Source: Actinomycetospora endophytica | Lineage (GTDB): Bacteria; Actinomycetota; Actinomycetes; Mycobacteriales; Pseudonocardiaceae | DNA: 64,000 nt | Reading direction: 5' to 3' | NCBI RefSeq assembly: GCF_021026375.1 | Contig: NZ_JAJNDB010000005.1 | Location: forward strand, 310,001-374,000 | Part shown: positions 1 through 64,000 of the stretch, in pieces | Numbering within the stretch: the stretch's first letter is position 1 | Layout of the letters: every line of letters starts with the position of its first letter | Made by a program: the position numbers and the translations under genes | Notes under the pieces: model-generated | Told to the model about the DNA's origin: nothing | The model's database searches: none | Seen by the model: the letters and a program-made list of their open reading frames with translations, nothing else

Positions 1-13
1 TTCGACCCGCGCC

Positions 14-388
14 TCATCGACCACGGCGCACGGCCTCGAGGAACTCACGTCGGCTGCGCTCGATTCGGGGCAGCTCGTCGAGATAAATCTTGCGCGTGGT
101 CGCGACCCACCGCACCCGAGCGACCGGATCGTCATCGAAGAGCAGCTCGCCCCGGATCGCGACCCGGCCCGCCAACTCGAGCGGAGCATCGTCGAGCACG
201 AGCAGGTCCACCCCCGGCGGCGTCTCGACCTCGAATGCCGGTGGCGCTGACTCCCCCCACCAGGCTGCGACGTCGAGATCCGAGTCCGGACGAGGTCGTC
301 CTCCCGCGCGGCTCCCATGGACGAAGCCGAAGCGCGCACCGGCCGCACGCAGCGCGGCCGCCGCGGCGGCCCGGTGCTCGTCCGGCAT
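14..388 (-). CDS. MNT-type nucleotidyltransferase domain protein
   Basis: A 124-residue protein made of one minimal nucleotidyltransferase (pol beta superfamily) domain. The signature is clear: FVHGSRAGGRPRPDSDLDVA at about residues 22-41 gives the GS motif and the paired metal-binding aspartates (DSDLD), and a third acidic position lies in VDLLVLDD. Family members transfer nucleotides to proteins or small molecules, and many act as MntA antitoxins that AMPylate HepT. No HepT-like gene is visible here. The reading frame extends further upstream, but I chose the ATG at 388 because the domain begins immediately after it and the longer version would run into the divergent gene at 563. The 174-bp gap between the two should hold both promoters. 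Substrate unknown. Confidence 0.75.
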   Translation of the reverse strand: MPDEHRAAAAAALRAAGARFGFVHGSRAGGRPRPDSDLDVAAWWGESAPPAFEVETPPGVDLLVLDDAPLELAGRVAIRGELLFDDDPVARVRWVATTRKIYLDELPRIERSRREFLEAVRRGR

Positions 389-562
389 GTCCGCCACTAT
401 CGCAGAGCTGGCGCGTCCAGTGCACACACGCAGTGCAGCGTCGCGGCTGATCGTGTCGTACCGCGCCTGAAGCGAGTACGCGTCGCATCCTTGGCTTGAA
501 AGTGGGTTTCGGCGGGCTCTCGCCCCGGGAGTCGCGACGCGTCGGACATCGAGAGTCCCGCG

Positions 563-964
563 ATGAGTCGGTACCGTCCGTTCGTGGACAACGGCAGCCT
601 CGCGGCGGCGCTCGACGAGCACCCGGCCGCCGCCGGCCTCGACCTGCTCGTGCTCCACGGGTCACGCGCCCGCGGCGACGCCGGCCCCACCTCGGACTGG
701 GACCTCGGCTACCTCGGCGACGCCGACCCCGCGGCCCTGATCGCCGCGGCCGCGCAACTGCTCGCGACCGATGCCGTCGACGTCGTCGACCTCGCCCGGG
801 CCGGCGCCGTGCTGCGGTTCCGCGCCGCCCGCGACGGCATCGCCCTCATCGAACGCTCCGACGAGGCGTTCCTGCGCTTCCGCATCGAGGCAATCATCTT
901 CTGGTGCGACGCCGGCCCGGTGATCAGGGCCGCCCATGCTGACGTGCTGGCCGATCTCGGATAA
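563..964 (+). CDS. MNT-type nucleotidyltransferase domain protein
   Basis: A 133-residue protein with a second, different minimal nucleotidyltransferase domain. LLVLHGSRARGDAGPTSDWD (residues about 29-48) supplies the GSRARG loop and the SDWDLG metal-binding aspartates; VDVVDLARAG supplies the third acidic strand. The C-terminal part (ALIERSDEAFLRFRIEAIIF) resembles the 'arginine/acidic' end of MntA-like proteins. It is divergent from the neighbouring MNT gene at 14-388, and there is no adjacent HEPN/HepT partner, so a toxin-antitoxin role is only a family-based possibility. The ATG at 563 is the first sensible start; no strong ribosome binding site is seen. Confidence 0.75.
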   Translation: MSRYRPFVDNGSLAAALDEHPAAAGLDLLVLHGSRARGDAGPTSDWDLGYLGDADPAALIAAAAQLLATDAVDVVDLARAGAVLRFRAARDGIALIERSDEAFLRFRIEAIIFWCDAGPVIRAAHADVLADLG

Positions 965-1009
965 GCGGCCTGGACCACCCGCGTCCACGTCGTCGATGTC
1001 GACCGCCCG

Positions 1010-2050
1010 TTAGCAGGTGAGCTGCACTCCCTGTCCCGGAGGATAGAACTGCAGTTGCAGCGAATCGCTTCGCGCCACGACGAACGCCGGACCCGAATCA
1101 TGACTCCACGTCGCCGGTAGCAGCAGGTAGTAGTTCCCCGACTGGAGCACGTACTTCAGCCCCGTATACCGGAACCTGAAGCTGGACTCTGGGTTGATGC
1201 CAGGGTCCGAGCAGACCGTTTCGGTGATCCCCGGGGCCTGCATCCCCAACCGCCCTCGACTGAGGAGAACGAGATCCGGCGAGGCGCCGAGGTCGCTCTC
1301 GATCTGTTCCGCTCGGCCGGTGCCGACGCCGATGGCGTAGCTGTTGATGGCCCAGAAGAGTCCGACGCTGACCAGCACGAAGCCGACGACGTACTCGGCT
1401 CCGCGAGTGGTCGGGCTCGAGGCGGGGCCTTCGAGCGACGGTCCGGTTCGGCGACCCCAGGACCGCAACGCCCAGAGCAACGCCAACGACCCGGCACACA
1501 GCATCAGCCCGCCCAGTTCCGGAGCGGAGTCGGCCGCGATCGAGCCCCAGGCGATCAAGAGGGAGACCACGAGCATCCCGAGCCCGACGACGGTGAGAAC
1601 CGGGATCAGCACGGCCCCGACCGGATCGCGGACCGTGGGCGGTAGAAGCAGGTAGCCCCGCCGGAGCACCAGAGACACGAGCACCAAGGAGGCGGCGAAC
1701 GTCAGCGGCACGAAGAGCCCGTCAGCGCTGCGGACCAGGTAGTCCTGAGTCGTGAAGTCGAAGACGGTGAAGCTGACCCCGAAGTAACGGGTCAACGCCT
1801 GGGCGTGGAGCCGGCCGAAATAGAACAGGAGCGCCGTGATCACCGTCGTCGGGGCGATCACGGCCGCGAACGTCTGCGCCACCTTGGCGGCCGTCAACGA
1901 TGACGACGAGCTGCCATGGTCGCCCGTGTTCGGTTTCCACCCGTTCGACTGTGCACGGTTCGGCGGCGGCTGGGCGCTCGCGCGCCTCAGTGTGCGCCGT
2001 ACTCCGGACGCAGCCGAGTGCACGGGCTTCTCGGCCCGACCGGGACCCAT
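1010..2050 (-). CDS. Five-helix membrane protein with extracytoplasmic C-terminal domain
   Basis: A 346-residue membrane protein of no family I can name. A Ser/Pro-rich N-terminus is followed by about five hydrophobic helices (roughly residues 55-78, 112-132, 142-165, 174-192, 218-240) and a C-terminal domain of about 100 residues that is probably outside the cell and ends QLTC. The stretch APTTVITALLFYFGRL followed by FDFTTQDYLVRSADGLFVPL closely matches the protein at 50021-51016, so the two are paralogues. The start is 13 bp after the stop of the collagen-like gene, and its TAGGAG ribosome site overlaps that stop codon, so the pair is translationally linked. A joint envelope function is inference. 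Confidence 0.7.
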   Translation of the reverse strand: MGPGRAEKPVHSAASGVRRTLRRASAQPPPNRAQSNGWKPNTGDHGSSSSSLTAAKVAQTFAAVIAPTTVITALLFYFGRLHAQALTRYFGVSFTVFDFTTQDYLVRSADGLFVPLTFAASLVLVSLVLRRGYLLLPPTVRDPVGAVLIPVLTVVGLGMLVVSLLIAWGSIAADSAPELGGLMLCAGSLALLWALRSWGRRTGPSLEGPASSPTTRGAEYVVGFVLVSVGLFWAINSYAIGVGTGRAEQIESDLGASPDLVLLSRGRLGMQAPGITETVCSDPGINPESSFRFRYTGLKYVLQSGNYYLLLPATWSHDSGPAFVVARSDSLQLQFYPPGQGVQLTC

Positions 2051-2063
2051 GGAACGCCGGCTC

Positions 2064-3275
2064 CTAGCTCGTCGGCGGCGTCGTGGACGTAGTTGTCGTG
2101 GTAGTCGGTGGAGGCACCTCCGCCGTCGAGGTCACGGGTGCCGGTGGCTTCTTCGGCGTGGAGGTCTTGGTCGGCGTGGAGGTCTTGGTCGGCGTCGGTT
2201 TCGCGCCCGGCGCCAGCTCGGCCGCGGACTGCGCCTCCTCCGAGTTCGTGGCGGCCGAGTTGCACTTGTCCGGATTCGACGAATCGGGATGGCTCTGACA
2301 TCTCGCCACGATCTGCTTGTTGGCATCAGCGAACATCGTCGCCTGCTGATCCTTGTCCAGCGGCTTGGTGATGACGATCTTGATCGTCGTTCCTTCTTGC
2401 AGCTTGCAACCGTCCTCGTACTCCAAGTCACACGGGACGAGCTTGCCCGTCTTGTCGTATTTCATCGCGGGCGGGGAGTACTCGATGTCGTGAAGGAACC
2501 GACACGTGGTATCCGCAGAACCCCCACCGCTGAGGTACGGACAATCGGAGAACTTGTCCAGGCTTTTCAGAGGACCGAGCGAAGCACCGTCCTGCGCAAC
2601 GACCCGTATCGTGCACTTCCCGGTGGAACATTGACCCAGTGCGGCTTGGTAGACGCCATCCGGGGTCGTCTCGAACCGATCATTCGCGTCGATGGCATCC
2701 AGGTCCCACTTCGCCCCTTGCCTCGGCGTCGACCCCTGCCCGGGCGCCCCCGGCACTCCGGGTCTCCCGCCGGGCTGAGCAGGCGAACTCGGCTGACCGG
2801 GCGTGCCCGGTCGACCGGGCACACCGGGCGCACCGGGCGCACCGGGCGCACCGGGCGCCGCGGGGTGACCACCCGCGGCGGGCGGGCCGCTTCCACCCGG
2901 CGTCCCGGGCTGGCCCGGCGAGCCAGGCTGGCCGCCGCCACCAGAGGTGCCGTTCGCCCCAGGCGAGCCAGATCCCCCGGGCTGACCAGGCGAGCCCGAG
3001 CCGCCCGGCTGAATTCCCGGCTTTGCTTGCCCGTCGGCCTGCGCTGTCGATGCGCCTCCTACCGGCTGCGCAGATGGCTGGGCCTGACCGCAGGCAACGG
3101 CGACAACGAGACACGGCAGCGCGATCAGACACAAGCCGGCCCGTTGATACGGCCACTGACGAAATCCGCTCCACACCCTGTCCCCCAGCGGGGACCCAGC
3201 GACGAGTTCGAGACACCTGGTCGACACCCCGCGCACCAGTGTCGAGAACTCGGACCGTCGTGAGGAAGTACGCAA
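2064..3275 (-). CDS. Secreted collagen-like (Gly-X-Y) lipoprotein
   Basis: About 400 residues. A hydrophobic segment ending in VVAVACGQ looks like a lipoprotein signal with a slightly weak lipobox (AVAC). It is followed by about 130 residues of Gly-X-Y repeats rich in GSPGQPG, GTPGGSGPP and GAPGAPG, typical of bacterial collagen-like stalks. Next comes a globular region of about 160 residues with several cysteines (QCSTGKCTIRV, CPYL, TTCRF, PCDLEYEDGC), then a Lys/Thr/Pro tail ending in a threonine run and TTPPTS. The furthest start is a TTG at 3275; a start closer to the signal peptide is possible. It is followed after 13 bp by the membrane protein at 1010-2050 with which it probably works at the cell surface. 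Confidence 0.7.
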   Translation of the reverse strand: MRTSSRRSEFSTLVRGVSTRCLELVAGSPLGDRVWSGFRQWPYQRAGLCLIALPCLVVAVACGQAQPSAQPVGGASTAQADGQAKPGIQPGGSGSPGQPGGSGSPGANGTSGGGGQPGSPGQPGTPGGSGPPAAGGHPAAPGAPGAPGAPGVPGRPGTPGQPSSPAQPGGRPGVPGAPGQGSTPRQGAKWDLDAIDANDRFETTPDGVYQAALGQCSTGKCTIRVVAQDGASLGPLKSLDKFSDCPYLSGGGSADTTCRFLHDIEYSPPAMKYDKTGKLVPCDLEYEDGCKLQEGTTIKIVITKPLDKDQQATMFADANKQIVARCQSHPDSSNPDKCNSAATNSEEAQSAAELAPGAKPTPTKTSTPTKTSTPKKPPAPVTSTAEVPPPTTTTTTSTTPPTS

Positions 3276-3374
3276 TCGTACGTAGCTCGAATGGACCCGT
3301 CGATCTCTCTGTGCTTCCCTGTCGATGAGGCGTCGGCCGGGAACTGGCCTCGCCCACCTCGGAAGGGAATCGCC

Positions 3375-3797
3375 GTGGTGAATCCAGCCGGATCTCCGCC
3401 GACCTTCTCCTCGTTCCGGAACACGAGCGTCGCCGGCTACACGGGCGGCTTCATCGAGCTCGACCTGGGGAGCCTGCCCGCCGGAGACTATTCGGTCCTC
3501 GTGACGGTCGAGGGCTCGGTCGCGTCCGGGACATCTCCCGCCGAGACCCGTGACCTGTTCTGTGTGCTCGACTCCGTCCCCGCGAGCCCCCTCGACCAGG
3601 CCACGCAGACGACCTTCCCGCCGCTCGACTCGAACGGGAACGCCTTCACCGTGATGCCCATGCTGGGCACCTTGTCGACGCCCGACGTCGTCTCGCTGCG
3701 CCTGCGCTGCGAGGTAGCGCCGACGACCAACCCGGTCGACGTCCAGCTCACCTCGAGGACGGTCGCGACGGCGACCGCGCCGATCACCCAGGTGTGA
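3375..3797 (+). CDS. Hypothetical protein, beta-rich
   Basis: A protein of about 140 residues of unknown function. The composition (alternating Thr/Val/Ser with few charged helices, e.g. GGFIELDLGSLPAGDYSVLV) suggests a beta-sandwich domain. No signal peptide or membrane helix is seen. The frame is open back to an ATG at 3291, but I prefer the GTG at 3375: GGAAGG lies 8 bases upstream, and the longer form would leave only 15 bp to the divergent gene at 3275. It converges on the PP2C gene at 3822, with a GTGACC/GGTCAC inverted repeat (3794-3814) at its stop codon. Confidence 0.55.
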   Translation: MVNPAGSPPTFSSFRNTSVAGYTGGFIELDLGSLPAGDYSVLVTVEGSVASGTSPAETRDLFCVLDSVPASPLDQATQTTFPPLDSNGNAFTVMPMLGTLSTPDVVSLRLRCEVAPTTNPVDVQLTSRTVATATAPITQV

Positions 3798-3821
3798 CCA
3801 CGGATCCGGGTCACGCCGCCA

Positions 3822-4781
3822 TCAGCCCAACCAGACAGCCACCGCCGTCCGGTCGTCGTCGAACGTCTTGCGGGCGAAGTCGACCTGGGCACCGAACGCC
3901 GTCACCGACGGCGGCGTCGCCCAGACCTCGGAGAGGAACCGGCCGAAGTCGCCGTCGCCGTCGCCGAGCGGATCACTGACGCCGTCGGTCATCAGGACCA
4001 GCAGGTCGCCCGCCGCCACCCGGTACGACTCGGACTCGAACGACGTCACCTGCGGCAGCGCAGCCGTGGCCGAGGACGCGATCACCTCGGAGTCGTTCTT
4101 GAGCCCGTGAAGGCTCCGCCACCCACCCGCCGCGCCGTGCACCCACGCCGACGAGTCGCCGACCCGCACCACCTCGACGCGGTAGGACCCGTCGTCGGGA
4201 CGCAGGTCGACGACGGCGAGGACCAGGGTCGTCGCAAGCGCCTCGCCGAACGCACCCTCCGACCAGTCATCCACCGAGACCCGCCGCCGGCGCAGCACCG
4301 CACGACCCCGCTGCACGACCAGATCGCTCAGCGTCTTCAGCACGTGCTCCCATGGGAGTTCCGACACCTCGCACTGCCCGAGCCAGTCCCCCACGATCTC
4401 GCACCCGAACCGCGCCGCCACCCCGGCGGCCTCGTGCGACAGCGACCCGGCCGACACCCCGTCGGCGACGGCGACGACCAGGTAGCGGTCGTCGGCGGTC
4501 TGCCGGAAGCAGTACTCGTCCTGGCGGACGACGCCGTCTTGCCGGTGGCGCAGCCCCCGGACGCTCGCGCCGCGGACGTGGGTCCACGGGGCCTCGTCGT
4601 CGGGGCGCACGACGGCGCCGTCGAGCACCGTCCCGTGGTGGTCCGGGGCGTCGCGCGCGAGCCGCTCCACCACCGCCGTCGCGGCGCGTCCCGGGTCGCC
4701 GACGACGTACGGCGTGACGGTCCCGGACCAGGACGCCGTCAGCTCCTGGGTGTCCGCGTCGAGCATCGTCGGGAGGTCCAT
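3822..4781 (-). CDS. PP2C-type Ser/Thr protein phosphatase
   Basis: 319 residues. PPM/PP2C motifs in order: VAVADGVSAGS (about 103-113), VGDSSAW (207-213), VLMTDGVSDPLGD (C-terminal third) and DDRTAVAVWL at the end. All the acidic residues expected for the two-metal centre are present. It should remove phosphate from Ser/Thr proteins and so oppose the kinase at 7044-8444. The ATG at 4781 overlaps the stop of the upstream VWA gene in the form TGATG, so the two are translationally coupled. Kinase, VWA protein and PP2C in one operon is the layout of the YegI-YegL-YegK and TerY-P triads described in bacterial stress systems; assignment to that class rests on gene order and domains. Confidence 0.88.
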   Translation of the reverse strand: MDLPTMLDADTQELTASWSGTVTPYVVGDPGRAATAVVERLARDAPDHHGTVLDGAVVRPDDEAPWTHVRGASVRGLRHRQDGVVRQDEYCFRQTADDRYLVVAVADGVSAGSLSHEAAGVAARFGCEIVGDWLGQCEVSELPWEHVLKTLSDLVVQRGRAVLRRRRVSVDDWSEGAFGEALATTLVLAVVDLRPDDGSYRVEVVRVGDSSAWVHGAAGGWRSLHGLKNDSEVIASSATAALPQVTSFESESYRVAAGDLLVLMTDGVSDPLGDGDGDFGRFLSEVWATPPSVTAFGAQVDFARKTFDDDRTAVAVWLG

Positions 4782-5524
4782 CACATGAAGATGTCGTCGT
4801 CGGCGGTGTAGGCGTCGACCCCGACCGGCAGGAGCGCCTTCTCCGGAAGGACCAGGCCGGTGCCGCCCTGGGTCATGCTCTGGCCGGAGGCGACGACGCT
4901 CGACACCAGGATCTCGGCGATCGCGCTGATCGCCCGGGCCGCGTCGCCGCCCTGCTCCATGAGATACATCTGCATCCGCTTGGCGCCCTCGGCCGGGTGG
5001 ATGAGCTCGCGCAGCACAGCCGGGTCGGCCTGGCCCACGCCGCACGGGATGATGTTCGGGTAGGTCCGGAATCCCTGCTGGGTCTGCTTGTCCCAGTGGG
5101 TGAGGTCGGCGAATGCGTCACGCCACACGGTCGGCTTGTCGGTGGGCAGGCCGTCGGTCAGGAAGAACACGGCCGGCCGGAAGACCGCGAAGCCGTCCGC
5201 CTTGAGCTGCTTGATGTCGCTCTCGATCTCGCTGCGCAGCAGCCAGAACGCGCTCGCGTAGGAGGTCCGGCCGCGGACCTTCATCGTCGGGAGGTCGACG
5301 GCCTCGTCGAGCGGGTCGCACAGCGGCATGCGCACCTGCGCGTCGTCACTGAAGTCGATCACCGAGAAGCGGACCTTGTCGGCGAGGATCGGGTTCTCGG
5401 CGAGGGTGTCGCGGATGGTCGGCATGATCTGGTTCGCCGCGTCGAGCTTGTCGCCGCGCATCGAGAGCGACACGTCGAGGACCAGGTAGAAGGGCAGCAG
5501 CTGAGCGCCCTGCGGGTGCGTCAT
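4781..5524 (-). CDS. VWA-domain protein, TerY/YegL-like
   Basis: 247 residues, essentially one von Willebrand factor A domain. The MIDAS metal site is complete: DVSLS (residues 17-21, DxSxS), a threonine in RTSYAS, and the aspartate in FFLTDGLPTDK. No membrane segment is present, so it is cytoplasmic. TerY/YegL family proteins of this size accompany a PP2C phosphatase and a kinase and probably act as scaffolds. The ATG at 5524 begins a continuous domain; upstream in-frame sequence is low-complexity shadow. It lies 35 bp after the DUF4407 gene and overlaps the PP2C start by one base. Confidence 0.88.
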   Translation of the reverse strand: MTHPQGAQLLPFYLVLDVSLSMRGDKLDAANQIMPTIRDTLAENPILADKVRFSVIDFSDDAQVRMPLCDPLDEAVDLPTMKVRGRTSYASAFWLLRSEIESDIKQLKADGFAVFRPAVFFLTDGLPTDKPTVWRDAFADLTHWDKQTQQGFRTYPNIIPCGVGQADPAVLRELIHPAEGAKRMQMYLMEQGGDAARAISAIAEILVSSVVASGQSMTQGGTGLVLPEKALLPVGVDAYTADDDIFM

Positions 5525-5559
5525 GGTGGTTCGGGCTCCGATGATCGTGGTCGGGTGGG

Positions 5560-7047
5560 TCAGGGGACGACGACGGGTGTGCCGTGGGCGGGCGTCGCGG
5601 TCGGCGACGGCTGCTGGATCGGGATCTCGATCGTGGTGAGGGCCGACAGCGGGATCGGCATCGTGATCTCGGAGTCGTCGGCGCGCTGGGCGTCGACGAC
5701 GAGCGACTGCTCCTCCGGGGCCGGATCGAGCGGGAACCGGGTGCCGCCCTGGGCGGCGAACCAGCTCCGCAGCTGGTCGTCGGAGCGGGCGAGGGCCACC
5801 TGGGCCCACACGTCCACGGCGCGGCGGCTCACCGCGCGGTGGGTCTCGAGGACGTGGGCGGTGGCCTCCTTGCCGGCCTCGATCATGCGGTCGGCGCGGT
5901 GGGCCTCGATCTCGTCCCGGACCCGACGACGGGTCTCGACCTCACGACGCCGTTCGTCCTCGTCACCCTCGAGCACCTCGAGGTTCTCCCGCTCGAGCAG
6001 CGTCTCGTAGGTGTTCTTCTTCGAGAGCAGCGCGAGCGACTTGACGATGACCGGCAGCAGTTCGAGCAGCAGGAACAGCGCGAACACCATGATGTGCGCG
6101 AACTGCATCATCGAGTTGCCCGCGGAGAGCCGACCCAGCGCCTGGAGCCGGGCCAGCAGTCCCCCGCCGTGCTCGGCGGCGGTCGCCGCTGAGGACTCGT
6201 ACTGGCTCTGCTCGGCGTTCATCGCGTCGAGCCGGGACTGGGCGGTGGCGAGCCCGGCCTTCGCCTGCTCCTGGATCTGCGGGCCGGCCGTGTCGATCCG
6301 CTGCTGGGCGTTCTTCGTGGCCGTGTCGAGGGCCGCCTGGGCGGCGTCGCGCTCCCCCTTCTTCTGGTCGGCGAACGCCTGCTTCTGCTTCTGGAGCGCC
6401 CCGATCCCCGGGACGCCGGAGGCGCCCGGACAGGTCCCCTGCGTCTCGCAGATCGCCGCCTGCTCGGCCGTCTCGTAGGCGGCGTTCGCCTTGTCGTACG
6501 CCTGCTGCTTGTTCACGACGTCGGGGTCGGAGGCCGCCGTCTCCTTCTCCTGGCCGGAGGCGACCGCCTGCAGATGGGCGACCTGCGCCTCGAGCGGAGC
6601 GCGCTGGGCGAAGGTCTTGTCGATCTCGGCCTGCTGCGCCTGGCGCTGCTCGTTCTGCATGACGACGAGCTCGTTGTCGATCTCCGGCTTGAAGATCTGC
6701 AGCACCATCGGCGTCGAGATGACGGTGCCGATGACGGCGGCCAGGGCCACGCGGGCGACGACGCCCCCGACCAGCGCCGGCCACCCGCCGTCGCGGTGCA
6801 TGCTCACGACGAGCATGCGGTCCAGGTTGAGGATGACGACGCCCCACCCGACGGCGACGATCGCCCCCACCCAGGCGGGGAACCCGGCCGCCGACGTCAG
6901 CGCGAAGAACGCCGAGGCGGCCCCGACGAGCGCCGTCGAGAGGATGACGCCACCCATCGTGGCGTACTTCGGGATGTCCGAGCGCGACTGCGCGAGCACG
7001 TCGGTTCGCGCGCCGGCGAGGCGGGCGAGAGCCAGGGAGACATTCAT
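5560..7047 (-). CDS. DUF4407-type membrane protein with long coiled coil
   Basis: 495 residues. Two or three N-terminal helices (about residues 32-110) include the NLDRM motif typical of DUF4407 proteins. A coiled coil of about 160 residues rich in Gln/Ala/Glu follows and carries two cysteines (ICETQGTCPG). Then a strong helix within HIMVFALFLLLELLPVIVKS, and a second charged helix (ENLEVLEGDEDERRREVETR). The tail is Pro-rich. The topology predicts a large extracytoplasmic coiled coil between membrane anchors and a cytoplasmic C-terminus. Its ATG overlaps the kinase stop (ATGA), so it is an integral member of the phospho-signalling operon and a candidate membrane sensor or target; that role is inference. 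Confidence 0.8.
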   Translation of the reverse strand: MNVSLALARLAGARTDVLAQSRSDIPKYATMGGVILSTALVGAASAFFALTSAAGFPAWVGAIVAVGWGVVILNLDRMLVVSMHRDGGWPALVGGVVARVALAAVIGTVISTPMVLQIFKPEIDNELVVMQNEQRQAQQAEIDKTFAQRAPLEAQVAHLQAVASGQEKETAASDPDVVNKQQAYDKANAAYETAEQAAICETQGTCPGASGVPGIGALQKQKQAFADQKKGERDAAQAALDTATKNAQQRIDTAGPQIQEQAKAGLATAQSRLDAMNAEQSQYESSAATAAEHGGGLLARLQALGRLSAGNSMMQFAHIMVFALFLLLELLPVIVKSLALLSKKNTYETLLERENLEVLEGDEDERRREVETRRRVRDEIEAHRADRMIEAGKEATAHVLETHRAVSRRAVDVWAQVALARSDDQLRSWFAAQGGTRFPLDPAPEEQSLVVDAQRADDSEITMPIPLSALTTIEIPIQQPSPTATPAHGTPVVVP

Positions 7048-8444
7048 CGGCGGGCCTCGCGTCGGGTCGGCGTGCCCTGCGGCACGGCAGTGGGGTCGAC
7101 GAGCCACCAGGGCACGTCGGGGAGTCGGGGGGTCGATCCGGCGACGGGACCGGCGCCGTCGTCGGGAGCCGGCCAGAACGGCGGGACCGGCGGGAACGCG
7201 GTCAGCGTCGAGCCGTAGACCGCGGGCGGGAGGTTCAGCGGCGGCGGGACGGGAGCGGCCGGGAGCCCCTCCCGGGGCAGGCTCGGCATCGGGACGGGGA
7301 GGTCCGCCGTCGGGTGGGGCGAGAGGACGACGACGGCGCCTGCCGCGGTGTCCTGCTCTCCCGCGGCGTTCGACGCGCGCAGCCGCAGCACACCCGACGT
7401 CGTCGGGCTCACCTCGCGGCGCCCCCGCCCGGCCGGCGCGCTGACGGAGCCGAGCGTGCGGCCGTGCGAGGTCACGGTGACCTCGCCGGGCTCGTCGAGC
7501 CGCCAGAGGACGGTGGTCGTGTCCCCCGGAGCGACGACGGTGACCGAGAGCCCGCAGCCCAGGAACCGCGGCGGCACGACCGGGTCGCCCAGGAGCCGCG
7601 AGAGGTGGACGTACCACTCGGCGGCGCGGGGCCGGCGCTGCGGATCGGTGTGCAGCGAGCGGCGCAGCAGGTCGAAGCCGTCGGCGTCGAGCTCGTTGAT
7701 CGCCCAGGACGGGTCGCGGTTGTAGGAGCCAGGCGCGACCGGCGTCAGCGCCCGGAGCACGAAGAGCCCGAGCTTGTAGGCGTCCGACGCGGTCGTCGCC
7801 GGCCCGCCCTCCGGCGGGTTCCAGTCGGGGCTGTGGAGGGTCGTCGTTCCGGAGCCGGACGGTCGGGCGGCGTCGCAGTCGATGAGCAGGATGCGCGGGT
7901 GCTCCTCGAGGCGGACGAGCACGTTCTTGGCGCTCAGGTCGCCGTAGGCCAGGCCCATCCGGTCGTGGAGCAGCATCAGCGCCGCGGCGAGGTCCCGACA
8001 GACGACGAGCCGGGCGTCGCGGTTCGGCACGGCCGTCGCGCCGAGGACGCGGGTGCCGTGCGGCTCGGGGACCATCAGGCCCTGCGCCTCGCGGGGTCCG
8101 GTCTTGGTCGTGCCGGTCCCCGGCACGGTCATCGTGCGGATGTAGGCCGGGCCGATGCGCGGCAGCACGACGCCGTGGAGGACGCCGGCGTCGACGACGC
8201 GGCGCAGCGGCCAGGTGGTCAGCGAGTCCAGGCGGGAGCGGTCGGAGCCGCTGAGGGCGAGGCGGGCGGCGACGACGTCGTGGGCGGTGTCGGCAAGCCC
8301 GGGCGCTCGGTAGCGCTTGTAGACGAGCTCCGCGTCGGTCTCGGCGAGCTGCAGGTTCGCCGCCTCGTGGACGACGGCCTCGCCGCCGAACCCGAGCATC
8401 AGGCCGAGGGGTTCCAGGTCGACGGGCGTGAGGTCGGCCGTCAC
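7044..8444 (-). CDS. Atypical Ser/Thr kinase, YegI-like
   Basis: About 466 residues. An N-terminal kinase-like domain has a glycine-rich LGFGGEAVVHEA strand (about 17-28), a candidate ATP lysine in YKRYR (about 43), a catalytic loop AYGDLSAKNVLV (about 166-177; HRD replaced by YGD) and a metal loop LIDCDAAR (about 187-194; DFG replaced by DCD). These substitutions match YegI-type kinases. After the kinase domain comes a beta-rich region of about 90 residues (TTTVLWRLDEPGEVTVTSHG), perhaps a fibronectin-like domain, and a long Pro-rich tail. I chose the GTG at 8444; the frame is open to 8555 but the upstream residues look non-coding. First gene of a four-gene leftward operon with the DUF4407, VWA and PP2C genes. 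Confidence 0.8.
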   Translation of the reverse strand: MTADLTPVDLEPLGLMLGFGGEAVVHEAANLQLAETDAELVYKRYRAPGLADTAHDVVAARLALSGSDRSRLDSLTTWPLRRVVDAGVLHGVVLPRIGPAYIRTMTVPGTGTTKTGPREAQGLMVPEPHGTRVLGATAVPNRDARLVVCRDLAAALMLLHDRMGLAYGDLSAKNVLVRLEEHPRILLIDCDAARPSGSGTTTLHSPDWNPPEGGPATTASDAYKLGLFVLRALTPVAPGSYNRDPSWAINELDADGFDLLRRSLHTDPQRRPRAAEWYVHLSRLLGDPVVPPRFLGCGLSVTVVAPGDTTTVLWRLDEPGEVTVTSHGRTLGSVSAPAGRGRREVSPTTSGVLRLRASNAAGEQDTAAGAVVVLSPHPTADLPVPMPSLPREGLPAAPVPPPLNLPPAVYGSTLTAFPPVPPFWPAPDDGAGPVAGSTPRLPDVPWWLVDPTAVPQGTPTRREARR

Positions 8445-8684
8445 GGGCGGCCGCCGGCCGGGGCGGCGTGGAGCCGCGCGGCACTGTGGATCATGGAGTC
8501 CCCCGAGCAAGAGTTGACCACCGGTGTGGCAGCCGTGGAGATCTCGTTGGACCACTCGGCGGTGTTACTGGGCGTCAACGCTCGTCCGTTGCGTTGACCC
8601 GGTTGAGCTAATCGGCCAACGCCGCGCACGGGAGGGCTCCGACTCGGAGTGAGCCGCCTGCGCCAGGCTCGGCGATCGCCGGTG

Positions 8685-10166
8685 TCAGAACGTCCCGGGT
8701 CCGCCGGGTCGGGCTTGTCGTGCGGGGTCGAGCCAGGCCGGCGGGATGAACCATGGCCGCCCGTCGCGCATCTCGATCTGCCATTCGCCGTGATGGACCA
8801 GGCGGTGATGGAACGGACACAACAGGCACAGATTGCTCAGGCAGGTCTCGCCGTCGTCGATCCAGTGTTCGATGTGGTGGCCGTCGCAGCGTTCGGGGCG
8901 GCGGGTGCAGCCCGGGAAGGCGCATCCCTGGTCGCGGAACACCAGCGCCCGCCGAATGGCCTCGGGAATCTTGTAGGAAAGCCGGCCGACGTCGAGGGGC
9001 TCCGAGCGGGTGCCGAGCACCATCGGCACGATCCCGACGTCGCAGGCCAGCCGGCGGGCCTCGGCCGGGCCGATCCGCTCGTCCGGGCCGACCAGCGCGT
9101 GCCCGATCCCGTCGCGCAGCCACGAGAGCGGCATGGTCACCGTCAACAGCGCCCGGCCCGATGCCCGCGGCCCGGCGAGCGCCGGCGGGATGTCGCCACT
9201 CGCGGCTTCGGGCTCGACTGACTCATCGTCGTCGGCGGGCCCGTTCCCCGGCTCGACGTCGGCGCCGGCCTCGTCCTCCGGCCCGGTGTCGGCGGCGTCG
9301 CGGGTCTGCTGGTCGTGCTGTTCCCGGCGGGCCACATCGTCGGGGTGGAGTTGCTCCGGAAGCAGGTGCTTCGGGTCGCCGTCGCCCGGCTCGGTCGGCC
9401 CCGTCGTCTCGGCCGGATCCGCCCGGTCCTGCGGTGCGACGTTCGCACCGATCCGGCCGGGGGCCATCGCCAGACCGCACAGCTCCAGCAACGTCGCCGC
9501 GTAGCGGGCCTCGAGGTCGCGTTCGTCCTCGGCGCCGGCCCGCCCGGACAGCGTGTCGAACGCCGCGAGGATCAGCTGGATGTCGGCCCGTCCGGTGAAC
9601 CGACCCCGCAGCGCCAGCGACCCGTCGGCGCGCCGCACGATCCGCAGCTCGTCGGTGGGTTCCGGGCCCTCCTCGGGCGCGACCCCGTCGGGGTCCAACG
9701 CCGAGATCAGCTGCGCGGCCACCCGCGCCAGGCCCTTCGGAGCCAGCGTCGCGGCCTTCTCGGCCAGGAACTGTTCGGCCTCGCCCAGCGCGGCCGGGTC
9801 GATCCCGCCGACCTTCTCCAGGTAGCGCATCGCCTCGTCGATCACCCGCACGTGACCGCGGTCCAGCCCGCCCGCCGCGGCCACCGGCGCGGTCGCGGAC
9901 AACCGCGGCTCGACCGTCGAACCGCTCGGCGTGACCTGATCGCACAGGGCGCGGGCGTGGCGCACCAGCCGGCGCGCTTCCCCCAGATCGACCCGCCACA
10001 GATCCTGCAGCAGCCGCTCGGTCGACGTGTAGCCCGACATCTCCGCAGCCCCGGTCGCCTCCAGCCCGGCGACCTCGGACACCACGGCATGCTCGGCGCG
10101 CCGGGCGGCCACCATGACCTCCTGGGCACGGTGCATCACCACCTCGTCCACCACCGGCCTGCTCAT
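8685..10166 (-). CDS. 13E12 repeat family protein (DUF222 plus HNH endonuclease)
   Basis: 493 residues. The N-terminal about 230 residues are helical DUF222 sequence (GLDRGHVRVIDEAMRYLEKV, GLARVAAQLISALDPDG). An acidic, low-complexity linker (about 250-320) leads to a C-terminal HNH nuclease motif: CAFPGCTRRPERCDGHHIEHW with CxxC-type metal ligands, then LCPFHHRLVHHGEW. This family is multi-copy in actinobacteria and is often compared with mobile or homing-type genes; the cellular role is not established. The ATG at 10166 fits the usual N-terminus. No flanking repeats or target duplication are visible, so I list it as a gene, not a mobile element. Confidence 0.88.
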   Translation of the reverse strand: MSRPVVDEVVMHRAQEVMVAARRAEHAVVSEVAGLEATGAAEMSGYTSTERLLQDLWRVDLGEARRLVRHARALCDQVTPSGSTVEPRLSATAPVAAAGGLDRGHVRVIDEAMRYLEKVGGIDPAALGEAEQFLAEKAATLAPKGLARVAAQLISALDPDGVAPEEGPEPTDELRIVRRADGSLALRGRFTGRADIQLILAAFDTLSGRAGAEDERDLEARYAATLLELCGLAMAPGRIGANVAPQDRADPAETTGPTEPGDGDPKHLLPEQLHPDDVARREQHDQQTRDAADTGPEDEAGADVEPGNGPADDDESVEPEAASGDIPPALAGPRASGRALLTVTMPLSWLRDGIGHALVGPDERIGPAEARRLACDVGIVPMVLGTRSEPLDVGRLSYKIPEAIRRALVFRDQGCAFPGCTRRPERCDGHHIEHWIDDGETCLSNLCLLCPFHHRLVHHGEWQIEMRDGRPWFIPPAWLDPARQARPGGPGTF

Positions 10167-10328
10167 GGTGACGACTGTAGACGCAACCCCTGACAGTCAC
10201 GTCTGACCAGCGAGAACGAGCGCACACCGCGTGGATCCCGGTCCTTCGATGAGGGTCCGGCGAGGCGATCACGCCCTCCGTGCCGAGCCTCATCTGGTTC
10301 TGGGGCCTCGGCTCGCTCACCGTGGTGA

Positions 10329-11258
10329 TCAGGCGCCGCGCAGCACGGACCGCCGGTACGCCACGGGCGTCCGACCGGTCGCAGTCTTCACCAGCTGCCC
10401 GAAGCGGGTCGCGTTCGGGAAGCCCCAGCGGAGCGCGATCGCCGAGACCGGCATGCTCGCCCGTCCCGGGTCGGCGAGGTCGTCCAGGCAGCGGTGCAGA
10501 CGGCGTTCCCGGATCGTCCTGGCGACGGAGCGCCCGTCCTCGGCGAAGACGGCGTGCAGGTGGCGGGTGGAGACGAACAGCGCGGCGGCCACCGAGCGCG
10601 GTGACAGATCCGGCTCGGCGAGGTGCTCGTCGATGTGCCGATCGATGCGGTCCCGGAGCTCGGCGTGCGGCTCCGGGGGGTCGAGCAGGCCGCGGCGCGC
10701 GAGCTCGTCGTCGAACAGGGTGCGGGCGAGCTCGGTGGCGTGCCGGGCGGTGGTGAGCACCGCGTCGGGCCGCGAGCCGGTCCCGAGTGCCTCGTGCAGC
10801 CCGGTGAGTAGGCCCGCGAGCGCCGGGGTGAGGCCGTGGGCGGCGGGCAACGTCGTCGCGGTGAGGTCGCCGGCCCGGCGGCCCGCACCCGCCGTCGGGA
10901 ACCGGAAGCACAGGCTGCGGTAGTCCTCGCCGCTGGTGATCTCGATGGGGCGGGTCGAGTCGTAGAAGACCATGTCGCCGGGGGCGACCCGCCCGAGCCG
11001 GCCGTCCTGCCGGAACGCGGCGGTCCCCGCGAGCTGCACGGACAGGAGGTAGTCCGCGGGACCCGGGTCGATGTGCTCGGCCGTGCGGATCGCCCGGTGC
11101 GGTCGGGAGGTCATCGCGATCAGCGAGGTCTCCCCCAGCCGCCGACGGGTCACGCTGCCCCGGAAGCCCTGGGGACGGGGACAGTCGACGTCGAACCGCA
11201 GGAGCGCCTCACGGACCGCACCCCGCCAGGCACCGAGGTCCCGGACTTCCTCGTCCAC
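10329..11258 (-). CDS. AraC-family transcriptional regulator
   Basis: 309 residues. The N-terminal half is a cupin-like sensor domain of the type seen in AraC-binding-like regulators (ADYLLSVQLAGTAAFRQDGR, then APGDMVFYDSTRPIEI). The C-terminal about 100 residues carry the two helix-turn-helix units (DLSPRSVAAALFVSTRHLHA, and VSAIALRWGFPNATRFGQLV) ending in TGRTPVAYRR. A start at the GTG at 11258 is well supported: a GGAGGAGGT ribosome site sits 6 bases upstream. It is divergent from the flavoprotein gene at 11446 across 187 bp, so it is the likely local regulator of that gene. Confidence 0.85.
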   Translation of the reverse strand: MDEEVRDLGAWRGAVREALLRFDVDCPRPQGFRGSVTRRRLGETSLIAMTSRPHRAIRTAEHIDPGPADYLLSVQLAGTAAFRQDGRLGRVAPGDMVFYDSTRPIEITSGEDYRSLCFRFPTAGAGRRAGDLTATTLPAAHGLTPALAGLLTGLHEALGTGSRPDAVLTTARHATELARTLFDDELARRGLLDPPEPHAELRDRIDRHIDEHLAEPDLSPRSVAAALFVSTRHLHAVFAEDGRSVARTIRERRLHRCLDDLADPGRASMPVSAIALRWGFPNATRFGQLVKTATGRTPVAYRRSVLRGA

Positions 11259-11445
11259 CGGCACACCTCCTCCCCGACACGCGCGGCTGTGCAGGGGGCG
11301 GAGATGTCCGTGCACCCTACCGAGAGAGACGAGACGCGGACCACACCTAGCGTGACGGGATGAGCACCGTCGTGACATCCCGGCCGTGGGAGTCGGTGGG
11401 TCCCGACGACGGGTCGGCGCACGCCGTGGGAGCCAGGGAGACGAC

Positions 11446-12630
11446 ATGACCGAGCAGCTCACCCGGGGCGCCCTGCGACCCGGTGACGACGTCGACGACA
11501 TGATGGCCCGCCTCGAGGCGCTCGACCCGCTGCTCCGCGCGGAGGCGGAGGGCTCCGAGGCCGGCGGGCGGCTGACCCCGCGCGTCGTGGAGGCCCTGGG
11601 CGCGAGCGGGGTCTGGGCGGTCGGGACGCCGCGAGAGCTGGGGGGCGGCGAGTTCACGCCGCGCCAGCAGATCGCGGCGGTCGAGACGCTCGCCCGCGCG
11701 GACGCGTCGACGGCGTGGGTGGTCATGGCCGTCGAGATGATCACCGGGGCGACGGCGGCCTACCTGGGCGAGTCCGCCTGGCGGTCGCTGACCGCGCCCT
11801 ACGACGGCGAGGTGCGCGCGGCCGGGCAGGGCACGAAGCCGGGCCGGGCGGTCGCCGTCGAGGGTGGATACCTGTTGTCGGGCTCCTGGCAGTTCGCGTC
11901 CGGCCTGCACCACGCGACCCACGTGCACACCGCCGCGCTCGACGAGCAGGCCGGCGAAATGCTGGTGTTCACGCTGCCCAAGGAGCAGGCGACGCTCGTG
12001 GACAACTGGGACGTCATGGGCCTGCGCGCCACCGGCAGCATCGACTACCACCTCGACGAGCTGTTCGTCCCGGCCGAGTACGTCTACTCCGGCCCGACGA
12101 CGGAGCCGCTCGTCGGCGGCGGCCTCTACCGGCTCGGCGTGGCCAACCTGGCCGGGATCGGGCACACCGGGTGGGCTCTCGGCGTCGCGCGCCGGCTGCT
12201 CGACGAGATGCAGGCGATCGCCACGGCGAAGAGCGGCACGCCCGGCGCCGGGGTCGACACGGCCGAGTTCCACGCCGACTACGCCCGCGCCGAGGCGTCG
12301 CTGCGCTCGGCCCGCGCCTGGAACATGGAGGTCTGGGCCGACAACGAGGCGATGCTCGACCGCGGCGAGACCCTCTCGACCGACCAGGAGACCCTCACCC
12401 GGCTCGCGCTGAACACCGCCACCTGGACCGCGCACGAGATCGGCCAGACCGTCTACCGCTGGGCCGGCACCGCCGCCCTGCGCGAGGGCCCGCTCAACCG
12501 CGTGTTCCGGGACCTGCACGGCGGCACCCAGCACATCACCTCCGGGGCCGGGGTCCTGCACGGGTGCGGACGACGGCTGGCGGGGCTGGCTCCGGACGCG
12601 CGGTGGGTGTTCCTCAGTCTCGTCGACTGA
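11446..12630 (+). CDS. Acyl-CoA dehydrogenase-like flavin-dependent monooxygenase or dehydrogenase
   Basis: 394 residues with the full acyl-CoA dehydrogenase fold: helical N-terminus (VVEALGASGVWAVGTPRELG), central beta domain (GGYLLSGSWQFASGLHHATH, DNWDVMGLRATGSIDYHL) and C-terminal four-helix region ending HGGTQHITSGAGVLHGCGRR. The missing usual glutamate base and the WxFASG/H-rich pattern place it nearer the HsaA/DszC-type flavin-dependent monooxygenases than beta-oxidation enzymes. Substrate unknown. ATG at 11446 has AGGGAG 5 bases upstream. Divergent AraC regulator next door; no dedicated flavin reductase is visible in the window. Confidence 0.8.
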   Translation: MTEQLTRGALRPGDDVDDMMARLEALDPLLRAEAEGSEAGGRLTPRVVEALGASGVWAVGTPRELGGGEFTPRQQIAAVETLARADASTAWVVMAVEMITGATAAYLGESAWRSLTAPYDGEVRAAGQGTKPGRAVAVEGGYLLSGSWQFASGLHHATHVHTAALDEQAGEMLVFTLPKEQATLVDNWDVMGLRATGSIDYHLDELFVPAEYVYSGPTTEPLVGGGLYRLGVANLAGIGHTGWALGVARRLLDEMQAIATAKSGTPGAGVDTAEFHADYARAEASLRSARAWNMEVWADNEAMLDRGETLSTDQETLTRLALNTATWTAHEIGQTVYRWAGTAALREGPLNRVFRDLHGGTQHITSGAGVLHGCGRRLAGLAPDARWVFLSLVD

Positions 12631-12680
12631 GGAACACCCCTGCAACGGCTCGCCGGCGTGTTCGTCGTGGGGGACCCCGG

Positions 12681-13394
12681 TCAGCGCGCCGGCCCGGGGG
12701 TGAGCAGCCGGTTCGGGATCAGCGGCCGCCCGAAGGTCTCGTTCACCACGACCTCGAGCGCGGCGTAGAAGCCGATGACGCTCAGCAGGATGCCGAGGTA
12801 TCCGCCGATACGCACCAGGCTCGTGTTGTCGAACCCGAGTCCCGCGGCCTGGAAGGCGAACACGCCGATCAGGTCGAGGAAGAGCAGGTTGAGCACCAGC
12901 GACGTCCGGAAGCTGGCCACCCACACCAGCACCGTCCAGATCGCCCAGCACAGCAGGAACATCGCGAGGGCGTGGTTGGCCGCCGTCGCCGTGGCGAACT
13001 CGCTCTGACGGAAGGCGAAGAACGCCCACAGGGCCAGCCAGAACGCCCCGTAGCTGCCGAAGGCGGTCGTCCCGAAGGTGTTGCCTCGCTGGTATTCGCC
13101 GATCGCCGCCATCAGCTGCGCGATCCCGCCGCAGAACAGCGCGAGCGGCAGGACCGCGGGGATCGCCGTCTCGCCCAGGAACCCGGCGTTGATGAGGTTG
13201 AGCAGCAGGTTGGCGAGGGAGAAGCCCGCGAGTCCGAGTGCGGCCGGATTGGCCAGCGTCCTCACCGTGGCCTCGGAACCGATCCGCGAGTCGGCGAGTG
13301 GGTCGTAGGGGTCCGACCCGGGCCGCATCGCGCGAGGTGGCGACGTCGCTGGTGCCATGCCGTCGGTCGCACTCAGGTCATCGGTCGCGCTCAT
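12681..13394 (-). CDS. Acetate/succinate transporter, GPR1/FUN34/YaaH family
   Basis: 237 residues. A hydrophilic N-terminus of about 45 residues is followed by six membrane helices. The family motif NPAALGLAGFSLANLLLN marks the first helix; FCGGIAQLMAAIGEYQRGNT and FGSYGAFWLALW are the typical conserved loops. These proteins carry acetate, and in some cases succinate, with protons across the cytoplasmic membrane. I chose the ATG at 13394 (AGGAG 6 bases upstream) over the longer open frame, which would begin at 13517. It converges on the flavoprotein gene at 12630. Confidence 0.88.
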   Translation of the reverse strand: MSATDDLSATDGMAPATSPPRAMRPGSDPYDPLADSRIGSEATVRTLANPAALGLAGFSLANLLLNLINAGFLGETAIPAVLPLALFCGGIAQLMAAIGEYQRGNTFGTTAFGSYGAFWLALWAFFAFRQSEFATATAANHALAMFLLCWAIWTVLVWVASFRTSLVLNLLFLDLIGVFAFQAAGLGFDNTSLVRIGGYLGILLSVIGFYAALEVVVNETFGRPLIPNRLLTPGPAR

Positions 13395-13715
13395 GGCTTC
13401 TCCTGACGTCGTGCTGTCGTAGAACGACCCCGCGCCACGACCCGTGTGCGGGTCGTCGCGTCTCAGCCCGTACGCGCCGGCGTCGCGAGCCCCGAGGAGG
13501 GATGGGATGGAGGACACGCGGGGCTATCCACCGCTGGCGAGGGATGCGGCTATGGGCCGACCGCCGACCGCCGACCGCCGACCGCCGGCCCCGGCTGCGA
13601 CGAGCTTGACGGTCACGCCTCGTGACCATCAGGTTTCCTTACGTGATGGAGCGTGGCATCCGTCACCCGGTCGTGTCCAGAGGGCGTCACGACTCGAAGC
13701 GTGAGGGACCTGGCC
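13395..13715. other. Intergenic region with heptamer repeats
   Basis: About 320 bp without a supportable gene, between the transporter start and the end of the GT2 gene. It should contain the transporter's promoter. The only notable sequence is the short tandem CCGCCGA repeat listed separately. Confidence 0.5.
13561..13588. repeat. Short tandem repeat, CCGCCGA x4
   Basis: Three perfect copies of the heptamer CCGCCGA and a fourth ending in G, in the gap upstream of the transporter gene. A slippage-prone simple repeat; no function is implied by the sequence. Confidence 0.7.
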
Positions 13716-15242
13716 TCACGCTCGGTGCCGTCCCGCCAGCTCGACCTCCGACGCCGGGCCCCACCAGTTCAGCCGCGCCGCCACCGCCGCCGGCGTGTGC
13801 CGCGGCCCGGTCCCGGACACGACCGCCTTGTGCGCGGCAACCAGCGCCTTGAGGTCCAGGACCTCACACAGCGACTCGGCGGGCGCCAGTTCCACCGGCG
13901 CGCCACCGAAAGAGGTCACCTCGATCTCCTCACGAGTGCCCCACCCGGTCTTCAGGCAGGTCGCCATCCCGTACCAGCGCACCACCCGCAGCACCGTGAA
14001 CGCCCACAGCGTCGCCACCGGCGAGAGCGCCAACGTCGCCAGCTGCGACCACACCGACTCGTCGGAACGCCGGATCGTCAGGTACCGCAGCGACTGCGCG
14101 AACCCGACGATCACCGGGACGACGAACAACAGCGGGCTGATCCCGCCGGCCGCGGCCGGACCGATGATGAACAGCAGCAGGAACAGCATCGTCGCGATCA
14201 GCATCTGCGCCCACGCGACGAGGTGGTTCCAGAACGCCACCGAGCTCAGCGGGAGGTACTTGAACCGCCACCAGGAGCGGATGAACGCCCCGCGCATCCA
14301 GCGCAGGTACTGACGCAGGTGGTGCGAGAGGTTCTCCGGCATCGCCGTCAGCGCGAACGCCGTCGGCTGCTGAACGGCCTTGCCCCTCGTCAAAGCGAAG
14401 ATCGTCAGCATCGAGTCGTCGGAGAACTCCACCCCGCGCCCGAAGAACGTCTCGTTCAGGTACGACTCGAGGTGGTCGCGCACCATCCCGCCCCGGTACG
14501 CCGCCAGCGGACCGGAGTTGACCAGCACCGACCCCGTCGTCGAGGCCGCCGACCGGTCCACCAGCTGCCCGGTGACGAACCACAGGTCCGTCACGCGGGT
14601 CAGCAGGTTCTTGCGGGCGTTGGCGGCGAGGACGATGCCGGCGACCGACTGCACCCGCGGGTCGGCCAGCGGCTTGAGGACCTCCTCGATCGCGTCGGGC
14701 ACGAGGATCGCGTCCGAGTCGACGGTGACGTAGACGTCGGCGTCGGGGGTGTCGGCGAAGACGAGGCCCTGGGCGTGGCGCTTGCCGCCGTTGGCGGTGC
14801 GCACCCACCGGACCTCGACCCCGACGGCCGCCGCGGCGACCACGTACTCGTCGCGCAGGGCCGAGTAGTCGAGCTTCGACCCGTCGTCGACGACGTACAC
14901 CAGCCCGGGCAGGCGCCGCTGGCCGAGCATCGACCAGAGGCACTCCCGCAGCAGGCCCGGGTCCTCGTTGTAGACCGGGACCGGGATCACGACCCGCAGC
15001 GCGTCGAGCTCGCGGTCCTGCTCGGGGGTCGTCGTGTAGGGACTCTCGAGGTAGTAGAGCACCGTCTGCACGCCCAGCATCACGAACGCGACGAGGAAGA
15101 GCAGCCCGAACTGCGTTCCGCGCCCGGTGAAGGTGTAGGACGCGGCGACGGCGTGGTGGGCGGCCCAGACGCCGAAGCCGATCAGCGTGACCGCCGCGAT
15201 CATGATGCCGCGACGACGGGCGCGGCGGACGGTGACGGTCAC
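13716..15242 (-). CDS. Processive family 2 glycosyltransferase (hyaluronan/cellulose synthase-like)
   Basis: About 508 residues. Two N-terminal helices, a GT2 domain, then about four C-terminal helices. All processive-synthase motifs are present: VVDDGS, VDSDA (DXD), the acceptor-site aspartates in VEFSDDSML, and QYLRW (QxxRW), just before the transmembrane channel region. It should polymerise a beta-linked glycan from UDP-sugar and export it. The nearby UDP-glucose dehydrogenase (17494-18864) makes UDP-glucuronate a possible donor, but the polymer is unknown. The GTG at 15242 overlaps the stop of the 55-residue gene upstream (GTGA), implying translational coupling. Confidence 0.85.
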   Translation of the reverse strand: MTVTVRRARRRGIMIAAVTLIGFGVWAAHHAVAASYTFTGRGTQFGLLFLVAFVMLGVQTVLYYLESPYTTTPEQDRELDALRVVIPVPVYNEDPGLLRECLWSMLGQRRLPGLVYVVDDGSKLDYSALRDEYVVAAAAVGVEVRWVRTANGGKRHAQGLVFADTPDADVYVTVDSDAILVPDAIEEVLKPLADPRVQSVAGIVLAANARKNLLTRVTDLWFVTGQLVDRSAASTTGSVLVNSGPLAAYRGGMVRDHLESYLNETFFGRGVEFSDDSMLTIFALTRGKAVQQPTAFALTAMPENLSHHLRQYLRWMRGAFIRSWWRFKYLPLSSVAFWNHLVAWAQMLIATMLFLLLFIIGPAAAGGISPLLFVVPVIVGFAQSLRYLTIRRSDESVWSQLATLALSPVATLWAFTVLRVVRWYGMATCLKTGWGTREEIEVTSFGGAPVELAPAESLCEVLDLKALVAAHKAVVSGTGPRHTPAAVAARLNWWGPASEVELAGRHRA

Positions 15243-15406
15243 GGCTGGTGCACGCCCTTGCCGCGACGCCAGCCGAGGCGCAGGGCCACGACGCCGGCCA
15301 CGATGATCACCAACGCGATCACCGCGAGCCACCACTGCGAGATGAAGACGCCTCCGATCGCGAGGCCGCCGAGGCCGGTGTACGCCAGCCGTCCGTAGTC
15401 GTTCAC
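15239..15406 (-). CDS. Small membrane protein coupled to GT2 synthase
   Basis: A 55-residue reading frame starting at a GTG with AGGAG 8 bases upstream. It begins VNDYGRLAYTGLGGLAIGG, is followed by two hydrophobic segments (about residues 7-22 and 26-43) and ends in a basic tail WRRGKGVHQP. It overlaps the GT2 synthase start by four bases (GTGA), the same coupling used elsewhere in the window. I know no family for it. A role as a subunit or membrane partner of the synthase is inferred from coupling alone. Confidence 0.65.
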   Translation of the reverse strand: MNDYGRLAYTGLGGLAIGGVFISQWWLAVIALVIIVAGVVALRLGWRRGKGVHQP

Positions 15407-15661
15407 GCTGTTTCTCCTGAGCGCGGTAGGGATAGTCCGTCGGTGTCGCCTCGAGGCCCGGACTGGGCCGAACGAGGCCGACGACTGCTCCCATCGAGAT
15501 CTTCTCGCCGCGCGTCACCAGGAATCCTGACGAACACCCGTTCGTGTCGTCTCCGGGGTCTCTTCTGCCGTTCGGAGTAACGGAGCGGCCGCGGCGCCCG
15601 AGTGCCCTCGGGACACGTGGCGCCGGACGAGTGAGGCGCTCACCGGATCGGGGGCACGCGC

Positions 15662-16387
15662 ATGACCATGCAGATCGACCGTCCGCAGCCGCAGCGGCAT
15701 CGCCGACGCCGGCCGTGGCTCGTCGTCGGGGTCGCGCTGCTCGCCGTCGGCCTGACGGTGCTCGCGGCGATTGGATGGTCAGTCTGGCGCGACGACGTGA
15801 CGATGCAGCGCGCCCAGCAGGTCGCGGGCGCCCAGCTGCAGCAGCGATGGAGCGTTCCCGACGACGGGTCCGCGCTGCAGTACGGCGATCCGGTCGCCAA
15901 GATCACCATCCCGCGCTTCGGCGCCGACTGGAGCTACACGGTCCTCGAAGGCACCGGCCAGGACATCCTCGCCGAGGGGCCCGGCCACTATCCCGGGACG
16001 GCGGACCCTGGTCAGTTTGGGAACTTCGCCCTCGCCGGCCACCGCGTCGGGCACGACGGCGTGTTCGACGACGCCGCGGAGCTCCAGCCGTGCGACCCGA
16101 TCATCGTCGAGACCCGCACCCAGGTCCTCACCTACCGGATGCTGCCCAGCCCCGGCGAGGCTTCAGGGACCTGCTCCACTCCCCCGACCTCGGTGCCCGG
16201 CCGCGAGATCGTCACCCCGGACGCCGACCGTGTCCTCTGGCCAGTACCCAACACCACGGCGACGACGAAGCCCGACCTCGCTCTGATCACGCTGACCACC
16301 TGCCACCCGCGCTTCTCGGCCCGTCAACGGCTGATCATCCACGGGGTGCTGACTAACGTCAGGCAGAAGACCGCCTCGTCCAGCTGA
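15662..16387 (+). CDS. Class E sortase
   Basis: 241 residues. A basic N-terminus, one membrane helix (about 19-40) and a sortase beta barrel. The catalytic triad is visible: His127 in FALAGHRVG, Cys214 in LITLTTCHPRF, and the arginine at about 221-223 in ARQRLIIHG. LTTC followed by HP is the class E pattern of high-GC actinobacteria, which recognises LAXTG-like signals and anchors proteins to peptidoglycan. No LPXTG/LAXTG substrate is evident in this window. The gene stands alone, divergent from the GT2 pair, and converges on the LCP gene with 11 bp between stops. Confidence 0.88.
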   Translation: MTMQIDRPQPQRHRRRRPWLVVGVALLAVGLTVLAAIGWSVWRDDVTMQRAQQVAGAQLQQRWSVPDDGSALQYGDPVAKITIPRFGADWSYTVLEGTGQDILAEGPGHYPGTADPGQFGNFALAGHRVGHDGVFDDAAELQPCDPIIVETRTQVLTYRMLPSPGEASGTCSTPPTSVPGREIVTPDADRVLWPVPNTTATTKPDLALITLTTCHPRFSARQRLIIHGVLTNVRQKTASSS

Positions 16388-16398
16388 GCCGACCTCGC

Positions 16399-17469
16399 TC
16401 AGCGTGGAGCCGCCGGCAGCCGAGCAGTCGGGTGCGTAGCGGCCCAGCCCGCGACGCCGTCGGTGTTCATCGCGAACCACAGCTCGTTGTCACGGGCCTG
16501 GTCCAGGTACACGACCGACTGGTCACCCTCCATCCCGGTCCCCGCGACCGGGGCGGTCAGGAACTCGAGCCCGGACGTCCGCAGGCCGCGCAGGTTCCAG
16601 ATCAGCCCGCGCAGGTCGTTGTTGCTCAGGGTGTCGTCCACCCCGACCCAGCGGGTCAGGGCGTCGGCCAGTCCATAGGCCCGCACCGGGTCCGACAACG
16701 TCCCGTTGGTGATCGCGGTGGAGGCCAGGGAACGGAGCGCGTTCTGCTGTCGCCGCACCCGGTCGAAGTCGCCGCCCGGCAACCCGTAGCGCTGCCGCAC
16801 GTAGGCCAGCGCCTGTGGACCGGCGAGGTGCTGCGGCCCGGCGGGGAAGTTCACCCCGAAGTTCGACGTCGCCGCCGGCAGCGTCACGTCGATCCCACCG
16901 GCGGCATCCGTCATGTCTGCGAACCCGGCGAAGTCGATGACGGCGAAGTGGTCGACCCGCACCCGGGTCAGCTGCTCGACGGTGTTCACCAGCAACGCCG
17001 GCCCGCCGAACGAATACGCGGCGTTGATCTTGTTGATCCCGTGGCCTGGGATAGGCACCCACGAGTCACGAGGGATCGACACCAGCGACGCGTGAGACCC
17101 ATCGCGGGCGATCGTGGCGAGCATGATCACGTCCGAGCGCTGAGCTCCGGGCACGAAGTCTGACGCCGTCGCCTGGCTCCCGGTAGTCGGATCCGGCGAG
17201 CGGGTGTCGGTACCGACCAGCAGGAACGTCTCGTCCGCCCCGGCGGCCGGCCGTGTCGACGGGTCGATGCCCGCGAACACCCCTGGGACCCGCATGACAT
17301 CGCCCGCCAGGTGCTCGGTGACGGCGAATATCGCGCCCGCCAGCAGGATCACCAGGACGAGCACGGTGCCGAGGACCCACATCAATCCACGGCGCAGCCG
17401 GGCGCTGCGCCCTCGATCAGGCTCCCCCGGCTGCAGCGGCACCAATGATTCGTCGACGTCCTCTGACAT
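16399..17469 (-). CDS. LytR-CpsA-Psr (LCP) family glycopolymer ligase
   Basis: 356 residues: short cytoplasmic N-terminus, one membrane helix (31-51), then an extracytoplasmic LCP domain. Key arginine-containing motifs are in place: VGTDTRSP (85-92), QRSDVIMLATI (110-120), VSIPRDSWVPIPG (130-142) and INKINAAYSFGG (145-156). LCP enzymes move lipid-linked glycopolymers onto peptidoglycan. It is the last gene of the leftward polysaccharide block, 24 bp after UDP-glucose dehydrogenase, so it probably attaches the polymer made by the cluster. Confidence 0.88.
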   Translation of the reverse strand: MSEDVDESLVPLQPGEPDRGRSARLRRGLMWVLGTVLVLVILLAGAIFAVTEHLAGDVMRVPGVFAGIDPSTRPAAGADETFLLVGTDTRSPDPTTGSQATASDFVPGAQRSDVIMLATIARDGSHASLVSIPRDSWVPIPGHGINKINAAYSFGGPALLVNTVEQLTRVRVDHFAVIDFAGFADMTDAAGGIDVTLPAATSNFGVNFPAGPQHLAGPQALAYVRQRYGLPGGDFDRVRRQQNALRSLASTAITNGTLSDPVRAYGLADALTRWVGVDDTLSNNDLRGLIWNLRGLRTSGLEFLTAPVAGTGMEGDQSVVYLDQARDNELWFAMNTDGVAGWAATHPTARLPAAPR

Positions 17470-17493
17470 TCGTCCCCCCGGACTGGCTCACAT

Positions 17494-18864
17494 TCAGTTG
17501 TCGCTCGGGTCGCTCCGGCGGCCGAGGCCGACGGCGGTCAGGCCGGCGCGGCGCAGGGTGGCGGGGTCGACGACGTTGCGGGTGTCGACCACGATCGGGC
17601 GCTTCATCGCCGCGGCCATCACCGACCAGTCCAGCGACCGGAACTGCGCCCACTCGGTCAGCACCAGCACCGCCTCCGCGCCCTGGGCCGCCGAGACCGC
17701 GTCCGCCGCCAGCGGCACCCCCTCCACCTCGGACGGCGCCGGCTCCCCGTCGCGGAACTTCAACGCCTCCGGGCCGTCCACGAACGCCGGGTCGAACCCC
17801 ACCAGCTCCGCCCCGGCCTGGCGCAGCAGCGCCGCGATCGCCAACGCCGGCGAGTCCCGCAGGTCATCGGTGCCAGCCTTGAACGTCAACCCCAGCAGGC
17901 ACAGCCGCACCCGCGACAGCGACCCGGTGCGCTTGCCGGTCACCGCCAACCGCACCTTGTCCACGATCCGCTGCCGCTGCCGGGTGTTGGTGTCGATCGT
18001 CGCCCGCAGCAACCGGAACTCGAAGTCCGCCGCGTCCGCGACCTGCAACAACGCGTGGGTGTCCTTGGGCAGACACGACCCGCCCCACCCCGGGCCGGGC
18101 GAGAGGAACGCCTGCCCGATCCGCCGGTCGTAGCCGATGCCCTCGGTGACGTCCGCGATGTCCGCCCCGACCCGCTCACACAACTCGGCCATCGCGTTCA
18201 CATACGACAACTTCATCGCCAAGAAGCAGTTCGCCGCGTACTTCATCAGCTCCGCCGACGCCGCATCGGTCAACACCGTCGGCGCACCCAACCGCGCGTA
18301 CAACGCCGCCACCCGCTCCGCGGCGTCCTGGTTGTCCGACCCCACCACGATCCGGTCCGGGCCCAGGAAGTCCTTGACCGCCGACCCCTCACGCAGGAAC
18401 TCCGGGTTCGACACCACCCCGATGTCGGCGCGCTCGAGCATCTCCGCGGTCCGCTCCGCGGTCCCCACCGGCACCGTCGACTTGTTCACCACCACCGTGC
18501 CCGGCGCCAACGACGCGCCGACCTCCTCCATCACCGACTCCACCGCACGCAGATCCGCGACCCCACCGGCACCCATCGGCGTCGGCACGCACAGGAACAC
18601 GACCTCCGGGGAACGGCCCTCCTCGAACGACGCCAACGCCGCCGAGTTGCCCACCACGAACGACAACCGCCCCGCCGAGGTCTGCTCCGAGACCAACTCC
18701 GACAGACCCGGCTCCACGATGTCGACCACCCCGCGGCGCAACCGCTCCACCTTCGCGGTGTCGATGTCCGCGCACACCACCTCGTGACCCAACGACGCCA
18801 GACACGCCCCCGTCGTCAACCCGACGTAGCCCGTCCCCACCACCATGACCCGCCGTGCGAACAC
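17494..18864 (-). CDS. ugd: UDP-glucose 6-dehydrogenase
   Basis: 456 residues. The NAD-binding Rossmann motif VVGTGYVGLTTGA begins at residue 8, the linker contains EPGLSEL, and the catalytic cysteine is in GWGGSCLPKDTHAL at about residue 262. The C-terminal UDP-binding domain contains LTFKAGTDDLRDSPAL. It oxidises UDP-glucose to UDP-glucuronate, a precursor for acidic surface polysaccharide. Start GTG at 18864 with an AGGGAG-type site upstream. It has the host-like high GC, unlike the genes just upstream (19-27.7 kb). UDP-mannose/GlcNAc dehydrogenase homologues are related alternatives. Confidence 0.9.
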   Translation of the reverse strand: MFARRVMVVGTGYVGLTTGACLASLGHEVVCADIDTAKVERLRRGVVDIVEPGLSELVSEQTSAGRLSFVVGNSAALASFEEGRSPEVVFLCVPTPMGAGGVADLRAVESVMEEVGASLAPGTVVVNKSTVPVGTAERTAEMLERADIGVVSNPEFLREGSAVKDFLGPDRIVVGSDNQDAAERVAALYARLGAPTVLTDAASAELMKYAANCFLAMKLSYVNAMAELCERVGADIADVTEGIGYDRRIGQAFLSPGPGWGGSCLPKDTHALLQVADAADFEFRLLRATIDTNTRQRQRIVDKVRLAVTGKRTGSLSRVRLCLLGLTFKAGTDDLRDSPALAIAALLRQAGAELVGFDPAFVDGPEALKFRDGEPAPSEVEGVPLAADAVSAAQGAEAVLVLTEWAQFRSLDWSVMAAAMKRPIVVDTRNVVDPATLRRAGLTAVGLGRRSDPSDN

Positions 18865-19011
18865 GCAGGACTCCCTCTCCGTCCGCCGCTAACCGCTGGC
18901 ATCTCTGCTGCGTAATGGGGCGCTCGACCACATACCTCAAACCATCACCGGGTCGAACCTCGACTCTCCATGAATCGGCACCCACCCCGCCGAGAGCAGG
19001 TGGCCCCCGCC

Positions 19012-19740
19012 TCAGGCTCCCGCGCATCTCAACGACTCATTTGCGGCTGACCTAACGTCTCCTTCAGCAGATACTACGCCGAGCCGAACCAGGTCATCGC
19101 CGAGCAGCGTGGCCATTCGTTGGTGCCCCGCGTCAGTCGGGTGAACGCCGTCTGAACCAATTAACCCTGGAATGCCAGCCGGAAGCCAATCCTCTCCTGA
19201 CGCGTCTATATATGGCAGCCCACACGAATTCGCAGCTCGTCTCATCGCGTCGTCTAACGCAGCGAGCGATCCGGTAGCTCGGCCCGGGCTAATCGGCCCA
19301 ACCACGACAATTCGTACCCCAGGTAATCGACCCGCAATAACTGCATATAGATTCTTCGCGGCAGCCTCCGCTGAGGCCGGTTCCGCATGTCCGTCGTTTA
19401 TACTTCCCTCGACTAGGATCAGGCTCGGATCGTGAGATAGAACTGCGGGCAATTGCGCGAGCGCATACGGAGGAGATGTTGACGATGCATGTGCATACCC
19501 AGTCCCTCCGACCGCGGCGTTCAGGCTGTTCCAACCGAATCGACCAGCTAGCAGGCTCGCAATATTCGACCGCCCAATCCCACCCAACTTGGTTCCCGCA
19601 AAGTACGAATCACCTACGAACGCGACTGTCGATTCTCGCGCATCTTTGTCGTTGGGTCGAAGCAGCAACCAACAACTCAGCCCAACGCTCAAAACGACGA
19701 GGACCCATACGCTCGCCCTGGCGACTCGAATCGTAGACAT
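19012..19740 (-). CDS. SGNH-fold hydrolase, membrane anchored
   Basis: About 242 residues. An N-terminal hydrophobic segment (ASVWVLVVLSVGLSCWLLL) anchors or exports the protein. The SGNH blocks follow: AFVGDSYFAG (catalytic Ser), GGTGYAH, VEGSINDGH (Asn block) and DGVHPTDAGH (catalytic Asp and His). Such enzymes are esterases/acetylesterases, often trimming or adding acyl groups on polysaccharides. It lies within the exopolysaccharide operon, 38 bp after a glycosyltransferase. I chose the ATG at 19740 because the longer form would add 27 residues overlapping that gene. Lower GC than the window average. Confidence 0.78.
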   Translation of the reverse strand: MSTIRVARASVWVLVVLSVGLSCWLLLRPNDKDARESTVAFVGDSYFAGTKLGGIGRSNIASLLAGRFGWNSLNAAVGGTGYAHASSTSPPYALAQLPAVLSHDPSLILVEGSINDGHAEPASAEAAAKNLYAVIAGRLPGVRIVVVGPISPGRATGSLAALDDAMRRAANSCGLPYIDASGEDWLPAGIPGLIGSDGVHPTDAGHQRMATLLGDDLVRLGVVSAEGDVRSAANESLRCAGA

Positions 19741-19778
19741 AACACTCTTCCAGGCTCGGCAGCGACCATATGTCGAAT

Positions 19779-20798
19779 CTATCCGACCACCAAATCCGCG
19801 AGATTGAATCGCATTTGGCATTCCTCAAACGCCTTGAACGCTTGCTCGGATGAACTCGTCCAATCGTCACTATTTGTGACAAGCTCATACCGATCAACAA
19901 AGTCTTCCAGCGCAACCGAATTGACAAGCCATCTTTGCGGAATAATCTCCGAGATCGCTCCGCGTGCAGACGCCAGTACCGGCACACCAGCCGCCAGTGC
20001 TTCGAATAGCACCATCGGCGCAGCCTCGTTTGCATACGATGTCGGAAACAAGAACCAGCTCGATTCTTGGAGCACGGCCTGAACACCGTTCGAATCTTGC
20101 GGGCCAAGCCAAGAGAATTCCGGAATAGTCCTGTCATACTCCTGAATGATGCTCCGCAGCTCTCGATCTTCACACGGCCCAACCAAGGATAGCCGCACGT
20201 CCGGATGTCTGAGCCTGAGCGCCTGCCACACCTCGATCACACGGACTGTCCCTTTCCCCTCCGAAAGGTTCGACACGTGCACGAGATTTCTGTGATCTCC
20301 GCCACCTCTAGCCTGTGCCGGTTGCTCAACAAAGTTTGCGTTGCTTAAAACAACAATTTCGCTTAGTGGCTTATAGATCGATCGGAAGCTATCTGCCATG
20401 GAACTGGTAAGCAATAGATGCCTAGCATTCTGCGGGCACACTTTAGAAACTATGCTCATTGCCAGGCGCCTCTTATTGAGGTACGCATAGGAATGATGAT
20501 GCAGGATCAGCTTGACTCCGACTAGTCGTGATAGTAAGACAATCGGAATTTCATACCATAAGCCCATACCTCCGGATAAACTGACGTAAACTCTGTCCGG
20601 CTTGCGGCAGACCGTAAGGCAGGCAAGCAAATGTTTCCAAATGCGGCGGAAATGATAGGTGATTCCCGACCGCAACCCCGGCCCTATATCGATCGCAGTA
20701 ACAGCATGGTCTTTACCAACCGTTTCTAGAAAGCGCCGCGTCACGACGCTTGCACCATGGACGGGCGGCGGCAAAGGTCCAATCCAAACAATCTTCAT
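19779..20798 (-). CDS. GT4-family glycosyltransferase
   Basis: 339 residues. The N-terminal VWIGPLPPPVHGASVVTRRF loop is typical of GT-B/GT4 enzymes. The C-terminal domain has the nucleotide-sugar binding pattern: VSNLSEGKGT, LSLVGPCED, WLGPQDSNGVQAVLQES, then SYANEAAPMVLFEALAAGVP (the E-x7-E motif). It probably adds one sugar to the lipid-linked repeat unit in the cytoplasm. Donor and linkage cannot be read from sequence. It starts 13 bp after the FkbM gene in the same operon, within the low-GC segment. Confidence 0.83.
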   Translation of the reverse strand: MKIVWIGPLPPPVHGASVVTRRFLETVGKDHAVTAIDIGPGLRSGITYHFRRIWKHLLACLTVCRKPDRVYVSLSGGMGLWYEIPIVLLSRLVGVKLILHHHSYAYLNKRRLAMSIVSKVCPQNARHLLLTSSMADSFRSIYKPLSEIVVLSNANFVEQPAQARGGGDHRNLVHVSNLSEGKGTVRVIEVWQALRLRHPDVRLSLVGPCEDRELRSIIQEYDRTIPEFSWLGPQDSNGVQAVLQESSWFLFPTSYANEAAPMVLFEALAAGVPVLASARGAISEIIPQRWLVNSVALEDFVDRYELVTNSDDWTSSSEQAFKAFEECQMRFNLADLVVG

Positions 20799-20811
20799 TA
20801 GTCCTCAACGC

Positions 20812-21522
20812 CTAACAACGCTCGAAAAAGAAGTCATGCTTCGACATCTGCTCCACGCGCTTAAGATGTCCCTGCAGAGCTTTCTCAACTCGCTCGATGT
20901 CCCCAGTCTCAATCAATAGATAATCCGGGGTGTGTCGATCTAGATCTAGTCCTGCCAAGAGCTCATGCTCCGCGCCCTCCACGTCCACACTCATGAACGT
21001 AGGGCGCCCGAGCCCGCTCCGATCGATGAGAGTCGAAATCGTCGCCGCCGGAACCCTGAAAGTCGTTGCTCCTTCTATCGCGCGATCTAGCCTTCGCTTC
21101 TCTTCATTAGACTGTTGAAGGCCCAGAGACACCGACATTAAATCAATATCAACAAGGTCAATATAGGCATCTGGTCTATCGTCCGAGATACAAGCGGAAT
21201 TCAGTACCACCGACGCCGGCCGCCACCGCGCGGCTCTCCGCGCGAGCTTAGGATGTGGTTCGATCAGGATACCTTTCCATCCTTCGAAGCGTTCTAGACG
21301 ATACGTATTGCTCTGCGAGAATCCATCGTTCGCCCCGACCTCTAGAAATATTCCGTCATCAGGCAGGCGCGGAACAACCTGCCGGTCCAAGCGAAATGCC
21401 GCGGGCCACGAATACCGGTCCGACCCGAGCATCTCGAATCCCCTGGCCCGATAATATCTAACCGTCTTCCGAATTCCAACCGGTATCGCTGTTTGAACTC
21501 GCTTGCGCAGATTTGAAACCAC
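20812..21522 (-). CDS. FkbM-family SAM methyltransferase
   Basis: 236 residues. The SAM-binding motif FLEVGANDGFSQSN (about 59-72) and the FkbM signature FMSVDVEGAEHELLAGLD (about 178-195) are clear; ILIEPHPKLARRA is the acidic strand. FkbM enzymes O-methylate sugars or other hydroxyls. In this operon it would modify a sugar of the repeat unit. The start codon is a GTG at 21522. It follows the Wzz/kinase gene by 45 bp and belongs to the low-GC block. Confidence 0.85.
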   Translation of the reverse strand: MVSNLRKRVQTAIPVGIRKTVRYYRARGFEMLGSDRYSWPAAFRLDRQVVPRLPDDGIFLEVGANDGFSQSNTYRLERFEGWKGILIEPHPKLARRAARWRPASVVLNSACISDDRPDAYIDLVDIDLMSVSLGLQQSNEEKRRLDRAIEGATTFRVPAATISTLIDRSGLGRPTFMSVDVEGAEHELLAGLDLDRHTPDYLLIETGDIERVEKALQGHLKRVEQMSKHDFFFERC

Positions 21523-21567
21523 TCTCGACGCTCCAAAGGTACTGTGATTCTCTATTGTCTTGAACTC

Positions 21568-23004
21568 TTAGTGGCGTTGCCAAGGGGTAGGACGGACCTG
21601 CTCAGTCGTCGTAGCCTCGTCTGCGTCGGCGCTCGGCTGAGAACGTCGCGACTCGTCTGAGATATCGCTCTTGGCAGCCTTGTAGCTGTAGTTCCCATAC
21701 CGGGCCGAAGAAGGTGCCGCGAGCAGCACTATGCCTAGCACATGCGCAGACACCGATGCCATCAAGTCGAGCGCATCCTTCACCCGCCGCTTGTCCGTAG
21801 CCCCTGCACGAACCACAAACAAAGAACCATCGCTCACTGCGGTCATAGCCAGGGCGTCGGCTACAGGAAGCACCGGTGGTGCGTCGATCAGAACCATATC
21901 GAACGACTTTGAGACTCGCTCGATCAGAAGTCGCATCTGGTCCGAAGAAAGGAGTTCGTTAGGATTCGGCGGCTGTGGCCCGCTGGCGAGAACAGACAGC
22001 CTCGGTATATGGGTCGGCTGAATCGCATCGTCGGCACCCACACGACCTGCTAGTACGCTAGATACGCCAATCGCGCGCTCCACACCGAATACATCCGCAA
22101 CGGCGGGGCGCCGCAAATCTCCGTCGACAATCAGAACCGTTCGACCGGCATCCGCTAAAACCGCGGCTAGATTGCAGACCGCCGTAGTCTTCCCTTCACC
22201 TTCCACTGCGCTTGTCACGAGGACCGTCCGAGGCGGCTCGTCGACATTCATGAAATCTAGGCTGGTGCGCAGTTGGCGGTAGGCCTCGGCCACAGGTCCA
22301 GGTTCGTTGCGGACGGCGAGCCGGTCCGAACTTACGGGGATCGCCCCAACCACAGAAACGTCAGTCGCTAGCCGGAGTTCGTCCACGTTGTGGATGCTAC
22401 GGTCGAGATTTTCTCTCACTGCGGCCACGAATAGCCCTGCAAATAGCCCAGCTAGAAGTCCAACTCCAATATTCAGTCCGGCCTGAGGTGAAACGATAAG
22501 ATCATTTGGTGTAGCCGGCTGAACCACTCGCGCAGCGACCGCGGGGGGAAGCTTCGAGTCAGAAGGCTGCTCCAACTCTCGAATCAGGTTGCTGAAGGAT
22601 GCGGCGAATCTGTTTGCGTAGTCAGCCGCTTGGACAGACGACTGATCGGTCGCAGTAATCTGGAGAACAACAGTGTCGGGCTCGGAACTCGCAGTTACCT
22701 CCTTCAGTAGATCGTTCGGCGACACTCCGTTGTTGAGTGAATTCGCAACATCTGAGGCTACACGAGGGCTTGCCGCGAGCTCAACGTAGGACTCGATCCG
22801 TTGTTGCGACAGAAGTCCGCCCTGGTATGCACTTTGAGCATTCTCAGCCGAAGGCGCACTGCTGATGTACAACGTTGCGGTCGAAGAGTACTTCGGGGTT
22901 GTCAAGAGCGTGACGGCAACCGCGCTGAGCAAGCCGACCGCCACAAATGCCACAATAATCAAATAGCGAGAGCGGATAACTCTCCAAAGCTCCACGAAGG
23001 TCAT
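21568..23004 (-). CDS. Polysaccharide co-polymerase with tyrosine autokinase domain (Wzz/BY-kinase)
   Basis: 478 residues. An N-terminal Wzz domain is flanked by two helices (about 14-34 and 178-198). The cytoplasmic BY-kinase domain shows Walker A SAVEGEGKTT, Walker A' VLIVDGDLRRP and Walker B MVLIDAPPVLP. A short tyrosine cluster (RYGNYSYK) near the C-terminus is the likely autophosphorylation site. This single-chain form controls chain length and export of Wzy-type polysaccharide in the membrane. Start ATG at 23004, 23 bp after the polymerase gene. Confidence 0.9.
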   Translation of the reverse strand: MTFVELWRVIRSRYLIIVAFVAVGLLSAVAVTLLTTPKYSSTATLYISSAPSAENAQSAYQGGLLSQQRIESYVELAASPRVASDVANSLNNGVSPNDLLKEVTASSEPDTVVLQITATDQSSVQAADYANRFAASFSNLIRELEQPSDSKLPPAVAARVVQPATPNDLIVSPQAGLNIGVGLLAGLFAGLFVAAVRENLDRSIHNVDELRLATDVSVVGAIPVSSDRLAVRNEPGPVAEAYRQLRTSLDFMNVDEPPRTVLVTSAVEGEGKTTAVCNLAAVLADAGRTVLIVDGDLRRPAVADVFGVERAIGVSSVLAGRVGADDAIQPTHIPRLSVLASGPQPPNPNELLSSDQMRLLIERVSKSFDMVLIDAPPVLPVADALAMTAVSDGSLFVVRAGATDKRRVKDALDLMASVSAHVLGIVLLAAPSSARYGNYSYKAAKSDISDESRRSQPSADADEATTTEQVRPTPWQRH

Positions 23005-23027
23005 TGGGTTCTTCTCCTCTTCTCTGA

Positions 23028-24512
23028 TTACAGGCGGACTGATAGAGTCTCGGGCGTCGGCGCGTCTCTTTGCTCAGTAGGTGTCTGCCCGATTACCGTC
23101 GGCTTACTTAGAAAGAAGAGCGCCACTGTCAGGGCAACGCCTGATCCTACTGACTGCAGTAGCGAGCCACGAACTACAATTGTCTCGTAGGCGGCAAGAA
23201 CTGGAGCCAAGACTAGTGGTAACTCGAATTGTCGGGCATGCTTTCGATACTCAGATCTGAAGATAGAATCTAGCTTGCTGGTTATAACGCCAAATATCAG
23301 GAGAAAAGCGAACACCCCGAACCATCTGTACTCGATGAAGCCTTCAGCCCATAATGGGCTGTCGAGGTTAAGGTTCGGGTAGTTAATGCTATTCGCAAGA
23401 AGTGTTCCTGTATTGTTTGGTTTGCTCAGCCACAGGCTACGGGGAACAAAGAACAGAATAGCGCCAAGTGTTTGATATCCCCAAGTAATCCCTTCAGCAC
23501 TTGCCAATCGTATCGCCAACGCTACATCTGTAAACGCACCGTAATCAGTCTTGCCAGTCATGAAGTCGAGTGGCGACGCCAGACGGATTACTCCCGGATT
23601 AGAATTCCGGAAGTAGTCTAAATAAGGAAACGCAAAGACAGCGGCCGCAATGTACGTCAATCCGACTGCAGTCCTGCCGACAACGCTTTGTGAGCCGCTA
23701 TAAATGAATAGGAAGCTCAGTACGATAGTAAAAAACCAATACCGAGAGTTCGAGATCGGATTGTTAATAGCGGCGTTGCAAAGGAGGAGCACGCCAACTG
23801 TAAACCACGGCAACACTCTGTCGATGCGAACATGGCGTCTCTTAATGCACCAAATCATACAGAACAGGCTAATGAAAGTCGCGACGTTCGCGAACGTTCG
23901 TAAGCTGCCACCGAGGGCATTCGAGTCTGCCGAGTACAGGCCGTTATCCCGCAAGACTGTAGAGACCGCGCGTCGACTCGCGAAGAGAGTCTCTATTCCA
24001 CCGAAAGCAGAGATGAAAAACGGCATCGCAACAACGGTCACGGCCGCGAGCACGTAGACTCTGTCCACTGAAATATTTCTCTGCATCAACCGCGGAGTTT
24101 GCGTCATTCGACGGAACCCAAGGCGTTGTCCGAAATCATAGGCGACGAAACCAAGTAAGACGACAAGGTTGGTTCGAACGTAAAGATCAGAAGGGATGTA
24201 CGCTCCAAGCGGGTTTCTCCCAACCATCCCTACGGCTAGACCAGCCAGGCCTAACCAGACGTAAGAGAATCCCCAGAAGGCTAGCGACAGCCATCGAGGT
24301 TCTGGCTCCGCGCAAATCTGTACGAACTTGTATGCGCTATAAGCTAGGACCAACCCGCTGAGCGTGAGGCCGAACAGTGAAGTAGCTCGTGGCACTGCAC
24401 CGATTTGAGGTACGACGACAACAACCAGGGGCAGGGCCAACATGACTCCTAATTGGAGCATGGTGCTGCCGCGTAAGCTGCCCGAACGGAAGTGGCCGAT
24501 TGGAGTACTCAC
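23028..24512 (-). CDS. O-antigen polymerase-like membrane protein (Wzy candidate)
   Basis: 494 residues with about ten to twelve hydrophobic helices and a large extracytoplasmic loop around residues 310-370 (SNPGVIRLASPLDFMTGKTD), the topology of Wzy and O-antigen ligase proteins. Sequence-level family signatures are weak, as is usual for Wzy. Position between the methyltransferase (2 bp gap) and the Wzz/kinase, with a flippase in the same operon, supports the polymerase role. It would join repeat units at the outer face of the membrane. Confidence 0.7.
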   Translation of the reverse strand: MSTPIGHFRSGSLRGSTMLQLGVMLALPLVVVVVPQIGAVPRATSLFGLTLSGLVLAYSAYKFVQICAEPEPRWLSLAFWGFSYVWLGLAGLAVGMVGRNPLGAYIPSDLYVRTNLVVLLGFVAYDFGQRLGFRRMTQTPRLMQRNISVDRVYVLAAVTVVAMPFFISAFGGIETLFASRRAVSTVLRDNGLYSADSNALGGSLRTFANVATFISLFCMIWCIKRRHVRIDRVLPWFTVGVLLLCNAAINNPISNSRYWFFTIVLSFLFIYSGSQSVVGRTAVGLTYIAAAVFAFPYLDYFRNSNPGVIRLASPLDFMTGKTDYGAFTDVALAIRLASAEGITWGYQTLGAILFFVPRSLWLSKPNNTGTLLANSINYPNLNLDSPLWAEGFIEYRWFGVFAFLLIFGVITSKLDSIFRSEYRKHARQFELPLVLAPVLAAYETIVVRGSLLQSVGSGVALTVALFFLSKPTVIGQTPTEQRDAPTPETLSVRL

Positions 24513-24514
24513 GA

Positions 24515-25282
24515 TTAATAGGTCCTCTTACGCACAAAGATCATCAACGTCGACTTACAGTACGCTGGAGCCAACTTCTCCAAAGAAGACTGAATCCTCG
24601 TGAAGGCATACGAGCCGGCCCCATAGGCCGGATCGGAACCATACGTATACGTGAAATTCTCGTAGGCCCCCTGCGGAAAGTGCTTCCGGATTTGTCTTAG
24701 TGAGTTCAATCGATAAAACGTCGGAAACGTGTCGATCTCCAACTTGGCGGGTTGTACGGTTTTCAGAAACCTTATATGCCAATCGTTCGGAACGGCCCGC
24801 GTTGCTACACCGACCATACCCCACCTGTTGGGGGTCCTCGCGCAAAGCCATCCGCCTGGCTTTAGCACCCTGTCAATCTCTGACGTTGTATGTTCCGGGA
24901 ATTCTATATGCTCAAACGTAAAATCGGAAACTATCAGATCGGCCGTACCGTCCTCGAGAGGAAGTGCGTCCTTTGGATCGAACACTAGCCCTGCGTCGAC
25001 TTTAGGGTTCTGCAGTACAGCCCCATCCACATCTAGTCCGATGATCTTACGGGCTCTACCCCTGAAGTTTTGAAGGCTCGCTCGGGCCGGAACGCGATCT
25101 TCTTCGGAGCGTCCTCGCCCAGCGCCAAGATCTACAATTGTGTCGGTTGACCGGAGCAGCGCGCCCACCCGAGTATAGAACTCGACGCTTCCATCCCGCG
25201 GCGTGTAGTCTCCGGCGTACTTTTCCCAGTATTGCAATTTGTTTCGCGTGCTCGTTCCCCTGACCTCTTGCGAACTACGCAT
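24515..25282 (-). CDS. Class I SAM-dependent methyltransferase
   Basis: 255 residues. Motif I is TIVDLGAGRGRSEED, followed by KIIGLDVDGAVLQNP, LIVSDFTFEHIEFPEH and the LKPGGWLCARTPNRWG strand typical of Methyltransf_11-type enzymes. The substrate is unknown; within this operon it may modify a sugar or lipid-linked intermediate. I chose the ATG at 25282, which overlaps the end of the flippase gene by 8 bp. The frame is open further upstream, but that would overlap the flippase by about 100 bp. Confidence 0.78.
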   Translation of the reverse strand: MRSSQEVRGTSTRNKLQYWEKYAGDYTPRDGSVEFYTRVGALLRSTDTIVDLGAGRGRSEEDRVPARASLQNFRGRARKIIGLDVDGAVLQNPKVDAGLVFDPKDALPLEDGTADLIVSDFTFEHIEFPEHTTSEIDRVLKPGGWLCARTPNRWGMVGVATRAVPNDWHIRFLKTVQPAKLEIDTFPTFYRLNSLRQIRKHFPQGAYENFTYTYGSDPAYGAGSYAFTRIQSSLEKLAPAYCKSTLMIFVRKRTY

Positions 25283-26552
25283 TTCCAGTGCCCTCCTCAC
25301 AGGCAACAAGTTCACAACGCCTGAGCTTTCTGAGTCGAAATTGTGTGGAACCGAGTAGCGACCCTTGGGTAAGAACATAGCCGAGCGCTGCCAAAGAGGC
25401 GTCGCCGCTCCTAGCCAACAGATACGTAGCCAAGAGGCCGGCTGCGATCGAGGAGGCCAGAGCGGCCGCGACGAATCCAGTGTCGTGCCGGTTCTGGAGG
25501 ATCACAATGGCCGATTGGTTCAACGACAGGAGAGATGCCCCGAAGCACAAGATAATGAAAGTAGTAACAGACGATTTGTAAGAATCCGTCAACAGCAGCG
25601 GAATCAAGAAAGGGCCGACGGCAGCTGCGATCAACGGAGCAACGGCTAGGATTGCCGCAAGCTTCTGGATTCGGCGCTCTTCACGCAGTAACTGCGCTCG
25701 CTGATCTGATGCCCTTGCAAGCCACGGTGCGGCGACAGCCGCCATCGATTGCGACATAAACGTTAGGGGGCCCTGCAGGCGGCCCGCAGCGCCGTAGAGA
25801 CCTGCAGCGTAGATGCCGCCTCCCACAGAGACGGCGGGGGTATCGAGTTGCTGCGCAGAGCCGCTAAGGCTACTCAAACCATAAGTGAACGCCGCCCTCT
25901 GAGCGCTCGCACTACGGCCAAGATCAGTCGGTTTCGACCGCGGCGTGCCTCCGGTGATCAAATTCGCGCATCCTTCTAAGGCCCAAGCCAGCACTAAACC
26001 GGCTGCGAGTGCAAGTATAGGGTTCAAGAATCGGCCAGCGACAACGAGCCACAGAACAGCAATAACGCGAGCTAGGACTTGATTCCGACTGCAGAGCCCA
26101 AATCGCTTCTGAGCCCGCAGGAGTGCGTTAGAGGACTGTGCCTCCCAAGTGAATAGAGCAACCAAGCCCACAAGGAATGCGCTGAGCGAATCGAGGCCAG
26201 TCACAGACGACGCTACGAAAGCTACCCCGACGAGCACCGGCGCGGCGACCTGCTTAGCCCGAACGATCCCAAAGGCTTCCGCTACCGTCAATCGCGCGCT
26301 CGCTACTTCTCTTACCAAATAGCTCGAGAGCCCCATGTCAAAGAGCACGACCAAGATCGTCGCGACGGAAAGCGACACGACGGCCTGTCCGAACACGGCT
26401 GGAGAAGCTGCGCGGGCCGTCAGAAGATACATGACGCCGATAAGCAACTGCGAGATCACCATCGACGAGCTCACTCCACTCAAAGCACCTAGGAGTGAGC
26501 GAAGGCCGAAAGACTCATTTCTCGACATCGATTGATTACCGCTCTGTTGCAT
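25275..26552 (-). CDS. Polysaccharide flippase (Wzx-like, MVF/MATE fold)
   Basis: 425 residues with about twelve membrane helices, beginning SGVSSSMVISQLLIGVMYLL, and the repeated short charged loops typical of oligosaccharide flippases (FDMGLSSYLVREVASARLTV; AAGLYGAAGRLQGPLTF). It should flip the undecaprenyl-linked repeat unit across the membrane. The ATG at 26552 overlaps the upstream glycosyltransferase by 17 bp; an ATG at 26528 is an alternative that avoids overlap. It lies in the low-GC block. Confidence 0.82.
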   Translation of the reverse strand: MQQSGNQSMSRNESFGLRSLLGALSGVSSSMVISQLLIGVMYLLTARAASPAVFGQAVVSLSVATILVVLFDMGLSSYLVREVASARLTVAEAFGIVRAKQVAAPVLVGVAFVASSVTGLDSLSAFLVGLVALFTWEAQSSNALLRAQKRFGLCSRNQVLARVIAVLWLVVAGRFLNPILALAAGLVLAWALEGCANLITGGTPRSKPTDLGRSASAQRAAFTYGLSSLSGSAQQLDTPAVSVGGGIYAAGLYGAAGRLQGPLTFMSQSMAAVAAPWLARASDQRAQLLREERRIQKLAAILAVAPLIAAAVGPFLIPLLLTDSYKSSVTTFIILCFGASLLSLNQSAIVILQNRHDTGFVAAALASSIAAGLLATYLLARSGDASLAALGYVLTQGSLLGSTQFRLRKLRRCELVACEEGTGNA

Positions 26553-27726
26553 TAGAGCGCGCGGCCGACTCGATAATCTCGGCCACGAGTTTCTCGAGGC
26601 CGAGCCCGGGCTTCAAGCGTCGAATAGGAGGATCTGCAATCCATCCATCGAACTCCTTTACCGATTTAACCATCGCCTTGGCTAACGAGGCTGAGTCCGG
26701 CTCCGAGACATACACGCCTGGCATATCTCGCACATATTCTGCCGACCCGGCCTGGCTCGAAACCACGGCATGGAGACCGGCTGCGAGGGCTTCGTTAACT
26801 ACGAGTCCCCACACTTCTTGCATGCTCGGGAGGACAAGGGTCTGCGAAAAAGCGTACTCGCGCCACAGATCTGCCCCATTAAGGTGGTCTCGAAATCGAA
26901 CGTCGGCGTCTGGGTGAAGCCGCGCGGCCCGGTCCTTGAGGTCAGCGTTAAGCGGGCCAGTTCCGACGATCGAGAGCCTGGCGGGACCGGTTTGCTTTAC
27001 TACTACCTCGAATGCGTCCAAGAGGGCCGCGACGTTCTTTCTTTCGATCAGTTGGCCCACGTAGAGGAAGGTCTGTTTCTCGCCACCCAAGGATGTTCTG
27101 ATGTTGTTGACATCTTCCGCAATCTGGTCGACGTCGACGTTGTTCAGAGCCTCAATTACAACGGGACGTTCTCCAAGCAAATCCCTGACATTCGATGTGG
27201 ACGCCGGACCACCCGTAACTAGCACGTCCGCCGCGCTGAGAATTACACGGCGTAAGGTGGCCGCAGGGCCGGAGTGATATCGCCGCGATGTAACTGTACT
27301 GCGGTACCCCAGTGAGATCGGAACGCCTTGGGTCTTCGCCCAAAGGATGGTCTGCCAGTAGGCAGGAGATTCCCAGCCGTCGATATGCACCCAGTCCGGT
27401 CGAACAGTTCTCAGGATACGAAGGAGTCTGATCGACGGTCTATGCAACGCAGCTGCAGACATCTTCTTCGGTCGAGAGGAGGCGAGGATAAACTCAGCCT
27501 GCCCGATCTGCGGATCCCCGTCATGCCCATCTAACGGGTTCATGCAGACGACGGTGAGGGAGAGGATCTCGGAGAGCCAGCTCCAAGTTGACCAGCGATA
27601 CCGCATGGGAAAGTTCGTCAGCCAGACAAGTCGTGGGTGGGATCGAATGTCACCATCCAGCTTGAGATCGTTCGAGAACTTATGATCCATCGGGTTGGCC
27701 GCCGGATAATCACCGTTGGAAGACAT
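26536..27726 (-). CDS. GT4-family glycosyltransferase
   Basis: About 396 residues. N-terminal domain with RLVWLTNFPMRYRWSTW; C-terminal domain with FLYVGQLIERKNVAALLDAF, RLSIVGTGPLNADL and PSMQEVWGLVVNEALAAGLH, the last containing the E-x7-E element. A retaining GT-B enzyme that probably adds one sugar of the repeat unit. The ATG at 27726 lies 2 bp after the stop of the GDP-mannose dehydratase gene, so the two are expressed together. GC content begins to fall within this gene relative to its upstream neighbour. Confidence 0.85.
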   Translation of the reverse strand: MSSNGDYPAANPMDHKFSNDLKLDGDIRSHPRLVWLTNFPMRYRWSTWSWLSEILSLTVVCMNPLDGHDGDPQIGQAEFILASSRPKKMSAAALHRPSIRLLRILRTVRPDWVHIDGWESPAYWQTILWAKTQGVPISLGYRSTVTSRRYHSGPAATLRRVILSAADVLVTGGPASTSNVRDLLGERPVVIEALNNVDVDQIAEDVNNIRTSLGGEKQTFLYVGQLIERKNVAALLDAFEVVVKQTGPARLSIVGTGPLNADLKDRAARLHPDADVRFRDHLNGADLWREYAFSQTLVLPSMQEVWGLVVNEALAAGLHAVVSSQAGSAEYVRDMPGVYVSEPDSASLAKAMVKSVKEFDGWIADPPIRRLKPGLGLEKLVAEIIESAARSNATER

Positions 27727-27728
27727 GA

Positions 27729-28715
27729 TTAAGGCTCCCCGATTCTCGTCTCGGCAAGCTCGGCGTCGACCATGATGTGGGCGAGCTGCTCGGGCATGGT
27801 CTGCGCGGTCCAGCCGAGTGTCTTCTCGGCCTTCGAGGAGTCCCCGATCAGCGAGTCCACCTCGGTCGGACGCAGATAACCCTCGTCGAACCGGACGTGG
27901 CGCTCCCAGTCCGCGCCCACGTGCTCGAAGCAGTACTGCACCCACTGGCGCACCGTGGTCGCCGTGCCGGTGGCCAGCACGTAGTCGTCGCCCTGGTCGG
28001 CCTGCAGCATCCGCCACATGCCCTCCACGTACTCCGGCGCATACCCCCAGTCGCGGACCGCATCCAGATTGCCCAGGTAGACGAACTCCTCCTTGCCCTG
28101 CGCGATCCGGGCGGCGGCGCGAGCGATCTTGCGGGTCACGAAGGTCTCGCCGCGGCGCGGGGACTCGTGGTTGAACAGGATCCCGTTGACCGCGAACAGG
28201 CCGTGCGCCTCGCGGTAGTTCCGGGCCATCCAATAGCCGTAGAGCTTCGCCGCCCCGTACGGCGAGCGCGGGTAGAACGGGGTCACCTCGGACTGCGGCG
28301 GCGGGGTCGCGCCGAACATCTCCGAGCTCGAGGCCTGGTAGTAGCGGGTGTCGATCCCGACCATCCGGATCGCCTCGAGCAACCGGGCAGTGCCGAGCCC
28401 GGTGGTGTTGCCGGTGAACTCCGGCTCGTCGAAGCTCACGCGCACGTGCGACTGCGCCGCCAGGTGATACACCTCGTCCGGGCGCACCTTCTCGATCAAC
28501 GTCACCAGCCGGCTCGAATCGGTCAGGTCGCCGTAGTGGAGAACGAGGCGCTGCTCCGGGTCGTGCGGATCCTGATACAGGTGCTCGATCCGACCGGTGT
28601 TGAACGTCGAGGAACGCCGGATGATCCCGTGCACCTCGTAACCCTTGGCCAACAACAACTCGGTCAGATACGAACCGTCCTGCCCGGTGATCCCCGTGAT
28701 GATTGCGCGCTTCAT
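27729..28715 (-). CDS. gmd: GDP-mannose 4,6-dehydratase
   Basis: 328 residues of the extended SDR family. NADP-binding motif [12 protein letters not shown] near the N-terminus, QASSSEMFG, the [13 protein letters not shown] catalytic YxxxK, and the GMD-specific [18 protein letters not shown] and [20 protein letters not shown]. It converts GDP-mannose to GDP-4-keto-6-deoxymannose, the precursor of GDP-fucose, GDP-rhamnose and perosamine sugars. No GDP-fucose synthase or RMD reductase is seen in the window, so the final sugar is unknown. High GC like the rest of the genome. Confidence 0.93.
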
Positions 28716-28856
28716 CGCTCTAATCCCCCGACTGGTCTTCCGAGCTCCGCACCGGTCTCTTGGGGACCGGCGGACGGGGTCTCGCGATGCCGAGCCCCTG
28801 GGCGTAGCGCAGTGACGCTGCGCGTTCGCTGACTACATGCTGTGTCCATCGCACCC

Positions 28857-29483
28857 CTAAGTGCGTCCCCCACGTGACTGTCCAGCAACATTGCTCGTCG
28901 CGTCGGGCCAAGGTAATGGGCTCGATGGAGCCTTGCCACCCCGGGTCTGCTTGAGTTGCCCCTCGGGGCTGCTCGGACGGGTGATCTCAGGTGCGCTCCC
29001 CTCCTGCTGGAACACGACCCCGGCTGGAACCAGACCGTCGGCCGGCACCGTCGCGCCGCGCAGAACGATCGCCCGCAGAGCGACCCAGGCACCTTCGCCA
29101 ACGACGATCGGAGCGTTGTCGTACTCGAAGTTCGGGTCCCGCCGTCGGTGCGAGCCAGTGCAGAGGAATGCTTCCTGCGAGATACACACCTGGTCGCCGA
29201 TCATGATCGGTTCGAGGTTCAGGAGCCAGACTCCCTCGCCGATCCAGCAGTGCTCGCCGACCGCGAGCTTCCAGGGCCAGTGCACCTTGACGCCGTTCCG
29301 GATATTGCAGCCACGCCCGACCTCGGCGCCGAAGGTACGTAGGATCGTGGGGCGGGTCCGCGCCGGGCACCACCAGGCCTGGAACACCAGGTGGGAGACC
29401 ACCCACCACGCGATCTGCCATGCCGGAGACCGGCCCTTGTCGTAACCGACGCCCGTGAAGTCCTGCAGCCGTCGAGTGGTCAT
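28857..29483 (-). CDS. WcaF-like acetyltransferase, altered C-terminus
   Basis: 208 residues. The N-terminal about 150 residues match colanic-acid-type left-handed beta-helix acetyltransferases: RPTILRTFGAEVGRGCNIRN, KLAVGEHCWIGEGVWLLNLE, ICISQEAFLCTGSH-type hexapeptide turns and APIVVGEGAWVALRAIVLRG. The usual ending (a further coil with a VxxAGNPA motif) is absent; instead there is GATVPADGLVPAGVVFQQEG and a low-complexity tail. No other frame restores the normal end, so I keep it as a gene that may have lost its original 3' end. Its ATG overlaps the upstream glycosyltransferase stop (TGATG). Confidence 0.72.
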   Translation of the reverse strand: MTTRRLQDFTGVGYDKGRSPAWQIAWWVVSHLVFQAWWCPARTRPTILRTFGAEVGRGCNIRNGVKVHWPWKLAVGEHCWIGEGVWLLNLEPIMIGDQVCISQEAFLCTGSHRRRDPNFEYDNAPIVVGEGAWVALRAIVLRGATVPADGLVPAGVVFQQEGSAPEITRPSSPEGQLKQTRGGKAPSSPLPWPDATSNVAGQSRGGRT

Positions 29484-30796
29484 CAGGCACGGTCCCGAAC
29501 CAGCGGCGCCGGCACGACGGCCGAACGGGTGGAACGACGGCGAGCAAAAGTACGCTGCGTAGGGATCGAAGGGCCCAGCACCCGCTCGGCCAGGTGCTCG
29601 ACCCAGCCGCAGTAGGCGGTGCGAGCGGCCTCCTCGGCGAGGGCGTCACGGGCGAAGAGCTGACCGCGGAGACCCATAGCGAGCCCTTCTTCCTGGTTCG
29701 CGCCCAGAGCCAGGACGGCACCGAGAAGGTCCTGAGCGCTCCCGGGCGCGACGCACATCCCGCCGCCGGAGACCTCGACCTCCGAGGTCGCCGCGCTCTT
29801 CGGGCTCGTGGCCGCGACCACCGGCCGGCCCGACGCGAAGTACGAGGTGAGCTTCGAGGGGACGCACATCTCCTCGACGCCCGGCTTCTCGTTGAGAACC
29901 AGGACGTCGGCCGCGGACATCGCGGTCTGGAACTTGTCGCCGGGCAGCGGGTCCAGGAACTGCAGGGTCGAGATCCCTCGGCCGAGATTCTCGAGGTGCG
30001 CGCGCTGGTTGCCGGTACCGAGGAGGACGAAGCGGACCGGCAGGTTCTGCTGCTCGGCGAGCCGGGCCGCCTCGATCACGTTCTCCAGGCCCTGCTTCGC
30101 ACCCATGTTGCCAGCGTGCAGGGCAACGATCTCACCGTCGCGCCACCCGAGCTCGCGACGCAGCGCCGCCGGGTCGCCCGTGGTGCCCTTGAGGTGCGTC
30201 CAGTTACGGATGGTCGTGATCCGGTCCTGCTGGACGCCGAGCCCGACCAGCGAGCGGCGGAAGCTCTCGTGGATGGCGACGACACCGTCGGCTCGACCGA
30301 GGAGGCTCCGCTCGAGCTTGTCGGCCGCGCGGGCTCCGCGACCGCCGAGGCAGCCGGTCTCCGCGATCGCGCGTCCGTAGAGGTCCTGGGTGATCACACC
30401 GACGGCCGTGCGACCGGTGGACTTCCACCGCAGCGCCGCCCCGACCGTGAGGAGCGCGGGGCTGACCGCGAGAACGACGTCCGGGCGGGCCTGCACGGCG
30501 CGCATCGCGTTCCGAGCGAACGCGGCCTCCATCAGGATGCGGCTCTTGCCGGTGGGGTTCTCCGGAACCGGGTGGGCGACGCGGGTGACGCGGACGTCCC
30601 CGTCCATCTCGGTGGTGCCCGACCGGAATCCCTCAGCGACCCTCCAGTGCGGGTAGTGCGGCAGACCCGTCACCACCTGCACGTCGTGGCCGGCGTCGGC
30701 CAGGAAGTGCGCCATGCCGGTGGTGTACGGCGCGATGCCTGTGGGCTCGGGCGCGTAGTTGAGGCCCAGGATCGAGACGCGAAGGCGGTTGGACAT
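29483..30796 (-). CDS. GT4-family glycosyltransferase, WcaI-like
   Basis: 437 residues. VSILGLNYAPEPTGIAPYTT at the N-terminus is the hallmark of WcaI-type enzymes, followed by GHDVQVVTGLPHYPHW. The C-terminal domain has LHAGNMGAKQGLENVIEAA, RFVLLGTGNQRAHLE and LNEKPGVEEMCVPSKLTSYF. It probably transfers a deoxysugar (often fucose from GDP-fucose in WcaI) to the growing unit, which fits the nearby GDP-mannose dehydratase. ATG at 30796 has GGGGAGA upstream; the long frame continuing upstream is shadow of the next gene. Confidence 0.87.
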   Translation of the reverse strand: MSNRLRVSILGLNYAPEPTGIAPYTTGMAHFLADAGHDVQVVTGLPHYPHWRVAEGFRSGTTEMDGDVRVTRVAHPVPENPTGKSRILMEAAFARNAMRAVQARPDVVLAVSPALLTVGAALRWKSTGRTAVGVITQDLYGRAIAETGCLGGRGARAADKLERSLLGRADGVVAIHESFRRSLVGLGVQQDRITTIRNWTHLKGTTGDPAALRRELGWRDGEIVALHAGNMGAKQGLENVIEAARLAEQQNLPVRFVLLGTGNQRAHLENLGRGISTLQFLDPLPGDKFQTAMSAADVLVLNEKPGVEEMCVPSKLTSYFASGRPVVAATSPKSAATSEVEVSGGGMCVAPGSAQDLLGAVLALGANQEEGLAMGLRGQLFARDALAEEAARTAYCGWVEHLAERVLGPSIPTQRTFARRRSTRSAVVPAPLVRDRA

Positions 30797-30843
30797 AGTG
30801 GTCTCCCCGGAAGAATGAGAAAGAATTGTTGGAAAAGTCGGTG

Positions 30844-32337
30844 TCAGTACGCGCCGCGCCCGCGGAGCACGGCACCGACGGTCTTCCAGAGAATGTTCAC
30901 GTCGAGCACCGGCGACCAGTTCTCCACGTAGCGGAGGTCCAGGCGGACCGACTCTTCCCAGCTGAGGTCGGAGCGTCCGGAGACCTGCCAGAGGCCGGTC
31001 ATGCCCGGGCGAACCAGGAGCTTGCGGCGGGCGTCGTCGGCGTAGGTCGCCACCTCGCGACCGAGCGGCGGACGGGGCCCGACCAGGGACATCGAGCCGC
31101 CGAGCACGTTGAGCAGCTGCGGGAGCTCGTCGAGCGAGAGGCGGCGCAGCGTCGCGCCGACCGTGGTGACCCGGGGGTCGGCCTTCATCTTGAACAGCGG
31201 GCCGGCGGCCTCGTTGGTCGCGGCGAGAGCGGCGACCTGCTGGTCGGCGTTGACGACCATGGAGCGGAACTTGACCATCCGGAACGTCGAGCCGTTGAGG
31301 CCGATGCGCTCCTGCCGATAGAAGACCGGGCCCCCGTCGCGCTTGATGAGCACCGCGATCGTCAGGAAGACCGGGGCGAGCACGAGGAGCAGGGCGGCAG
31401 CGCCGAGACGGTCGACGCCGGCCTTCACCGTGCGGGTCACGCCGTCGAAGCGGGGCTCGGTGAGGCGCAGCATCGGGATGCCGTCTACCGGGGCGACGTG
31501 CAGGCGGGGCCCGCCGATCTCCATGAGGCCCGGGTCGACGACCAGGTCCACCCCGGTGCCCTCGAGCGCCCAGGCCAGGGCCTGCAGGCGGCGGGGCGAC
31601 CAGCCGGGCGTCGGGGCGATGGCCACGACGTCGATGCCGAGCTCCGCGACGTGGCGGGCGACCTGGTCGAGGTCCCCGACCACCGGGACGCCGTCGACGG
31701 TCGCGTGGCCATCGACCGGACCGGTGGAGGTGCAGGCCGCGACGACGTTCCAGCCGTGGTGCGGAACGCGACGGGTGCGGGCGACGAGGTCGGCGATGCC
31801 GTCCTCGGTGCCGACCACCAGGACCGAGGACATGCAGACGTTCTCGCGACGCGCGGCGTGCAGCACCCGGCGGATCAGGTACCGGCCGGCGAGGATGGCG
31901 GCGCCGGTGACGGGGAGGACCCCGACAACCCAGGGCCGGAGCTCGTCGGCCTTGAAGAGGTAGCCGACGAGGGCCAGGACCAGGCTCGCGCCCAGGAAGG
32001 CTCGGACGAGGCGGTTGAACTCCTCGGCGCCCTGCCCGATCACCTGGGCGTCCCAGCAGCGCATTGCGGCCATCATCGTCAGCGCCACCCCTGCACCGAT
32101 GCAGCTGAAGGCGGCGGCGGTCGAGATGTCCCATGAACGGACCGCTACACCGAGGGCGATCGCGACCGCGCAGACCGCGACGATGATCCCGAGGTCAGCG
32201 GTGACGACGGCCCGGACGAGCAGCGTGCGCCACGTGCGAATACGAGCCGGCGTGACCGCCACCCGCTCCTGCGAGGACCGCGGCCCGGGGACGATGACGT
32301 CCCGGGTTCCCCCCGCGATCCCGATGTCCGTGCTCAC
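30844..32337 (-). CDS. Initiating undecaprenyl-phosphate sugar phosphotransferase (WbaP/WcaJ-like)
   Basis: About 497 residues. Four to five N-terminal helices, a Rossmann-like CoA-binding region (VLVVGTEDGIADLVARTRRV), another helix, then the bacterial sugar transferase domain: YRQERIGLNGSTFRMVKFRS, FKMKADPRVTTVGATLRR, LDELPQLLNVLGGSMSLVGP and RPGMTGLWQVSGRSDLSW. It transfers sugar-1-phosphate to undecaprenyl phosphate, the first step of the repeat unit. First gene of the leftward operon. I chose the GTG at 32337, preceded by GGGGGGT; a GTG at 32418 is open but less likely. Confidence 0.9.
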   Translation of the reverse strand: MSTDIGIAGGTRDVIVPGPRSSQERVAVTPARIRTWRTLLVRAVVTADLGIIVAVCAVAIALGVAVRSWDISTAAAFSCIGAGVALTMMAAMRCWDAQVIGQGAEEFNRLVRAFLGASLVLALVGYLFKADELRPWVVGVLPVTGAAILAGRYLIRRVLHAARRENVCMSSVLVVGTEDGIADLVARTRRVPHHGWNVVAACTSTGPVDGHATVDGVPVVGDLDQVARHVAELGIDVVAIAPTPGWSPRRLQALAWALEGTGVDLVVDPGLMEIGGPRLHVAPVDGIPMLRLTEPRFDGVTRTVKAGVDRLGAAALLLVLAPVFLTIAVLIKRDGGPVFYRQERIGLNGSTFRMVKFRSMVVNADQQVAALAATNEAAGPLFKMKADPRVTTVGATLRRLSLDELPQLLNVLGGSMSLVGPRPPLGREVATYADDARRKLLVRPGMTGLWQVSGRSDLSWEESVRLDLRYVENWSPVLDVNILWKTVGAVLRGRGAY

Positions 32338-32670
32338 GTTCAGTGACCCCCCATGGTCACGGGGGCTCGCGGGAGGAGTAGCGACGGGGGCGCCTTGGTT
32401 GACCCCCGACCGCGTCACCGCCAGCTTCGCCCTGGTGTGCGCTTGACCCGGCTATCGCCACTGCGAGCGTGGTCCGTTACCCGCTCCGTATCAGCGTTCC
32501 GGTGTGTCGTCGCGACACGCCGGAAAACCTTGATGCGGACCTTCTGAGACTCACCCGTTCGGTTTAGTCATAGAACGAACCGTGCCACACAGCGTCGCCC
32601 CCGACGGACGCAGACTGTGCGTCCTCGGCCTTTCGGCGACCTTTCAGCGTTGTCAACGCTGTGTGACAGA
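32338..32670. other. Intergenic region upstream of polysaccharide operon
   Basis: About 330 bp separating the polysaccharide operon from the end of the truncated SARP gene. It contains AT-richer sequence around 32560-32580 that may hold the operon promoter, plus two elements near 32630-32661 listed separately. No gene is supported. Confidence 0.6.
32630..32646 (-). promoter_or_regulatory. Possible SARP box (TGAAAG-N5-CGAAAG)
   Basis: On the minus strand TGAAAG (32646-32641) and CGAAAG (32635-32630) are spaced with an 11-bp period, as in the four better sites at 36.6-46.7 kb. It points toward the polysaccharide operon, but the start codon is about 290 bp away instead of 54-63 bp, and one half-site is imperfect. 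Immediately upstream is a near-perfect palindrome AGCGTTG-T-CAACGCT (32647-32661). Confidence 0.35.
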
Positions 32671-34137
32671 TCACCCCTTCGAGGTGTTGCCCTCGCGGAG
32701 ATCGTCATGTGGCTCGCCGGTGATCGCCTCGACGGCGCCCTCACGGGTGCCATGTCTGCCGAGTACGTCGATCACCTCGGCCACGTGTCGAGCCAGCCCG
32801 CCGGACCGTTCGACGACGGCGGACACCAGGGCGTCGTCGGGCTGGAGGTGCGCGAGCCGGCGCCGCACGAGCAGCGCCACCGCTTCCGGGCTGAGCGGGC
32901 CGAGGACCCGGGTGGTGACAGCGTGCTGGGCGGCAAGGTCACTGAGCGAAACCGCGCAGTGCGGGTCACCGGCACCGTCGGAGATCCGGGCCGCCAGGAC
33001 GATGACGACACCGGCCGGCGGCCCCCGACGAGCCAGACCACGCAGCGCCTCCAGCGACGCGGCGTCGGCCTGGTCCGCGTCGTCGAGCGCGAGCAGCAGG
33101 GGCGCGTCCTGTGCGAGCCAGGCGAGCCGCTGGTGCACCCACACCCCGAGCTCACAGCCGCGGGCCTCACGACGGACCCCGAGCTCGGCCATGACCCTGC
33201 GCCAGAACGCGGCGGCCGGCTCGCCCTGCCGCCAGGCGGAGACGGCGGTCCTGGCCCCGATGCCGTGGGCGTCGTTCACCGCGGCGCGCAGCAGCGCGCT
33301 CTTCCCCACCCCGGCGCGCCCGCGCAGGACGACCAGCCGGCCGTCGTCGTGGAGGGCATCGAGGATCGAGTCCCGCACGTCGTCCCGCCCGATCAGCTCG
33401 GGGGTACGGGGCCGCTCCCGGGCGGGGCGGGACGTGTCGAGCGAGCCGTACAGGGCACGTAGCTGGGGACCCGGCTCGGCGTCGATCTCGTCGCGCAGGC
33501 GGCGCCGCACCTCGAGATAGGTGTCGACGGCGGCGCGGTGCCGGCCGCCGTCGCGCAGCGCGCGGATCAGGAGCGTCGCCAGCTCCTCGTCGAGGCGGTC
33601 CTCCGAGATCAGCAGGTCGGCGGCCTCGCCACAACGTCCTGCCGCCAATAGCAGCGAGCCGTGGTGGACGGTGAGCGCGCGGCGGCGCTGCTCGGCGGCG
33701 CGGCGGGCCTCGACGAGCCGCTCGGCGTCGTACCCGGGGAAGGGCGTGCCGCGCCAGGCCGCGCGGGCTGCCTCGTGGTCGGCGACGTCGTCACCGTGCA
33801 GGGCGGTCTCGGTGAGGCGGTGGAAGCGCAGCAGGTCGACGGCGTCCCGGCAGATGTGCAGCGTGTACGAGCCGGCCGCGGCGGTGATCCATGGTTCCTC
33901 GCGCTCCCCCAGCCAGGCCCGCAGGCGGCTCAGGGCGATGTGGAGGGTGCTGCGCGGGTTCTGGGGCAGATCCTCGCCCCAGGCCTGGTCGATGAGCACG
34001 TCACCGTCGACGGGCTCGCCCGCGTTCAGGGCCAGCACCGCGAGCAGCGCATTGTGGTTGCGGCTCCGCCTGAACTCGGCGACGCCGTCGCGCTCGACGA
34101 CGATCCCTCCGAGCAGACGGATCTCGACGTCGGTCAT
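32671..34137 (-). CDS. SARP-family regulator, N-terminal half only (OmpR-like HTH, BTAD, NTPase)
   Basis: 488 residues. Winged helix (about 1-95; VEIRLLGGIVVERDG, FRRSRNHNALLAVLALNAGE), bacterial transcriptional activation domain (about 100-240; LIRALRDGGRHRAAVDTYLE), then an NTPase domain with Walker A LRGRAGVGKSALLRA and Walker B LLLALDDADQ. It aligns along its length with the N-terminal half of the 1055-residue protein at 40188-43355, then stops after AVEAITGEP, where the longer protein continues into a helical C-terminal region. It is therefore a truncated paralogue; the DNA-binding and activation domains remain complete, so it may still work. Its leader is shared with the full-length copy. 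Confidence 0.82.
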   Translation of the reverse strand: MTDVEIRLLGGIVVERDGVAEFRRSRNHNALLAVLALNAGEPVDGDVLIDQAWGEDLPQNPRSTLHIALSRLRAWLGEREEPWITAAAGSYTLHICRDAVDLLRFHRLTETALHGDDVADHEAARAAWRGTPFPGYDAERLVEARRAAEQRRRALTVHHGSLLLAAGRCGEAADLLISEDRLDEELATLLIRALRDGGRHRAAVDTYLEVRRRLRDEIDAEPGPQLRALYGSLDTSRPARERPRTPELIGRDDVRDSILDALHDDGRLVVLRGRAGVGKSALLRAAVNDAHGIGARTAVSAWRQGEPAAAFWRRVMAELGVRREARGCELGVWVHQRLAWLAQDAPLLLALDDADQADAASLEALRGLARRGPPAGVVIVLAARISDGAGDPHCAVSLSDLAAQHAVTTRVLGPLSPEAVALLVRRRLAHLQPDDALVSAVVERSGGLARHVAEVIDVLGRHGTREGAVEAITGEPHDDLREGNTSKG

Positions 34138-34167
34138 CGTTCCCCCCGGGTGTCACGTGGAGTGACA
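34138..34167 (-). promoter_or_regulatory. Conserved leader/palindrome upstream of truncated SARP gene
   Basis: Reading toward the gene: TCACTC-N3-GTGACA, a short spacer, then GGGGGGAAC one base before the ATG. TGTCAC-N5-GTGACA (34151-34167) forms a palindrome. The same layout, at identical distance from the ATG, precedes the full-length SARP gene at 43355. Likely a ribosome site plus an operator or start-site element; which one is unknown. Confidence 0.55.
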
Positions 34168-34469
34168 CAGCGAGCACAGGCTACGTCGATCGGGATCGTT
34201 TTACGTCCTGCTGGTACGCGAACCGTCTAGAACCTGACCCTCTGGTGGGGTCGACGCGCCCTCGGACACCTGACCGTGGTCTTAGCGGCAGAGCCGCCGC
34301 CTCAAGATCCGTCTCCGCTCGAGGAAGTCGCCCTGAACGGTGCGGGGGACGCTGAACCGTGACCTGCGACCCGTAGCTGGCACTGAAACAGGGCGAATAG
34401 CCCATATGGCTTCTATCCGGTACCCATGACCATGTCGAGGATTGTCGCGCACCGCTCTGAGGGGGAGCT
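34168..34469. other. Intergenic region, divergent promoters
   Basis: About 300 bp between the leader of the truncated SARP gene and the gene at 34470. It should contain a promoter in each direction. No RNA gene, repeat or strong SARP box is visible; a TGAAAC at 34384 has no acceptable partner half-site. Confidence 0.5.
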
Positions 34470-35171
34470 ATGACGAGTAGCGCGACCGAATCGATTGAAG
34501 AGTTCGCGGCGGCCGCCCTCCGGGGCGGCGTGTCGACCACGATCTGCGATGCACTGGTGGCGCTCCGACCCCCCGGGGACCTACTCGCACCCCGAATGGA
34601 GATGTTGATTCCCGAGTCCACCCTTCCTGGCCGTTGCGCGATCATCACCGTGGCCATCGAGCTGGCGGACGACCGTCGATACCGACCCGTCGTCGAACGC
34701 CTCTTGGAGGAACCGTCCGATGTAGCGGAGAAGTATCCGATCACCATCTTCGACAGCGGCGCGACCCTGCGATCTGAGGCACTGGGCTGGTGGTTCGAGA
34801 CCCTCGCGAGCCGGCCGCGGTGGAGATACGAGGCCGACCGACTGATCCATACTCTCACCGGACCTGTCCTCGACCAGTGCCGCGACGCCGCCATCGCCCA
34901 CCTCACGGTCCCAGGGCGGCGCCCACGGATCCTCGGTGTGTGGGCCGCTGCCGACGTCCTGTGCGCGCTCGGTCGGATTCCGGCCGTCGAGGCGACCTGG
35001 CTCCAGTGGATACGCGACGAGCAGTTCACGAATCGCCTCGATCACAGAGGTCCTCACACCCCCGAGAACGGTACTAAGTCTGATCTGGACGGCGCGCTCC
35101 GACAGTGCCTCGAGGCGGGCGTGCTCACCCACCAAGATGAGTTGGTGCGCGCGGCCTCTGCCACCGCCTGA
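34470..35171 (+). CDS. Hypothetical protein
   Basis: 233 residues, soluble, no signal peptide or membrane segment. Short helical stretches (CDALVALRPPGDLLAPRMEM, EADRLIHTLTGPVLDQCRDA, VWAAADVLCALGRIPAVEAT) suggest an all-alpha, repeat-like fold. I recognise no family. The ATG at 34470 has an excellent GGGGGAGCT ribosome site. It sits between a truncated SARP gene and a SARP C-terminal remnant, transcribed away from the former and converging on the latter. Confidence 0.65.
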   Translation: MTSSATESIEEFAAAALRGGVSTTICDALVALRPPGDLLAPRMEMLIPESTLPGRCAIITVAIELADDRRYRPVVERLLEEPSDVAEKYPITIFDSGATLRSEALGWWFETLASRPRWRYEADRLIHTLTGPVLDQCRDAAIAHLTVPGRRPRILGVWAAADVLCALGRIPAVEATWLQWIRDEQFTNRLDHRGPHTPENGTKSDLDGALRQCLEAGVLTHQDELVRAASATA

Positions 35172-35216
35172 GCAGTCAGGAGTTGCTGCTCGGCGTGGAG
35201 GTCAACGAAGATCCAC

Positions 35217-36612
35217 TCAAGGGATGATCGATCCCGGTGCACCCGTCATCCGGCCTCTGCGCGGCAGTCCGAACGGCAACGGTGCCACTCCATCATCGAG
35301 AACTGTGAGCAACTGACGGATCGCTGCTGACCACGGCGCCCAGCCGGCCCGCTCGGCCAGGGCGGCTGCGGCTGACCAGTCGGCCCGCGCCGTCGCCTCG
35401 TCGTCGAGCGTCCAGGCCGCGAGCCCCGTCCACAGCGTCACCGGGCCGAGTACCGCTCCCCCGAACCCGACCAGTACTGCAGCATCCGGGTCCGCGGGCA
35501 GGACCTCGCGTACTGAGGCGACCACAGCGCTGTCGCCGAGCCCGCACGCCGCGCCGGCGGCCATCGCGGCCGCAGCGCGCGTGAACCACACCCGCCCGGT
35601 CGCCGCCCGCCGGACGTACTCCGCGAGGTGAGCCCGGGCCTCGTCGTCGTGACCTGCGCAGACCTCGGCGAGAGCCGCCGCCGCGGCCCAGGCGGCGGTA
35701 TTCGGCGACTGCGACGAGGCGTACGCGGCCAGGGTCCCGAGCTCCGAGACCCGACCCTCCAGCAGACGCGACACCAGCAGGTGCGCGCCCGCGGCGATCT
35801 GTGCGGACGGCAGAGCCAGTTCGGCGGCCAGCTCCGCGGCGGCCTCGGCCCCGGGATCGCCCTCGGCGAGCAGCATCGCGGCGTCGGCCACCCGCGCCGC
35901 CCAGAGGGACCGCGGCCGGGACCAGCGTTGGGCCTCGGTGTCCAGCTCCTGGCAGAGCTTGTGGGCACGTTCGGTGTGCCCGACGGCGAGCTCGGCGGTC
36001 ATCAGCAGCTCGGTGGCGTCGAGCTGCAGGGACGGGTCCTCGGTCGCGACCGCGAGCCGGTGGGCGTCGAGGGCGACGGCGAGCCGGTCGAGGGCCGGAT
36101 ACGGCTGGTCGACCAGGGTGCGGGCCTCGAGCGCGCGGATCCGGGCCTGCGTCTCGAGGTCGTCCGTGGCGACCGCGTCCGCCAGCGCCCGAGCCTGCTC
36201 GACCAGCGCGACGATGTCCTCCCGCGCCGCTCCGGCCTCGCGGATCGTCGCGGCGAGCAGGTCGAGCTGGCGCCGCGGCGGCAGCGACCGGCCGTCGAGG
36301 CGGTGCAGCCGAGCGAGTCGTCGGGCATCACCGAGGACGGAGAGTCCCAGCGGCTCGTCACCGATCGCGACCAGCACCGCGAGCTCGTCGTCGCCGGCCT
36401 CCAGAGCCGCGTCGAGGGCGGGGGTCTGGTCCGGATCCGTGCTGTTCAGTGCCTGCACCGTGGACGAGCCGCCGCGGCCGGTCGTCGTCGGGAACAGCTG
36501 GCCGGGGCGGCGTCGAGAAGCGCGAGGGCCTCCGGCTGTGGCGGCGCCGCACCCGCCGCGTCACGCAGCACGGTGAACCCGTCGGCGCCGTCGAGCGGTT
36601 CGAGTTGGAAGG
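35217..36612 (-). pseudogene. Remnant of SARP regulator, C-terminal part with frameshifts
   Basis: The stretch codes for a protein closely matching about the last 450 residues of the full-length regulator at 40188-43355 (shared blocks include GDDELAVLVAIGDEPLGLSV, ATELLMTAELAVGHTERAHK and ADPDAAVLVGFGGAVLGPVT). The match begins around 36612 with LEPLDGADGFTVLRDAAGAA, continues in a second frame with PAVPDDDRPRRLVHG, and then in a third frame as an uninterrupted 413-residue run from 36458. A segment of about 20 residues is missing near the start, and the DNA-binding and NTPase domains are absent. The 413-residue frame could still be translated, but without a regulator N-terminus; I treat it as decaying. 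Confidence 0.75.
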
Positions 36613-36650
36613 TACAAGGCCGTACGGGTTGTCCCGCTCTGCGACAGGCG

Positions 36651-36667
36651 TGAAAGCCCGATGAAAG
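36651..36667 (+). promoter_or_regulatory. SARP-type direct repeat operator (TGAAAG-N5-TGAAAG)
   Basis: Two perfect TGAAAG half-sites at 36651-36656 and 36662-36667, an 11-bp period (one helical turn). The second half-site begins 55 bp before the ATG of the gene at 36717. The period is that known for direct-repeat sites bound by SARP regulators near the -35 region. Three other sites in the window have the same spacing and position. Confidence 0.65.
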
Positions 36668-36716
36668 CGCCCCTTGCGCTCATTCCCGCGAACGGGAGTG
36701 ACGACCAAGGGGACTC

Positions 36717-37295
36717 ATGGCAACGACAGGTGCGCTCGAGGCCATCGCAAGGTGCGGCCGTCGGGACGGGGGCGTACGGCGCGGCGGGCTCGCGGTCGAC
36801 GCCGTCACCGTCTCGCTGCTCGCGATCGTCGCTCACCTCTGGGCTCCAGTGCTGGTCGTCGCCGTGGCGTGGCGGCTCGCCGTCGTCGGGGTGGTCGACA
36901 TCGTCACCAACCTGCTGCCGATCCTCGAGGTCGACGGGCACTGGGCGCTGTCGGACTACCTCGACGAGCCCGAGCTCTCGCCCCGTGCCCGGACCGCGCT
37001 GGGTCGTTTCCTGCGACGACGTCCTCGTGAGGACGGCGAGCCACGGTGGTTGGCGGTGTACGGCGCGGTCAGCCTCGCGGGTGGGATCGGTCTCCTCGTG
37101 GGCGGGGCGCTGGTCTGGTGGGCCGTCGCGCACGACCTCGTCGCCGCTCTGTTCACGGGGAACGTCACCGACATCGTGGTCGGGGTGATCGTCGTCGGGC
37201 CGGTGGTGCTCGGTCTGCTGGTCAGCTCGCTCGGCCTGGTCCTCGAGGTGCTCCTCGACCCGACACGGTCCGAGCCGAAAGTGAAAGGCCCCTGA
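36717..37295 (+). CDS. Membrane protein resembling the C-terminal half of an M50-type metalloprotease
   Basis: 192 residues with about three to four membrane helices. The central sequence NLLPILEVDGHWALSDYLDE closely resembles the NxxPxxxxDGyW element that follows the second helix group in M50-like 'peptide zinc metalloprotease' proteins. The HExxH active-site helix that should precede it is absent, so it cannot act as a protease in the known way. Either it is a truncated derivative or a non-catalytic partner. ATG at 36717 with AAGGGG upstream. Controlled by a SARP-type box; its 3' end overlaps the box of the next gene. Confidence 0.6.
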   Translation: MATTGALEAIARCGRRDGGVRRGGLAVDAVTVSLLAIVAHLWAPVLVVAVAWRLAVVGVVDIVTNLLPILEVDGHWALSDYLDEPELSPRARTALGRFLRRRPREDGEPRWLAVYGAVSLAGGIGLLVGGALVWWAVAHDLVAALFTGNVTDIVVGVIVVGPVVLGLLVSSLGLVLEVLLDPTRSEPKVKGP

Positions 37296-37298
37296 AAG
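37282..37298 (+). promoter_or_regulatory. SARP-type direct repeat operator (TGAAAG-N5-TGAAAG)
   Basis: Perfect TGAAAG half-sites at 37282-37287 and 37293-37298, 11-bp period. The second begins 54 bp before the GTG start of the patatin gene (37347). A -10-like CACTAT lies about 12 bp downstream. The first half-site overlaps the last codons of the preceding gene, so the patatin gene has its own promoter although it is only about 50 bp downstream. Confidence 0.65.
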
Positions 37299-37346
37299 TG
37301 TGGCGTGGCTCACTATTGGCAGCGCGTTCAGCACGAGGGGGGCTCG

Positions 37347-40199
37347 GTGGCCACGCAGTCAAGACGCACCTTCGGGTTCGGAATGATCATCTTGGGTTCG
37401 GTGCTGTCACGGACCCGCGAACAGGCGCTGCCACCGAGCGGCGGGCCGGCGCCGACGCCTCAATTGCCGGCGGGACCCGCAGCTCACCGACCACTCCCGC
37501 CGCCTCACCCTCGATGGGTGCCGCCGCGACCGCTGGCGTTGGTCGTCATGGTCGGCGCGATCGCGTCACTGGTGGCCGGGCTGCTCGCATACCGCGGGCA
37601 GGTTGAGGGCCTGCCCGAGCTGCAGCTGTCCGGCACCGCCGATGCGGCGCGGGCGATCGTGGCCGAGGTAGGAAGCATCGCACCGTTCCAGGACGCGCTG
37701 GCCGCCGATTACCGGCTCATCGCGGGCTACACGACGTTTCTCGTGCTGGTCCTGGTCGTCGGGTGGCAGTGCTTCGCCGGGCCCAGTGCGCGGCGCGCTG
37801 CGGGCGGCCTTGCGGGCATTGCCGTCGTGGCAGGCCTGCTCGATGTCGGGGAGAACCTCGCCGTCGATCGCGGGCTCCTCGGACTCGCCGCAGTTCCGGA
37901 CCAGAATGCCTGGTGGGTGGTCGCCGCCGCGGCGGACACCCTCAAGCTGGTTCTGCTCGTACCGACGGCAGGCGCCGCCATCGTGACCCTCCTGCTGATC
38001 GGCGGGCGAATGCTTCGCCCGCCAGGACGATCCTCACTGTGCCGCGTCGTGCCGGGCTCGGTTGTCACGGGGGAGCCGCGCGGATACCTACCGGACGTCG
38101 TCCGGGTCGAAGGCGATCGTCCGGCCCGCAGGCCCGGCGTGTGCGTTTCCGGCGGCGGGATCCGATCGGCATGCGTGACCCTCGGAGCCCTCCAGGTCCT
38201 CCGCGCGAATGGACGACTCACCGACGCCGGCTACCTCTTCTCGGTTTCCGGTGGCGGTTACATGACGGGGGCACTCCGCCTCGCCATGCAGCGTCCGGGA
38301 ACCGGCAACGGCGCACGAGCGCTGTCTCCGGACGCCTACTCCGAGAGCACCCCCGAGCTCGCCTACATGCACGCCCACGGTGACTACATCGCTCAGGGAG
38401 CGGTGCAGTGGGTCAGGGCCCTCGGCGTCGTGCTCGCGCACCTGCTGTACGCACTGTTCCTGCTCGCGTCCCTCGCCGTCGGGGTGGGCCTGCTGCTCGG
38501 CCTGTTCTACCGGGAGTTCCGGATCGCGGGACCGGGCCTCGCGCACGCCTTCGATCTGAGATCTCCGTTGGGGGGAGACCCCCTTCCGACGGATCACTCT
38601 CCGGGCGCGACGTGGACGATCGGAGCGCTGCTCGTCCTGACGGTGCTGCTCTGGCTCATCGCGGGCGCGGTGGAGGGTCTGACCGGAGAGCCGCACCCGC
38701 GGTGGCGAGGCGCCGCCTGGGTCGTCGCCGGCCTGACGCTGCTCGTCGCCGTGGTGACGATGCTCGTGCCCGCCCTCGTCGAACTGGTGATCTGGCGTCC
38801 GGATGTCGCGAAGTTGACGGGGTCCGTCGGCGTGATCGGGAGTGTGCTGACGACCCTCAAGACGCTCGGGTCGAAGGCGTCCTCCGGGGCTCCGTCGGGC
38901 CGCTCCCTGGCGAAGGCGACACAGTACGTCTGGCCGGTGGTGGTGGTCATCGTCGTCGCGCTGATCGTCTTCGGGATGCTGCTCGGGATGGCGGCGACGC
39001 TCGATGCGGTGGTCCAGTCGCGCGGCGACCGGCCGTTGCTTCTCTACGGCCTCGCGGCAGGCGTCGTGGTCGCCGGGGTCGCGGCCAAGTTCTTCGACCA
39101 GACCAGCGCCAGTCTCCACCCCTTCTATCGTCGCCGGTTGAACTCCCTGTATTCGCGCCGAGAGGGTCCCGACGCCGTGCCATACGGCTATGACGAACGG
39201 ACGAAACTGTCCACCTACGCAACCTCGGTCGACGGTTATCCGAGATTCGTCTTCGTTGCTACGGCACACGTGAAAGAGCCCGGGGTCGCGACGCGCCCGG
39301 TCCCGTACACCTTCAGCAGCAACTGGGTCGGAGGGGCGCACGTCGGATACGTACCGACAGAGGCACTGATCGACAACTCACCGCCCTGCTATCGCGGCGA
39401 CCTCACGCTCCTCGGCGCTGTCGCGATCTCCGGCGCCGCATTCGCGTCCGCCATGGGCGTCGTGAGCAAACCCTTCGAGGTACTGCTGGCCCTCAGCAAT
39501 GCTCGTCTCGGCGCCTGGCTGCCCAATCCGGTCCGGCTGGGCCAGGATGCCGCCGTTGCCGGAGGCTGGACCCGTCGTCGGTTGCCCCGCGTACGCAGCG
39601 AGAGCTACCACGCGCGGGAGGTGTTCGGCAGCCACCCCGTCGACGATCCGCTCCTGCTGATCACCGACGGAGGGCACTACGACAACCTCGGCCTCGTCGA
39701 GGCCCTGCGGCACCGATGCGAGACGGTGGTCGTCGTCGACTCGAGCAACGACACCCCGCCGTACCCGACCACGCTCATCGACGCGATGACCCTCGCCGAC
39801 ACCGAACTCGGCGTGACGATCGACCTGGACGATCCGGATGCCCTCGCCCCCGGCTCGGTCCTCGCCGACGGCGACCTGCCGCAGCCGTGGGAATCCCTCC
39901 TCCCGAGGTTCTCGTCGAGCGCCGTCGTCACCGGGACGATCCACTACCCCGCGGGACCGCTGGGCCCTGCTTGGGACGGCACGCTCGTCGTCGTGAAGGC
40001 TCGGCTGACGCTCGACCTGCCCTACGAGGTCCTCGCCTACGCAGCGTCGAACCCTGACTTCCCGTACGACTCCACCGCGGACCAGTGGTTCGACGCGGCC
40101 CAGTTCGACGCCTATCACCGGCTGGGTCGCCGTCTGGGCAAGGTGGCGGTCGAACGGCTGACCGGCCTCGGGGTGCCGGTGTCTCACTCAGCGGCGTAG
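37347..40199 (+). CDS. Large membrane protein with patatin-like phospholipase domain
   Basis: About 950 residues. Several N-terminal helices, then a split patatin/cPLA2-like domain: PGVCVSGGGIRSACVTLGAL (oxyanion GGGxR), LFSVSGGGYMTGALRLA (nucleophile serine), and near the C-terminus LLITDGGHYDNLGLVEAL (catalytic DGG). Between nucleophile and DGG lies a long insertion with about six membrane helices (e.g. AHLLYALFLLASLAVGVGLL). It should hydrolyse acyl esters of lipids at the membrane. I chose the GTG at 37347 for its GAGGGGGG site; the frame is open from 37305. It ends 12 bp inside the convergent full-length SARP gene. Confidence 0.82.
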   Translation: MATQSRRTFGFGMIILGSVLSRTREQALPPSGGPAPTPQLPAGPAAHRPLPPPHPRWVPPRPLALVVMVGAIASLVAGLLAYRGQVEGLPELQLSGTADAARAIVAEVGSIAPFQDALAADYRLIAGYTTFLVLVLVVGWQCFAGPSARRAAGGLAGIAVVAGLLDVGENLAVDRGLLGLAAVPDQNAWWVVAAAADTLKLVLLVPTAGAAIVTLLLIGGRMLRPPGRSSLCRVVPGSVVTGEPRGYLPDVVRVEGDRPARRPGVCVSGGGIRSACVTLGALQVLRANGRLTDAGYLFSVSGGGYMTGALRLAMQRPGTGNGARALSPDAYSESTPELAYMHAHGDYIAQGAVQWVRALGVVLAHLLYALFLLASLAVGVGLLLGLFYREFRIAGPGLAHAFDLRSPLGGDPLPTDHSPGATWTIGALLVLTVLLWLIAGAVEGLTGEPHPRWRGAAWVVAGLTLLVAVVTMLVPALVELVIWRPDVAKLTGSVGVIGSVLTTLKTLGSKASSGAPSGRSLAKATQYVWPVVVVIVVALIVFGMLLGMAATLDAVVQSRGDRPLLLYGLAAGVVVAGVAAKFFDQTSASLHPFYRRRLNSLYSRREGPDAVPYGYDERTKLSTYATSVDGYPRFVFVATAHVKEPGVATRPVPYTFSSNWVGGAHVGYVPTEALIDNSPPCYRGDLTLLGAVAISGAAFASAMGVVSKPFEVLLALSNARLGAWLPNPVRLGQDAAVAGGWTRRRLPRVRSESYHAREVFGSHPVDDPLLLITDGGHYDNLGLVEALRHRCETVVVVDSSNDTPPYPTTLIDAMTLADTELGVTIDLDDPDALAPGSVLADGDLPQPWESLLPRFSSSAVVTGTIHYPAGPLGPAWDGTLVVVKARLTLDLPYEVLAYAASNPDFPYDSTADQWFDAAQFDAYHRLGRRLGKVAVERLTGLGVPVSHSAA

Positions 40200-43100
40200 G
40201 CCCAGCGGCAACGGCGCTCGCGGGTCCTCGACGGCGAGGAGGCATCGTCTGGCCGCCGCCGCCCACGGTGGCCACCCCGCCCGGTCGGCGAACCCGACCG
40301 CTGCCGCGAAGTCACGACCCGCCGTCGTGACGTCGTCGAGCGTCCACGCGGCGAGGCCGGTCCAGAGCGTCACCGGCCCGACCGCCGCTCCCCCGAACCC
40401 GACCAGCACCGCGCTGTCGGGATCGGCGGGCAGGACCTCGCGGACGTGCGCAGCGACCGCGGTGTCGCGCAGGTTGAAGGCGGCCGCCGTGGCGACAGCC
40501 CGGGCCGCGCGGGCGAACCACATCGCCGGGTTGACGGTGCGACGCGAGTACTCGGCCAGATGTGCCCGGGCCTCGTCGTCGTGCCCTGCACAGGACTCTG
40601 CGAAGGCGGCTCCGGCGGACCACGCCGCGGTGTTGGGCGACCGGGCCGCGGCGTACGCCGCGAGTTCGGCGATCTCCGCGACGGTGCCGGCGAGCAGGTG
40701 CTTGACCAGCAGGTGAGCGCCGGCGGCGAGCGGTGCGCCGGGCAGTCCGAGCGCCCCACCCCGTTCGGCGGCGCGCTCCGCCGCGGCATCGGCGCCCGGG
40801 TCGCTCTCGGCCAGCAGCATCGCGGCCTCGGTGACCTGCGCGGCCCAGATCGAGCGCGGGCGGAACCACCGCTCGGCCGCGGTCTCGAGCTCCACCCGCA
40901 GCTTGTGGGCGCGCTCGGTGTGCCCGACCGTCAGCTCGGCGCTCATGAGCAGTTCGGTCGCGTCGAGGTGCAACGACGGGTCACCGGTGGCGACGGCGAG
41001 CCGGTGCGCGTCGGCGGCGACGGCGAGCCGCTCGAAGGCCGGCCGGCAACCGTCGACCAGCTCGCGGGCCTCCAGCGCACGCACCCGGGCCTGCGCCCGC
41101 GGGTCGTCGTCGGCGATCCGGTCCGCCAGCGCCCGCGCCTCGCCGATGAGCGCGGGCGCCGCGTCCTGGGCGGTGGCCTCGGCTTCACGAACGGTGGCCA
41201 CGAGCAGGTCGAGCCGTCGCGCCGGCGGCAGCCGCCGGTCGAGCAGACGGCACAGCCGCGCGTAGCGGCGCGGATCGCCCTGAACCGACAGGCCCAGCGG
41301 CTCGTCGCCGATCGCGACCTGCACCGCCAGCTCGTCGTCGCCGGCGGCCATCGCGACGGCGAGGGCCTCGTCGAGCGCCTCGTCCGCATCCTCGCCGTCG
41401 GCCACCCCGAGCGCAGAGAGGCAGAGCGCCCGATGAGCGAGCAGCCGGGCCCGGGCGTCGTCGGGAACGGCCGGCAGCGCCGCGTCGAGCAGCGCGAGCG
41501 CCTCGGGCAGTGCTCGCCGCCGGTAGGACTCCGCGCCGGCCGCCACCCGCGCCGTCGCCACCCGGGCCGCCGGCAGCAACGACGTCGCACCCTCGCTGTG
41601 GCGCAGGACGGTGAAGACGTCGGCGTCGCCGTCGAGCGCGTCGAGGCGTGCGAGGTGCAGGTGCGCGGCGCGGACCGGGGCGACTCCGGCGCGCAGGCCG
41701 TCGGCGTCGAGGTCGTGGCGCAGCACGTAGCGGTCGCGCTCGCCGACGACGAGGCCCGCCCGCGCGGCCACCTCGAGGTCCTCGGACACCTCGAGCGCTC
41801 GGCGGCCGAGCACCGCGGCGAGACCGGTCAGGTCGATGGGACGCAGGACGGCAAGGGCCTCGACGGCGCAGCGGGTCGAGTCCGGGAGCTGGGCGGCCTG
41901 GTGCCCGACGACGGCGCGCACCTGCTCGGGGACCTCGGTGATCGCCCGAGCGGCCTGGTGTCGGGTGGTGCACCGACCGAGCAGGTCGAGCAACGCCGTG
42001 ACGTGGAGCGCGAGGCCACCGGACCGCTCGACGACCGCAGCGACGAGGTCGTCGTCGGGTACAAGGGCGGCGAGGCGGCGCCGGACGAGGGTCGCGACGG
42101 CGTCCGGTGCGAGCGGGCCGATCTCGTGGGTGGTCACGTCGCTGTGGGTGGTGAGGTCGGCCCGGGCGCGGTCCCAGTGCGGGTGCTCGACGGCGTCGGG
42201 GGTCCGGGCCGCGACGACGACCACCACCCCGGCGGGCAGGCCGCGACGAGCGAGCGCACGCAGGACGTCGAGCGAGGCGGAGTCGGCGCGGTGGGCGTCG
42301 TCGAGCGCGATCAACAACGGCGCTTCGGCGGCGAGCCGTCCGAGCTGCTCGTGGACCCAGGGACCGAGGTCGCGGTCCGAGACCGCCCCGCGGATCTCGA
42401 GGTCGTCGATCACCTCGTGCCACGGGGCGGCGGGGGCGTCGTTCTCGCCCCAGGCACTCGCGGCGGTCCGGGCCCCGCGGGCGCCGGCAGCGTGGACGAC
42501 GGTTCGCAGGACAGCGGTCTTCCCTGCCCCCGCCCGGCCGTGCAGGACGATCATCCGGCCGTCGTCGTGCAGCGCGTCGAGGACGGTTCCGGCGACGGCC
42601 TGACGGCCCACGATTGCCGGCGGCCTCGTGGTGGCGGGCCGGGGCCTGAGCGTGGCGAGCGAGCCGTAGAGCTTTCGGAGCTCCCGGCCGGGCTCGACGT
42701 CGAGCTCGTCGCGCAGCCGGCGCCGGACCTCGAGATAGGTGTCGACGGCGTCCCGGTGCCGGCCGCGGTCCTTCAGGGCGCCGATGAGCAGCGCCGAGAG
42801 CTCCTCGTCGGTTCGGTCCTCGCCGGCGAGGAGGTCGACGACGTCGCCGGGGCGCTCCTGTTGGAGCAGGAGTTCGGCATGACGGACGGTCAGGTTGCGC
42901 CGGCGCTGCTCGGCGCCGCGGCGGGCCTCGGTGAGCCGGACCGACTCGATCCCGGGGAACGGTGTGCCGCGCCAGACGACGCGGGCGTCGTCGTACTTCG
43001 CGAGGTCGGCGCCGCGGGCCGCCTCGTCGGCGAGGCGCTGGAAGTGCAGGAGGTCGACCGCGTCCGGGTCGAGGTGGAGCGTGTACAGCCCACCGCGGGC

Positions 43101-43355
43101 GGTGATCCACGGCTCGGGCCGCTCCCCCAGCCAGGCCCGGAGTCGGGTGAGCGCGATCTGCAGGGCGCCACGAGGGTTCTGTGGCAGATCCTCGCCCCAC
43201 GCCTCGTCGATGAGCAGGTCGCCGGCGATGGGCTGGCCGGCATGGACCGCCAGGAGCGCGAGCAGCGCCGCGTGGTTCCGGCTGCGCCGCGATACCGCGG
43301 CCGCATCCCGCTCGACCGCCACCTCCCCGAGCAGGCGGATTCGCACGAACGTCAT
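40188..43355 (-). CDS. Full-length SARP-family regulator with NTPase and helical repeat domain
   Basis: 1055 residues. OmpR-like winged helix (about 1-95; SRRSRNHAALLALLAVHAGQ), BTAD (100-240; LIGALKDRGRHRDAVDTYLE), STAND-like NTPase (Walker A LHGRAGAGKTAVLRT; Walker B LLIALDDAHR), then about 550 residues of helical, TPR/ARM-like sequence ending LPLGLRR. This is the AfsR/large-SARP design: NTPase and repeats sense a signal, the BTAD-winged helix activates promoters through direct-repeat operators. ATG at 43355 with GGGGGGAAC in front. It is the best candidate to bind the TGAAAG direct repeats upstream of four nearby genes. Three damaged or truncated copies lie in the same 15 kb. Confidence 0.88.
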   Translation of the reverse strand: MTFVRIRLLGEVAVERDAAAVSRRSRNHAALLALLAVHAGQPIAGDLLIDEAWGEDLPQNPRGALQIALTRLRAWLGERPEPWITARGGLYTLHLDPDAVDLLHFQRLADEAARGADLAKYDDARVVWRGTPFPGIESVRLTEARRGAEQRRRNLTVRHAELLLQQERPGDVVDLLAGEDRTDEELSALLIGALKDRGRHRDAVDTYLEVRRRLRDELDVEPGRELRKLYGSLATLRPRPATTRPPAIVGRQAVAGTVLDALHDDGRMIVLHGRAGAGKTAVLRTVVHAAGARGARTAASAWGENDAPAAPWHEVIDDLEIRGAVSDRDLGPWVHEQLGRLAAEAPLLIALDDAHRADSASLDVLRALARRGLPAGVVVVVAARTPDAVEHPHWDRARADLTTHSDVTTHEIGPLAPDAVATLVRRRLAALVPDDDLVAAVVERSGGLALHVTALLDLLGRCTTRHQAARAITEVPEQVRAVVGHQAAQLPDSTRCAVEALAVLRPIDLTGLAAVLGRRALEVSEDLEVAARAGLVVGERDRYVLRHDLDADGLRAGVAPVRAAHLHLARLDALDGDADVFTVLRHSEGATSLLPAARVATARVAAGAESYRRRALPEALALLDAALPAVPDDARARLLAHRALCLSALGVADGEDADEALDEALAVAMAAGDDELAVQVAIGDEPLGLSVQGDPRRYARLCRLLDRRLPPARRLDLLVATVREAEATAQDAAPALIGEARALADRIADDDPRAQARVRALEARELVDGCRPAFERLAVAADAHRLAVATGDPSLHLDATELLMSAELTVGHTERAHKLRVELETAAERWFRPRSIWAAQVTEAAMLLAESDPGADAAAERAAERGGALGLPGAPLAAGAHLLVKHLLAGTVAEIAELAAYAAARSPNTAAWSAGAAFAESCAGHDDEARAHLAEYSRRTVNPAMWFARAARAVATAAAFNLRDTAVAAHVREVLPADPDSAVLVGFGGAAVGPVTLWTGLAAWTLDDVTTAGRDFAAAVGFADRAGWPPWAAAARRCLLAVEDPRAPLPLGLRR

Positions 43356-43388
43356 GGTTCCCCCCAGATGTCACGATGAGTGAGCACC
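43356..43388 (-). promoter_or_regulatory. Conserved leader upstream of full-length SARP gene
   Basis: Toward the ATG: TCACTC-N3-GTGACA, a short spacer, GGGGGGAAC, one base, ATG. Sequence and spacing match the leader of the truncated SARP gene at 34138-34167. Includes the ribosome site and a partial TGTCAC/GTGA inverted repeat that may be an operator. Confidence 0.55.
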
Positions 43389-43508
43389 TGGGGCGGAAGA
43401 GTACGACGTTCGGGAAGGCATGCATGCGGCTATATGGGCGAATTGATGCTACTCAGCGCTGATTCCAGAGAGTCCTCTTCATTGCGCGACGATCTCCGTG
43501 TGGCGAAG

Positions 43509-43525
43509 TGACAGGCCACTGAAAG
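43509..43525 (+). promoter_or_regulatory. SARP-type direct repeat operator (TGACAG-N5-TGAAAG)
   Basis: Half-sites TGACAG (43509-43514; one mismatch) and TGAAAG (43520-43525), 11-bp period, with the second starting 58 bp before the GTG of the small gene at 43578. A -10-like TCTACT lies 10 bp downstream. It sits in the divergent region between that gene and the full-length SARP gene. Confidence 0.6.
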
Positions 43526-43577
43526 CGGCGCACGCTCTACTACGGGTTGTATCGCGTCAGCGGGGTTGGGGGACGCC

Positions 43578-43769
43578 GTGAAGATCGTGGTGGGAATCGT
43601 CGTGGTGGGAGCTCTCGGCGTGGCGGCGTGGGCGACAGCGCCGTGGGTGTCGATGGGCCGGCGAGGCACCGTCGACGGGCGGACGTTGGCCGCGTGCCGG
43701 TCCGAGTGCGCCATCCCGGCGCCGCGGCAGGCTGGGGACGACGTGCCGTCGCGGGTACGGAGCGCGTGA
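43578..43769 (+). CDS. Small membrane-anchored or secreted peptide
   Basis: 63 residues beginning VKIVVGIVVVGALGVAAWAT, a single hydrophobic helix or uncleaved signal, followed by a short polar region with two cysteines (ACRSEC) and a charged tail. No family recognised. The GTG at 43578 has GGGGGAC upstream; a TTG at 43566 is an alternative. It is divergent from the full-length SARP gene and is preceded by a SARP-type box at the same distance as three other genes, which is the main support that it is real. Confidence 0.5.
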   Translation: MKIVVGIVVVGALGVAAWATAPWVSMGRRGTVDGRTLAACRSECAIPAPRQAGDDVPSRVRSA

Positions 43770-43846
43770 CCCCCTCGGTCGCTGGTGATCACTCCGGGAG
43801 GCGTCGGCTGCTCACCACCACGGGACGGGAACCCGGCCGTTCGGAA

Positions 43847-46012
43847 TCAGTCCGACCGACGTGGGCCGAGGAAGAACCCGCGGAGCTTGCGACGGACGAT
43901 GACCCCCGGGACCAGCCACAACGGGTTGAGCGTGAGCCGGGTCCGCAGCATGGTGCCGACCTTCGGGGCCACGAATGCGATGGGTTTCGGCTGGTCTGTG
44001 TGCGCCGCGCGCAGCATCCGAGCGGTGCTGTCGAGCAGACCGTTCACGGTGTTGCTGTCGATCTCATGGCGTAGGTCGATCTCCGTGCGGTTCCCGACCG
44101 CTTTCGTCTCGACGTCGAGGTCCTGTCCGGCTCCCTCGACATCCCAGATGCCTTGCTGGAGCTCCAGGATGTCGGTGGAATCCAGTCCCAGCGCCCGGCC
44201 CAGTTGCGCGGCCGCATCCAGTCGGCCCCAACCCCAGTCCCAGGCGCGCCACTCCGCGTGGCCGAAGGCGCCGAAGTGCCCGAGACGGGTGCCGTAGAGC
44301 TTCTTGTCCCCGAAACCCGCGGCGCTCGGAGCCAGGGGGCTGTCGTTGTCCGGTCCGAGGCGGAGCAGCTGGAAGGGCGGTGGGGCGGAGCGGACCTGCG
44401 GCGCCAGGGCCTGGCTGACGATCTCGACGGCGACGACGGCTTCGGTGACGACCTCGACGGTCGTGCCCACCGCGCTCGCATAGGCATCGATGGCGCGCGA
44501 GAGCTCGGTACGGCGTGTCCGACTCCCCTGCTCGAGCGCGCGACTCACCATCTCGCCGATCACCGGACCACCCGGTCTTGGATCCTTCGCCTCGTCGACG
44601 ACCCCGTCCTCGATGCGTTCCCGCTCCTCGACCAGCCCCCCGAGCGCCCTGCTCACCTCACGCGCTCCCGCACTCAGGGCCGCGGTAGTGCCGCGCTCGT
44701 GGAGGCGTCCCCGCAGATCGGCGAGCAGGTTGCGGACCATCCGCTCCGCTGCCGAGTGCCCGTACATCGCGAGGTCCTCCGCCGAGACCGGAGGCTCGAC
44801 GGAAGCGCCCGGCGTCGGGTTGCTGAGCAGGGGCTCCAGCCGGATCACGTTCTCGGTACGTCCCTGGATGCGGTCGACGAACGCGGCGACGTCGTAGTGC
44901 GGCTGCTGCAACCGGTACTGCGCGCGCAGGAAGCTGCTGCCGGCCCTGAGCGCGGCGATCACGTCCTTGCTCACGGCCGGGTCCACGGCAGCGCGAAGGG
45001 CGCTCAGCGCGGCGCCGCGCTGGGCATCGGCCGTCGAGAAGATCCTGGTGAGGTCGTCGAGGTCGTCACGGAAGTCCGCCTCGCCGGGAAAGGTCAACGC
45101 CGAACGGAGCACCGTGAACCACGACGGCTCGTCGGTCCCGATCGCGGACGCAGCAGGCAGGACGCCACCGCCGCCGTCGGACGGGACGACGTAGACCACG
45201 ATCCGCTGGACGTCGCCGTCGACGGGACGAGCGACGATCTCGTCGAGCACCGGACCGAAGGGGGCGTTGTCGAGCACGCCGCCGTCCATCAACCGGTCCG
45301 TGAAGTCCTGAGGCCCGATCGCACGGTCGAGAAGCGCCGTGGGCTCCTCGATCGGCGCGAACGCGACGGGGAAGCCGGCCGACGCCCGCGCCGCGGGCGC
45401 CAGCGCCCCGAAGCTCGTCTCGAACTCGTTCCCCTCGCCCGACGGCGGCTGCGACCGGAACCGGTAGACGCGCCGGTGGTCCGGTGACAGGAAGCCCTGC
45501 GAGAAGGAGTCCGCGTAGGCGCGCCGATGGTCTCCGAGCGCCGTGCTGGTCACGAACAGGGTGACCGGTGACGACGGCGCGCCCGAATCGCTGCTGTCGC
45601 GTATCCCGCAGAGGACCTCGCCGACCGTCTTCTGGAAGAAGCCGCCGTCCAGGACCGATGACGAGGCCTTCTTCGGCGGCAGGAGCTTGCCCCGCGAGAT
45701 GCTGCCGCTCTCCTGCCACATCTGCTTGAGGTCGGGAAGGGTCGTGCCCAGGCCGTAGCTCGTGGCCAGGATCGTGCCGTTGAGTCCGCCGGCGCTGGTA
45801 CCGGCGACGATGTCGATCTCGACCGTCGTGTCCGAATCGGCACAGATCCTGCGCCACCGCTCGTACTGCGGCAGGTCGTCGTCCGCGAGTCCGCCGCGTC
45901 GGCCCTGCGATGCGCGGGCCGCGAGATCGAGCTCCTTCGCGACTCCCCCCATCCAGACCGCAAGACTGATCCCGCCATTCATGACCAACGCCAGACGCAC
46001 AGTCCGAGACAT
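43847..46012 (-). CDS. Patatin-like phospholipase family protein
   Basis: 721 residues. A complete patatin domain occupies about residues 1-290: LALVMNGGISLAVWMGGVAK (oxyanion loop), DIVAGTSAGGLNGTILATSY (GxSxG nucleophile) and RLMDGGVLDNAPFGPVLDEI (DGG catalytic Asp). The C-terminal about 400 residues are helical and of unknown function (YRLQQPHYDVAAFVDRIQGR, GARRxLSRAIDAY-like helices). No membrane segment or signal. Likely an intracellular lipid acyl hydrolase. ATG at 46012 with a GGGGGGCGGAG site. A different architecture from the membrane patatin at 37347, so not a simple duplicate. No SARP box precedes it. Confidence 0.85.
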   Translation of the reverse strand: MSRTVRLALVMNGGISLAVWMGGVAKELDLAARASQGRRGGLADDDLPQYERWRRICADSDTTVEIDIVAGTSAGGLNGTILATSYGLGTTLPDLKQMWQESGSISRGKLLPPKKASSSVLDGGFFQKTVGEVLCGIRDSSDSGAPSSPVTLFVTSTALGDHRRAYADSFSQGFLSPDHRRVYRFRSQPPSGEGNEFETSFGALAPAARASAGFPVAFAPIEEPTALLDRAIGPQDFTDRLMDGGVLDNAPFGPVLDEIVARPVDGDVQRIVVYVVPSDGGGGVLPAASAIGTDEPSWFTVLRSALTFPGEADFRDDLDDLTRIFSTADAQRGAALSALRAAVDPAVSKDVIAALRAGSSFLRAQYRLQQPHYDVAAFVDRIQGRTENVIRLEPLLSNPTPGASVEPPVSAEDLAMYGHSAAERMVRNLLADLRGRLHERGTTAALSAGAREVSRALGGLVEERERIEDGVVDEAKDPRPGGPVIGEMVSRALEQGSRTRRTELSRAIDAYASAVGTTVEVVTEAVVAVEIVSQALAPQVRSAPPPFQLLRLGPDNDSPLAPSAAGFGDKKLYGTRLGHFGAFGHAEWRAWDWGWGRLDAAAQLGRALGLDSTDILELQQGIWDVEGAGQDLDVETKAVGNRTEIDLRHEIDSNTVNGLLDSTARMLRAAHTDQPKPIAFVAPKVGTMLRTRLTLNPLWLVPGVIVRRKLRGFFLGPRRSD

Positions 46013-46174
46013 CGCTCCGCCCCCCGGAAGTCTTCATCGACCAGAGCACGAATATGACAGCGAGTCAGTGAATCGTCGGACCAGATCCTCCCAACGGCGC
46101 ACTCATCGTGCTCTACCGGCCTAAACCTGACCCTGGCGCAGCTCAACGACTGGTCGACGTCGCACCCGCTGTTT
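46013..46174. other. Intergenic region upstream of patatin gene
   Basis: About 160 bp between the patatin start and the SARP remnant; presumably holds the leftward promoter. Contains AACCTGACCCT, which recurs at 34231, but this is too short to interpret. Confidence 0.4.
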
Positions 46175-46640
46175 TCAGCGGCGCAGGCCCAGGGGCAACG
46201 GCGCCTCCGGATCGTCGAGCGCTCTGAGGCACGCACGGGCCGCCGCGGCCCAGGGCCGCCAACCGGCGCGATCCGAGAGCGCGACAGCCGCGGACACATC
46301 CCGGCGGGCCGTCGGGATGTGGCCGAGCGTCCACGCCGCGAGCCCCGTGTACTGGGTGACCGGGCCGAGCACCGCGCCGCCGAACCCGACGAGCACCGCG
46401 GCGTCGGGGTCGGCAGGCACCGTCTCCCGCACGTGGGCTGCGACGCGCGCATCGCGAAGGTTGAAGGCGGCGCCGGCAGCGATCGCCCTCGCCGCCGGTG
46501 CGAACCACATCGCCGGATTTCTCGTGCGCCGCAGGTACTCCGCGAGAATGCTCCCGGGCCTCGTCGTCGTGCCCGGCGCATGTCTCGGCAAAGGCCGCTC
46601 CGGCGGCCCAGGCCGCGGTGTTGGGGGACCTTGCGGATGG
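46175..46640 (-). pseudogene. Remnant of SARP regulator, last about 150 residues, frameshifted
   Basis: Codes for the extreme C-terminus of the large SARP family: SARSPNTAAWAAGAAFAETC and GHDDEARE in one frame, then after a shift YLRRTRNPAMWFAPAARAI, ADPDAAVLVGFGGAVLGPVT and PEAPLPLGLRR in the next. Comparison with 40188-43355 places a one-base insertion near 46546-46553. Similarity stops abruptly around 46640. There is no start, DNA-binding domain or NTPase, so it is a dead fragment. Like the other remnant it ends just upstream of a gene with a SARP box, suggesting it is the stump of a former SARP-effector divergent pair. Confidence 0.75.
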
Positions 46641-46732
46641 CAGTCGCTGTCCGGCCATCCGGGCGGTCCACCTCTGCTCAGGACGGGCGTCGGCGTCCGG
46701 CCTCGACCCCGGCCTTCACTGCCCCGGTGGCT

Positions 46733-46749
46733 TGAAAGCCCGGTGAAAT
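46733..46749 (+). promoter_or_regulatory. SARP-type direct repeat operator (TGAAAG-N5-TGAAAT)
   Basis: Half-sites TGAAAG (46733-46738) and TGAAAT (46744-46749; one mismatch), 11-bp period. The second begins 63 bp before the ATG of the lipoprotein gene at 46807. Fourth member of the set of boxes in this locus. Confidence 0.6.
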
Positions 46750-46806
46750 GGCGTCGGTCTCTCCTTGAGCACCGCGACGGTGCGGGATTGCTTGGGGGGA
46801 ACACAC

Positions 46807-47565
46807 ATGAAGCGAGGAGTCCGCGCCGCGGTCGTTGCCGCGACCTGCGCGGCGGGTCTGACCCTGACGGCGTGCGCCAGTGGTGGAGCCGCTGCTTCGG
46901 CGAGTCTGCAGACGAACGCGTTCACTGCCTGGCTCGAGGAAGCCGCCCGTGTCGCGGACGAAGGAGTGCCGGAGGGACGCGTGATCGCCGAATCCAAGCC
47001 GTTGCTCGACGCCCCGGCCGGCGTGCGACCCGCCGATCTCGACCACCTCCTGCAGTCGGCTCCCCCGCCGACCGTCGACCCGCAGGTCGCGCCACTCGTG
47101 CGGACCCTGAAAGCACGGCAGGCGGCCACTACGCTCGCCGCGAGCGCCCTGACGGCCGACAACGCCGGCGGCGCCGCCATCGATGCGACGGCGGCCGCAT
47201 CGACTCAGTACCCCCAGGTGGAGGCGGACCTCCAGACGGTCGGGCGCGACGTCGTCAAGGACATTGCCTGTAACGCGCTCCTCGATCAGCTCCAGCCTTC
47301 GGAGCAGCAGGAGGCCGAGAACGCGGGCGAGCCCGCGTGGGTCCAGATCGGAGCCCCGACGGTCCAGGCGATCGAGACCGTGACGGCCAAGCGGTTTTCA
47401 CCCGAGTTCGGAGGGCTCGTCGAGTGGAGCACCTGGGGGTACGGGATCGGCAAGGACGCCGACGACATCGTCAGCGCTGCCGCGAACACGGCCACCACGC
47501 CCGACGCCACCCACGCTCCCGCGTTCTACTACTACGTCCGCATCTGCCTGGCGCCGCCGTCCTGA
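46807..47565 (+). CDS. Lipoprotein of unknown function
   Basis: 252 residues. A classical lipoprotein signal MKRGVRAAVVAATCAAGLTL followed by the lipobox LTAC (cysteine about residue 23) and a GGAAASAS linker. The mature part is mostly helical with a tyrosine-rich end (HAPAFYYYVRICLAPPS). No known domain recognised. ATG at 46807 has GGGGGGA 6 bases upstream. It is preceded by a SARP-type box, so it is probably activated by the SARP regulator encoded nearby, and it is followed by a strong hairpin at 47601-47632. Confidence 0.75.
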   Translation: MKRGVRAAVVAATCAAGLTLTACASGGAAASASLQTNAFTAWLEEAARVADEGVPEGRVIAESKPLLDAPAGVRPADLDHLLQSAPPPTVDPQVAPLVRTLKARQAATTLAASALTADNAGGAAIDATAAASTQYPQVEADLQTVGRDVVKDIACNALLDQLQPSEQQEAENAGEPAWVQIGAPTVQAIETVTAKRFSPEFGGLVEWSTWGYGIGKDADDIVSAAANTATTPDATHAPAFYYYVRICLAPPS

Positions 47566-47600
47566 GCTCAGGCAGCGAACGCCTCGGAACAGACCTCGTC

Positions 47601-47632
47601 GGCGGGCGGGCCCGTCATCGGACCCGCCCGTC
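47601..47632. terminator. Bidirectional terminator hairpin
   Basis: GGCGGGCGGGCCC (47601-47613) pairs with GGACCCGCCCGTC (47620-47632) with one mismatch, one G-T pair and a 6-base loop. It lies between convergent genes at 47565 and 47638, so it can serve both. No T-run follows, as is common in actinobacteria. Confidence 0.7.
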
Positions 47633-47637
47633 GGAGA

Positions 47638-48114
47638 TCAGAGGTCGTGGACGCGTAGGTGGAACGGCCTGTCGATGAAGTTGTTGCCGGCGTCGAAGGT
47701 GTGGACCGTCACGACGTGGTTGGCTCCCATCGCGCCGAGCTGGGTCGTCACCGAACCCGGCTGCTGGTCGGAATCGTCCGCCGCCCCGAGGGTTGCCTGC
47801 CACAACCAACGGCTGATGTCCTGCGGGAACGTCACGCTGTAGATGCCGGTGTTGACCCGGTTCACCTTGATGTTGTTGTCGGAGCTGCGTGCCGTGTCTC
47901 CGTTGATGTTCACGACGATCGCGAAGTCGGTCATGGTGCTGTCCCCTCCGGATTGAGAGCTCTGCCTGATGTTGATGACCTGATCGACGAAGATCTTGTT
48001 GGGATCCGTGATGTCCGGGTTGATCGCCAGGAGAGCATCCACCGTTGTGCCGAACTTCTTGGCGATCGAGGTCAGGGTGTCTCCCGCCCTGACCGTGTAC
48101 GTCTCGAAAGCCAT
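47638..48114 (-). CDS. LysM-domain protein
   Basis: 158 residues. The N-terminal about 50 residues form one LysM domain (YTVRAGDTLTSIAKKFGTTV, then INPDITDPNKIFVDQVINI). The remainder is a beta-rich domain (VVNINGDTARSSDNNIKVNR) of unknown type. No signal peptide is seen, so either it is intracellular or exported by another route; similar short LysM proteins are found beside contractile or phage-derived loci, but no such genes are present here. ATG at 48114 with GAGGGGG upstream. Confidence 0.75.
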   Translation of the reverse strand: MAFETYTVRAGDTLTSIAKKFGTTVDALLAINPDITDPNKIFVDQVINIRQSSQSGGDSTMTDFAIVVNINGDTARSSDNNIKVNRVNTGIYSVTFPQDISRWLWQATLGAADDSDQQPGSVTTQLGAMGANHVVTVHTFDAGNNFIDRPFHLRVHDL

Positions 48115-48545
48115 GTTCTTCCCCCTCGTTGCTTCGATAACCCAGTCTCGAAGCTATCGGCCGGTCTCCTGCCGATTCGAGGGCGGATCCGGTGAGCCTC
48201 TGTACGCAGTTACTGCCCTTGCGATCAGAAGGACCCACTTGGTAGTCGCACGGGAATATTGCGGTCAGTGACAACACGAGAGCGCAGCGCCACGTCGAGG
48301 ACTCGATCGTGATCCGTGGCGGACAGGAAACAGTGCAATTGCGTTGGTTTCGGACGCCCGTTCTTGAATCTCGTTACTCCGAACGAGGGTCATTCCTGGA
48401 AGCTCGGCATTCGGAGAGTGACTTCCTCGAGTGAGCTGTTCAGACTCGGGCCGGTCGGCGGGGGATGCCGACGCACGCGTCTGGCCGAGCCAGACGTTCC
48501 GCTCGCGGAGATACGGCACCGTAGCGGGAAGTGGGGGGCCGATGC
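48115..48545. other. Intergenic region, divergent promoters
   Basis: About 430 bp between the LysM gene and the secreted protein gene. It should contain promoters for both directions. I see no gene, RNA or SARP-type box in it. Confidence 0.45.
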
Positions 48546-50024
48546 ATGGGCGTGACCCTGCGCATTCACATCACCCGACGATCGGTCGGCTTCACCTTGG
48601 CTGCGATCGCGATCACCGGACTCCTGATCAGCGGCGTGATCGTCGCTCTGGCCGAATCAACAGCAGCCGTGAACACGCTCGAGCCGGTGAACGCCGCCGA
48701 CGCCTATCCCTTCGTCGCCGAGGCGGGCGCGGACGTTGGTCAACCCGCCGGCGCCCCACCCGGCGTCAGCGGCAAGGTCGGAGGCGACCTCCCAGGCCTG
48801 TTCGACGAGGAGGTTCCGCAGAGCTGCCGAGTCGGGATCATGATCACGGCACTTAAGGCCGACGCCGTGCGCGCCTCGGTCTGGGCCGACGAAGAGGGGA
48901 CACAGATCACAGACATACCTGATTTCCTGAACCAACTGACCCCACTGGTGCTGGGGACCGACACAGCTGTGACCGAGCACGATTACCGGGCCGGCCATGC
49001 AACGGCGTACGACGCGGTTCTCCAGCGAGGAACGGCCGTGCTCGTGACGAGCTATGGCGTTCCCGCCGTCAAGTGTGTGGACGCCAACCCGCTCAGCCCG
49101 CCGGAAGCGGGGACCCCGGAGGGCTACTCCGGCGCGAGCTGGCCCGGCTTTGCACCTGGGACCGTCACTGACGTCGAGGCCGCCTCGACCACTATCGGGG
49201 CGTTCCGCGTCGTGGACTCGCGAACGGGGCAGTCCAACGATGAACAATCCAACGGGTCGGACGACGATGGGAACGAAGCCATCAACAGTCCGCTGCACGG
49301 CTCCCAACACGACGTCTCGCCGCCTATGAACGGAGCCGAAGCGCTTTTCCAGAAAAAGGCCTGGCGCTATGCGAAGAGCAGTTCATCTGCGGCCGGCAGC
49401 ACGTCGGCTCCTACGGCGAGCACACTGAATATCGAGACCCAGGTCTGGGACCCTGCTCTCGACAGGTGGACCACGGAATACCTGTCGCCTGCTGACCTCT
49501 CGAATGCTCCATGTACCCCTGTCGCATGCAACTATCTGCAGGACTCGAGGTTCGATCCAGCACCGATCCAGACCACCGCCGACGGACAACCGGTTCTGGG
49601 ACCGGGCGGCAGTCCTCGATCCTGCGGTGACCCTGACACCGATACCGTCTACTGCAGGCCCCCTCCGGGCGCGGTCGCGATTCTGCGGTTCACGCAGCCC
49701 ATCTCCGTCAACGAGGCGACAGCGAGAGATCTACTCATCGAGGCTGGCGGGAGCGTGGACCCGGAGCGCACCTACGCCACCACGCCGCGGCCTCCGAGTC
49801 CCGCGCCGATCACCATGGCCACACCGACGCCCACCCCGCCGAGCACAACGTCGACCACAGCGAGCACCACCAGCACTCCGTCGGTGCCGCCGGAGACGTC
49901 AACGTCGACTTCAACGACATCCTCGTCGACGTCAGGCCCGTCGGGTTCGACATCGACGAGTCCGGTGGAACCGAGAACGCGCCCGAAGGTTCGCCTGCCG
50001 ATCACGACCACCAGCGGCCAGTGA
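48546..50024 (+). CDS. Secreted protein, DUF6777-like, with Ser/Thr/Pro-rich tail
   Basis: About 492 residues. A signal or anchor segment (SVGFTLAAIAITGLLISGVI) at about 14-35, a globular region with AYDAVLQRGTAVLVTSYGVP and CVDANPLSPPEAG, which resembles the conserved core of DUF6777 proteins, and a C-terminal tail of about 90 residues made of Thr/Ser/Pro (STTASTTSTPSVPPET). It is probably exposed at the cell surface. ATG at 48546 is preceded by a run of six G; a GTG at 48531 is possible. Its stop overlaps the GTG of the next gene (GTGA). The pair mirrors the arrangement at 1010-3275. Confidence 0.7.
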   Translation: MGVTLRIHITRRSVGFTLAAIAITGLLISGVIVALAESTAAVNTLEPVNAADAYPFVAEAGADVGQPAGAPPGVSGKVGGDLPGLFDEEVPQSCRVGIMITALKADAVRASVWADEEGTQITDIPDFLNQLTPLVLGTDTAVTEHDYRAGHATAYDAVLQRGTAVLVTSYGVPAVKCVDANPLSPPEAGTPEGYSGASWPGFAPGTVTDVEAASTTIGAFRVVDSRTGQSNDEQSNGSDDDGNEAINSPLHGSQHDVSPPMNGAEALFQKKAWRYAKSSSSAAGSTSAPTASTLNIETQVWDPALDRWTTEYLSPADLSNAPCTPVACNYLQDSRFDPAPIQTTADGQPVLGPGGSPRSCGDPDTDTVYCRPPPGAVAILRFTQPISVNEATARDLLIEAGGSVDPERTYATTPRPPSPAPITMATPTPTPPSTTSTTASTTSTPSVPPETSTSTSTTSSSTSGPSGSTSTSPVEPRTRPKVRLPITTTSGQ

Positions 50025-51016
50025 CCGAATCTCCGGCCGAACCGTCGCCCGATCACGAGGAACCACGTCAGTTGCCGGCGTCCAGAGACGACGAACGAGG
50101 AACGGGCCCGTCGTCGAGCGGCGAGGCGAGCATCGGCCTACCGATGGCGCTCAGGTTCTTCGCTGCGGTCGTGGCGCCGACGACGTTGGTGACGGCCCTG
50201 CTCGTCTACTTCGGACGCTTGTACACGGTGGGGCAGACGGGCTATCTCCATGTTGAGTCCACGATCTTCAACTTCAGCGTTCAGGACTACCTTGCCCGCG
50301 CCGCGGCGGGTTTGTACGTTCCGCTCGTCGCGGTGGTTGGTTGCGCGGCAGTCACCCTCTGGGCGTGGCGACTCCTCCTTCATGTGCTCGCACCGGACGC
50401 GCGTGCGCGGGTCGCCCGGGTCGCCGCGCCGGTCGTCGGCTCGCTCGGAGTCCTGCCACTCATCGTCGCCACCGTCGCCCTCTTTCAGATCGCTCCCCGG
50501 ACCTGGCCGCCCGAACTCGGTGGCCTCTGCTTGTCCGTCGGAGTCGTCATGATCGAGGCCGGCTTCACGCTCTTGCGCCTATCAGGAGAGCGCACGCGCA
50601 GCAGTGCCCTCGCGCCTTCGGCCGTCGCCGAGTGGGCGGTGGTCTTCCTGCTTTTCGGTGCCGGTCTCTTCTGGGCGGTCGGCGACTACGCGAACGATGC
50701 CGGGACCAGCTGGGCTCGTCAGACCGAGCGCGACCTCGCGAGCAGCCCCGACGTCGTGCTCTACAGCACGACGGACCTCGGCGTCGAGCTCCCCGGAGTC
50801 ACTCAGACTTTGTGCACTACCCCGGCCGGGCCCGAGTCCACTTCAGCCTTCCGGTTCCGTTACGAAGGGCTGAAGCTCGTTCTCCAGTCCGGCGGTTACT
50901 ACTTGTTCCTGCCCGACGGCTGGACATCGACCCACGGGACCGCAGTGGTGGTTCCTCAAAGCGGCCTCCGCCTTGAGTTCAGTCCGCCCGCCAGCGGTCG
51001 CAGAGGCCGGTGCTAG
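50021..51016 (+). CDS. Five-helix membrane protein with extracytoplasmic C-terminal domain
   Basis: 331 residues, a paralogue of the protein at 1010-2050. Both share APTTLVTALLVYFGRL, FNFSVQDYLARAAAGLYVPL, about five helices at equivalent positions, ERDLASSPDVVLYSTTDLGV in the C-terminal domain, and an ending of the type LQSGGYYLFLPDGW...C. The conserved C-terminal domain is predicted outside the membrane. The function is unknown. GTG at 50021 overlaps the stop of the secreted-protein gene by four bases, so the two are made together. Confidence 0.75.
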   Translation: MTESPAEPSPDHEEPRQLPASRDDERGTGPSSSGEASIGLPMALRFFAAVVAPTTLVTALLVYFGRLYTVGQTGYLHVESTIFNFSVQDYLARAAAGLYVPLVAVVGCAAVTLWAWRLLLHVLAPDARARVARVAAPVVGSLGVLPLIVATVALFQIAPRTWPPELGGLCLSVGVVMIEAGFTLLRLSGERTRSSALAPSAVAEWAVVFLLFGAGLFWAVGDYANDAGTSWARQTERDLASSPDVVLYSTTDLGVELPGVTQTLCTTPAGPESTSAFRFRYEGLKLVLQSGGYYLFLPDGWTSTHGTAVVVPQSGLRLEFSPPASGRRGRC

Positions 51017-51154
51017 AACCCGGAGCTTCCCAACCGGTACTGCTCCGGCTGGTGGTGTGCCGAGCACGGCGGGCTGGCTAGCGTCGCTGCGCTCGAGGGC
51101 TCGACCTGGGCCGACTGGTCCCAGGGCGACGAGCTGACCTGGGAGACGAGAGCA

Positions 51155-51361
51155 GTGGTTGAGAACAAGTCGGTCGATCCGCAACCGCGCATCCGCGCCG
51201 AGGGGCCGCTGGCGGTGCACCCGACGCGAGGCGCCTCGTTGGTGACGGGCGCCCTCGTCGTCGGCGCGGTCGTGGGCGGGAGCGCGGGCTACCGGGTGGG
51301 CAACCTGATCTCCCACCGACACGGCGGACCGCGGCCCCGTCGCCATACTCCCCGCGGCTGA
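51155..51361 (+). CDS. Small predicted membrane protein
   Basis: 68 residues from a GTG start with GGGAG 9 bases upstream. A polar N-terminus is followed by one hydrophobic segment (ASLVTGALVVGAVVGGSAGY, about 28-47) and a basic, His/Arg-rich tail (HRHGGPRPRRHTPRG). No family recognised. Support is limited to a plausible start, one clear helix and the terminator hairpin just downstream. Confidence 0.4.
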   Translation: MVENKSVDPQPRIRAEGPLAVHPTRGASLVTGALVVGAVVGGSAGYRVGNLISHRHGGPRPRRHTPRG

Positions 51362-51378
51362 CTCCCGACACGACGAGA

Positions 51379-51410
51379 TGGCCGGCCCCGTGCTGCCGCG
51401 GGACCGGCCA
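51379..51410. terminator. Terminator hairpin
   Basis: TGGCCGG (51379-51385) pairs with CCGGCCA (51404-51410), extended inward by partial CCC/GGG pairing. It lies between the convergent genes ending at 51361 and 51428, and can serve both directions. Confidence 0.6.
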
Positions 51411-51427
51411 CCCTGCATCGGCCGGAA

Positions 51428-52198
51428 TCAGTTCCCGAGCTGGTCGTAGACCTGCTGGGTGGCCGAGTCGATCGCACCCGCGTCCTGGATCGCGCGGCCC
51501 TTGATCTGCAGCGCGGTCGAAGGATCGGGGTCCGCCGCCTGGTCGAGGTCGGCGATCAGACGATCCGTGGCGGGCAGGAGCTGCGTGTTCACGGCCGCCT
51601 GCTGCTCGGTCGGGAACATGATGCCTCGGATCCCCTGGTCGTACTCGTACACCGCCGCGCGGAAGTTCGTGATCCCGGTGCGGGCCGCCTGCTCGTCGCT
51701 GTTCTGCGTCGCAGCATTCTCGACCTGCTCGAACTGCTGCGCGGCTTGGCCTACCCGGGCGTAGTCCGCGTTGAGCTGCGTGCGGGCGGTTGCGGCGACG
51801 GCGGACGGGTCCGTCGATGCCGGCTGCGACACGCTCCCGGCGGGCTGGCCCGTCGACGCCGATGACGCGACCGGCCCAGCGACGGGGCGGCTCATCGCGA
51901 TGATGACGATCACCCCGATCAACGCCGCCAGGGACACCACGGCGACGAGCTGGGGCCAGATCGTGGTCGGGCGCCGCCGAGGGGCCTCTCCTGCCGGCAA
52001 CGGCGAGGCGAGCCCGGCGGGAGCCGTCCAGCGATCGAACGTGACGCCGTCCGGGACGGTCTCGGCTGTGGGAGGCGAACCCTGACTCGGGATGCTCCCT
52101 CCGAAGCTTAGCGAGTACGCCCGCAGGTTGTCCTGCGAACCCGTCGTACGGGGCTGCGACTCCTCCGTCGTCAGCTGGTCGTCCATGGGATAGGTCAT
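51428..52198 (-). CDS. Single-pass membrane protein, helical extracytoplasmic domain
   Basis: About 256 residues. A Pro/Ser-rich cytoplasmic N-terminus of about 80 residues, one membrane helix (LVAVVSLAALIGVIVIIAMS, about 88-107), a Ser/Pro linker, then about 130 residues of amphipathic helices (LNADYARVGQAAQQFEQVEN; NTQLLPATDRLIADLDQAAD). No family recognised. ATG at 52198 has GGAGG 7 bases upstream. It lies downstream of the His/Gly-rich gene on the same strand, separated by a strong hairpin (52269-52312), so probably its own unit. Confidence 0.65.
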   Translation of the reverse strand: MTYPMDDQLTTEESQPRTTGSQDNLRAYSLSFGGSIPSQGSPPTAETVPDGVTFDRWTAPAGLASPLPAGEAPRRRPTTIWPQLVAVVSLAALIGVIVIIAMSRPVAGPVASSASTGQPAGSVSQPASTDPSAVAATARTQLNADYARVGQAAQQFEQVENAATQNSDEQAARTGITNFRAAVYEYDQGIRGIMFPTEQQAAVNTQLLPATDRLIADLDQAADPDPSTALQIKGRAIQDAGAIDSATQQVYDQLGN

Positions 52199-52268
52199 GA
52201 CGTGCCTCCAGGGCATCGAGATGAATACGGTTGATGTCGGTCGGGTGTTCTGGTCGGGACACGCGGAC

Positions 52269-52312
52269 GGCCGCGGCTCGTCGGTCCTGTTCGGACCGTG
52301 CGAGCCGCGGCC
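52269..52312 (-). terminator. Long terminator hairpin after His/Gly-rich gene
   Basis: GGCCGCGGCTCG (52269-52280) is the exact reverse complement of CGAGCCGCGGCC (52301-52312), and GGTCC/GGACC pair inside. It lies just downstream of the gene at 52341-52649. A similar long hairpin (53966-54020), sharing the GGACGGCCGCGG core, follows the paralogous gene at 53508. Confidence 0.75.
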
Positions 52313-52340
52313 GCCCCTCCCCCGGATGTGGGATCAGTCC

Positions 52341-52649
52341 TCAGAAGTGGTGGACCATCCCGTGCTCGCCGCCGTGGTTCTGGCCGCCGTCGTGCCCGTA
52401 GCGCCCGCCGTCGTGCCCGTGACCCCAACGGTCGTGGCCCCAGCCGCCGCGGTCGTGGCCGTGGCCCCAACGGTCGCCGTGGTAGCCACCGCGGTCGCCG
52501 TAGTGGTGGTCGCCGCCGCGGTAGTGGTTACCGTCGCGGTGCCCACCATCGCGGTGTCCACCGTCGCGCTGCCCGCCGTCACGATGTCCACCGCTGGGGA
52601 ACTGTCCACCCTGATGTCCACCCTTGACGGCGAAGTGCTGCTCGCTCAT
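52341..52649 (-). CDS. Small His/Gly-rich repeat protein
   Basis: 102 residues without signal peptide or membrane helix. It starts MSEQHFAVKGGHQGGQFP, has HRDGGQRDGGHRDGG-type tandem repeats, then GHGHDRGG/WGHDRWGHGHDGG repeats, and ends HDGGQNHGGEHGMVHHF. Composition is dominated by His, Gly, Asp and Arg, which suggests metal binding or a disordered, phase-separating protein; this is inference. Start and end match the protein at 53508-53951. ATG at 52649 with GGGAGA 5 bases upstream. The promoter region is part of a mirrored arm (52710-52813). Confidence 0.7.
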   Translation of the reverse strand: MSEQHFAVKGGHQGGQFPSGGHRDGGQRDGGHRDGGHRDGNHYRGGDHHYGDRGGYHGDRWGHGHDRGGWGHDRWGHGHDGGRYGHDGGQNHGGEHGMVHHF

Positions 52650-52709
52650 TGTTCTCTCCCACTCCGTGTGCCGGACCGCGTTCGCGGACTTCGATGTGTT
52701 CTCCGCTCT

Positions 52710-52813
52710 GCGGCTGAGAAGAACGATGCCGTTCGGCGGTGAGCCCGCACTACAGGGCGATCCCACCAATTCTCGTTGACGACCCGCATCGGCCGATGGG
52801 GGTTAACCCGCAT
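52710..52813 (-). promoter_or_regulatory. Mirrored promoter arm of His-rich gene (left)
   Basis: Reading toward the gene this 104-bp arm is nearly identical in order and spacing to 53350-53452 on the other strand: ATGCGGGTTAACCCCCA, then GCGGGTCGT, GGTGGGATC, CCCTGTAGTGCG and a 21-base block ending CTCAGCCGC. GGGTTAACCC (52800-52809) is a perfect palindrome. GTTAA-N17-GGGTCG resembles a SigB/SigF-type promoter (GTTT-N15-17-GGGTA), which is only suggestive. Confidence 0.65.
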
Positions 52814-53001
52814 CCCGACTCGCGTGCGCCGCTACCGGGGTCCGGAATAGCGCTCGAGGAGCCGCTCGGAGGTGGCCGGCGCCCGTGGTGACGGGTCGCG
52901 CCTCAGCCCGGCGCCGATGGCTGTCCGCCACCCCGGACAGCAGTGATCGGCCGACGCGGTCCGCGTCGACCGATCATCCTGCGGGTTGCCGAATCCCCAG
53001 G
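52814..53001. other. Intergenic stretch inside mirrored module
   Basis: About 190 bp between the left promoter arm and the end of the small wHTH-like gene. No gene supported on either strand. Confidence 0.4.
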
Positions 53002-53235
53002 TCAAGCCGGGATCGAGAGGGCGCTACGCCCGAGCTCGGTCAGGACGACCGGCTCGGTGAGATCCCCCTGACGCACCGAGATCAGCTGCGAGCGGAGGAG
53101 CCCTCCGACCGCGAACTGGTCGGCGATCGGCAGGCCGTCGACGGCGAGCGTCGTCGTGCCCGTCGCGGTGACGCGTCCCCTCGCGACGGCGAGGAGCACT
53201 GCCCGGTCCCGATTGCTGATTCCACTGGTGAACAT
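53002..53235 (-). CDS. Small winged-helix-like protein
   Basis: 77 residues. The pattern NRDRAVLLAVARGRV, then IADQFAVGGLLRSQLISV and VVLTELGRSALSIPA looks like a minimal winged helix (helices, recognition helix, wing, final LTxxGRxAL helix) as found in small actinobacterial proteins. No clear ribosome site upstream of the ATG at 53235. It is encoded between the two mirrored His-rich genes and could regulate their conserved promoter arms; that link is inference from position. Confidence 0.5.
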   Translation of the reverse strand: MFTSGISNRDRAVLLAVARGRVTATGTTTLAVDGLPIADQFAVGGLLRSQLISVRQGDLTEPVVLTELGRSALSIPA

Positions 53236-53349
53236 GTCCGCACCGTTCTGTGAGTGAGCGATTCTGGTGCGGACGAGCGTGGCCCGGGAGCGCCCATTCC
53301 CGGTAGCTGGTCAACCATGAACTCGCGGCCAGGCCAACCCGTCGTCGAC

Positions 53350-53452
53350 ATGCGGGTTAACCCCCACGGGTCGAGGCGGGTCGTGAACGGGAATCGGTGG
53401 GATCACCCTGTAGTGCGCCGATTCGAGCGACGGCATCGTTCTTCTCAGCCGC
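53350..53452 (+). promoter_or_regulatory. Mirrored promoter arm of His-rich gene (right)
   Basis: Inverted copy of 52710-52813 with the same ordered blocks, including the GGGTTAACCC palindrome (53354-53363) and GTTAA-N17-GGGTCG. It ends about 55 bp before the start of the gene at 53508. Strong conservation of non-coding sequence between the two arms implies shared regulation or recent duplication. Confidence 0.65.
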
Positions 53453-53507
53453 AAGGCGGAGAGACGAACTCCCCCGACGCGGCCGACACAGTGAAGAGGA
53501 GACGGAC

Positions 53508-53951
53508 ATGAGCGAGCACATCACCGTCCGCGGTGGCCATCAGGGTGGGCAGCTCCCTGGTGAGTCCCACCGCGGTGGCGAGCACGGCGGCGCCGAGCAG
53601 CACGGCGGCAGCCACCGGTTCCCCGGCGGGGGACACGGCCCCGTCGTACCCCCGGTCCACCCCGGACACCCGGGGTTTCCGGTCCACGGGCCGACCCACC
53701 CCGGGCACCCTGGGTTCCCGGTCCACGGGCCGATCCACGGGCCGATCCACCCCGGGCCCATCTGGAACCACCCGCGGCCGCCGCACCCCCCGATCCACTG
53801 GCCGCACCCGCCGCACCCGCCGATCCACTGGCCGCACCCGCCGTTCCCGCCGTTCCGCCCGCCCTTCGGTGAGCGGCACGACGGCGGTCGGCACCCCCAC
53901 GACGACGGCCACAACCACGGCACCGACCACGGGCTCATCCACCACTTCTGA
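53508..53951 (+). CDS. Small His/Pro/Gly-rich repeat protein
   Basis: 147 residues, no signal or helix. It starts MSEHITVRGGHQGGQLPG and ends HDDGHNHGTDHGLIHHF, both close to the protein at 52341-52649, but the middle is replaced by Pro-rich tandem repeats: HPGHPGFPVHGP (two copies), HGPIHGPIHPGP, and PPHPPIHWPHP (two copies). The repeats are visible in the DNA as well. Likely disordered and metal-binding by composition; no known family. ATG at 53508 with GAGGAG upstream. Confidence 0.7.
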   Translation: MSEHITVRGGHQGGQLPGESHRGGEHGGAEQHGGSHRFPGGGHGPVVPPVHPGHPGFPVHGPTHPGHPGFPVHGPIHGPIHPGPIWNHPRPPHPPIHWPHPPHPPIHWPHPPFPPFRPPFGERHDGGRHPHDDGHNHGTDHGLIHHF

Positions 53952-53965
53952 GCCCTGACCCACCA

Positions 53966-54020
53966 GGACGGCCGCGGCCGGCCGACGGTCCGAACCGGAC
54001 CGGGTCGACCGCGGCCGTCC
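53966..54020 (+). terminator. Long terminator hairpin after His/Pro-rich gene
   Basis: GGACGGCCGCGG (53966-53977) is the exact reverse complement of CCGCGGCCGTCC (54009-54020); inside, CGGTCCG and CGGACCG form a second stem. It ends 22 bp before the next gene, so it probably separates transcription units. Counterpart of 52269-52312. Confidence 0.72.
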
Positions 54021-54042
54021 GCTGTCAACCGAGGAGAGCGAG

Positions 54043-54885
54043 ATGTCGATCGGGCAGGCGGGCGGCCCCGCCCTCACGACCATCGTCAACCAGGCCACCG
54101 CCGTCATCCCGACGCGCATCACGCCTCGAGTCCCCCACCCGACGGCGTTGGCCGCCGCCGCCCAGCGGTACCACCGGCGCTCGGCGTTCTACGAGGAACG
54201 CACGGCCGCGTGGAGCGGGAACCTCTCGGAGCGCTTCTCGGACATCGCCGGCGTGGTGTCGTCCGACTTCGGCGAGCGTTTCCAGTCCGTGCTCACCGAC
54301 ACCGAGCGGACGATCGACTCGAGCGACCCGTTCAAGGACTGGCAGTGCTACGCCGCCGAGCTCGACCGTCGTCTGAACGACGAGGTGTGGAACAACCACC
54401 AGGTCGCCGTCAGCGCGGTGCGCTCGCTGTCGGAGAGCTCCGCGCGGTACCTCGCCCTCGATGAGACCGAGGTGATCGACCCGCCTCCTCCGTCCCTGCA
54501 GAGCGCCCTCGCCTCGGAGGCACCGGACGCGACCGCGCTCAAGGGCGGCCGACTCAACGCCCTGATCAACATCGTCATGCGCGGCTACATGGGTTTCATG
54601 ATGCTGCTCATGGTGAGCAACTTGGTGCTCAAGATCTCGATGTCGGCGTGGTACGGCGTCCTCCCCTTCGGGCTCCTCGCCGCGGTGGCCTGGCGTGAGG
54701 AACGGGCACGGCGCCTCGCCGCCCGCCGCGCCGAGGCGCAGCGATTGACCCGGAACCACCTCGACGAGTTCGCGACGCGGGCGATGAAGGACAGCCAGGA
54801 CCTGCTCCGGGCGCTCGAATACGGATTGCGTCAGGCCTACCGGGCCAGGGTCGCGCGGGTGCTCGCCACGCCTGAATGGCGCTGA
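54043..54885 (+). CDS. Hypothetical membrane protein with helical N-terminal domain
   Basis: 280 residues. About 170 residues of amphipathic helices (RYHRRSAFYEERTAAWSGNL; WNNHQVAVSAVRSLSESSAR), then one or two membrane helices (about 185-225; GYMGFMMLLMVSNLVLKISM and GVLPFGLLAAVAW), then a positively charged coiled coil (RLAARRAEAQRLTRNHLDEF) to the end. The topology resembles membrane-remodelling or dynamin-associated proteins, but there is no GTPase and no named family. It precedes the Hsp70 fusion on the same strand, separated by about 200 bp. Confidence 0.65.
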   Translation: MSIGQAGGPALTTIVNQATAVIPTRITPRVPHPTALAAAAQRYHRRSAFYEERTAAWSGNLSERFSDIAGVVSSDFGERFQSVLTDTERTIDSSDPFKDWQCYAAELDRRLNDEVWNNHQVAVSAVRSLSESSARYLALDETEVIDPPPPSLQSALASEAPDATALKGGRLNALINIVMRGYMGFMMLLMVSNLVLKISMSAWYGVLPFGLLAAVAWREERARRLAARRAEAQRLTRNHLDEFATRAMKDSQDLLRALEYGLRQAYRARVARVLATPEWR

Positions 54886-55083
54886 CCGGAGCAGCCTTCA
54901 CAAGAAAATGCCCATACCAAGGGCACGCTGTTCCCTTTGCTTTACTTTTCTGCGCGTTCAGCGGCCGACATGCTGCTCAACGTGCAACTTTCCGGCCACC
55001 GACTAGGCCGTTCATGCGAACAGTATCGACCCCATCCGCAGCACCTACTACGTTCTGTGCCGCCCGTTGAGGAAGGAAGCACC
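54886..55083 (+). promoter_or_regulatory. Promoter region of Hsp70-propeller gene
   Basis: About 200 bp, relatively AT-rich at 54900-54955, immediately before the Hsp70-like gene. The frame of that gene is open into this region, but the AGGAAGG ribosome site and ATG at 55084 mark the likely start. Promoter elements cannot be assigned with confidence. Confidence 0.35.
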
Positions 55084-57357
55084 ATGGCGTTCTCGCTGGG
55101 CGTCGACCTGGGGACGACTTATATCGCCGCCGCGACCGCCCGAGCCGGTCACGCGGAGATGTTCAATCTCGGCAACCAGTCCATGAGCGCGCCCGCCATG
55201 GTCTATCAGGGTCCGAACGGCGATTCTCTGGTGACCGGGCAGGCGGCCCAGCACCAGCTCATCTTCCACCCCGAGCGGGTCGGCCGGGACTTCAAGCGCA
55301 AGCTCGGCGACAAGATCCCGCTGGTGCTCGGTGGAACCGAGCACGAGGTGACCGCGCTGCTCGCCGCCCTCCTCAGTGACGTGCTGGCCAGGGTCGTGCG
55401 CTACGAGGGAGCCGAGCCCGACAGCGTCCTGCTGACCCATCCCGCGAACTGGGGACCGTATCGCCGCGGGCTCTTCGAGGAAGTGCCGCAGCTGGCGGGT
55501 CTCCTGGACACCGCGACGGCGACCGAGCCGGAGGCGGCCGCGACGCACTACGGCAACTCACGCAGTCTCGAGGTCGGCGAGACGATCGCGGTGTACGACC
55601 TCGGAGGCGGGACGTTCGACGCCACCGTGCTGCGCAAGCAGGAGGACGGCATCGAGATTCTCGGCACCGAGGGTGTGGAAAGGCTGGGCGGGATCGACTT
55701 CGACGAGGCGATCCTGACCCACGTCAACCGGGAGACCGGCGGGGCCCTCGATGCCCTCGACATGCGCGACCCGCAGAGCTCGGTGGCCATCGCCCGACTC
55801 CGCATGGATTGCATCTCGGCGAAGGAGGCGCTCTCCAGCGCGACCGAGACCGCAGTTCCGGTCTTCCTGCCGAACCGGTATCTCGAGGTCCCGATCACCC
55901 GGGCGCAGTTCGAGGACCTCGTGCGCGCCGACATCGAATCGACGATCACGGCGTTGGCGGGCACGCTGCGCTCGGCACGGGTCACACCCGCCGATCTCAG
56001 CGCCATCCTGCTGGTCGGGGGTTCGTCGCAGATCCCGCTCGTCACGCGCATGGTCTCCGAGCAGTTCGGGCGCCCGGTCGTCACCGACGTCGATCCGAAA
56101 AAAGCGATCGCCCTTGGCGCGGCCGCGCTCGCGGACGGTCAGAACCCGCCCACCGAGGCTCCGTACACCTGGTACGAGGACCCGGGTGGTGACGGCCCTC
56201 CCGAGCCGCCGCCCCCGCCGGCCACCCTGAGCGGCCCACCGCCGGAGTTCCCCGGGAACGACCGCGAGGGTCGCCGGCGCCGGTCCGTTCCGTGGGCCGC
56301 GGTTCTCGTGTCCCTGGTGCTGGTGCTGCTGCTGGCCGGAGGTCTCGCGTGGGCCACTTGGTTCCGGCCCCAGCCCGGTCCGCCCACGCCGCCCCCGAGC
56401 CCGGTACCCGCCGCGGTCGCGAGCAGCGACACGGCCACGGTCTCGTCGACGTTCCCGGTCGCCGGCGGCCCGCAGACCCTGGCCATCTCGCCGGACGGCT
56501 CCCGCCTCTATCTGACCACCGGGACGTCCGTCGTGGTCGCGGACACCGCCAGCGGCCGCGTCGTCGCTACGGTGCCGGTCGCGGGCAGCCCGCAGTTCGT
56601 CGTGTTCTCGCCGGTCGGGCACCGGGCCTACGTCTCCGCGTACTCCCCGGCCTTCGGCCAGAACGTCGTGGCGGTCTTCGACGCGCAGAGCAACTCGTTC
56701 GTCGGCCTGATCCCGACCGGCCAGAAGTCGGCGATGGGGTCGGAGCAGACCTGGTTGTACGGCCTGGCCGTGTCCGCCGACGGCTCCCGGCTCTACGTGC
56801 CCAACCACGACTCCGGGACGGTGTCGGTGATCAACACCGCCGACGACAGCACGCTCGCCCAGGTCCCCGTGGGCGACACCCCGCACTGGGCGGCGCTGAG
56901 CCCGACCGCGCCGCTCGCCCTGGTCACGAACCACATGCCGGGGACGGTCACGGCGCTCAACACCTCGACCGACACCGTCACCCGCGTGATCCCGATCGGC
57001 CAGGGGGTCTCACCGCACAGCGCGGCCTTCGCGCCCGACGGCAAGATCGCCGAGGTCACCGACTACGACGGCGACACCCTCTCGTTCATCGACCCGACGA
57101 CGTTGTCCGTCGTCACGACGATCCCCGTGGGTCGGGATCCGCAGAGCGTGGCCTTCGCTCCCGACGGCCGGCACAGCTACGTCGTCAACAACGACGACAA
57201 CACCGTCAGCGTGATCGACACCGCGACCCGCAAGGTCACCGACGTGGTGCCGGTCGGGGCCGGTGCAGCGATGGTCGTCGTCGCTCCCGACGGTCGACAC
57301 GCCTTCGTCGCCAACCAGACCGCCAACACCGTCTCCGTCCTGACCATCGGCTCGTGA
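55084..57357 (+). CDS. Hsp70-like ATPase fused to TM segment and YVTN beta-propeller
   Basis: 757 residues in three parts. (1) Residues about 1-355: an Hsp70/DnaK nucleotide-binding domain with GVDLGTT (6-12), YDLGGGTFD (171-179) and ILLVGGSSQIPLVTRM (about 308-323); the DnaK substrate-binding domain is absent. (2) A Pro/Gly-rich linker and one membrane helix (about 401-424, AVLVSLVLVLLLAGGLAW). (3) About residues 445-757: seven YVTN/NHL-like blades, each with an SPDG/APDG turn (e.g. RLYVPNHDSGTVSVIN). The ATPase would be inside and the propeller outside the cell. Close propeller relative at 62311-63579. ATG at 55084 with AGGAAGG upstream. I know no characterised protein of this design. Confidence 0.87.
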   Translation: MAFSLGVDLGTTYIAAATARAGHAEMFNLGNQSMSAPAMVYQGPNGDSLVTGQAAQHQLIFHPERVGRDFKRKLGDKIPLVLGGTEHEVTALLAALLSDVLARVVRYEGAEPDSVLLTHPANWGPYRRGLFEEVPQLAGLLDTATATEPEAAATHYGNSRSLEVGETIAVYDLGGGTFDATVLRKQEDGIEILGTEGVERLGGIDFDEAILTHVNRETGGALDALDMRDPQSSVAIARLRMDCISAKEALSSATETAVPVFLPNRYLEVPITRAQFEDLVRADIESTITALAGTLRSARVTPADLSAILLVGGSSQIPLVTRMVSEQFGRPVVTDVDPKKAIALGAAALADGQNPPTEAPYTWYEDPGGDGPPEPPPPPATLSGPPPEFPGNDREGRRRRSVPWAAVLVSLVLVLLLAGGLAWATWFRPQPGPPTPPPSPVPAAVASSDTATVSSTFPVAGGPQTLAISPDGSRLYLTTGTSVVVADTASGRVVATVPVAGSPQFVVFSPVGHRAYVSAYSPAFGQNVVAVFDAQSNSFVGLIPTGQKSAMGSEQTWLYGLAVSADGSRLYVPNHDSGTVSVINTADDSTLAQVPVGDTPHWAALSPTAPLALVTNHMPGTVTALNTSTDTVTRVIPIGQGVSPHSAAFAPDGKIAEVTDYDGDTLSFIDPTTLSVVTTIPVGRDPQSVAFAPDGRHSYVVNNDDNTVSVIDTATRKVTDVVPVGAGAAMVVVAPDGRHAFVANQTANTVSVLTIGS

Positions 57358-57436
57358 ACCCGGGTCGGGTTTTCCCTACCGCAGCCGGAGGGCGACCCCT
57401 CTGCCGCTCCTGCCCGTCCGCCCCCACGATGAAGTG

Positions 57437-58084
57437 ATGACGCGCGGCTCGGTCCCCCGGACCTACGCCCCGACCCCGGGATCCGGGGCGGGAGTCCGCG
57501 AGCACTGGATGCAGCGACTCGAGCTCGAGCGCGAACTCCACGACGGGGCCTCCCTGCGTCTCTCGGCGCTGTCGGTGCGCCTCGGGGTGGCCCGCCACCA
57601 GCTCAGTGCCCACGACCTGGCCGTCGAGAATCTCATCGACGAGGTCCACGAGGAGCTCGTTGCCGCACTGCACGAGCTGCGCCGGCTCGGCTCGAAGCTG
57701 TACCCGCCCGTCCTGCACGCCTCCGGGCTGGCCGTCGCGATCGGCGATGTCGCGGTCGCGATGCGGCTGCCGGTCGAGGTCGTGGGAGGCGCACAACGGT
57801 TCGGCCCGGCGTCGGAGGGGGTGGCTTATTCGGCTCTCGTCACCTGCCTGCCGATCGTGTGCCGGGCCGGCGCCAGGGTCGCCGTCGACATCGGGGGCGC
57901 GGACGGTGAGCTATCGGTACGGCTCTCCGGGGGCTCGCGAGGACTGGATCCCGACCTTGCCGTGGAGGCCGTCGACGCGATGTCCGAAGCAGTGGCGGCG
58001 GCGGGTGGCTCCTGCGAGATGGTCCGACGCCCGGCAACCGAAGAGGGGGACTCCATGATCGTGGTGATGCTGCCGTGCGAGTAG
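57437..58084 (+). CDS. Histidine-kinase-like protein with phospho-acceptor helix only
   Basis: About 215 residues. LELERELHDGASLRLSALSV is a HisKA_3-type helix with the histidine in place (LHDG). The following region should be the ATPase domain, but the N-box (ExxxNxxKHA) and glycine boxes are not recognisable, and no membrane helix is present. It therefore looks like a phospho-acceptor or phosphotransfer protein that needs another kinase. ATG at 57437 (or GTG 57434). It overlaps the response regulator gene by 10 bp, so the two are translated together. Confidence 0.65.
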   Translation: MTRGSVPRTYAPTPGSGAGVREHWMQRLELERELHDGASLRLSALSVRLGVARHQLSAHDLAVENLIDEVHEELVAALHELRRLGSKLYPPVLHASGLAVAIGDVAVAMRLPVEVVGGAQRFGPASEGVAYSALVTCLPIVCRAGARVAVDIGGADGELSVRLSGGSRGLDPDLAVEAVDAMSEAVAAAGGSCEMVRRPATEEGDSMIVVMLPCE

Positions 58085-58740
58085 CGGTCGCCGAGGACCT
58101 GTTCGTCTTCCGTGACGGGCTGGGGATGCTGCTCGAGGCAGCCGGCCACGAGGTGGTGGCCCGGGCCGGCGACGGCGACGAGCTGGTCGCGGCCCTGGCG
58201 GACCAGCCGGCCGACGTCTCGATCCTCGACATCAAGATGCCGCCCGGAGCCGAGGGAGGCCTGACGACCGGCGCGCAACTGCGCGCCGACTACCCCGACA
58301 TGGGCCTGCTGTTCCTCTCGCACTACTCCGAACTGCACTACCTGATGCGGATCCTGGGTATCGGGGCCGAAGGCGTCGGGTATCGACTGAAGGAGCGGAT
58401 CGCGAGCGTCGAGACCCTCACCGACACCCTGAACCGCATCGCGGACGGCGAGGTCGTGATCGAGCCGGCGCTGGCGAAGCGACTCGTGGAGAAACCCCGC
58501 GCCGAGGACGACCAGTTGGCGTCACTGTCGCAGCGGGAACGCGAGGTGCTGCGGCTCATGGCGGAGGGCCGGTCGAATGCCGGTATCGCCGGTCAGCTGG
58601 TGATCGGGGTCAAGACCGTCGAGAAGTTCATCGCCGGCATCTTCGACAAACTCGAACTGCGCAGCGACGAGTCGTCACAGAACCGCCGGGTGCTCGCCGT
58701 CCTGAGCTACCTGCGCGCCGAGCAGGGGCCTCGGCTGTAG
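58075..58740 (+). CDS. LuxR/NarL-family response regulator
   Basis: 221 residues. Receiver domain with the acidic pair VAEDLF (5-10), the phospho-acceptor Asp in SILDIKMPP (about 51-59), and the conserved Lys in GVGYRLKERI. C-terminal LuxR helix-turn-helix: LSQREREVLRLMAEGRSNAG then VIGVKTVEKFIAGIFDKLEL. GTG at 58075 overlaps the end of the upstream kinase-like gene. It should bind DNA when phosphorylated by the system encoded around it. Confidence 0.88.
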   Translation: MRVAVAEDLFVFRDGLGMLLEAAGHEVVARAGDGDELVAALADQPADVSILDIKMPPGAEGGLTTGAQLRADYPDMGLLFLSHYSELHYLMRILGIGAEGVGYRLKERIASVETLTDTLNRIADGEVVIEPALAKRLVEKPRAEDDQLASLSQREREVLRLMAEGRSNAGIAGQLVIGVKTVEKFIAGIFDKLELRSDESSQNRRVLAVLSYLRAEQGPRL

Positions 58741-58802
58741 TCGGCCGTCAGCTCTCAGCCCGGGAACAGCGCGCAGGACTACGCTGGCCTGCCGGTCGGC
58801 CG

Positions 58803-60224
58803 GTGGGCCGAGGGACGGCACTTCGGCGGTGGTGGGTCGTGGGGGCTCGGCTGACGACGGTCGCCCGGCTGGGGCTGACGAGCGTCCTGGTCCTCGTCGT
58901 GTTCCTCGCGGTCGGTACCGGTGTCCGCACCGTGACGCCCTCCCCCGTCGTCGGGATCGTCGGCGCGCTGGTGGCCGCCCTGGTGTCCCTGGTCCTGGTG
59001 ATCGTCACGCGGCCCCTCGTCGACCGCGTGACCGAACGCCTCGCGCCCGATCACCGGACCCCGTACGCCGCACTCGCGGCGGCCGTCGGACACTTCCGCG
59101 ACGGCGCCCTCGACGAGGCCCTCCCCGGCCTCGCCCGGGTGCTGGTCGAAGGTGCCGGTGCCCAGCAGGCCCGGGTGTGGCTCGCGCGCGACGACGCCCT
59201 CGCCGTCGTCGCGACCCATCCGCCGTCACGGGCGCCGGAGACCGACCGGGTCACCAACGCGGAGATGTTGCTCGCCCGCGACGACGTCGACCACGCGGTC
59301 CCGGTGCTCGAGGGACCGTCGGCGCGCGCCTGGCTCACGATCGCCAAGCCCGACGGCGCCGTCGTGCCCGCCGATCGCCGGCTCATGGGCGACCTCGCCG
59401 ACGGGGCGAGCCTGCTGCTGCGCGGGCTGGCCCTCACCGGCGAGCTCGAGCAGCGGATCCGGCGCGCCGACGAGCTCGGCAGCGAACTGGCCGACTCCCA
59501 GCACCGGCTGCGACGCGCCCGCGACCTCGAACGGCGTCGGCTCGTCGCCGAACTGGACACGGTGATCATCAACCGGCTCGTCCGCCTCCGGGGCGACCTC
59601 GCCACCCTCGAGGGTGAGCTCGCGGTCGACACCCTCACCAAGGCCGGCATCCCCTCCAAGGTCAAGGCGAGGACCGCCACCAAGCGCTCGCTCGACGCCC
59701 TCGCCGAGACGCGGACCAGCCTCGACGATCTGCTCGACCATTTCCGGATCATCGTCCGCGGCGTGTATCCCTCGGTGTTGCGGGACCAGGGACCACGTGC
59801 CGCGCTCGAGGAGGTCGCGACCGACCTCGGGCGACCGGTGCGACTCGACGGCTCGCCCGGTCGCCGGCTGACGCGCGAGGTCGAGTCGGGCATCTACTAC
59901 GTCGCCGCGGCCGCGATGCAGCAGCTGGCCGACCGTCCCGGCCCGCAGCCTCTCCGGGTGCACCTGACGGTCAACGACGGCCGCTTCTCCGTCCTCGTGG
60001 TCGACCAGGAACCGCCCACCGGCATCGACGACCTGCGCAGCGCCCTCGGCGACGAGACCGACCGTCTCGAAGCCCTCGGTGGAGTCCTCAACGTGGAGCA
60101 GGACCAGACCGGGGCGACGCGGGTATGGGCCTGGCTGCCCACGGACCTGCAGCCCGCCACGCAGATCGAACCGGGGCTCGGCGCCGAGCAGGCGGTCCCG
60201 GCCGGTGCAGGACGCGAGCCGTGA
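58803..60224 (+). CDS. Degenerate histidine-kinase-like membrane protein
   Basis: 473 residues. Two N-terminal helices (about 18-62), a GAF-like middle and a HisKA_3-like helix in which ERRRLVAELDTVIINRL lacks the histidine: compared with the usual ExxLHDxxxQ it reads EL-D, with His missing. The C-terminal ATPase-like region also lacks an N-box. It is therefore probably a pseudokinase that senses or scaffolds instead of phosphorylating. Start GTG at 58803; a downstream GTG near 58830 is possible. Its TGA overlaps the GTG of the next gene. Confidence 0.72.
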   Translation: MGRGTALRRWWVVGARLTTVARLGLTSVLVLVVFLAVGTGVRTVTPSPVVGIVGALVAALVSLVLVIVTRPLVDRVTERLAPDHRTPYAALAAAVGHFRDGALDEALPGLARVLVEGAGAQQARVWLARDDALAVVATHPPSRAPETDRVTNAEMLLARDDVDHAVPVLEGPSARAWLTIAKPDGAVVPADRRLMGDLADGASLLLRGLALTGELEQRIRRADELGSELADSQHRLRRARDLERRRLVAELDTVIINRLVRLRGDLATLEGELAVDTLTKAGIPSKVKARTATKRSLDALAETRTSLDDLLDHFRIIVRGVYPSVLRDQGPRAALEEVATDLGRPVRLDGSPGRRLTREVESGIYYVAAAAMQQLADRPGPQPLRVHLTVNDGRFSVLVVDQEPPTGIDDLRSALGDETDRLEALGGVLNVEQDQTGATRVWAWLPTDLQPATQIEPGLGAEQAVPAGAGREP

Positions 60225-62086
60225 GCGGCGAGGCCGCCGGGGTGGACCGACGGACGATGCTTCTCGGTGGTGGAGCGGTCGTCGTCAGCGCGGCGGTCTT
60301 CGTCGTCGTCCACCTCCTCACCGCGGGTCTCGGCGAGGTCGGCGTGCTCCTGGCCGCTCTCGGGGCAGCGGTGGCGTTCGGGGTGAGCTGGTACCGCTTC
60401 GAGCGCACCCCGGGCGGCGACCGGCCGACGCCCTACAGCGTGCTGGCCGCGATCACCGCCCACACCGGCGTGACCCCGGACGGCGTCCCCGACCTCGCGC
60501 AGCTCACGGAGACGATCGGTCGCGGTCTGGGGGCACGGAGCTGCCGGCTGACCGTCCACCGCCCCGGGCTGCGCGACCGCGCGCACGCGTGGACGGCGCC
60601 GCAGACCCCCGACGGCCTCCCCGAGGTCGAGGTCCCCATCCGGTACCACGACGACGGGATCGGGTCGCTCGCCGTCGACGACCGGTCCTACGACCGGGCC
60701 CGCGTCGGCCGGGACGGCAACCTCGTCGACGACCTCGCCGCGGGCCTCGGGGCCGTCCTCGCCATCGGCCGGCACAGCATCGACCTGGAACGGCAGCTGC
60801 GGGCCGCGCGGGCGCACGCCGAGCAGATCGCCCAGGGTCGTCGAGCAGCGGTCGCCGAGATGGACCACGAGCGGCGGACGATCGAGAGTGATCTGCACGA
60901 CGGCGTCCAGGGCCACCTGGTCTCGATGCGGCTCGGGCTCGGTCTGGTCGAGCAGCAGATCACGCTCGGCGACCTGCCCCGAGCCCGCGAGCGGCTGCCC
61001 CTTCTGGTCGACTCCCTGGACACGACCGAGAATGCACTGGCGAACGTGTCCGCGGGCGTGTCCACGCTGGTCCTTCGCGACCAGGGCCTCGTCGCCGCCC
61101 TCGAGGCGGACCTGGGCCGCGCGGAACCGGCGATCGACCTGCGATGCCAGGGTGCCGACCGGGCCCGTCGCTACCCCGAGCTCGCGGAACAGACCGTCTA
61201 CTTCTGCTGCCTCGAGGCGGTCAACAACGCCCGGAAGCACGCGGGCGGCGCCGCGATCGTCGTCGAACTCACCGCGGACGACGACGCCCTCCGGTTCGCG
61301 GTCCGCGACCAGGGGCCGGGGTTCGACACGGACGTCCCGCACGCCGGACGGGGGCTGAGCAACCTGACGGCCCGGGCCGCCGGGGCCGGCGGGTCGCTCA
61401 CCATCGACTCGACGCCCAGCTCGGGCACCGTCGTCGAGGGATTCGTGCCGATCGTCCACGGGGTGACCGTCCCCGACGAAGCGGTCGCCCCTCCGGCGGT
61501 CGCGCGGGTCGCGGCCGCCCCTCCCCCGCTCGCGACCGGGCCGCTGGAGCGCCAGGTGCGCGGCATCGCCCAGGCCGCGGCCGCCGCCTGCACGGAGCCG
61601 CCGCCCCCGGAGCTCGAGGACCTGCTCACCGAGTTCGGTCATGACGGCGAGGCCGTGGACGGTCACGCCGCGAACGCGCGCGAGCACGCCCGCGCCGCTC
61701 TCCTGCGGATCGACGAACTCCTCCCGACTCTGCCCGTCGCCCTCGAGCACGGCCTCGTGCTCCGCGAACAGCTGGAGCGTCTGCGGGTGGGCGCGCACGA
61801 GGTCCGCGAGCTCGAACTGCTGGATGCCCTGGAGCGCGGCAGCGTCGTCCTCCCCGGCCAGGACGTCGACACGGTGCGCCGGCTCCTGGGGATCGACGGC
61901 ACGTCGGCCGACGTCCGCCTCGGCCTCTCACCGGAAGTGCCACGCACCCGCATCGACGAGGCCGCCCACGAGCAGTTGACGATCTGGGAGGGCCGCGCCC
62001 AGCACCCGACAGCACACCGTTCGGAACGATGGGCCGCCGAGATCCTCATTCGGACGTGCGAGGACGTGCTGATGTCCGAAGAATGA
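60221..62086 (+). CDS. Intact sensor histidine kinase (HisKA_3/HATPase_c) with C-terminal extension
   Basis: 621 residues. Two membrane helices (about 12-60), a GAF-like region (about 65-200), HisKA_3 helix IESDLHDGVQGHLVSMRLGL with the phospho-acceptor His at about 226, and a HATPase_c domain with N-box CCLEAVNNARKHAG (about 331-344), G1 RDQGPGFDTD and G2 GRGLSNLTARAAGAGG. After it, about 190 residues of helical sequence extend to the end; this tail is unusual for the family and of unknown role. GTG at 60221 overlaps the pseudokinase stop (GTGA). Likely kinase for the LuxR-type regulator at 58075. Confidence 0.87.
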   Translation: MSGEAAGVDRRTMLLGGGAVVVSAAVFVVVHLLTAGLGEVGVLLAALGAAVAFGVSWYRFERTPGGDRPTPYSVLAAITAHTGVTPDGVPDLAQLTETIGRGLGARSCRLTVHRPGLRDRAHAWTAPQTPDGLPEVEVPIRYHDDGIGSLAVDDRSYDRARVGRDGNLVDDLAAGLGAVLAIGRHSIDLERQLRAARAHAEQIAQGRRAAVAEMDHERRTIESDLHDGVQGHLVSMRLGLGLVEQQITLGDLPRARERLPLLVDSLDTTENALANVSAGVSTLVLRDQGLVAALEADLGRAEPAIDLRCQGADRARRYPELAEQTVYFCCLEAVNNARKHAGGAAIVVELTADDDALRFAVRDQGPGFDTDVPHAGRGLSNLTARAAGAGGSLTIDSTPSSGTVVEGFVPIVHGVTVPDEAVAPPAVARVAAAPPPLATGPLERQVRGIAQAAAAACTEPPPPELEDLLTEFGHDGEAVDGHAANAREHARAALLRIDELLPTLPVALEHGLVLREQLERLRVGAHEVRELELLDALERGSVVLPGQDVDTVRRLLGIDGTSADVRLGLSPEVPRTRIDEAAHEQLTIWEGRAQHPTAHRSERWAAEILIRTCEDVLMSEE

Positions 62087-62310
62087 ACCGTCGGAACGGA
62101 TTTCGGCAGATATGTCGCATTCTGCAACCTCGTCGAGAATCGCCCTTACGTTCCCGCCCCGGCGAGATCCCACGAGTGACCCAGAGTGCTCTTTCTTGCC
62201 CGCAACGTATTCCATCTGGGCCAACGACGTTCGATGTCGCAAGATGAGACACGGGACGTCGTCACTCGACGTGGAGACCACCCCGAGATCTGCAGTGAGG
62301 GGCGTCGGCG
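62087..62310. other. Intergenic region before YVTN gene
   Basis: About 220 bp, somewhat AT-richer than the genes around it; probably carries the promoter of the YVTN propeller gene. Nothing else recognised. Confidence 0.4.
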
Positions 62311-63579
62311 ATGGCGCAGATGAGCCAGTTCGGAGCAGCGCGACTTCGACAGGAAATCGAGAGCACCGGAAAGCAACCTCTCGAATCGAACATTTCGCCG
62401 GACGAGGCTGCTGCTCCGCCTCCGACCGAGCGCATCGCGCTCGCGACCGATGGCTCGCCGGGGACCGGGGACGGACCGCGGACCCGTCCGTTGAGGCGCC
62501 GCGGGTTCGTCCTGCTCGCGCTGGCCATGGTCGCGCTGCTCGTCGTGGGCGGGCTCCTGGGCGCCCTCCTGTTCCGGTCCGGCCCATCGACTCCGGCTCC
62601 CGCGGCCGGCCCCACCGCCGGCGTCGGGGCTGCCCCGGTGGCCATCGCGCCGCCTGCGCCCGTCGTCGCGAGCGTGGACACGCCGACGGTGATCGGTACC
62701 TGGAGCGTCGGGAACGGACCGGAGTCGATCGTGGTGACACCGGACGGTCGACGCGCCTTCGTCACGGGTTCCACGGCCGACGTTCTCACCTCGCTCGACC
62801 TCACCACCGGGGCCACGGCGACGTTCCCGGCGCCCGGGCCGCCGCAATACGTGTCACTGACCCCGGACGGCCAGCACGCCTACGTGACGATCGCCCGCGA
62901 CAACCCGCCCATGAACGCCATCGCCGTGTTCGACACGACGCGGAACATGTTCACCGCGCTGATCCCCTCGGACCAGCAGCACCCCTACGCGCTGGCCGTC
63001 GCACCCGACGGTCAACGGGTCTACGTGCCCAACCACGACTCCGGGAACGTGTCGGTCATCGACACCCGGTCGAACGTGATCGTCGCGAACATCCCGGTGG
63101 CGCCGATGCCGCATTGGATCGCCTACACGCCGAGCGGACGACTGATCTACGTCGCCAACCACATGTCCGGGATCGTCACGGTCATCGACACGAAGACCAA
63201 CACCGTGGTGACGACCATTCCCGTCGGCGGGACGCCGCACAGCATCGCCGTCTCGCCCGACGGTCGGCGTGCCATGGTCGCCGATTACGACGGCAACTAC
63301 GTCTCCGTCATCGACACCGCGACGAACCGAGTCGTGGGCACCGTGCCGGTCGGACAGAATCCGCAGGACGTGGCGTTCTCCCGCGACGGCGCCCACACCT
63401 ACGTCGTGAACAACGTCTCGAACGACGTCTCGGTGATCGACAACAGCCGCGACGCCGTCGTCGCCACCGTGCCGGTGGGTACCAGCCCGCGTCAGCTCGC
63501 GGTCTCGACGGACGGCCGTCGGGCCTTCGTGACCAACGGCGAGTCCAACTCCGTCACCGTCCTGAACATCGCCGGCTGA
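62311..63579 (+). CDS. Membrane-anchored YVTN beta-propeller protein
   Basis: 422 residues. A cytoplasmic N-terminus of about 65 residues, one membrane helix (FVLLALAMVALLVVGGLLGA, about 67-88), an Ala/Pro linker, and seven YVTN blades (about 125-422), each with a TPDG/SPDG-type turn. Blades match those of the Hsp70 fusion almost one for one (VYVPNHDSGNVSVIDT versus LYVPNHDSGTVSVINT; MPHWIAYTP versus TPHWAALSP). The extracytoplasmic propeller may bind a ligand or partner. ATG at 62311 with GAGGGG upstream (ATG 62320 possible). Confidence 0.85.
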   Translation: MAQMSQFGAARLRQEIESTGKQPLESNISPDEAAAPPPTERIALATDGSPGTGDGPRTRPLRRRGFVLLALAMVALLVVGGLLGALLFRSGPSTPAPAAGPTAGVGAAPVAIAPPAPVVASVDTPTVIGTWSVGNGPESIVVTPDGRRAFVTGSTADVLTSLDLTTGATATFPAPGPPQYVSLTPDGQHAYVTIARDNPPMNAIAVFDTTRNMFTALIPSDQQHPYALAVAPDGQRVYVPNHDSGNVSVIDTRSNVIVANIPVAPMPHWIAYTPSGRLIYVANHMSGIVTVIDTKTNTVVTTIPVGGTPHSIAVSPDGRRAMVADYDGNYVSVIDTATNRVVGTVPVGQNPQDVAFSRDGAHTYVVNNVSNDVSVIDNSRDAVVATVPVGTSPRQLAVSTDGRRAFVTNGESNSVTVLNIAG

Positions 63580-64000
63580 CCCGGGAGGCTCGGCACGACC
63601 TTCCACCAGCGGCGATGGCGCGTCGATCGAACTCTTAGCGCCCGGCCCACTCATCGCGCTTCGGGCGTGGACGAGATCCGGCCGCCCAGCACGGGGCGGC
63701 CCGCTGGACCTGTGTGTCAGCGGCGGAACAATCCCCGCCACGAGGGGGCCTCCGTTCGCCAGCCCGCAACTGTCGGCGAGGACCACCGGGAACCAAGCAC
63801 GCCGGTCCTGACTTCCCCGAACGGTTCGATCGTCCGGTGGTTTAGCAAGGGGTTCGATCTGGGATACACGGGCGACCCGCAGGCGAGCCGAACTTGAACA
63901 GCTGAGGACCACCGTCACTTCCGACTTGGAGAATCGGAACCGCCTTATTGATAGGGTCTCCGTACGGCGAGAGCGATAACCAGCCGGAGGCGAGTGGTAT
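63580..64000. other. Window-end region, no convincing gene
   Basis: About 420 bp after the YVTN gene. A short open stretch reading RAELEQLRTTVTSDLENRNR (about 63884-63943) looks coding-like, but no start codon precedes it in frame. GGAGG at 63986 followed by GTG at 63994 may begin a gene that runs off the window. Neither is strong enough to call. Confidence 0.4.

What the first reader, a model, noticed from the sequence alone, without database searches (positions are those of the whole stretch)
36640..46810. A local SARP operator: TGAAAG direct repeats, 11-bp period, before four genes
Seen: TGAAAG-N5-TGAAAG at 36651 and 37282 (perfect), TGACAG-N5-TGAAAG at 43509 and TGAAAG-N5-TGAAAT at 46733. 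In all four the half-sites are exactly 11 bp apart and the second half-site lies 54, 55, 58 or 63 bp before the start codon; each gene also has a G-run ribosome site. Established: SARP regulators activate promoters through short direct repeats of one-turn period near -35. Inference: the 1055-residue SARP at 40188-43355 (and perhaps the truncated copy at 32671) controls a regulon of an M50-like membrane protein, a membrane patatin, a small membrane peptide and a lipoprotein, with no biosynthetic gene cluster involved.
Basis: partly seen in the sequence, partly recalled or inferred. Interest (0 to 1): 0.85.

Follow-up and report, generated by a model that had tools for sequence, protein, structure and literature searches.

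The report
SARP-type promoter repeats near regulator genes
Four genes beside a large antibiotic-type regulator in an actinomycete share a rare two-repeat promoter signal, and relatives carry the same signal at envelope and sugar-coat genes and just past the regulator's own stop codon, which suggests a local control circuit that can now be tested.

Summary
The four TGAMAG-N5-TGAAAK sites are the only exact matches in the 6.98 Mb genome. In 18 Actinomycetospora genomes, 16 of 26 TGAAAG/YGAAAG pairs with gaps 0-20 have gap 5. All 10 exact genus sites have a T 16 bp after the second repeat, ending a -10-like hexamer. This is published SARP geometry. The 1055-aa protein matches AfsR by sequence and predicted fold. 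New: 17 of 31 full-length SARP genes in the genus carry such a site 50-185 bp past their stop, pointing back into the gene. Against: nine of the 31, including four 74-75% orthologues, have no site in the flanks scanned; patatin homologues in other genera lack it; binding is untested. Best reading: a SARP-activated envelope regulon, perhaps with antisense feedback.

The parts
36651..36667 (+). Operator 1, TGAAAG-N5-TGAAAG; -10-like hexamer GCTCAT at 36678-36683; precedes gene 36717
37282..37298 (+). Operator 2, TGAAAG-N5-TGAAAG; -10-like CTCACT at 37309-37314; precedes the membrane patatin-like gene; same promoter in relative G010 (L091:8396)
43509..43525 (+). Operator 3, TGACAG-N5-TGAAAG; -10-like TCTACT at 43536-43541; divergent from the intact SARP; precedes the small membrane protein; homologues or likely homologues in six relatives have a site
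46733..46749 (+). Operator 4, TGAAAG-N5-TGAAAT; -10-like TCTCCT at 46760-46765; precedes the lipoprotein gene
32614..32646 (-). Operator 5 (missed by reader), TGAAAG-N5-CGAAAG with -10-like CACAGT; about 300 bp before the EPS priming transferase and 24 bp past the truncated SARP; footprint also in G003, G015, G016
40188..43355 (-). Intact large SARP, 1055 aa: winged helix, BTAD, STAND-type ATPase, all-helical C-terminus
32671..34137 (-). Truncated SARP paralogue, 488 aa (winged helix, BTAD, ATPase domain; no C-terminal helical part), 61% identical
35259..36419 (-). C-terminal SARP remnant, 68% identical, before operator 1
46184..46637 (-). Frameshifted C-terminal SARP remnant, 74% identical over 46184-46546, before operator 4
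36717..37295 (+). 192-aa membrane protein resembling the C-terminal part of an intramembrane protease model
37347..40199 (+). 950-aa membrane protein with patatin/cPLA2-like motifs (by eye), converging on the SARP gene end and overlapping it by 12 bp
43578..43769 (+). 63-aa small membrane protein (APWVxMxRxGTxD family)
46807..47565 (+). 252-aa lipoprotein-like protein (by eye)
30844..32418 (-). Exopolysaccharide priming polyprenyl glycosylphosphotransferase (TIGR03025, PF02397), downstream of operator 5

Best explanation
The sites are SARP operator-promoters. Two SARP winged-helix domains would bind TGAAAG-N5-YGAAAG, sitting where a -35 would be, and bring RNA polymerase to a weak -10 whose last T is 16 bp after the second repeat. 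The large SARP at 40188-43355, alone or with the truncated copy, activates a small set of envelope genes: the membrane patatin-like protein, the protease-like protein, the small membrane protein, the lipoprotein and probably the first gene of the exopolysaccharide cluster. The locus grew by duplication of the SARP gene; other copies decayed while the operators stayed. Shown: sequences, rarity, spacing, the -10 T, footprint conservation, SARP adjacency, SARP-like fold. Inferred: that this SARP binds these sites, that binding activates, and the order of duplication and decay.
For: Only 4 exact matches in 6.98 Mb, all within 10.1 kb. Gap 5 takes 16 of 26 hits, the other 20 gaps share 10; the reversed control over all gaps gives 7. 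T at +16 in 10 of 10 exact genus sites, the only invariant column outside the repeats among 45 columns. Flanks drift while both repeats stay fixed at the small-protein and EPS promoters. Refined pattern, fitted to sites already seen: 28 sites versus 1 control in 18 genomes, 16 within 1.5 kb of a SARP of this family. PWM scan around 31 full-length SARP genes: gap 5 gives 17 convergent, 3 divergent and 3 same-strand upstream sites; each of 19 other gaps gives 0 or 1 in all. In another genus TGAAAG-N5-TGAAAG-N10 plus TACGGT-like hexamers lie about 200-215 bp before SARP genes (L210, L213, L214), and in G025 108 bp past a SARP stop (L215). The model fits AfsR in its transcription complex, TM 0.74-0.76 on the target over the SARP domain. 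Published: the AfsR box is two 11-bp repeats overlapping -35; in SARP promoters the 3' repeat is 8 bp from -10 (PMC10936776, passages).
Against: No binding or expression data. Nine of 31 SARP genes have no site in the flanks scanned (L030-L034, L094, L097, L098, L100), among them four 74-75% orthologues with a near-identical recognition helix. 0 of 24 patatin-like homologues in other genera have a site under 4 mismatches near the start. AfsR's DNA-contacting T88 aligns with isoleucine here. Looser scans lose the signal: 34 hits against 10 control at one mismatch in the genus, 17 against 12 at two mismatches in the own genome. The PWM was trained on 23 genus sites, which include those of 5 of the 17 convergent genes.
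Confidence: 0.75

Rival explanations
1. The motif is bound by a different SARP paralogue (the genome has 12 BTAD matches) or by several paralogues of one shared specificity, so the 1055-aa SARP is one of several regulators of these promoters. This overlaps with the best explanation rather than excluding it.
For: 12 BTAD matches in the genome; sites lie beside SARPs only 37-44% identical to the window SARP; the four genomes with 74-75% orthologues have refined sites only beside the other paralogue.
Against: In the window and in G010 the sites cluster around intact and broken copies of the closest clade.
Confidence: 0.45
2. The repeats belong to another OmpR-type response regulator, such as PhoP, whose boxes are also direct repeats of about one turn.
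For: AfsR and PhoP sites overlap at the Streptomyces afsS promoter (PMC10972967, passages).
Against: Only a handful of good sites per genome, mostly at SARP, EPS and envelope genes; a global phosphate regulator should have many scattered sites. The PHO box sequence and orientation would differ (recalled).
Confidence: 0.07
3. They are promoters of an alternative sigma factor with TGAAAG as its -35.
For: Fixed distance to a T-ended -10-like hexamer.
Against: The repeat pair at 11 bp is itself conserved, and the two copies end 10 and 21 bp from the hexamer, not at the usual -35 spacing (usual spacing recalled).
Confidence: 0.05
4. The four sites are alike only because the promoter region was duplicated recently, not because it is under selection.
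For: SARP copies in the window are clearly duplicates.
Against: Spacers and flanks of the four sites look unrelated while both repeats and the -10 T are fixed; orthologous promoters keep them across species.
Confidence: 0.05

Closest known systems
AfsR of Streptomyces coelicolor and the afsS promoter (afs box)
   Same: Large SARP with ATPase and repeat domains; two 11-bp direct repeats overlapping -35; poor -10 (CACTGT) (PMC10936776, passages); AfsR is the best PDB sequence match and the best match of the SARP domain by fold.
   Different: Half-site CGTT(T/C)ATCGNN (PMC10972967, passages) versus YGAAAG; T88 replaced; several envelope and EPS genes as predicted targets, not antibiotic control.
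PimR / SanG / PolR SARP-LAL operators
   Same: Heptameric direct repeats with 4-bp spacers (PMC5930380, passages).
   Different: CGGCAAG consensus, three repeats in PimR's main operator, different C-terminal domains, antifungal clusters.
PapR2 (from Streptomyces pristinaespiralis, recalled)
   Same: SARP recognising heptamers; SARP sites are heptamers with 4-bp spacers (PMC7040171, passages).
   Different: GTCAGSS consensus; antibiotic cluster; a small SARP (recalled).
EmbR of Mycobacterium tuberculosis
   Same: SARP-family regulator whose deletion alters cell-wall ultrastructure and secretion-pathway operons rather than antibiotics (PMC9239209, passages).
   Different: FHA domain instead of ATPase and repeats; no operator of this kind in the passages seen.

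Membership tests
SARP regulators | OmpR-type winged helix followed by BTAD | tested here: met
   PF03704 E 2.3e-14; PF00486 E 3.4e-5 but under its cut-off; AfsR and EmbR structures matched by sequence and fold
SARP regulators | Large subtype: ATPase plus helical repeats at the C-terminus | tested here: met
   PF13191 E 4.1e-14; all-helical C-terminus in the model and STAND-TPR top hit 6mfv, TM only 0.21 on the query; no Pfam TPR hit
SARP regulators | Binds its target DNA and activates transcription | not testable with these tools
   needs EMSA, footprinting, RNA-seq
SARP operator | Direct repeats with 11-bp period | tested here: met
SARP operator | Repeats overlap -35, 3' repeat about 8 bp from -10 | tested here: met
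   10 bp from the TGAAAG hexamer (8 bp if the repeat is taken as 8 bp long) to a hexamer ending in T in 10 of 10 sites; transcription start not mapped
AfsR/afs box | Repeat consensus CGTT(T/C)ATCGNN | tested here: not met
   half-site is TGAAAG or YGAAAG; not filed as an afs box
PhoP (PHO box) | GTTCACC repeats (recalled) | tested here: not met
   consensus YGAAAG, on the other strand CTTTCR

The most novel reading that the evidence does not exclude
Large SARPs of Actinomycetospora control themselves through a SARP-dependent antisense promoter placed just past their own stop codon. The more active SARP there is, the more antisense RNA is made from the 3' end of its gene, giving a built-in brake; in some loci the same slot is filled by a convergent target gene (the membrane patatin-like gene, a small secreted protein).
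Probability: 0.3. Interest if true: 0.75.

Novelty: new variant of a known kind. Interest (0 to 1): 0.55.

Why it matters
In the papers seen here SARPs are mostly antibiotic switches. A SARP-type code that can be read from sequence alone (TGAAAG-N5-YGAAAG-N10-NNNNNT) points to membrane, lipoprotein and exopolysaccharide genes in a non-Streptomyces genus. The half-site differs from those of AfsR, PimR and PapR2, and a paper search for SARP with TGAAAG listed four papers, none of them by title about SARP regulators. Because many diverged SARPs keep the same kind of operator beside them, the set is a natural series for working out how SARP recognition helices choose DNA. The conserved site past the SARP stop codon suggests an unusual feedback design that one transcription-start mapping experiment could test.

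Tried and rejected
Antisense gene at the convergent sites: the 1100-codon antisense frame is open because TTA, CTA and TCA codons are rare; the in-phase antisense frame has 0-3 stops in the 30 SARP genes counted. I therefore do not claim a protein there, although the 8 class B sites have a conserved G-rich ribosome-like site and a start codon 64-67 bp downstream.

Conserved operator at patatin-like homologues outside the genus: 0 of 24 examined have fewer than 4 mismatches near the start; 25 were fetched, and one (L146) gave no row in my re-search and was dropped.

Anti-phage defence reading for the STAND ATPase and patatins: 0 PADLOC matches for 5 proteins.

Loose scans: 34 one-mismatch sites in the genus against 10 for the reversed control; 17 two-mismatch hits in the own genome against 12. 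So loose matches alone are not evidence. The one at C13:423542 is kept only because of its position past a SARP stop, shared with relatives.

Order-level relatives: 4 exact hits against 4 control hits in 24 genomes, i.e. chance. Two of the 28 refined genus sites (G000:C9:1865108, G013:C11:111101) have no explanation.

Full report
TGAMAG-N5-TGAAAK occurs four times in the window at the stated places and nowhere else in the 6,980,350-base genome; the reversed pattern gives 0. Distances to start codons are 55, 54, 58 and 63 bp.

THE SPACING IS SPECIFIC. In 18 genus genomes TGAAAG followed by YGAAAG at any gap from 0 to 20 occurs 26 times; 16 of the 26 have gap 5, and the other 20 gaps share 10 hits; the reversed pattern gives 7 over all gaps.

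A FIXED -10. I took the 10 exact genus sites (4 in the window genome, 1 in G006, 4 in G010, 1 in G017), chosen without regard to what follows. Outside the repeats one column is invariant: a T 16 bp after the second half-site, 10 of 10. It ends a hexamer such as TCTACT, CTCACT or TTGCCT. This matches published SARP promoters: 11-bp repeats overlapping -35, the 3' repeat 8 bp from -10 (PMC10936776, passages read).

REGULON ACROSS THE GENUS. The refined pattern YGAMAG-N5-YGAAAG-N15-T, which I fitted to sites already seen, finds 28 sites in 15 of 18 genomes (15 of 15 of those at least 90% complete and at most 5% contaminated), control 1. It misses window site 4, which ends TGAAAT. Tallied by hand, 16 of 28 lie within 1.5 kb of a homologue, or remnant, of the window SARP. 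Of the other 12: five precede homologues or likely homologues of the 63-aa small membrane protein (the G015 one is only 20% identical to the window protein), three the exopolysaccharide priming transferase, one a WecG/TagA/CpsF glycosyltransferase, one the membrane patatin homologue; two are unexplained. Alignments show both repeats fixed while flanks drift. The window has the exopolysaccharide site too, at 32646(-), with TGAAAG-N5-CGAAAG.

THE LOCUS. The window carries one intact SARP gene and parts of others: 32671-34137 (N-terminal half, 61%), 35259-36419 (C-terminal part, 68%) and 46184-46637 (frameshifted, 74% over its longer piece). Operators 1 and 4 lie between a broken copy and a target gene; operator 3 lies between the intact SARP and the small-protein gene. 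G010 has a like arrangement with one intact and one broken SARP of the closest clade. I infer duplication followed by decay of regulator copies. The 488-aa copy keeps the DNA-binding, BTAD and ATPase parts and may still act; in AfsR the isolated SARP domain activates in vitro better than the full-length protein, although the ATPase domain is needed in vivo (PMC10936776).

THE REGULATOR. Pfam BTAD and AAA_16, AfsR and EmbR as the only PDB sequence matches at E 0.01, and an AlphaFold model (mean pLDDT 88.5, pTM 0.58) in which about 246 aligned columns fit AfsR in its transcription complex (TM 0.74-0.76 on the target) make it a large SARP. The recognition helix keeps equivalents of AfsR's R92 and R94 but has isoleucine for T88, which fits a different half-site.

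SITES PAST THE STOP CODON. I scanned the flanks (about 450 bp past the stop, 500 bp upstream) of the 31 full-length SARP genes found with a PWM. Seventeen have a site pointing back into the gene: eight 157-185 bp past the stop, eight at 69-70 bp and one at 50 bp. With the gap changed to any of 19 other values the same convergent windows give 0 or 1. The PWM training set held the sites of 5 of these 17 genes; the other 12 were not in it, and the 69-70 bp group uses CGAAAG or GGAAAG repeats. Three genes have a divergent upstream site and three a same-strand upstream site, five genes in all; nine have none. The window genome's more distant SARP (C13:423701-426742, L105) is one of the 17. In G025, another genus, a perfect site with TACGGT sits 108 bp past the stop of a SARP gene, again convergent. 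What these promoters make is unknown. An antisense brake is one possibility; a lost or very small convergent gene is another; I saw no evidence for a protein.

OTHER GENERA. TGAAAG-N5-TGAAAG-N15-T gives 35 hits in 19 of 200 family genomes, 4 of the 35 in this genus, against 4 control hits. I fetched 20 stretches covering 27 of the 31 hits outside the genus. Seven of the 20 contain a SARP by tblastn at E 0.001, eight with the unmasked search. A rough hand estimate from BTAD densities (two genomes assumed) gives about 2 by chance, and several of these are the same locus in sister species, so this is modest support. Downstream genes include proteins that look exported by eye, one EspC-like gene above its cut-off and one weak WXG100 match.

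RESULTS AGAINST. Nine of 31 SARP genes have no site in the flanks scanned. Four of them are 74-75% orthologues with almost the same recognition helix. A scan of 10 kb on each side of L030-L034 found one two-mismatch hit each in L030 and L031 and none in L032-L034. Genomes of those four orthologues do have a refined site, beside another paralogue. 0 of 24 patatin-like homologues elsewhere have the motif. No experiment links protein and site.

NOVELTY. SARP operators with 11-bp repeats are well known. The TGAAAG half-site, the envelope and polysaccharide targets, and the conserved site past the regulator's stop codon are not in the passages I read of PMC10936776, PMC10972967, PMC5930380, PMC7040171 and PMC9239209. 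Searches for SARP with TGAAAG (4 of 4 listed), SARP with exopolysaccharide or Actinomycetospora (15 of 92 listed), SARP with antisense/convergent/autoregulation terms (10 of 11 listed) and SARP family with Pseudonocardia/Amycolatopsis terms (2 of 2 listed) showed no title or abstract start that reports it; apart from passages of PMC7040171 I saw only listings from these. New variant of a known kind.

Noticed in passing
G000:C9:1865108 (outside window): A perfect refined site with -10-like TGTGAT far from any SARP found, between a large gene, a DUF1906-like gene and a resolvase-like gene (by eye); possibly a mobile element.
   Followed up: partly
L218, L221, L225: In three other Pseudonocardiaceae genera the repeat plus T precedes type VII secretion-like genes: EspC-like in L221, weak WXG100 in L218, by eye only in L225. 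A SARP link to type VII secretion would echo EmbR.
   Followed up: partly
L101-L104, L108-L111 (class B): Eight of eight class B sites are followed by a conserved G-rich ribosome-like site and a start codon 64-67 bp downstream, yet the frame runs antisense through the SARP gene with no early stop; unexplained.
   Followed up: partly
family genus g50 (G068, G105, G132, G152, G168, G183, G198, G210): 63-96 BTAD matches per 10-13 Mb genome, a striking expansion; in G068 and G132 two or three operators stand close together with no SARP detected in the stretch, where G105, G152, G183 and G210 have a SARP between two operators.
   Followed up: no
window 43847-46012 (-): A second patatin-like protein (TIGR03607, Patatin, DUF3376) lies between the small-protein gene and a SARP remnant, with no operator of up to 2 mismatches upstream.
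   Followed up: no
window 34470-35171 (+): A 233-aa protein without Pfam or NCBIfam match, 59% conserved near the small-protein gene in G010; in the window it sits between two SARP fragments.
   Followed up: no
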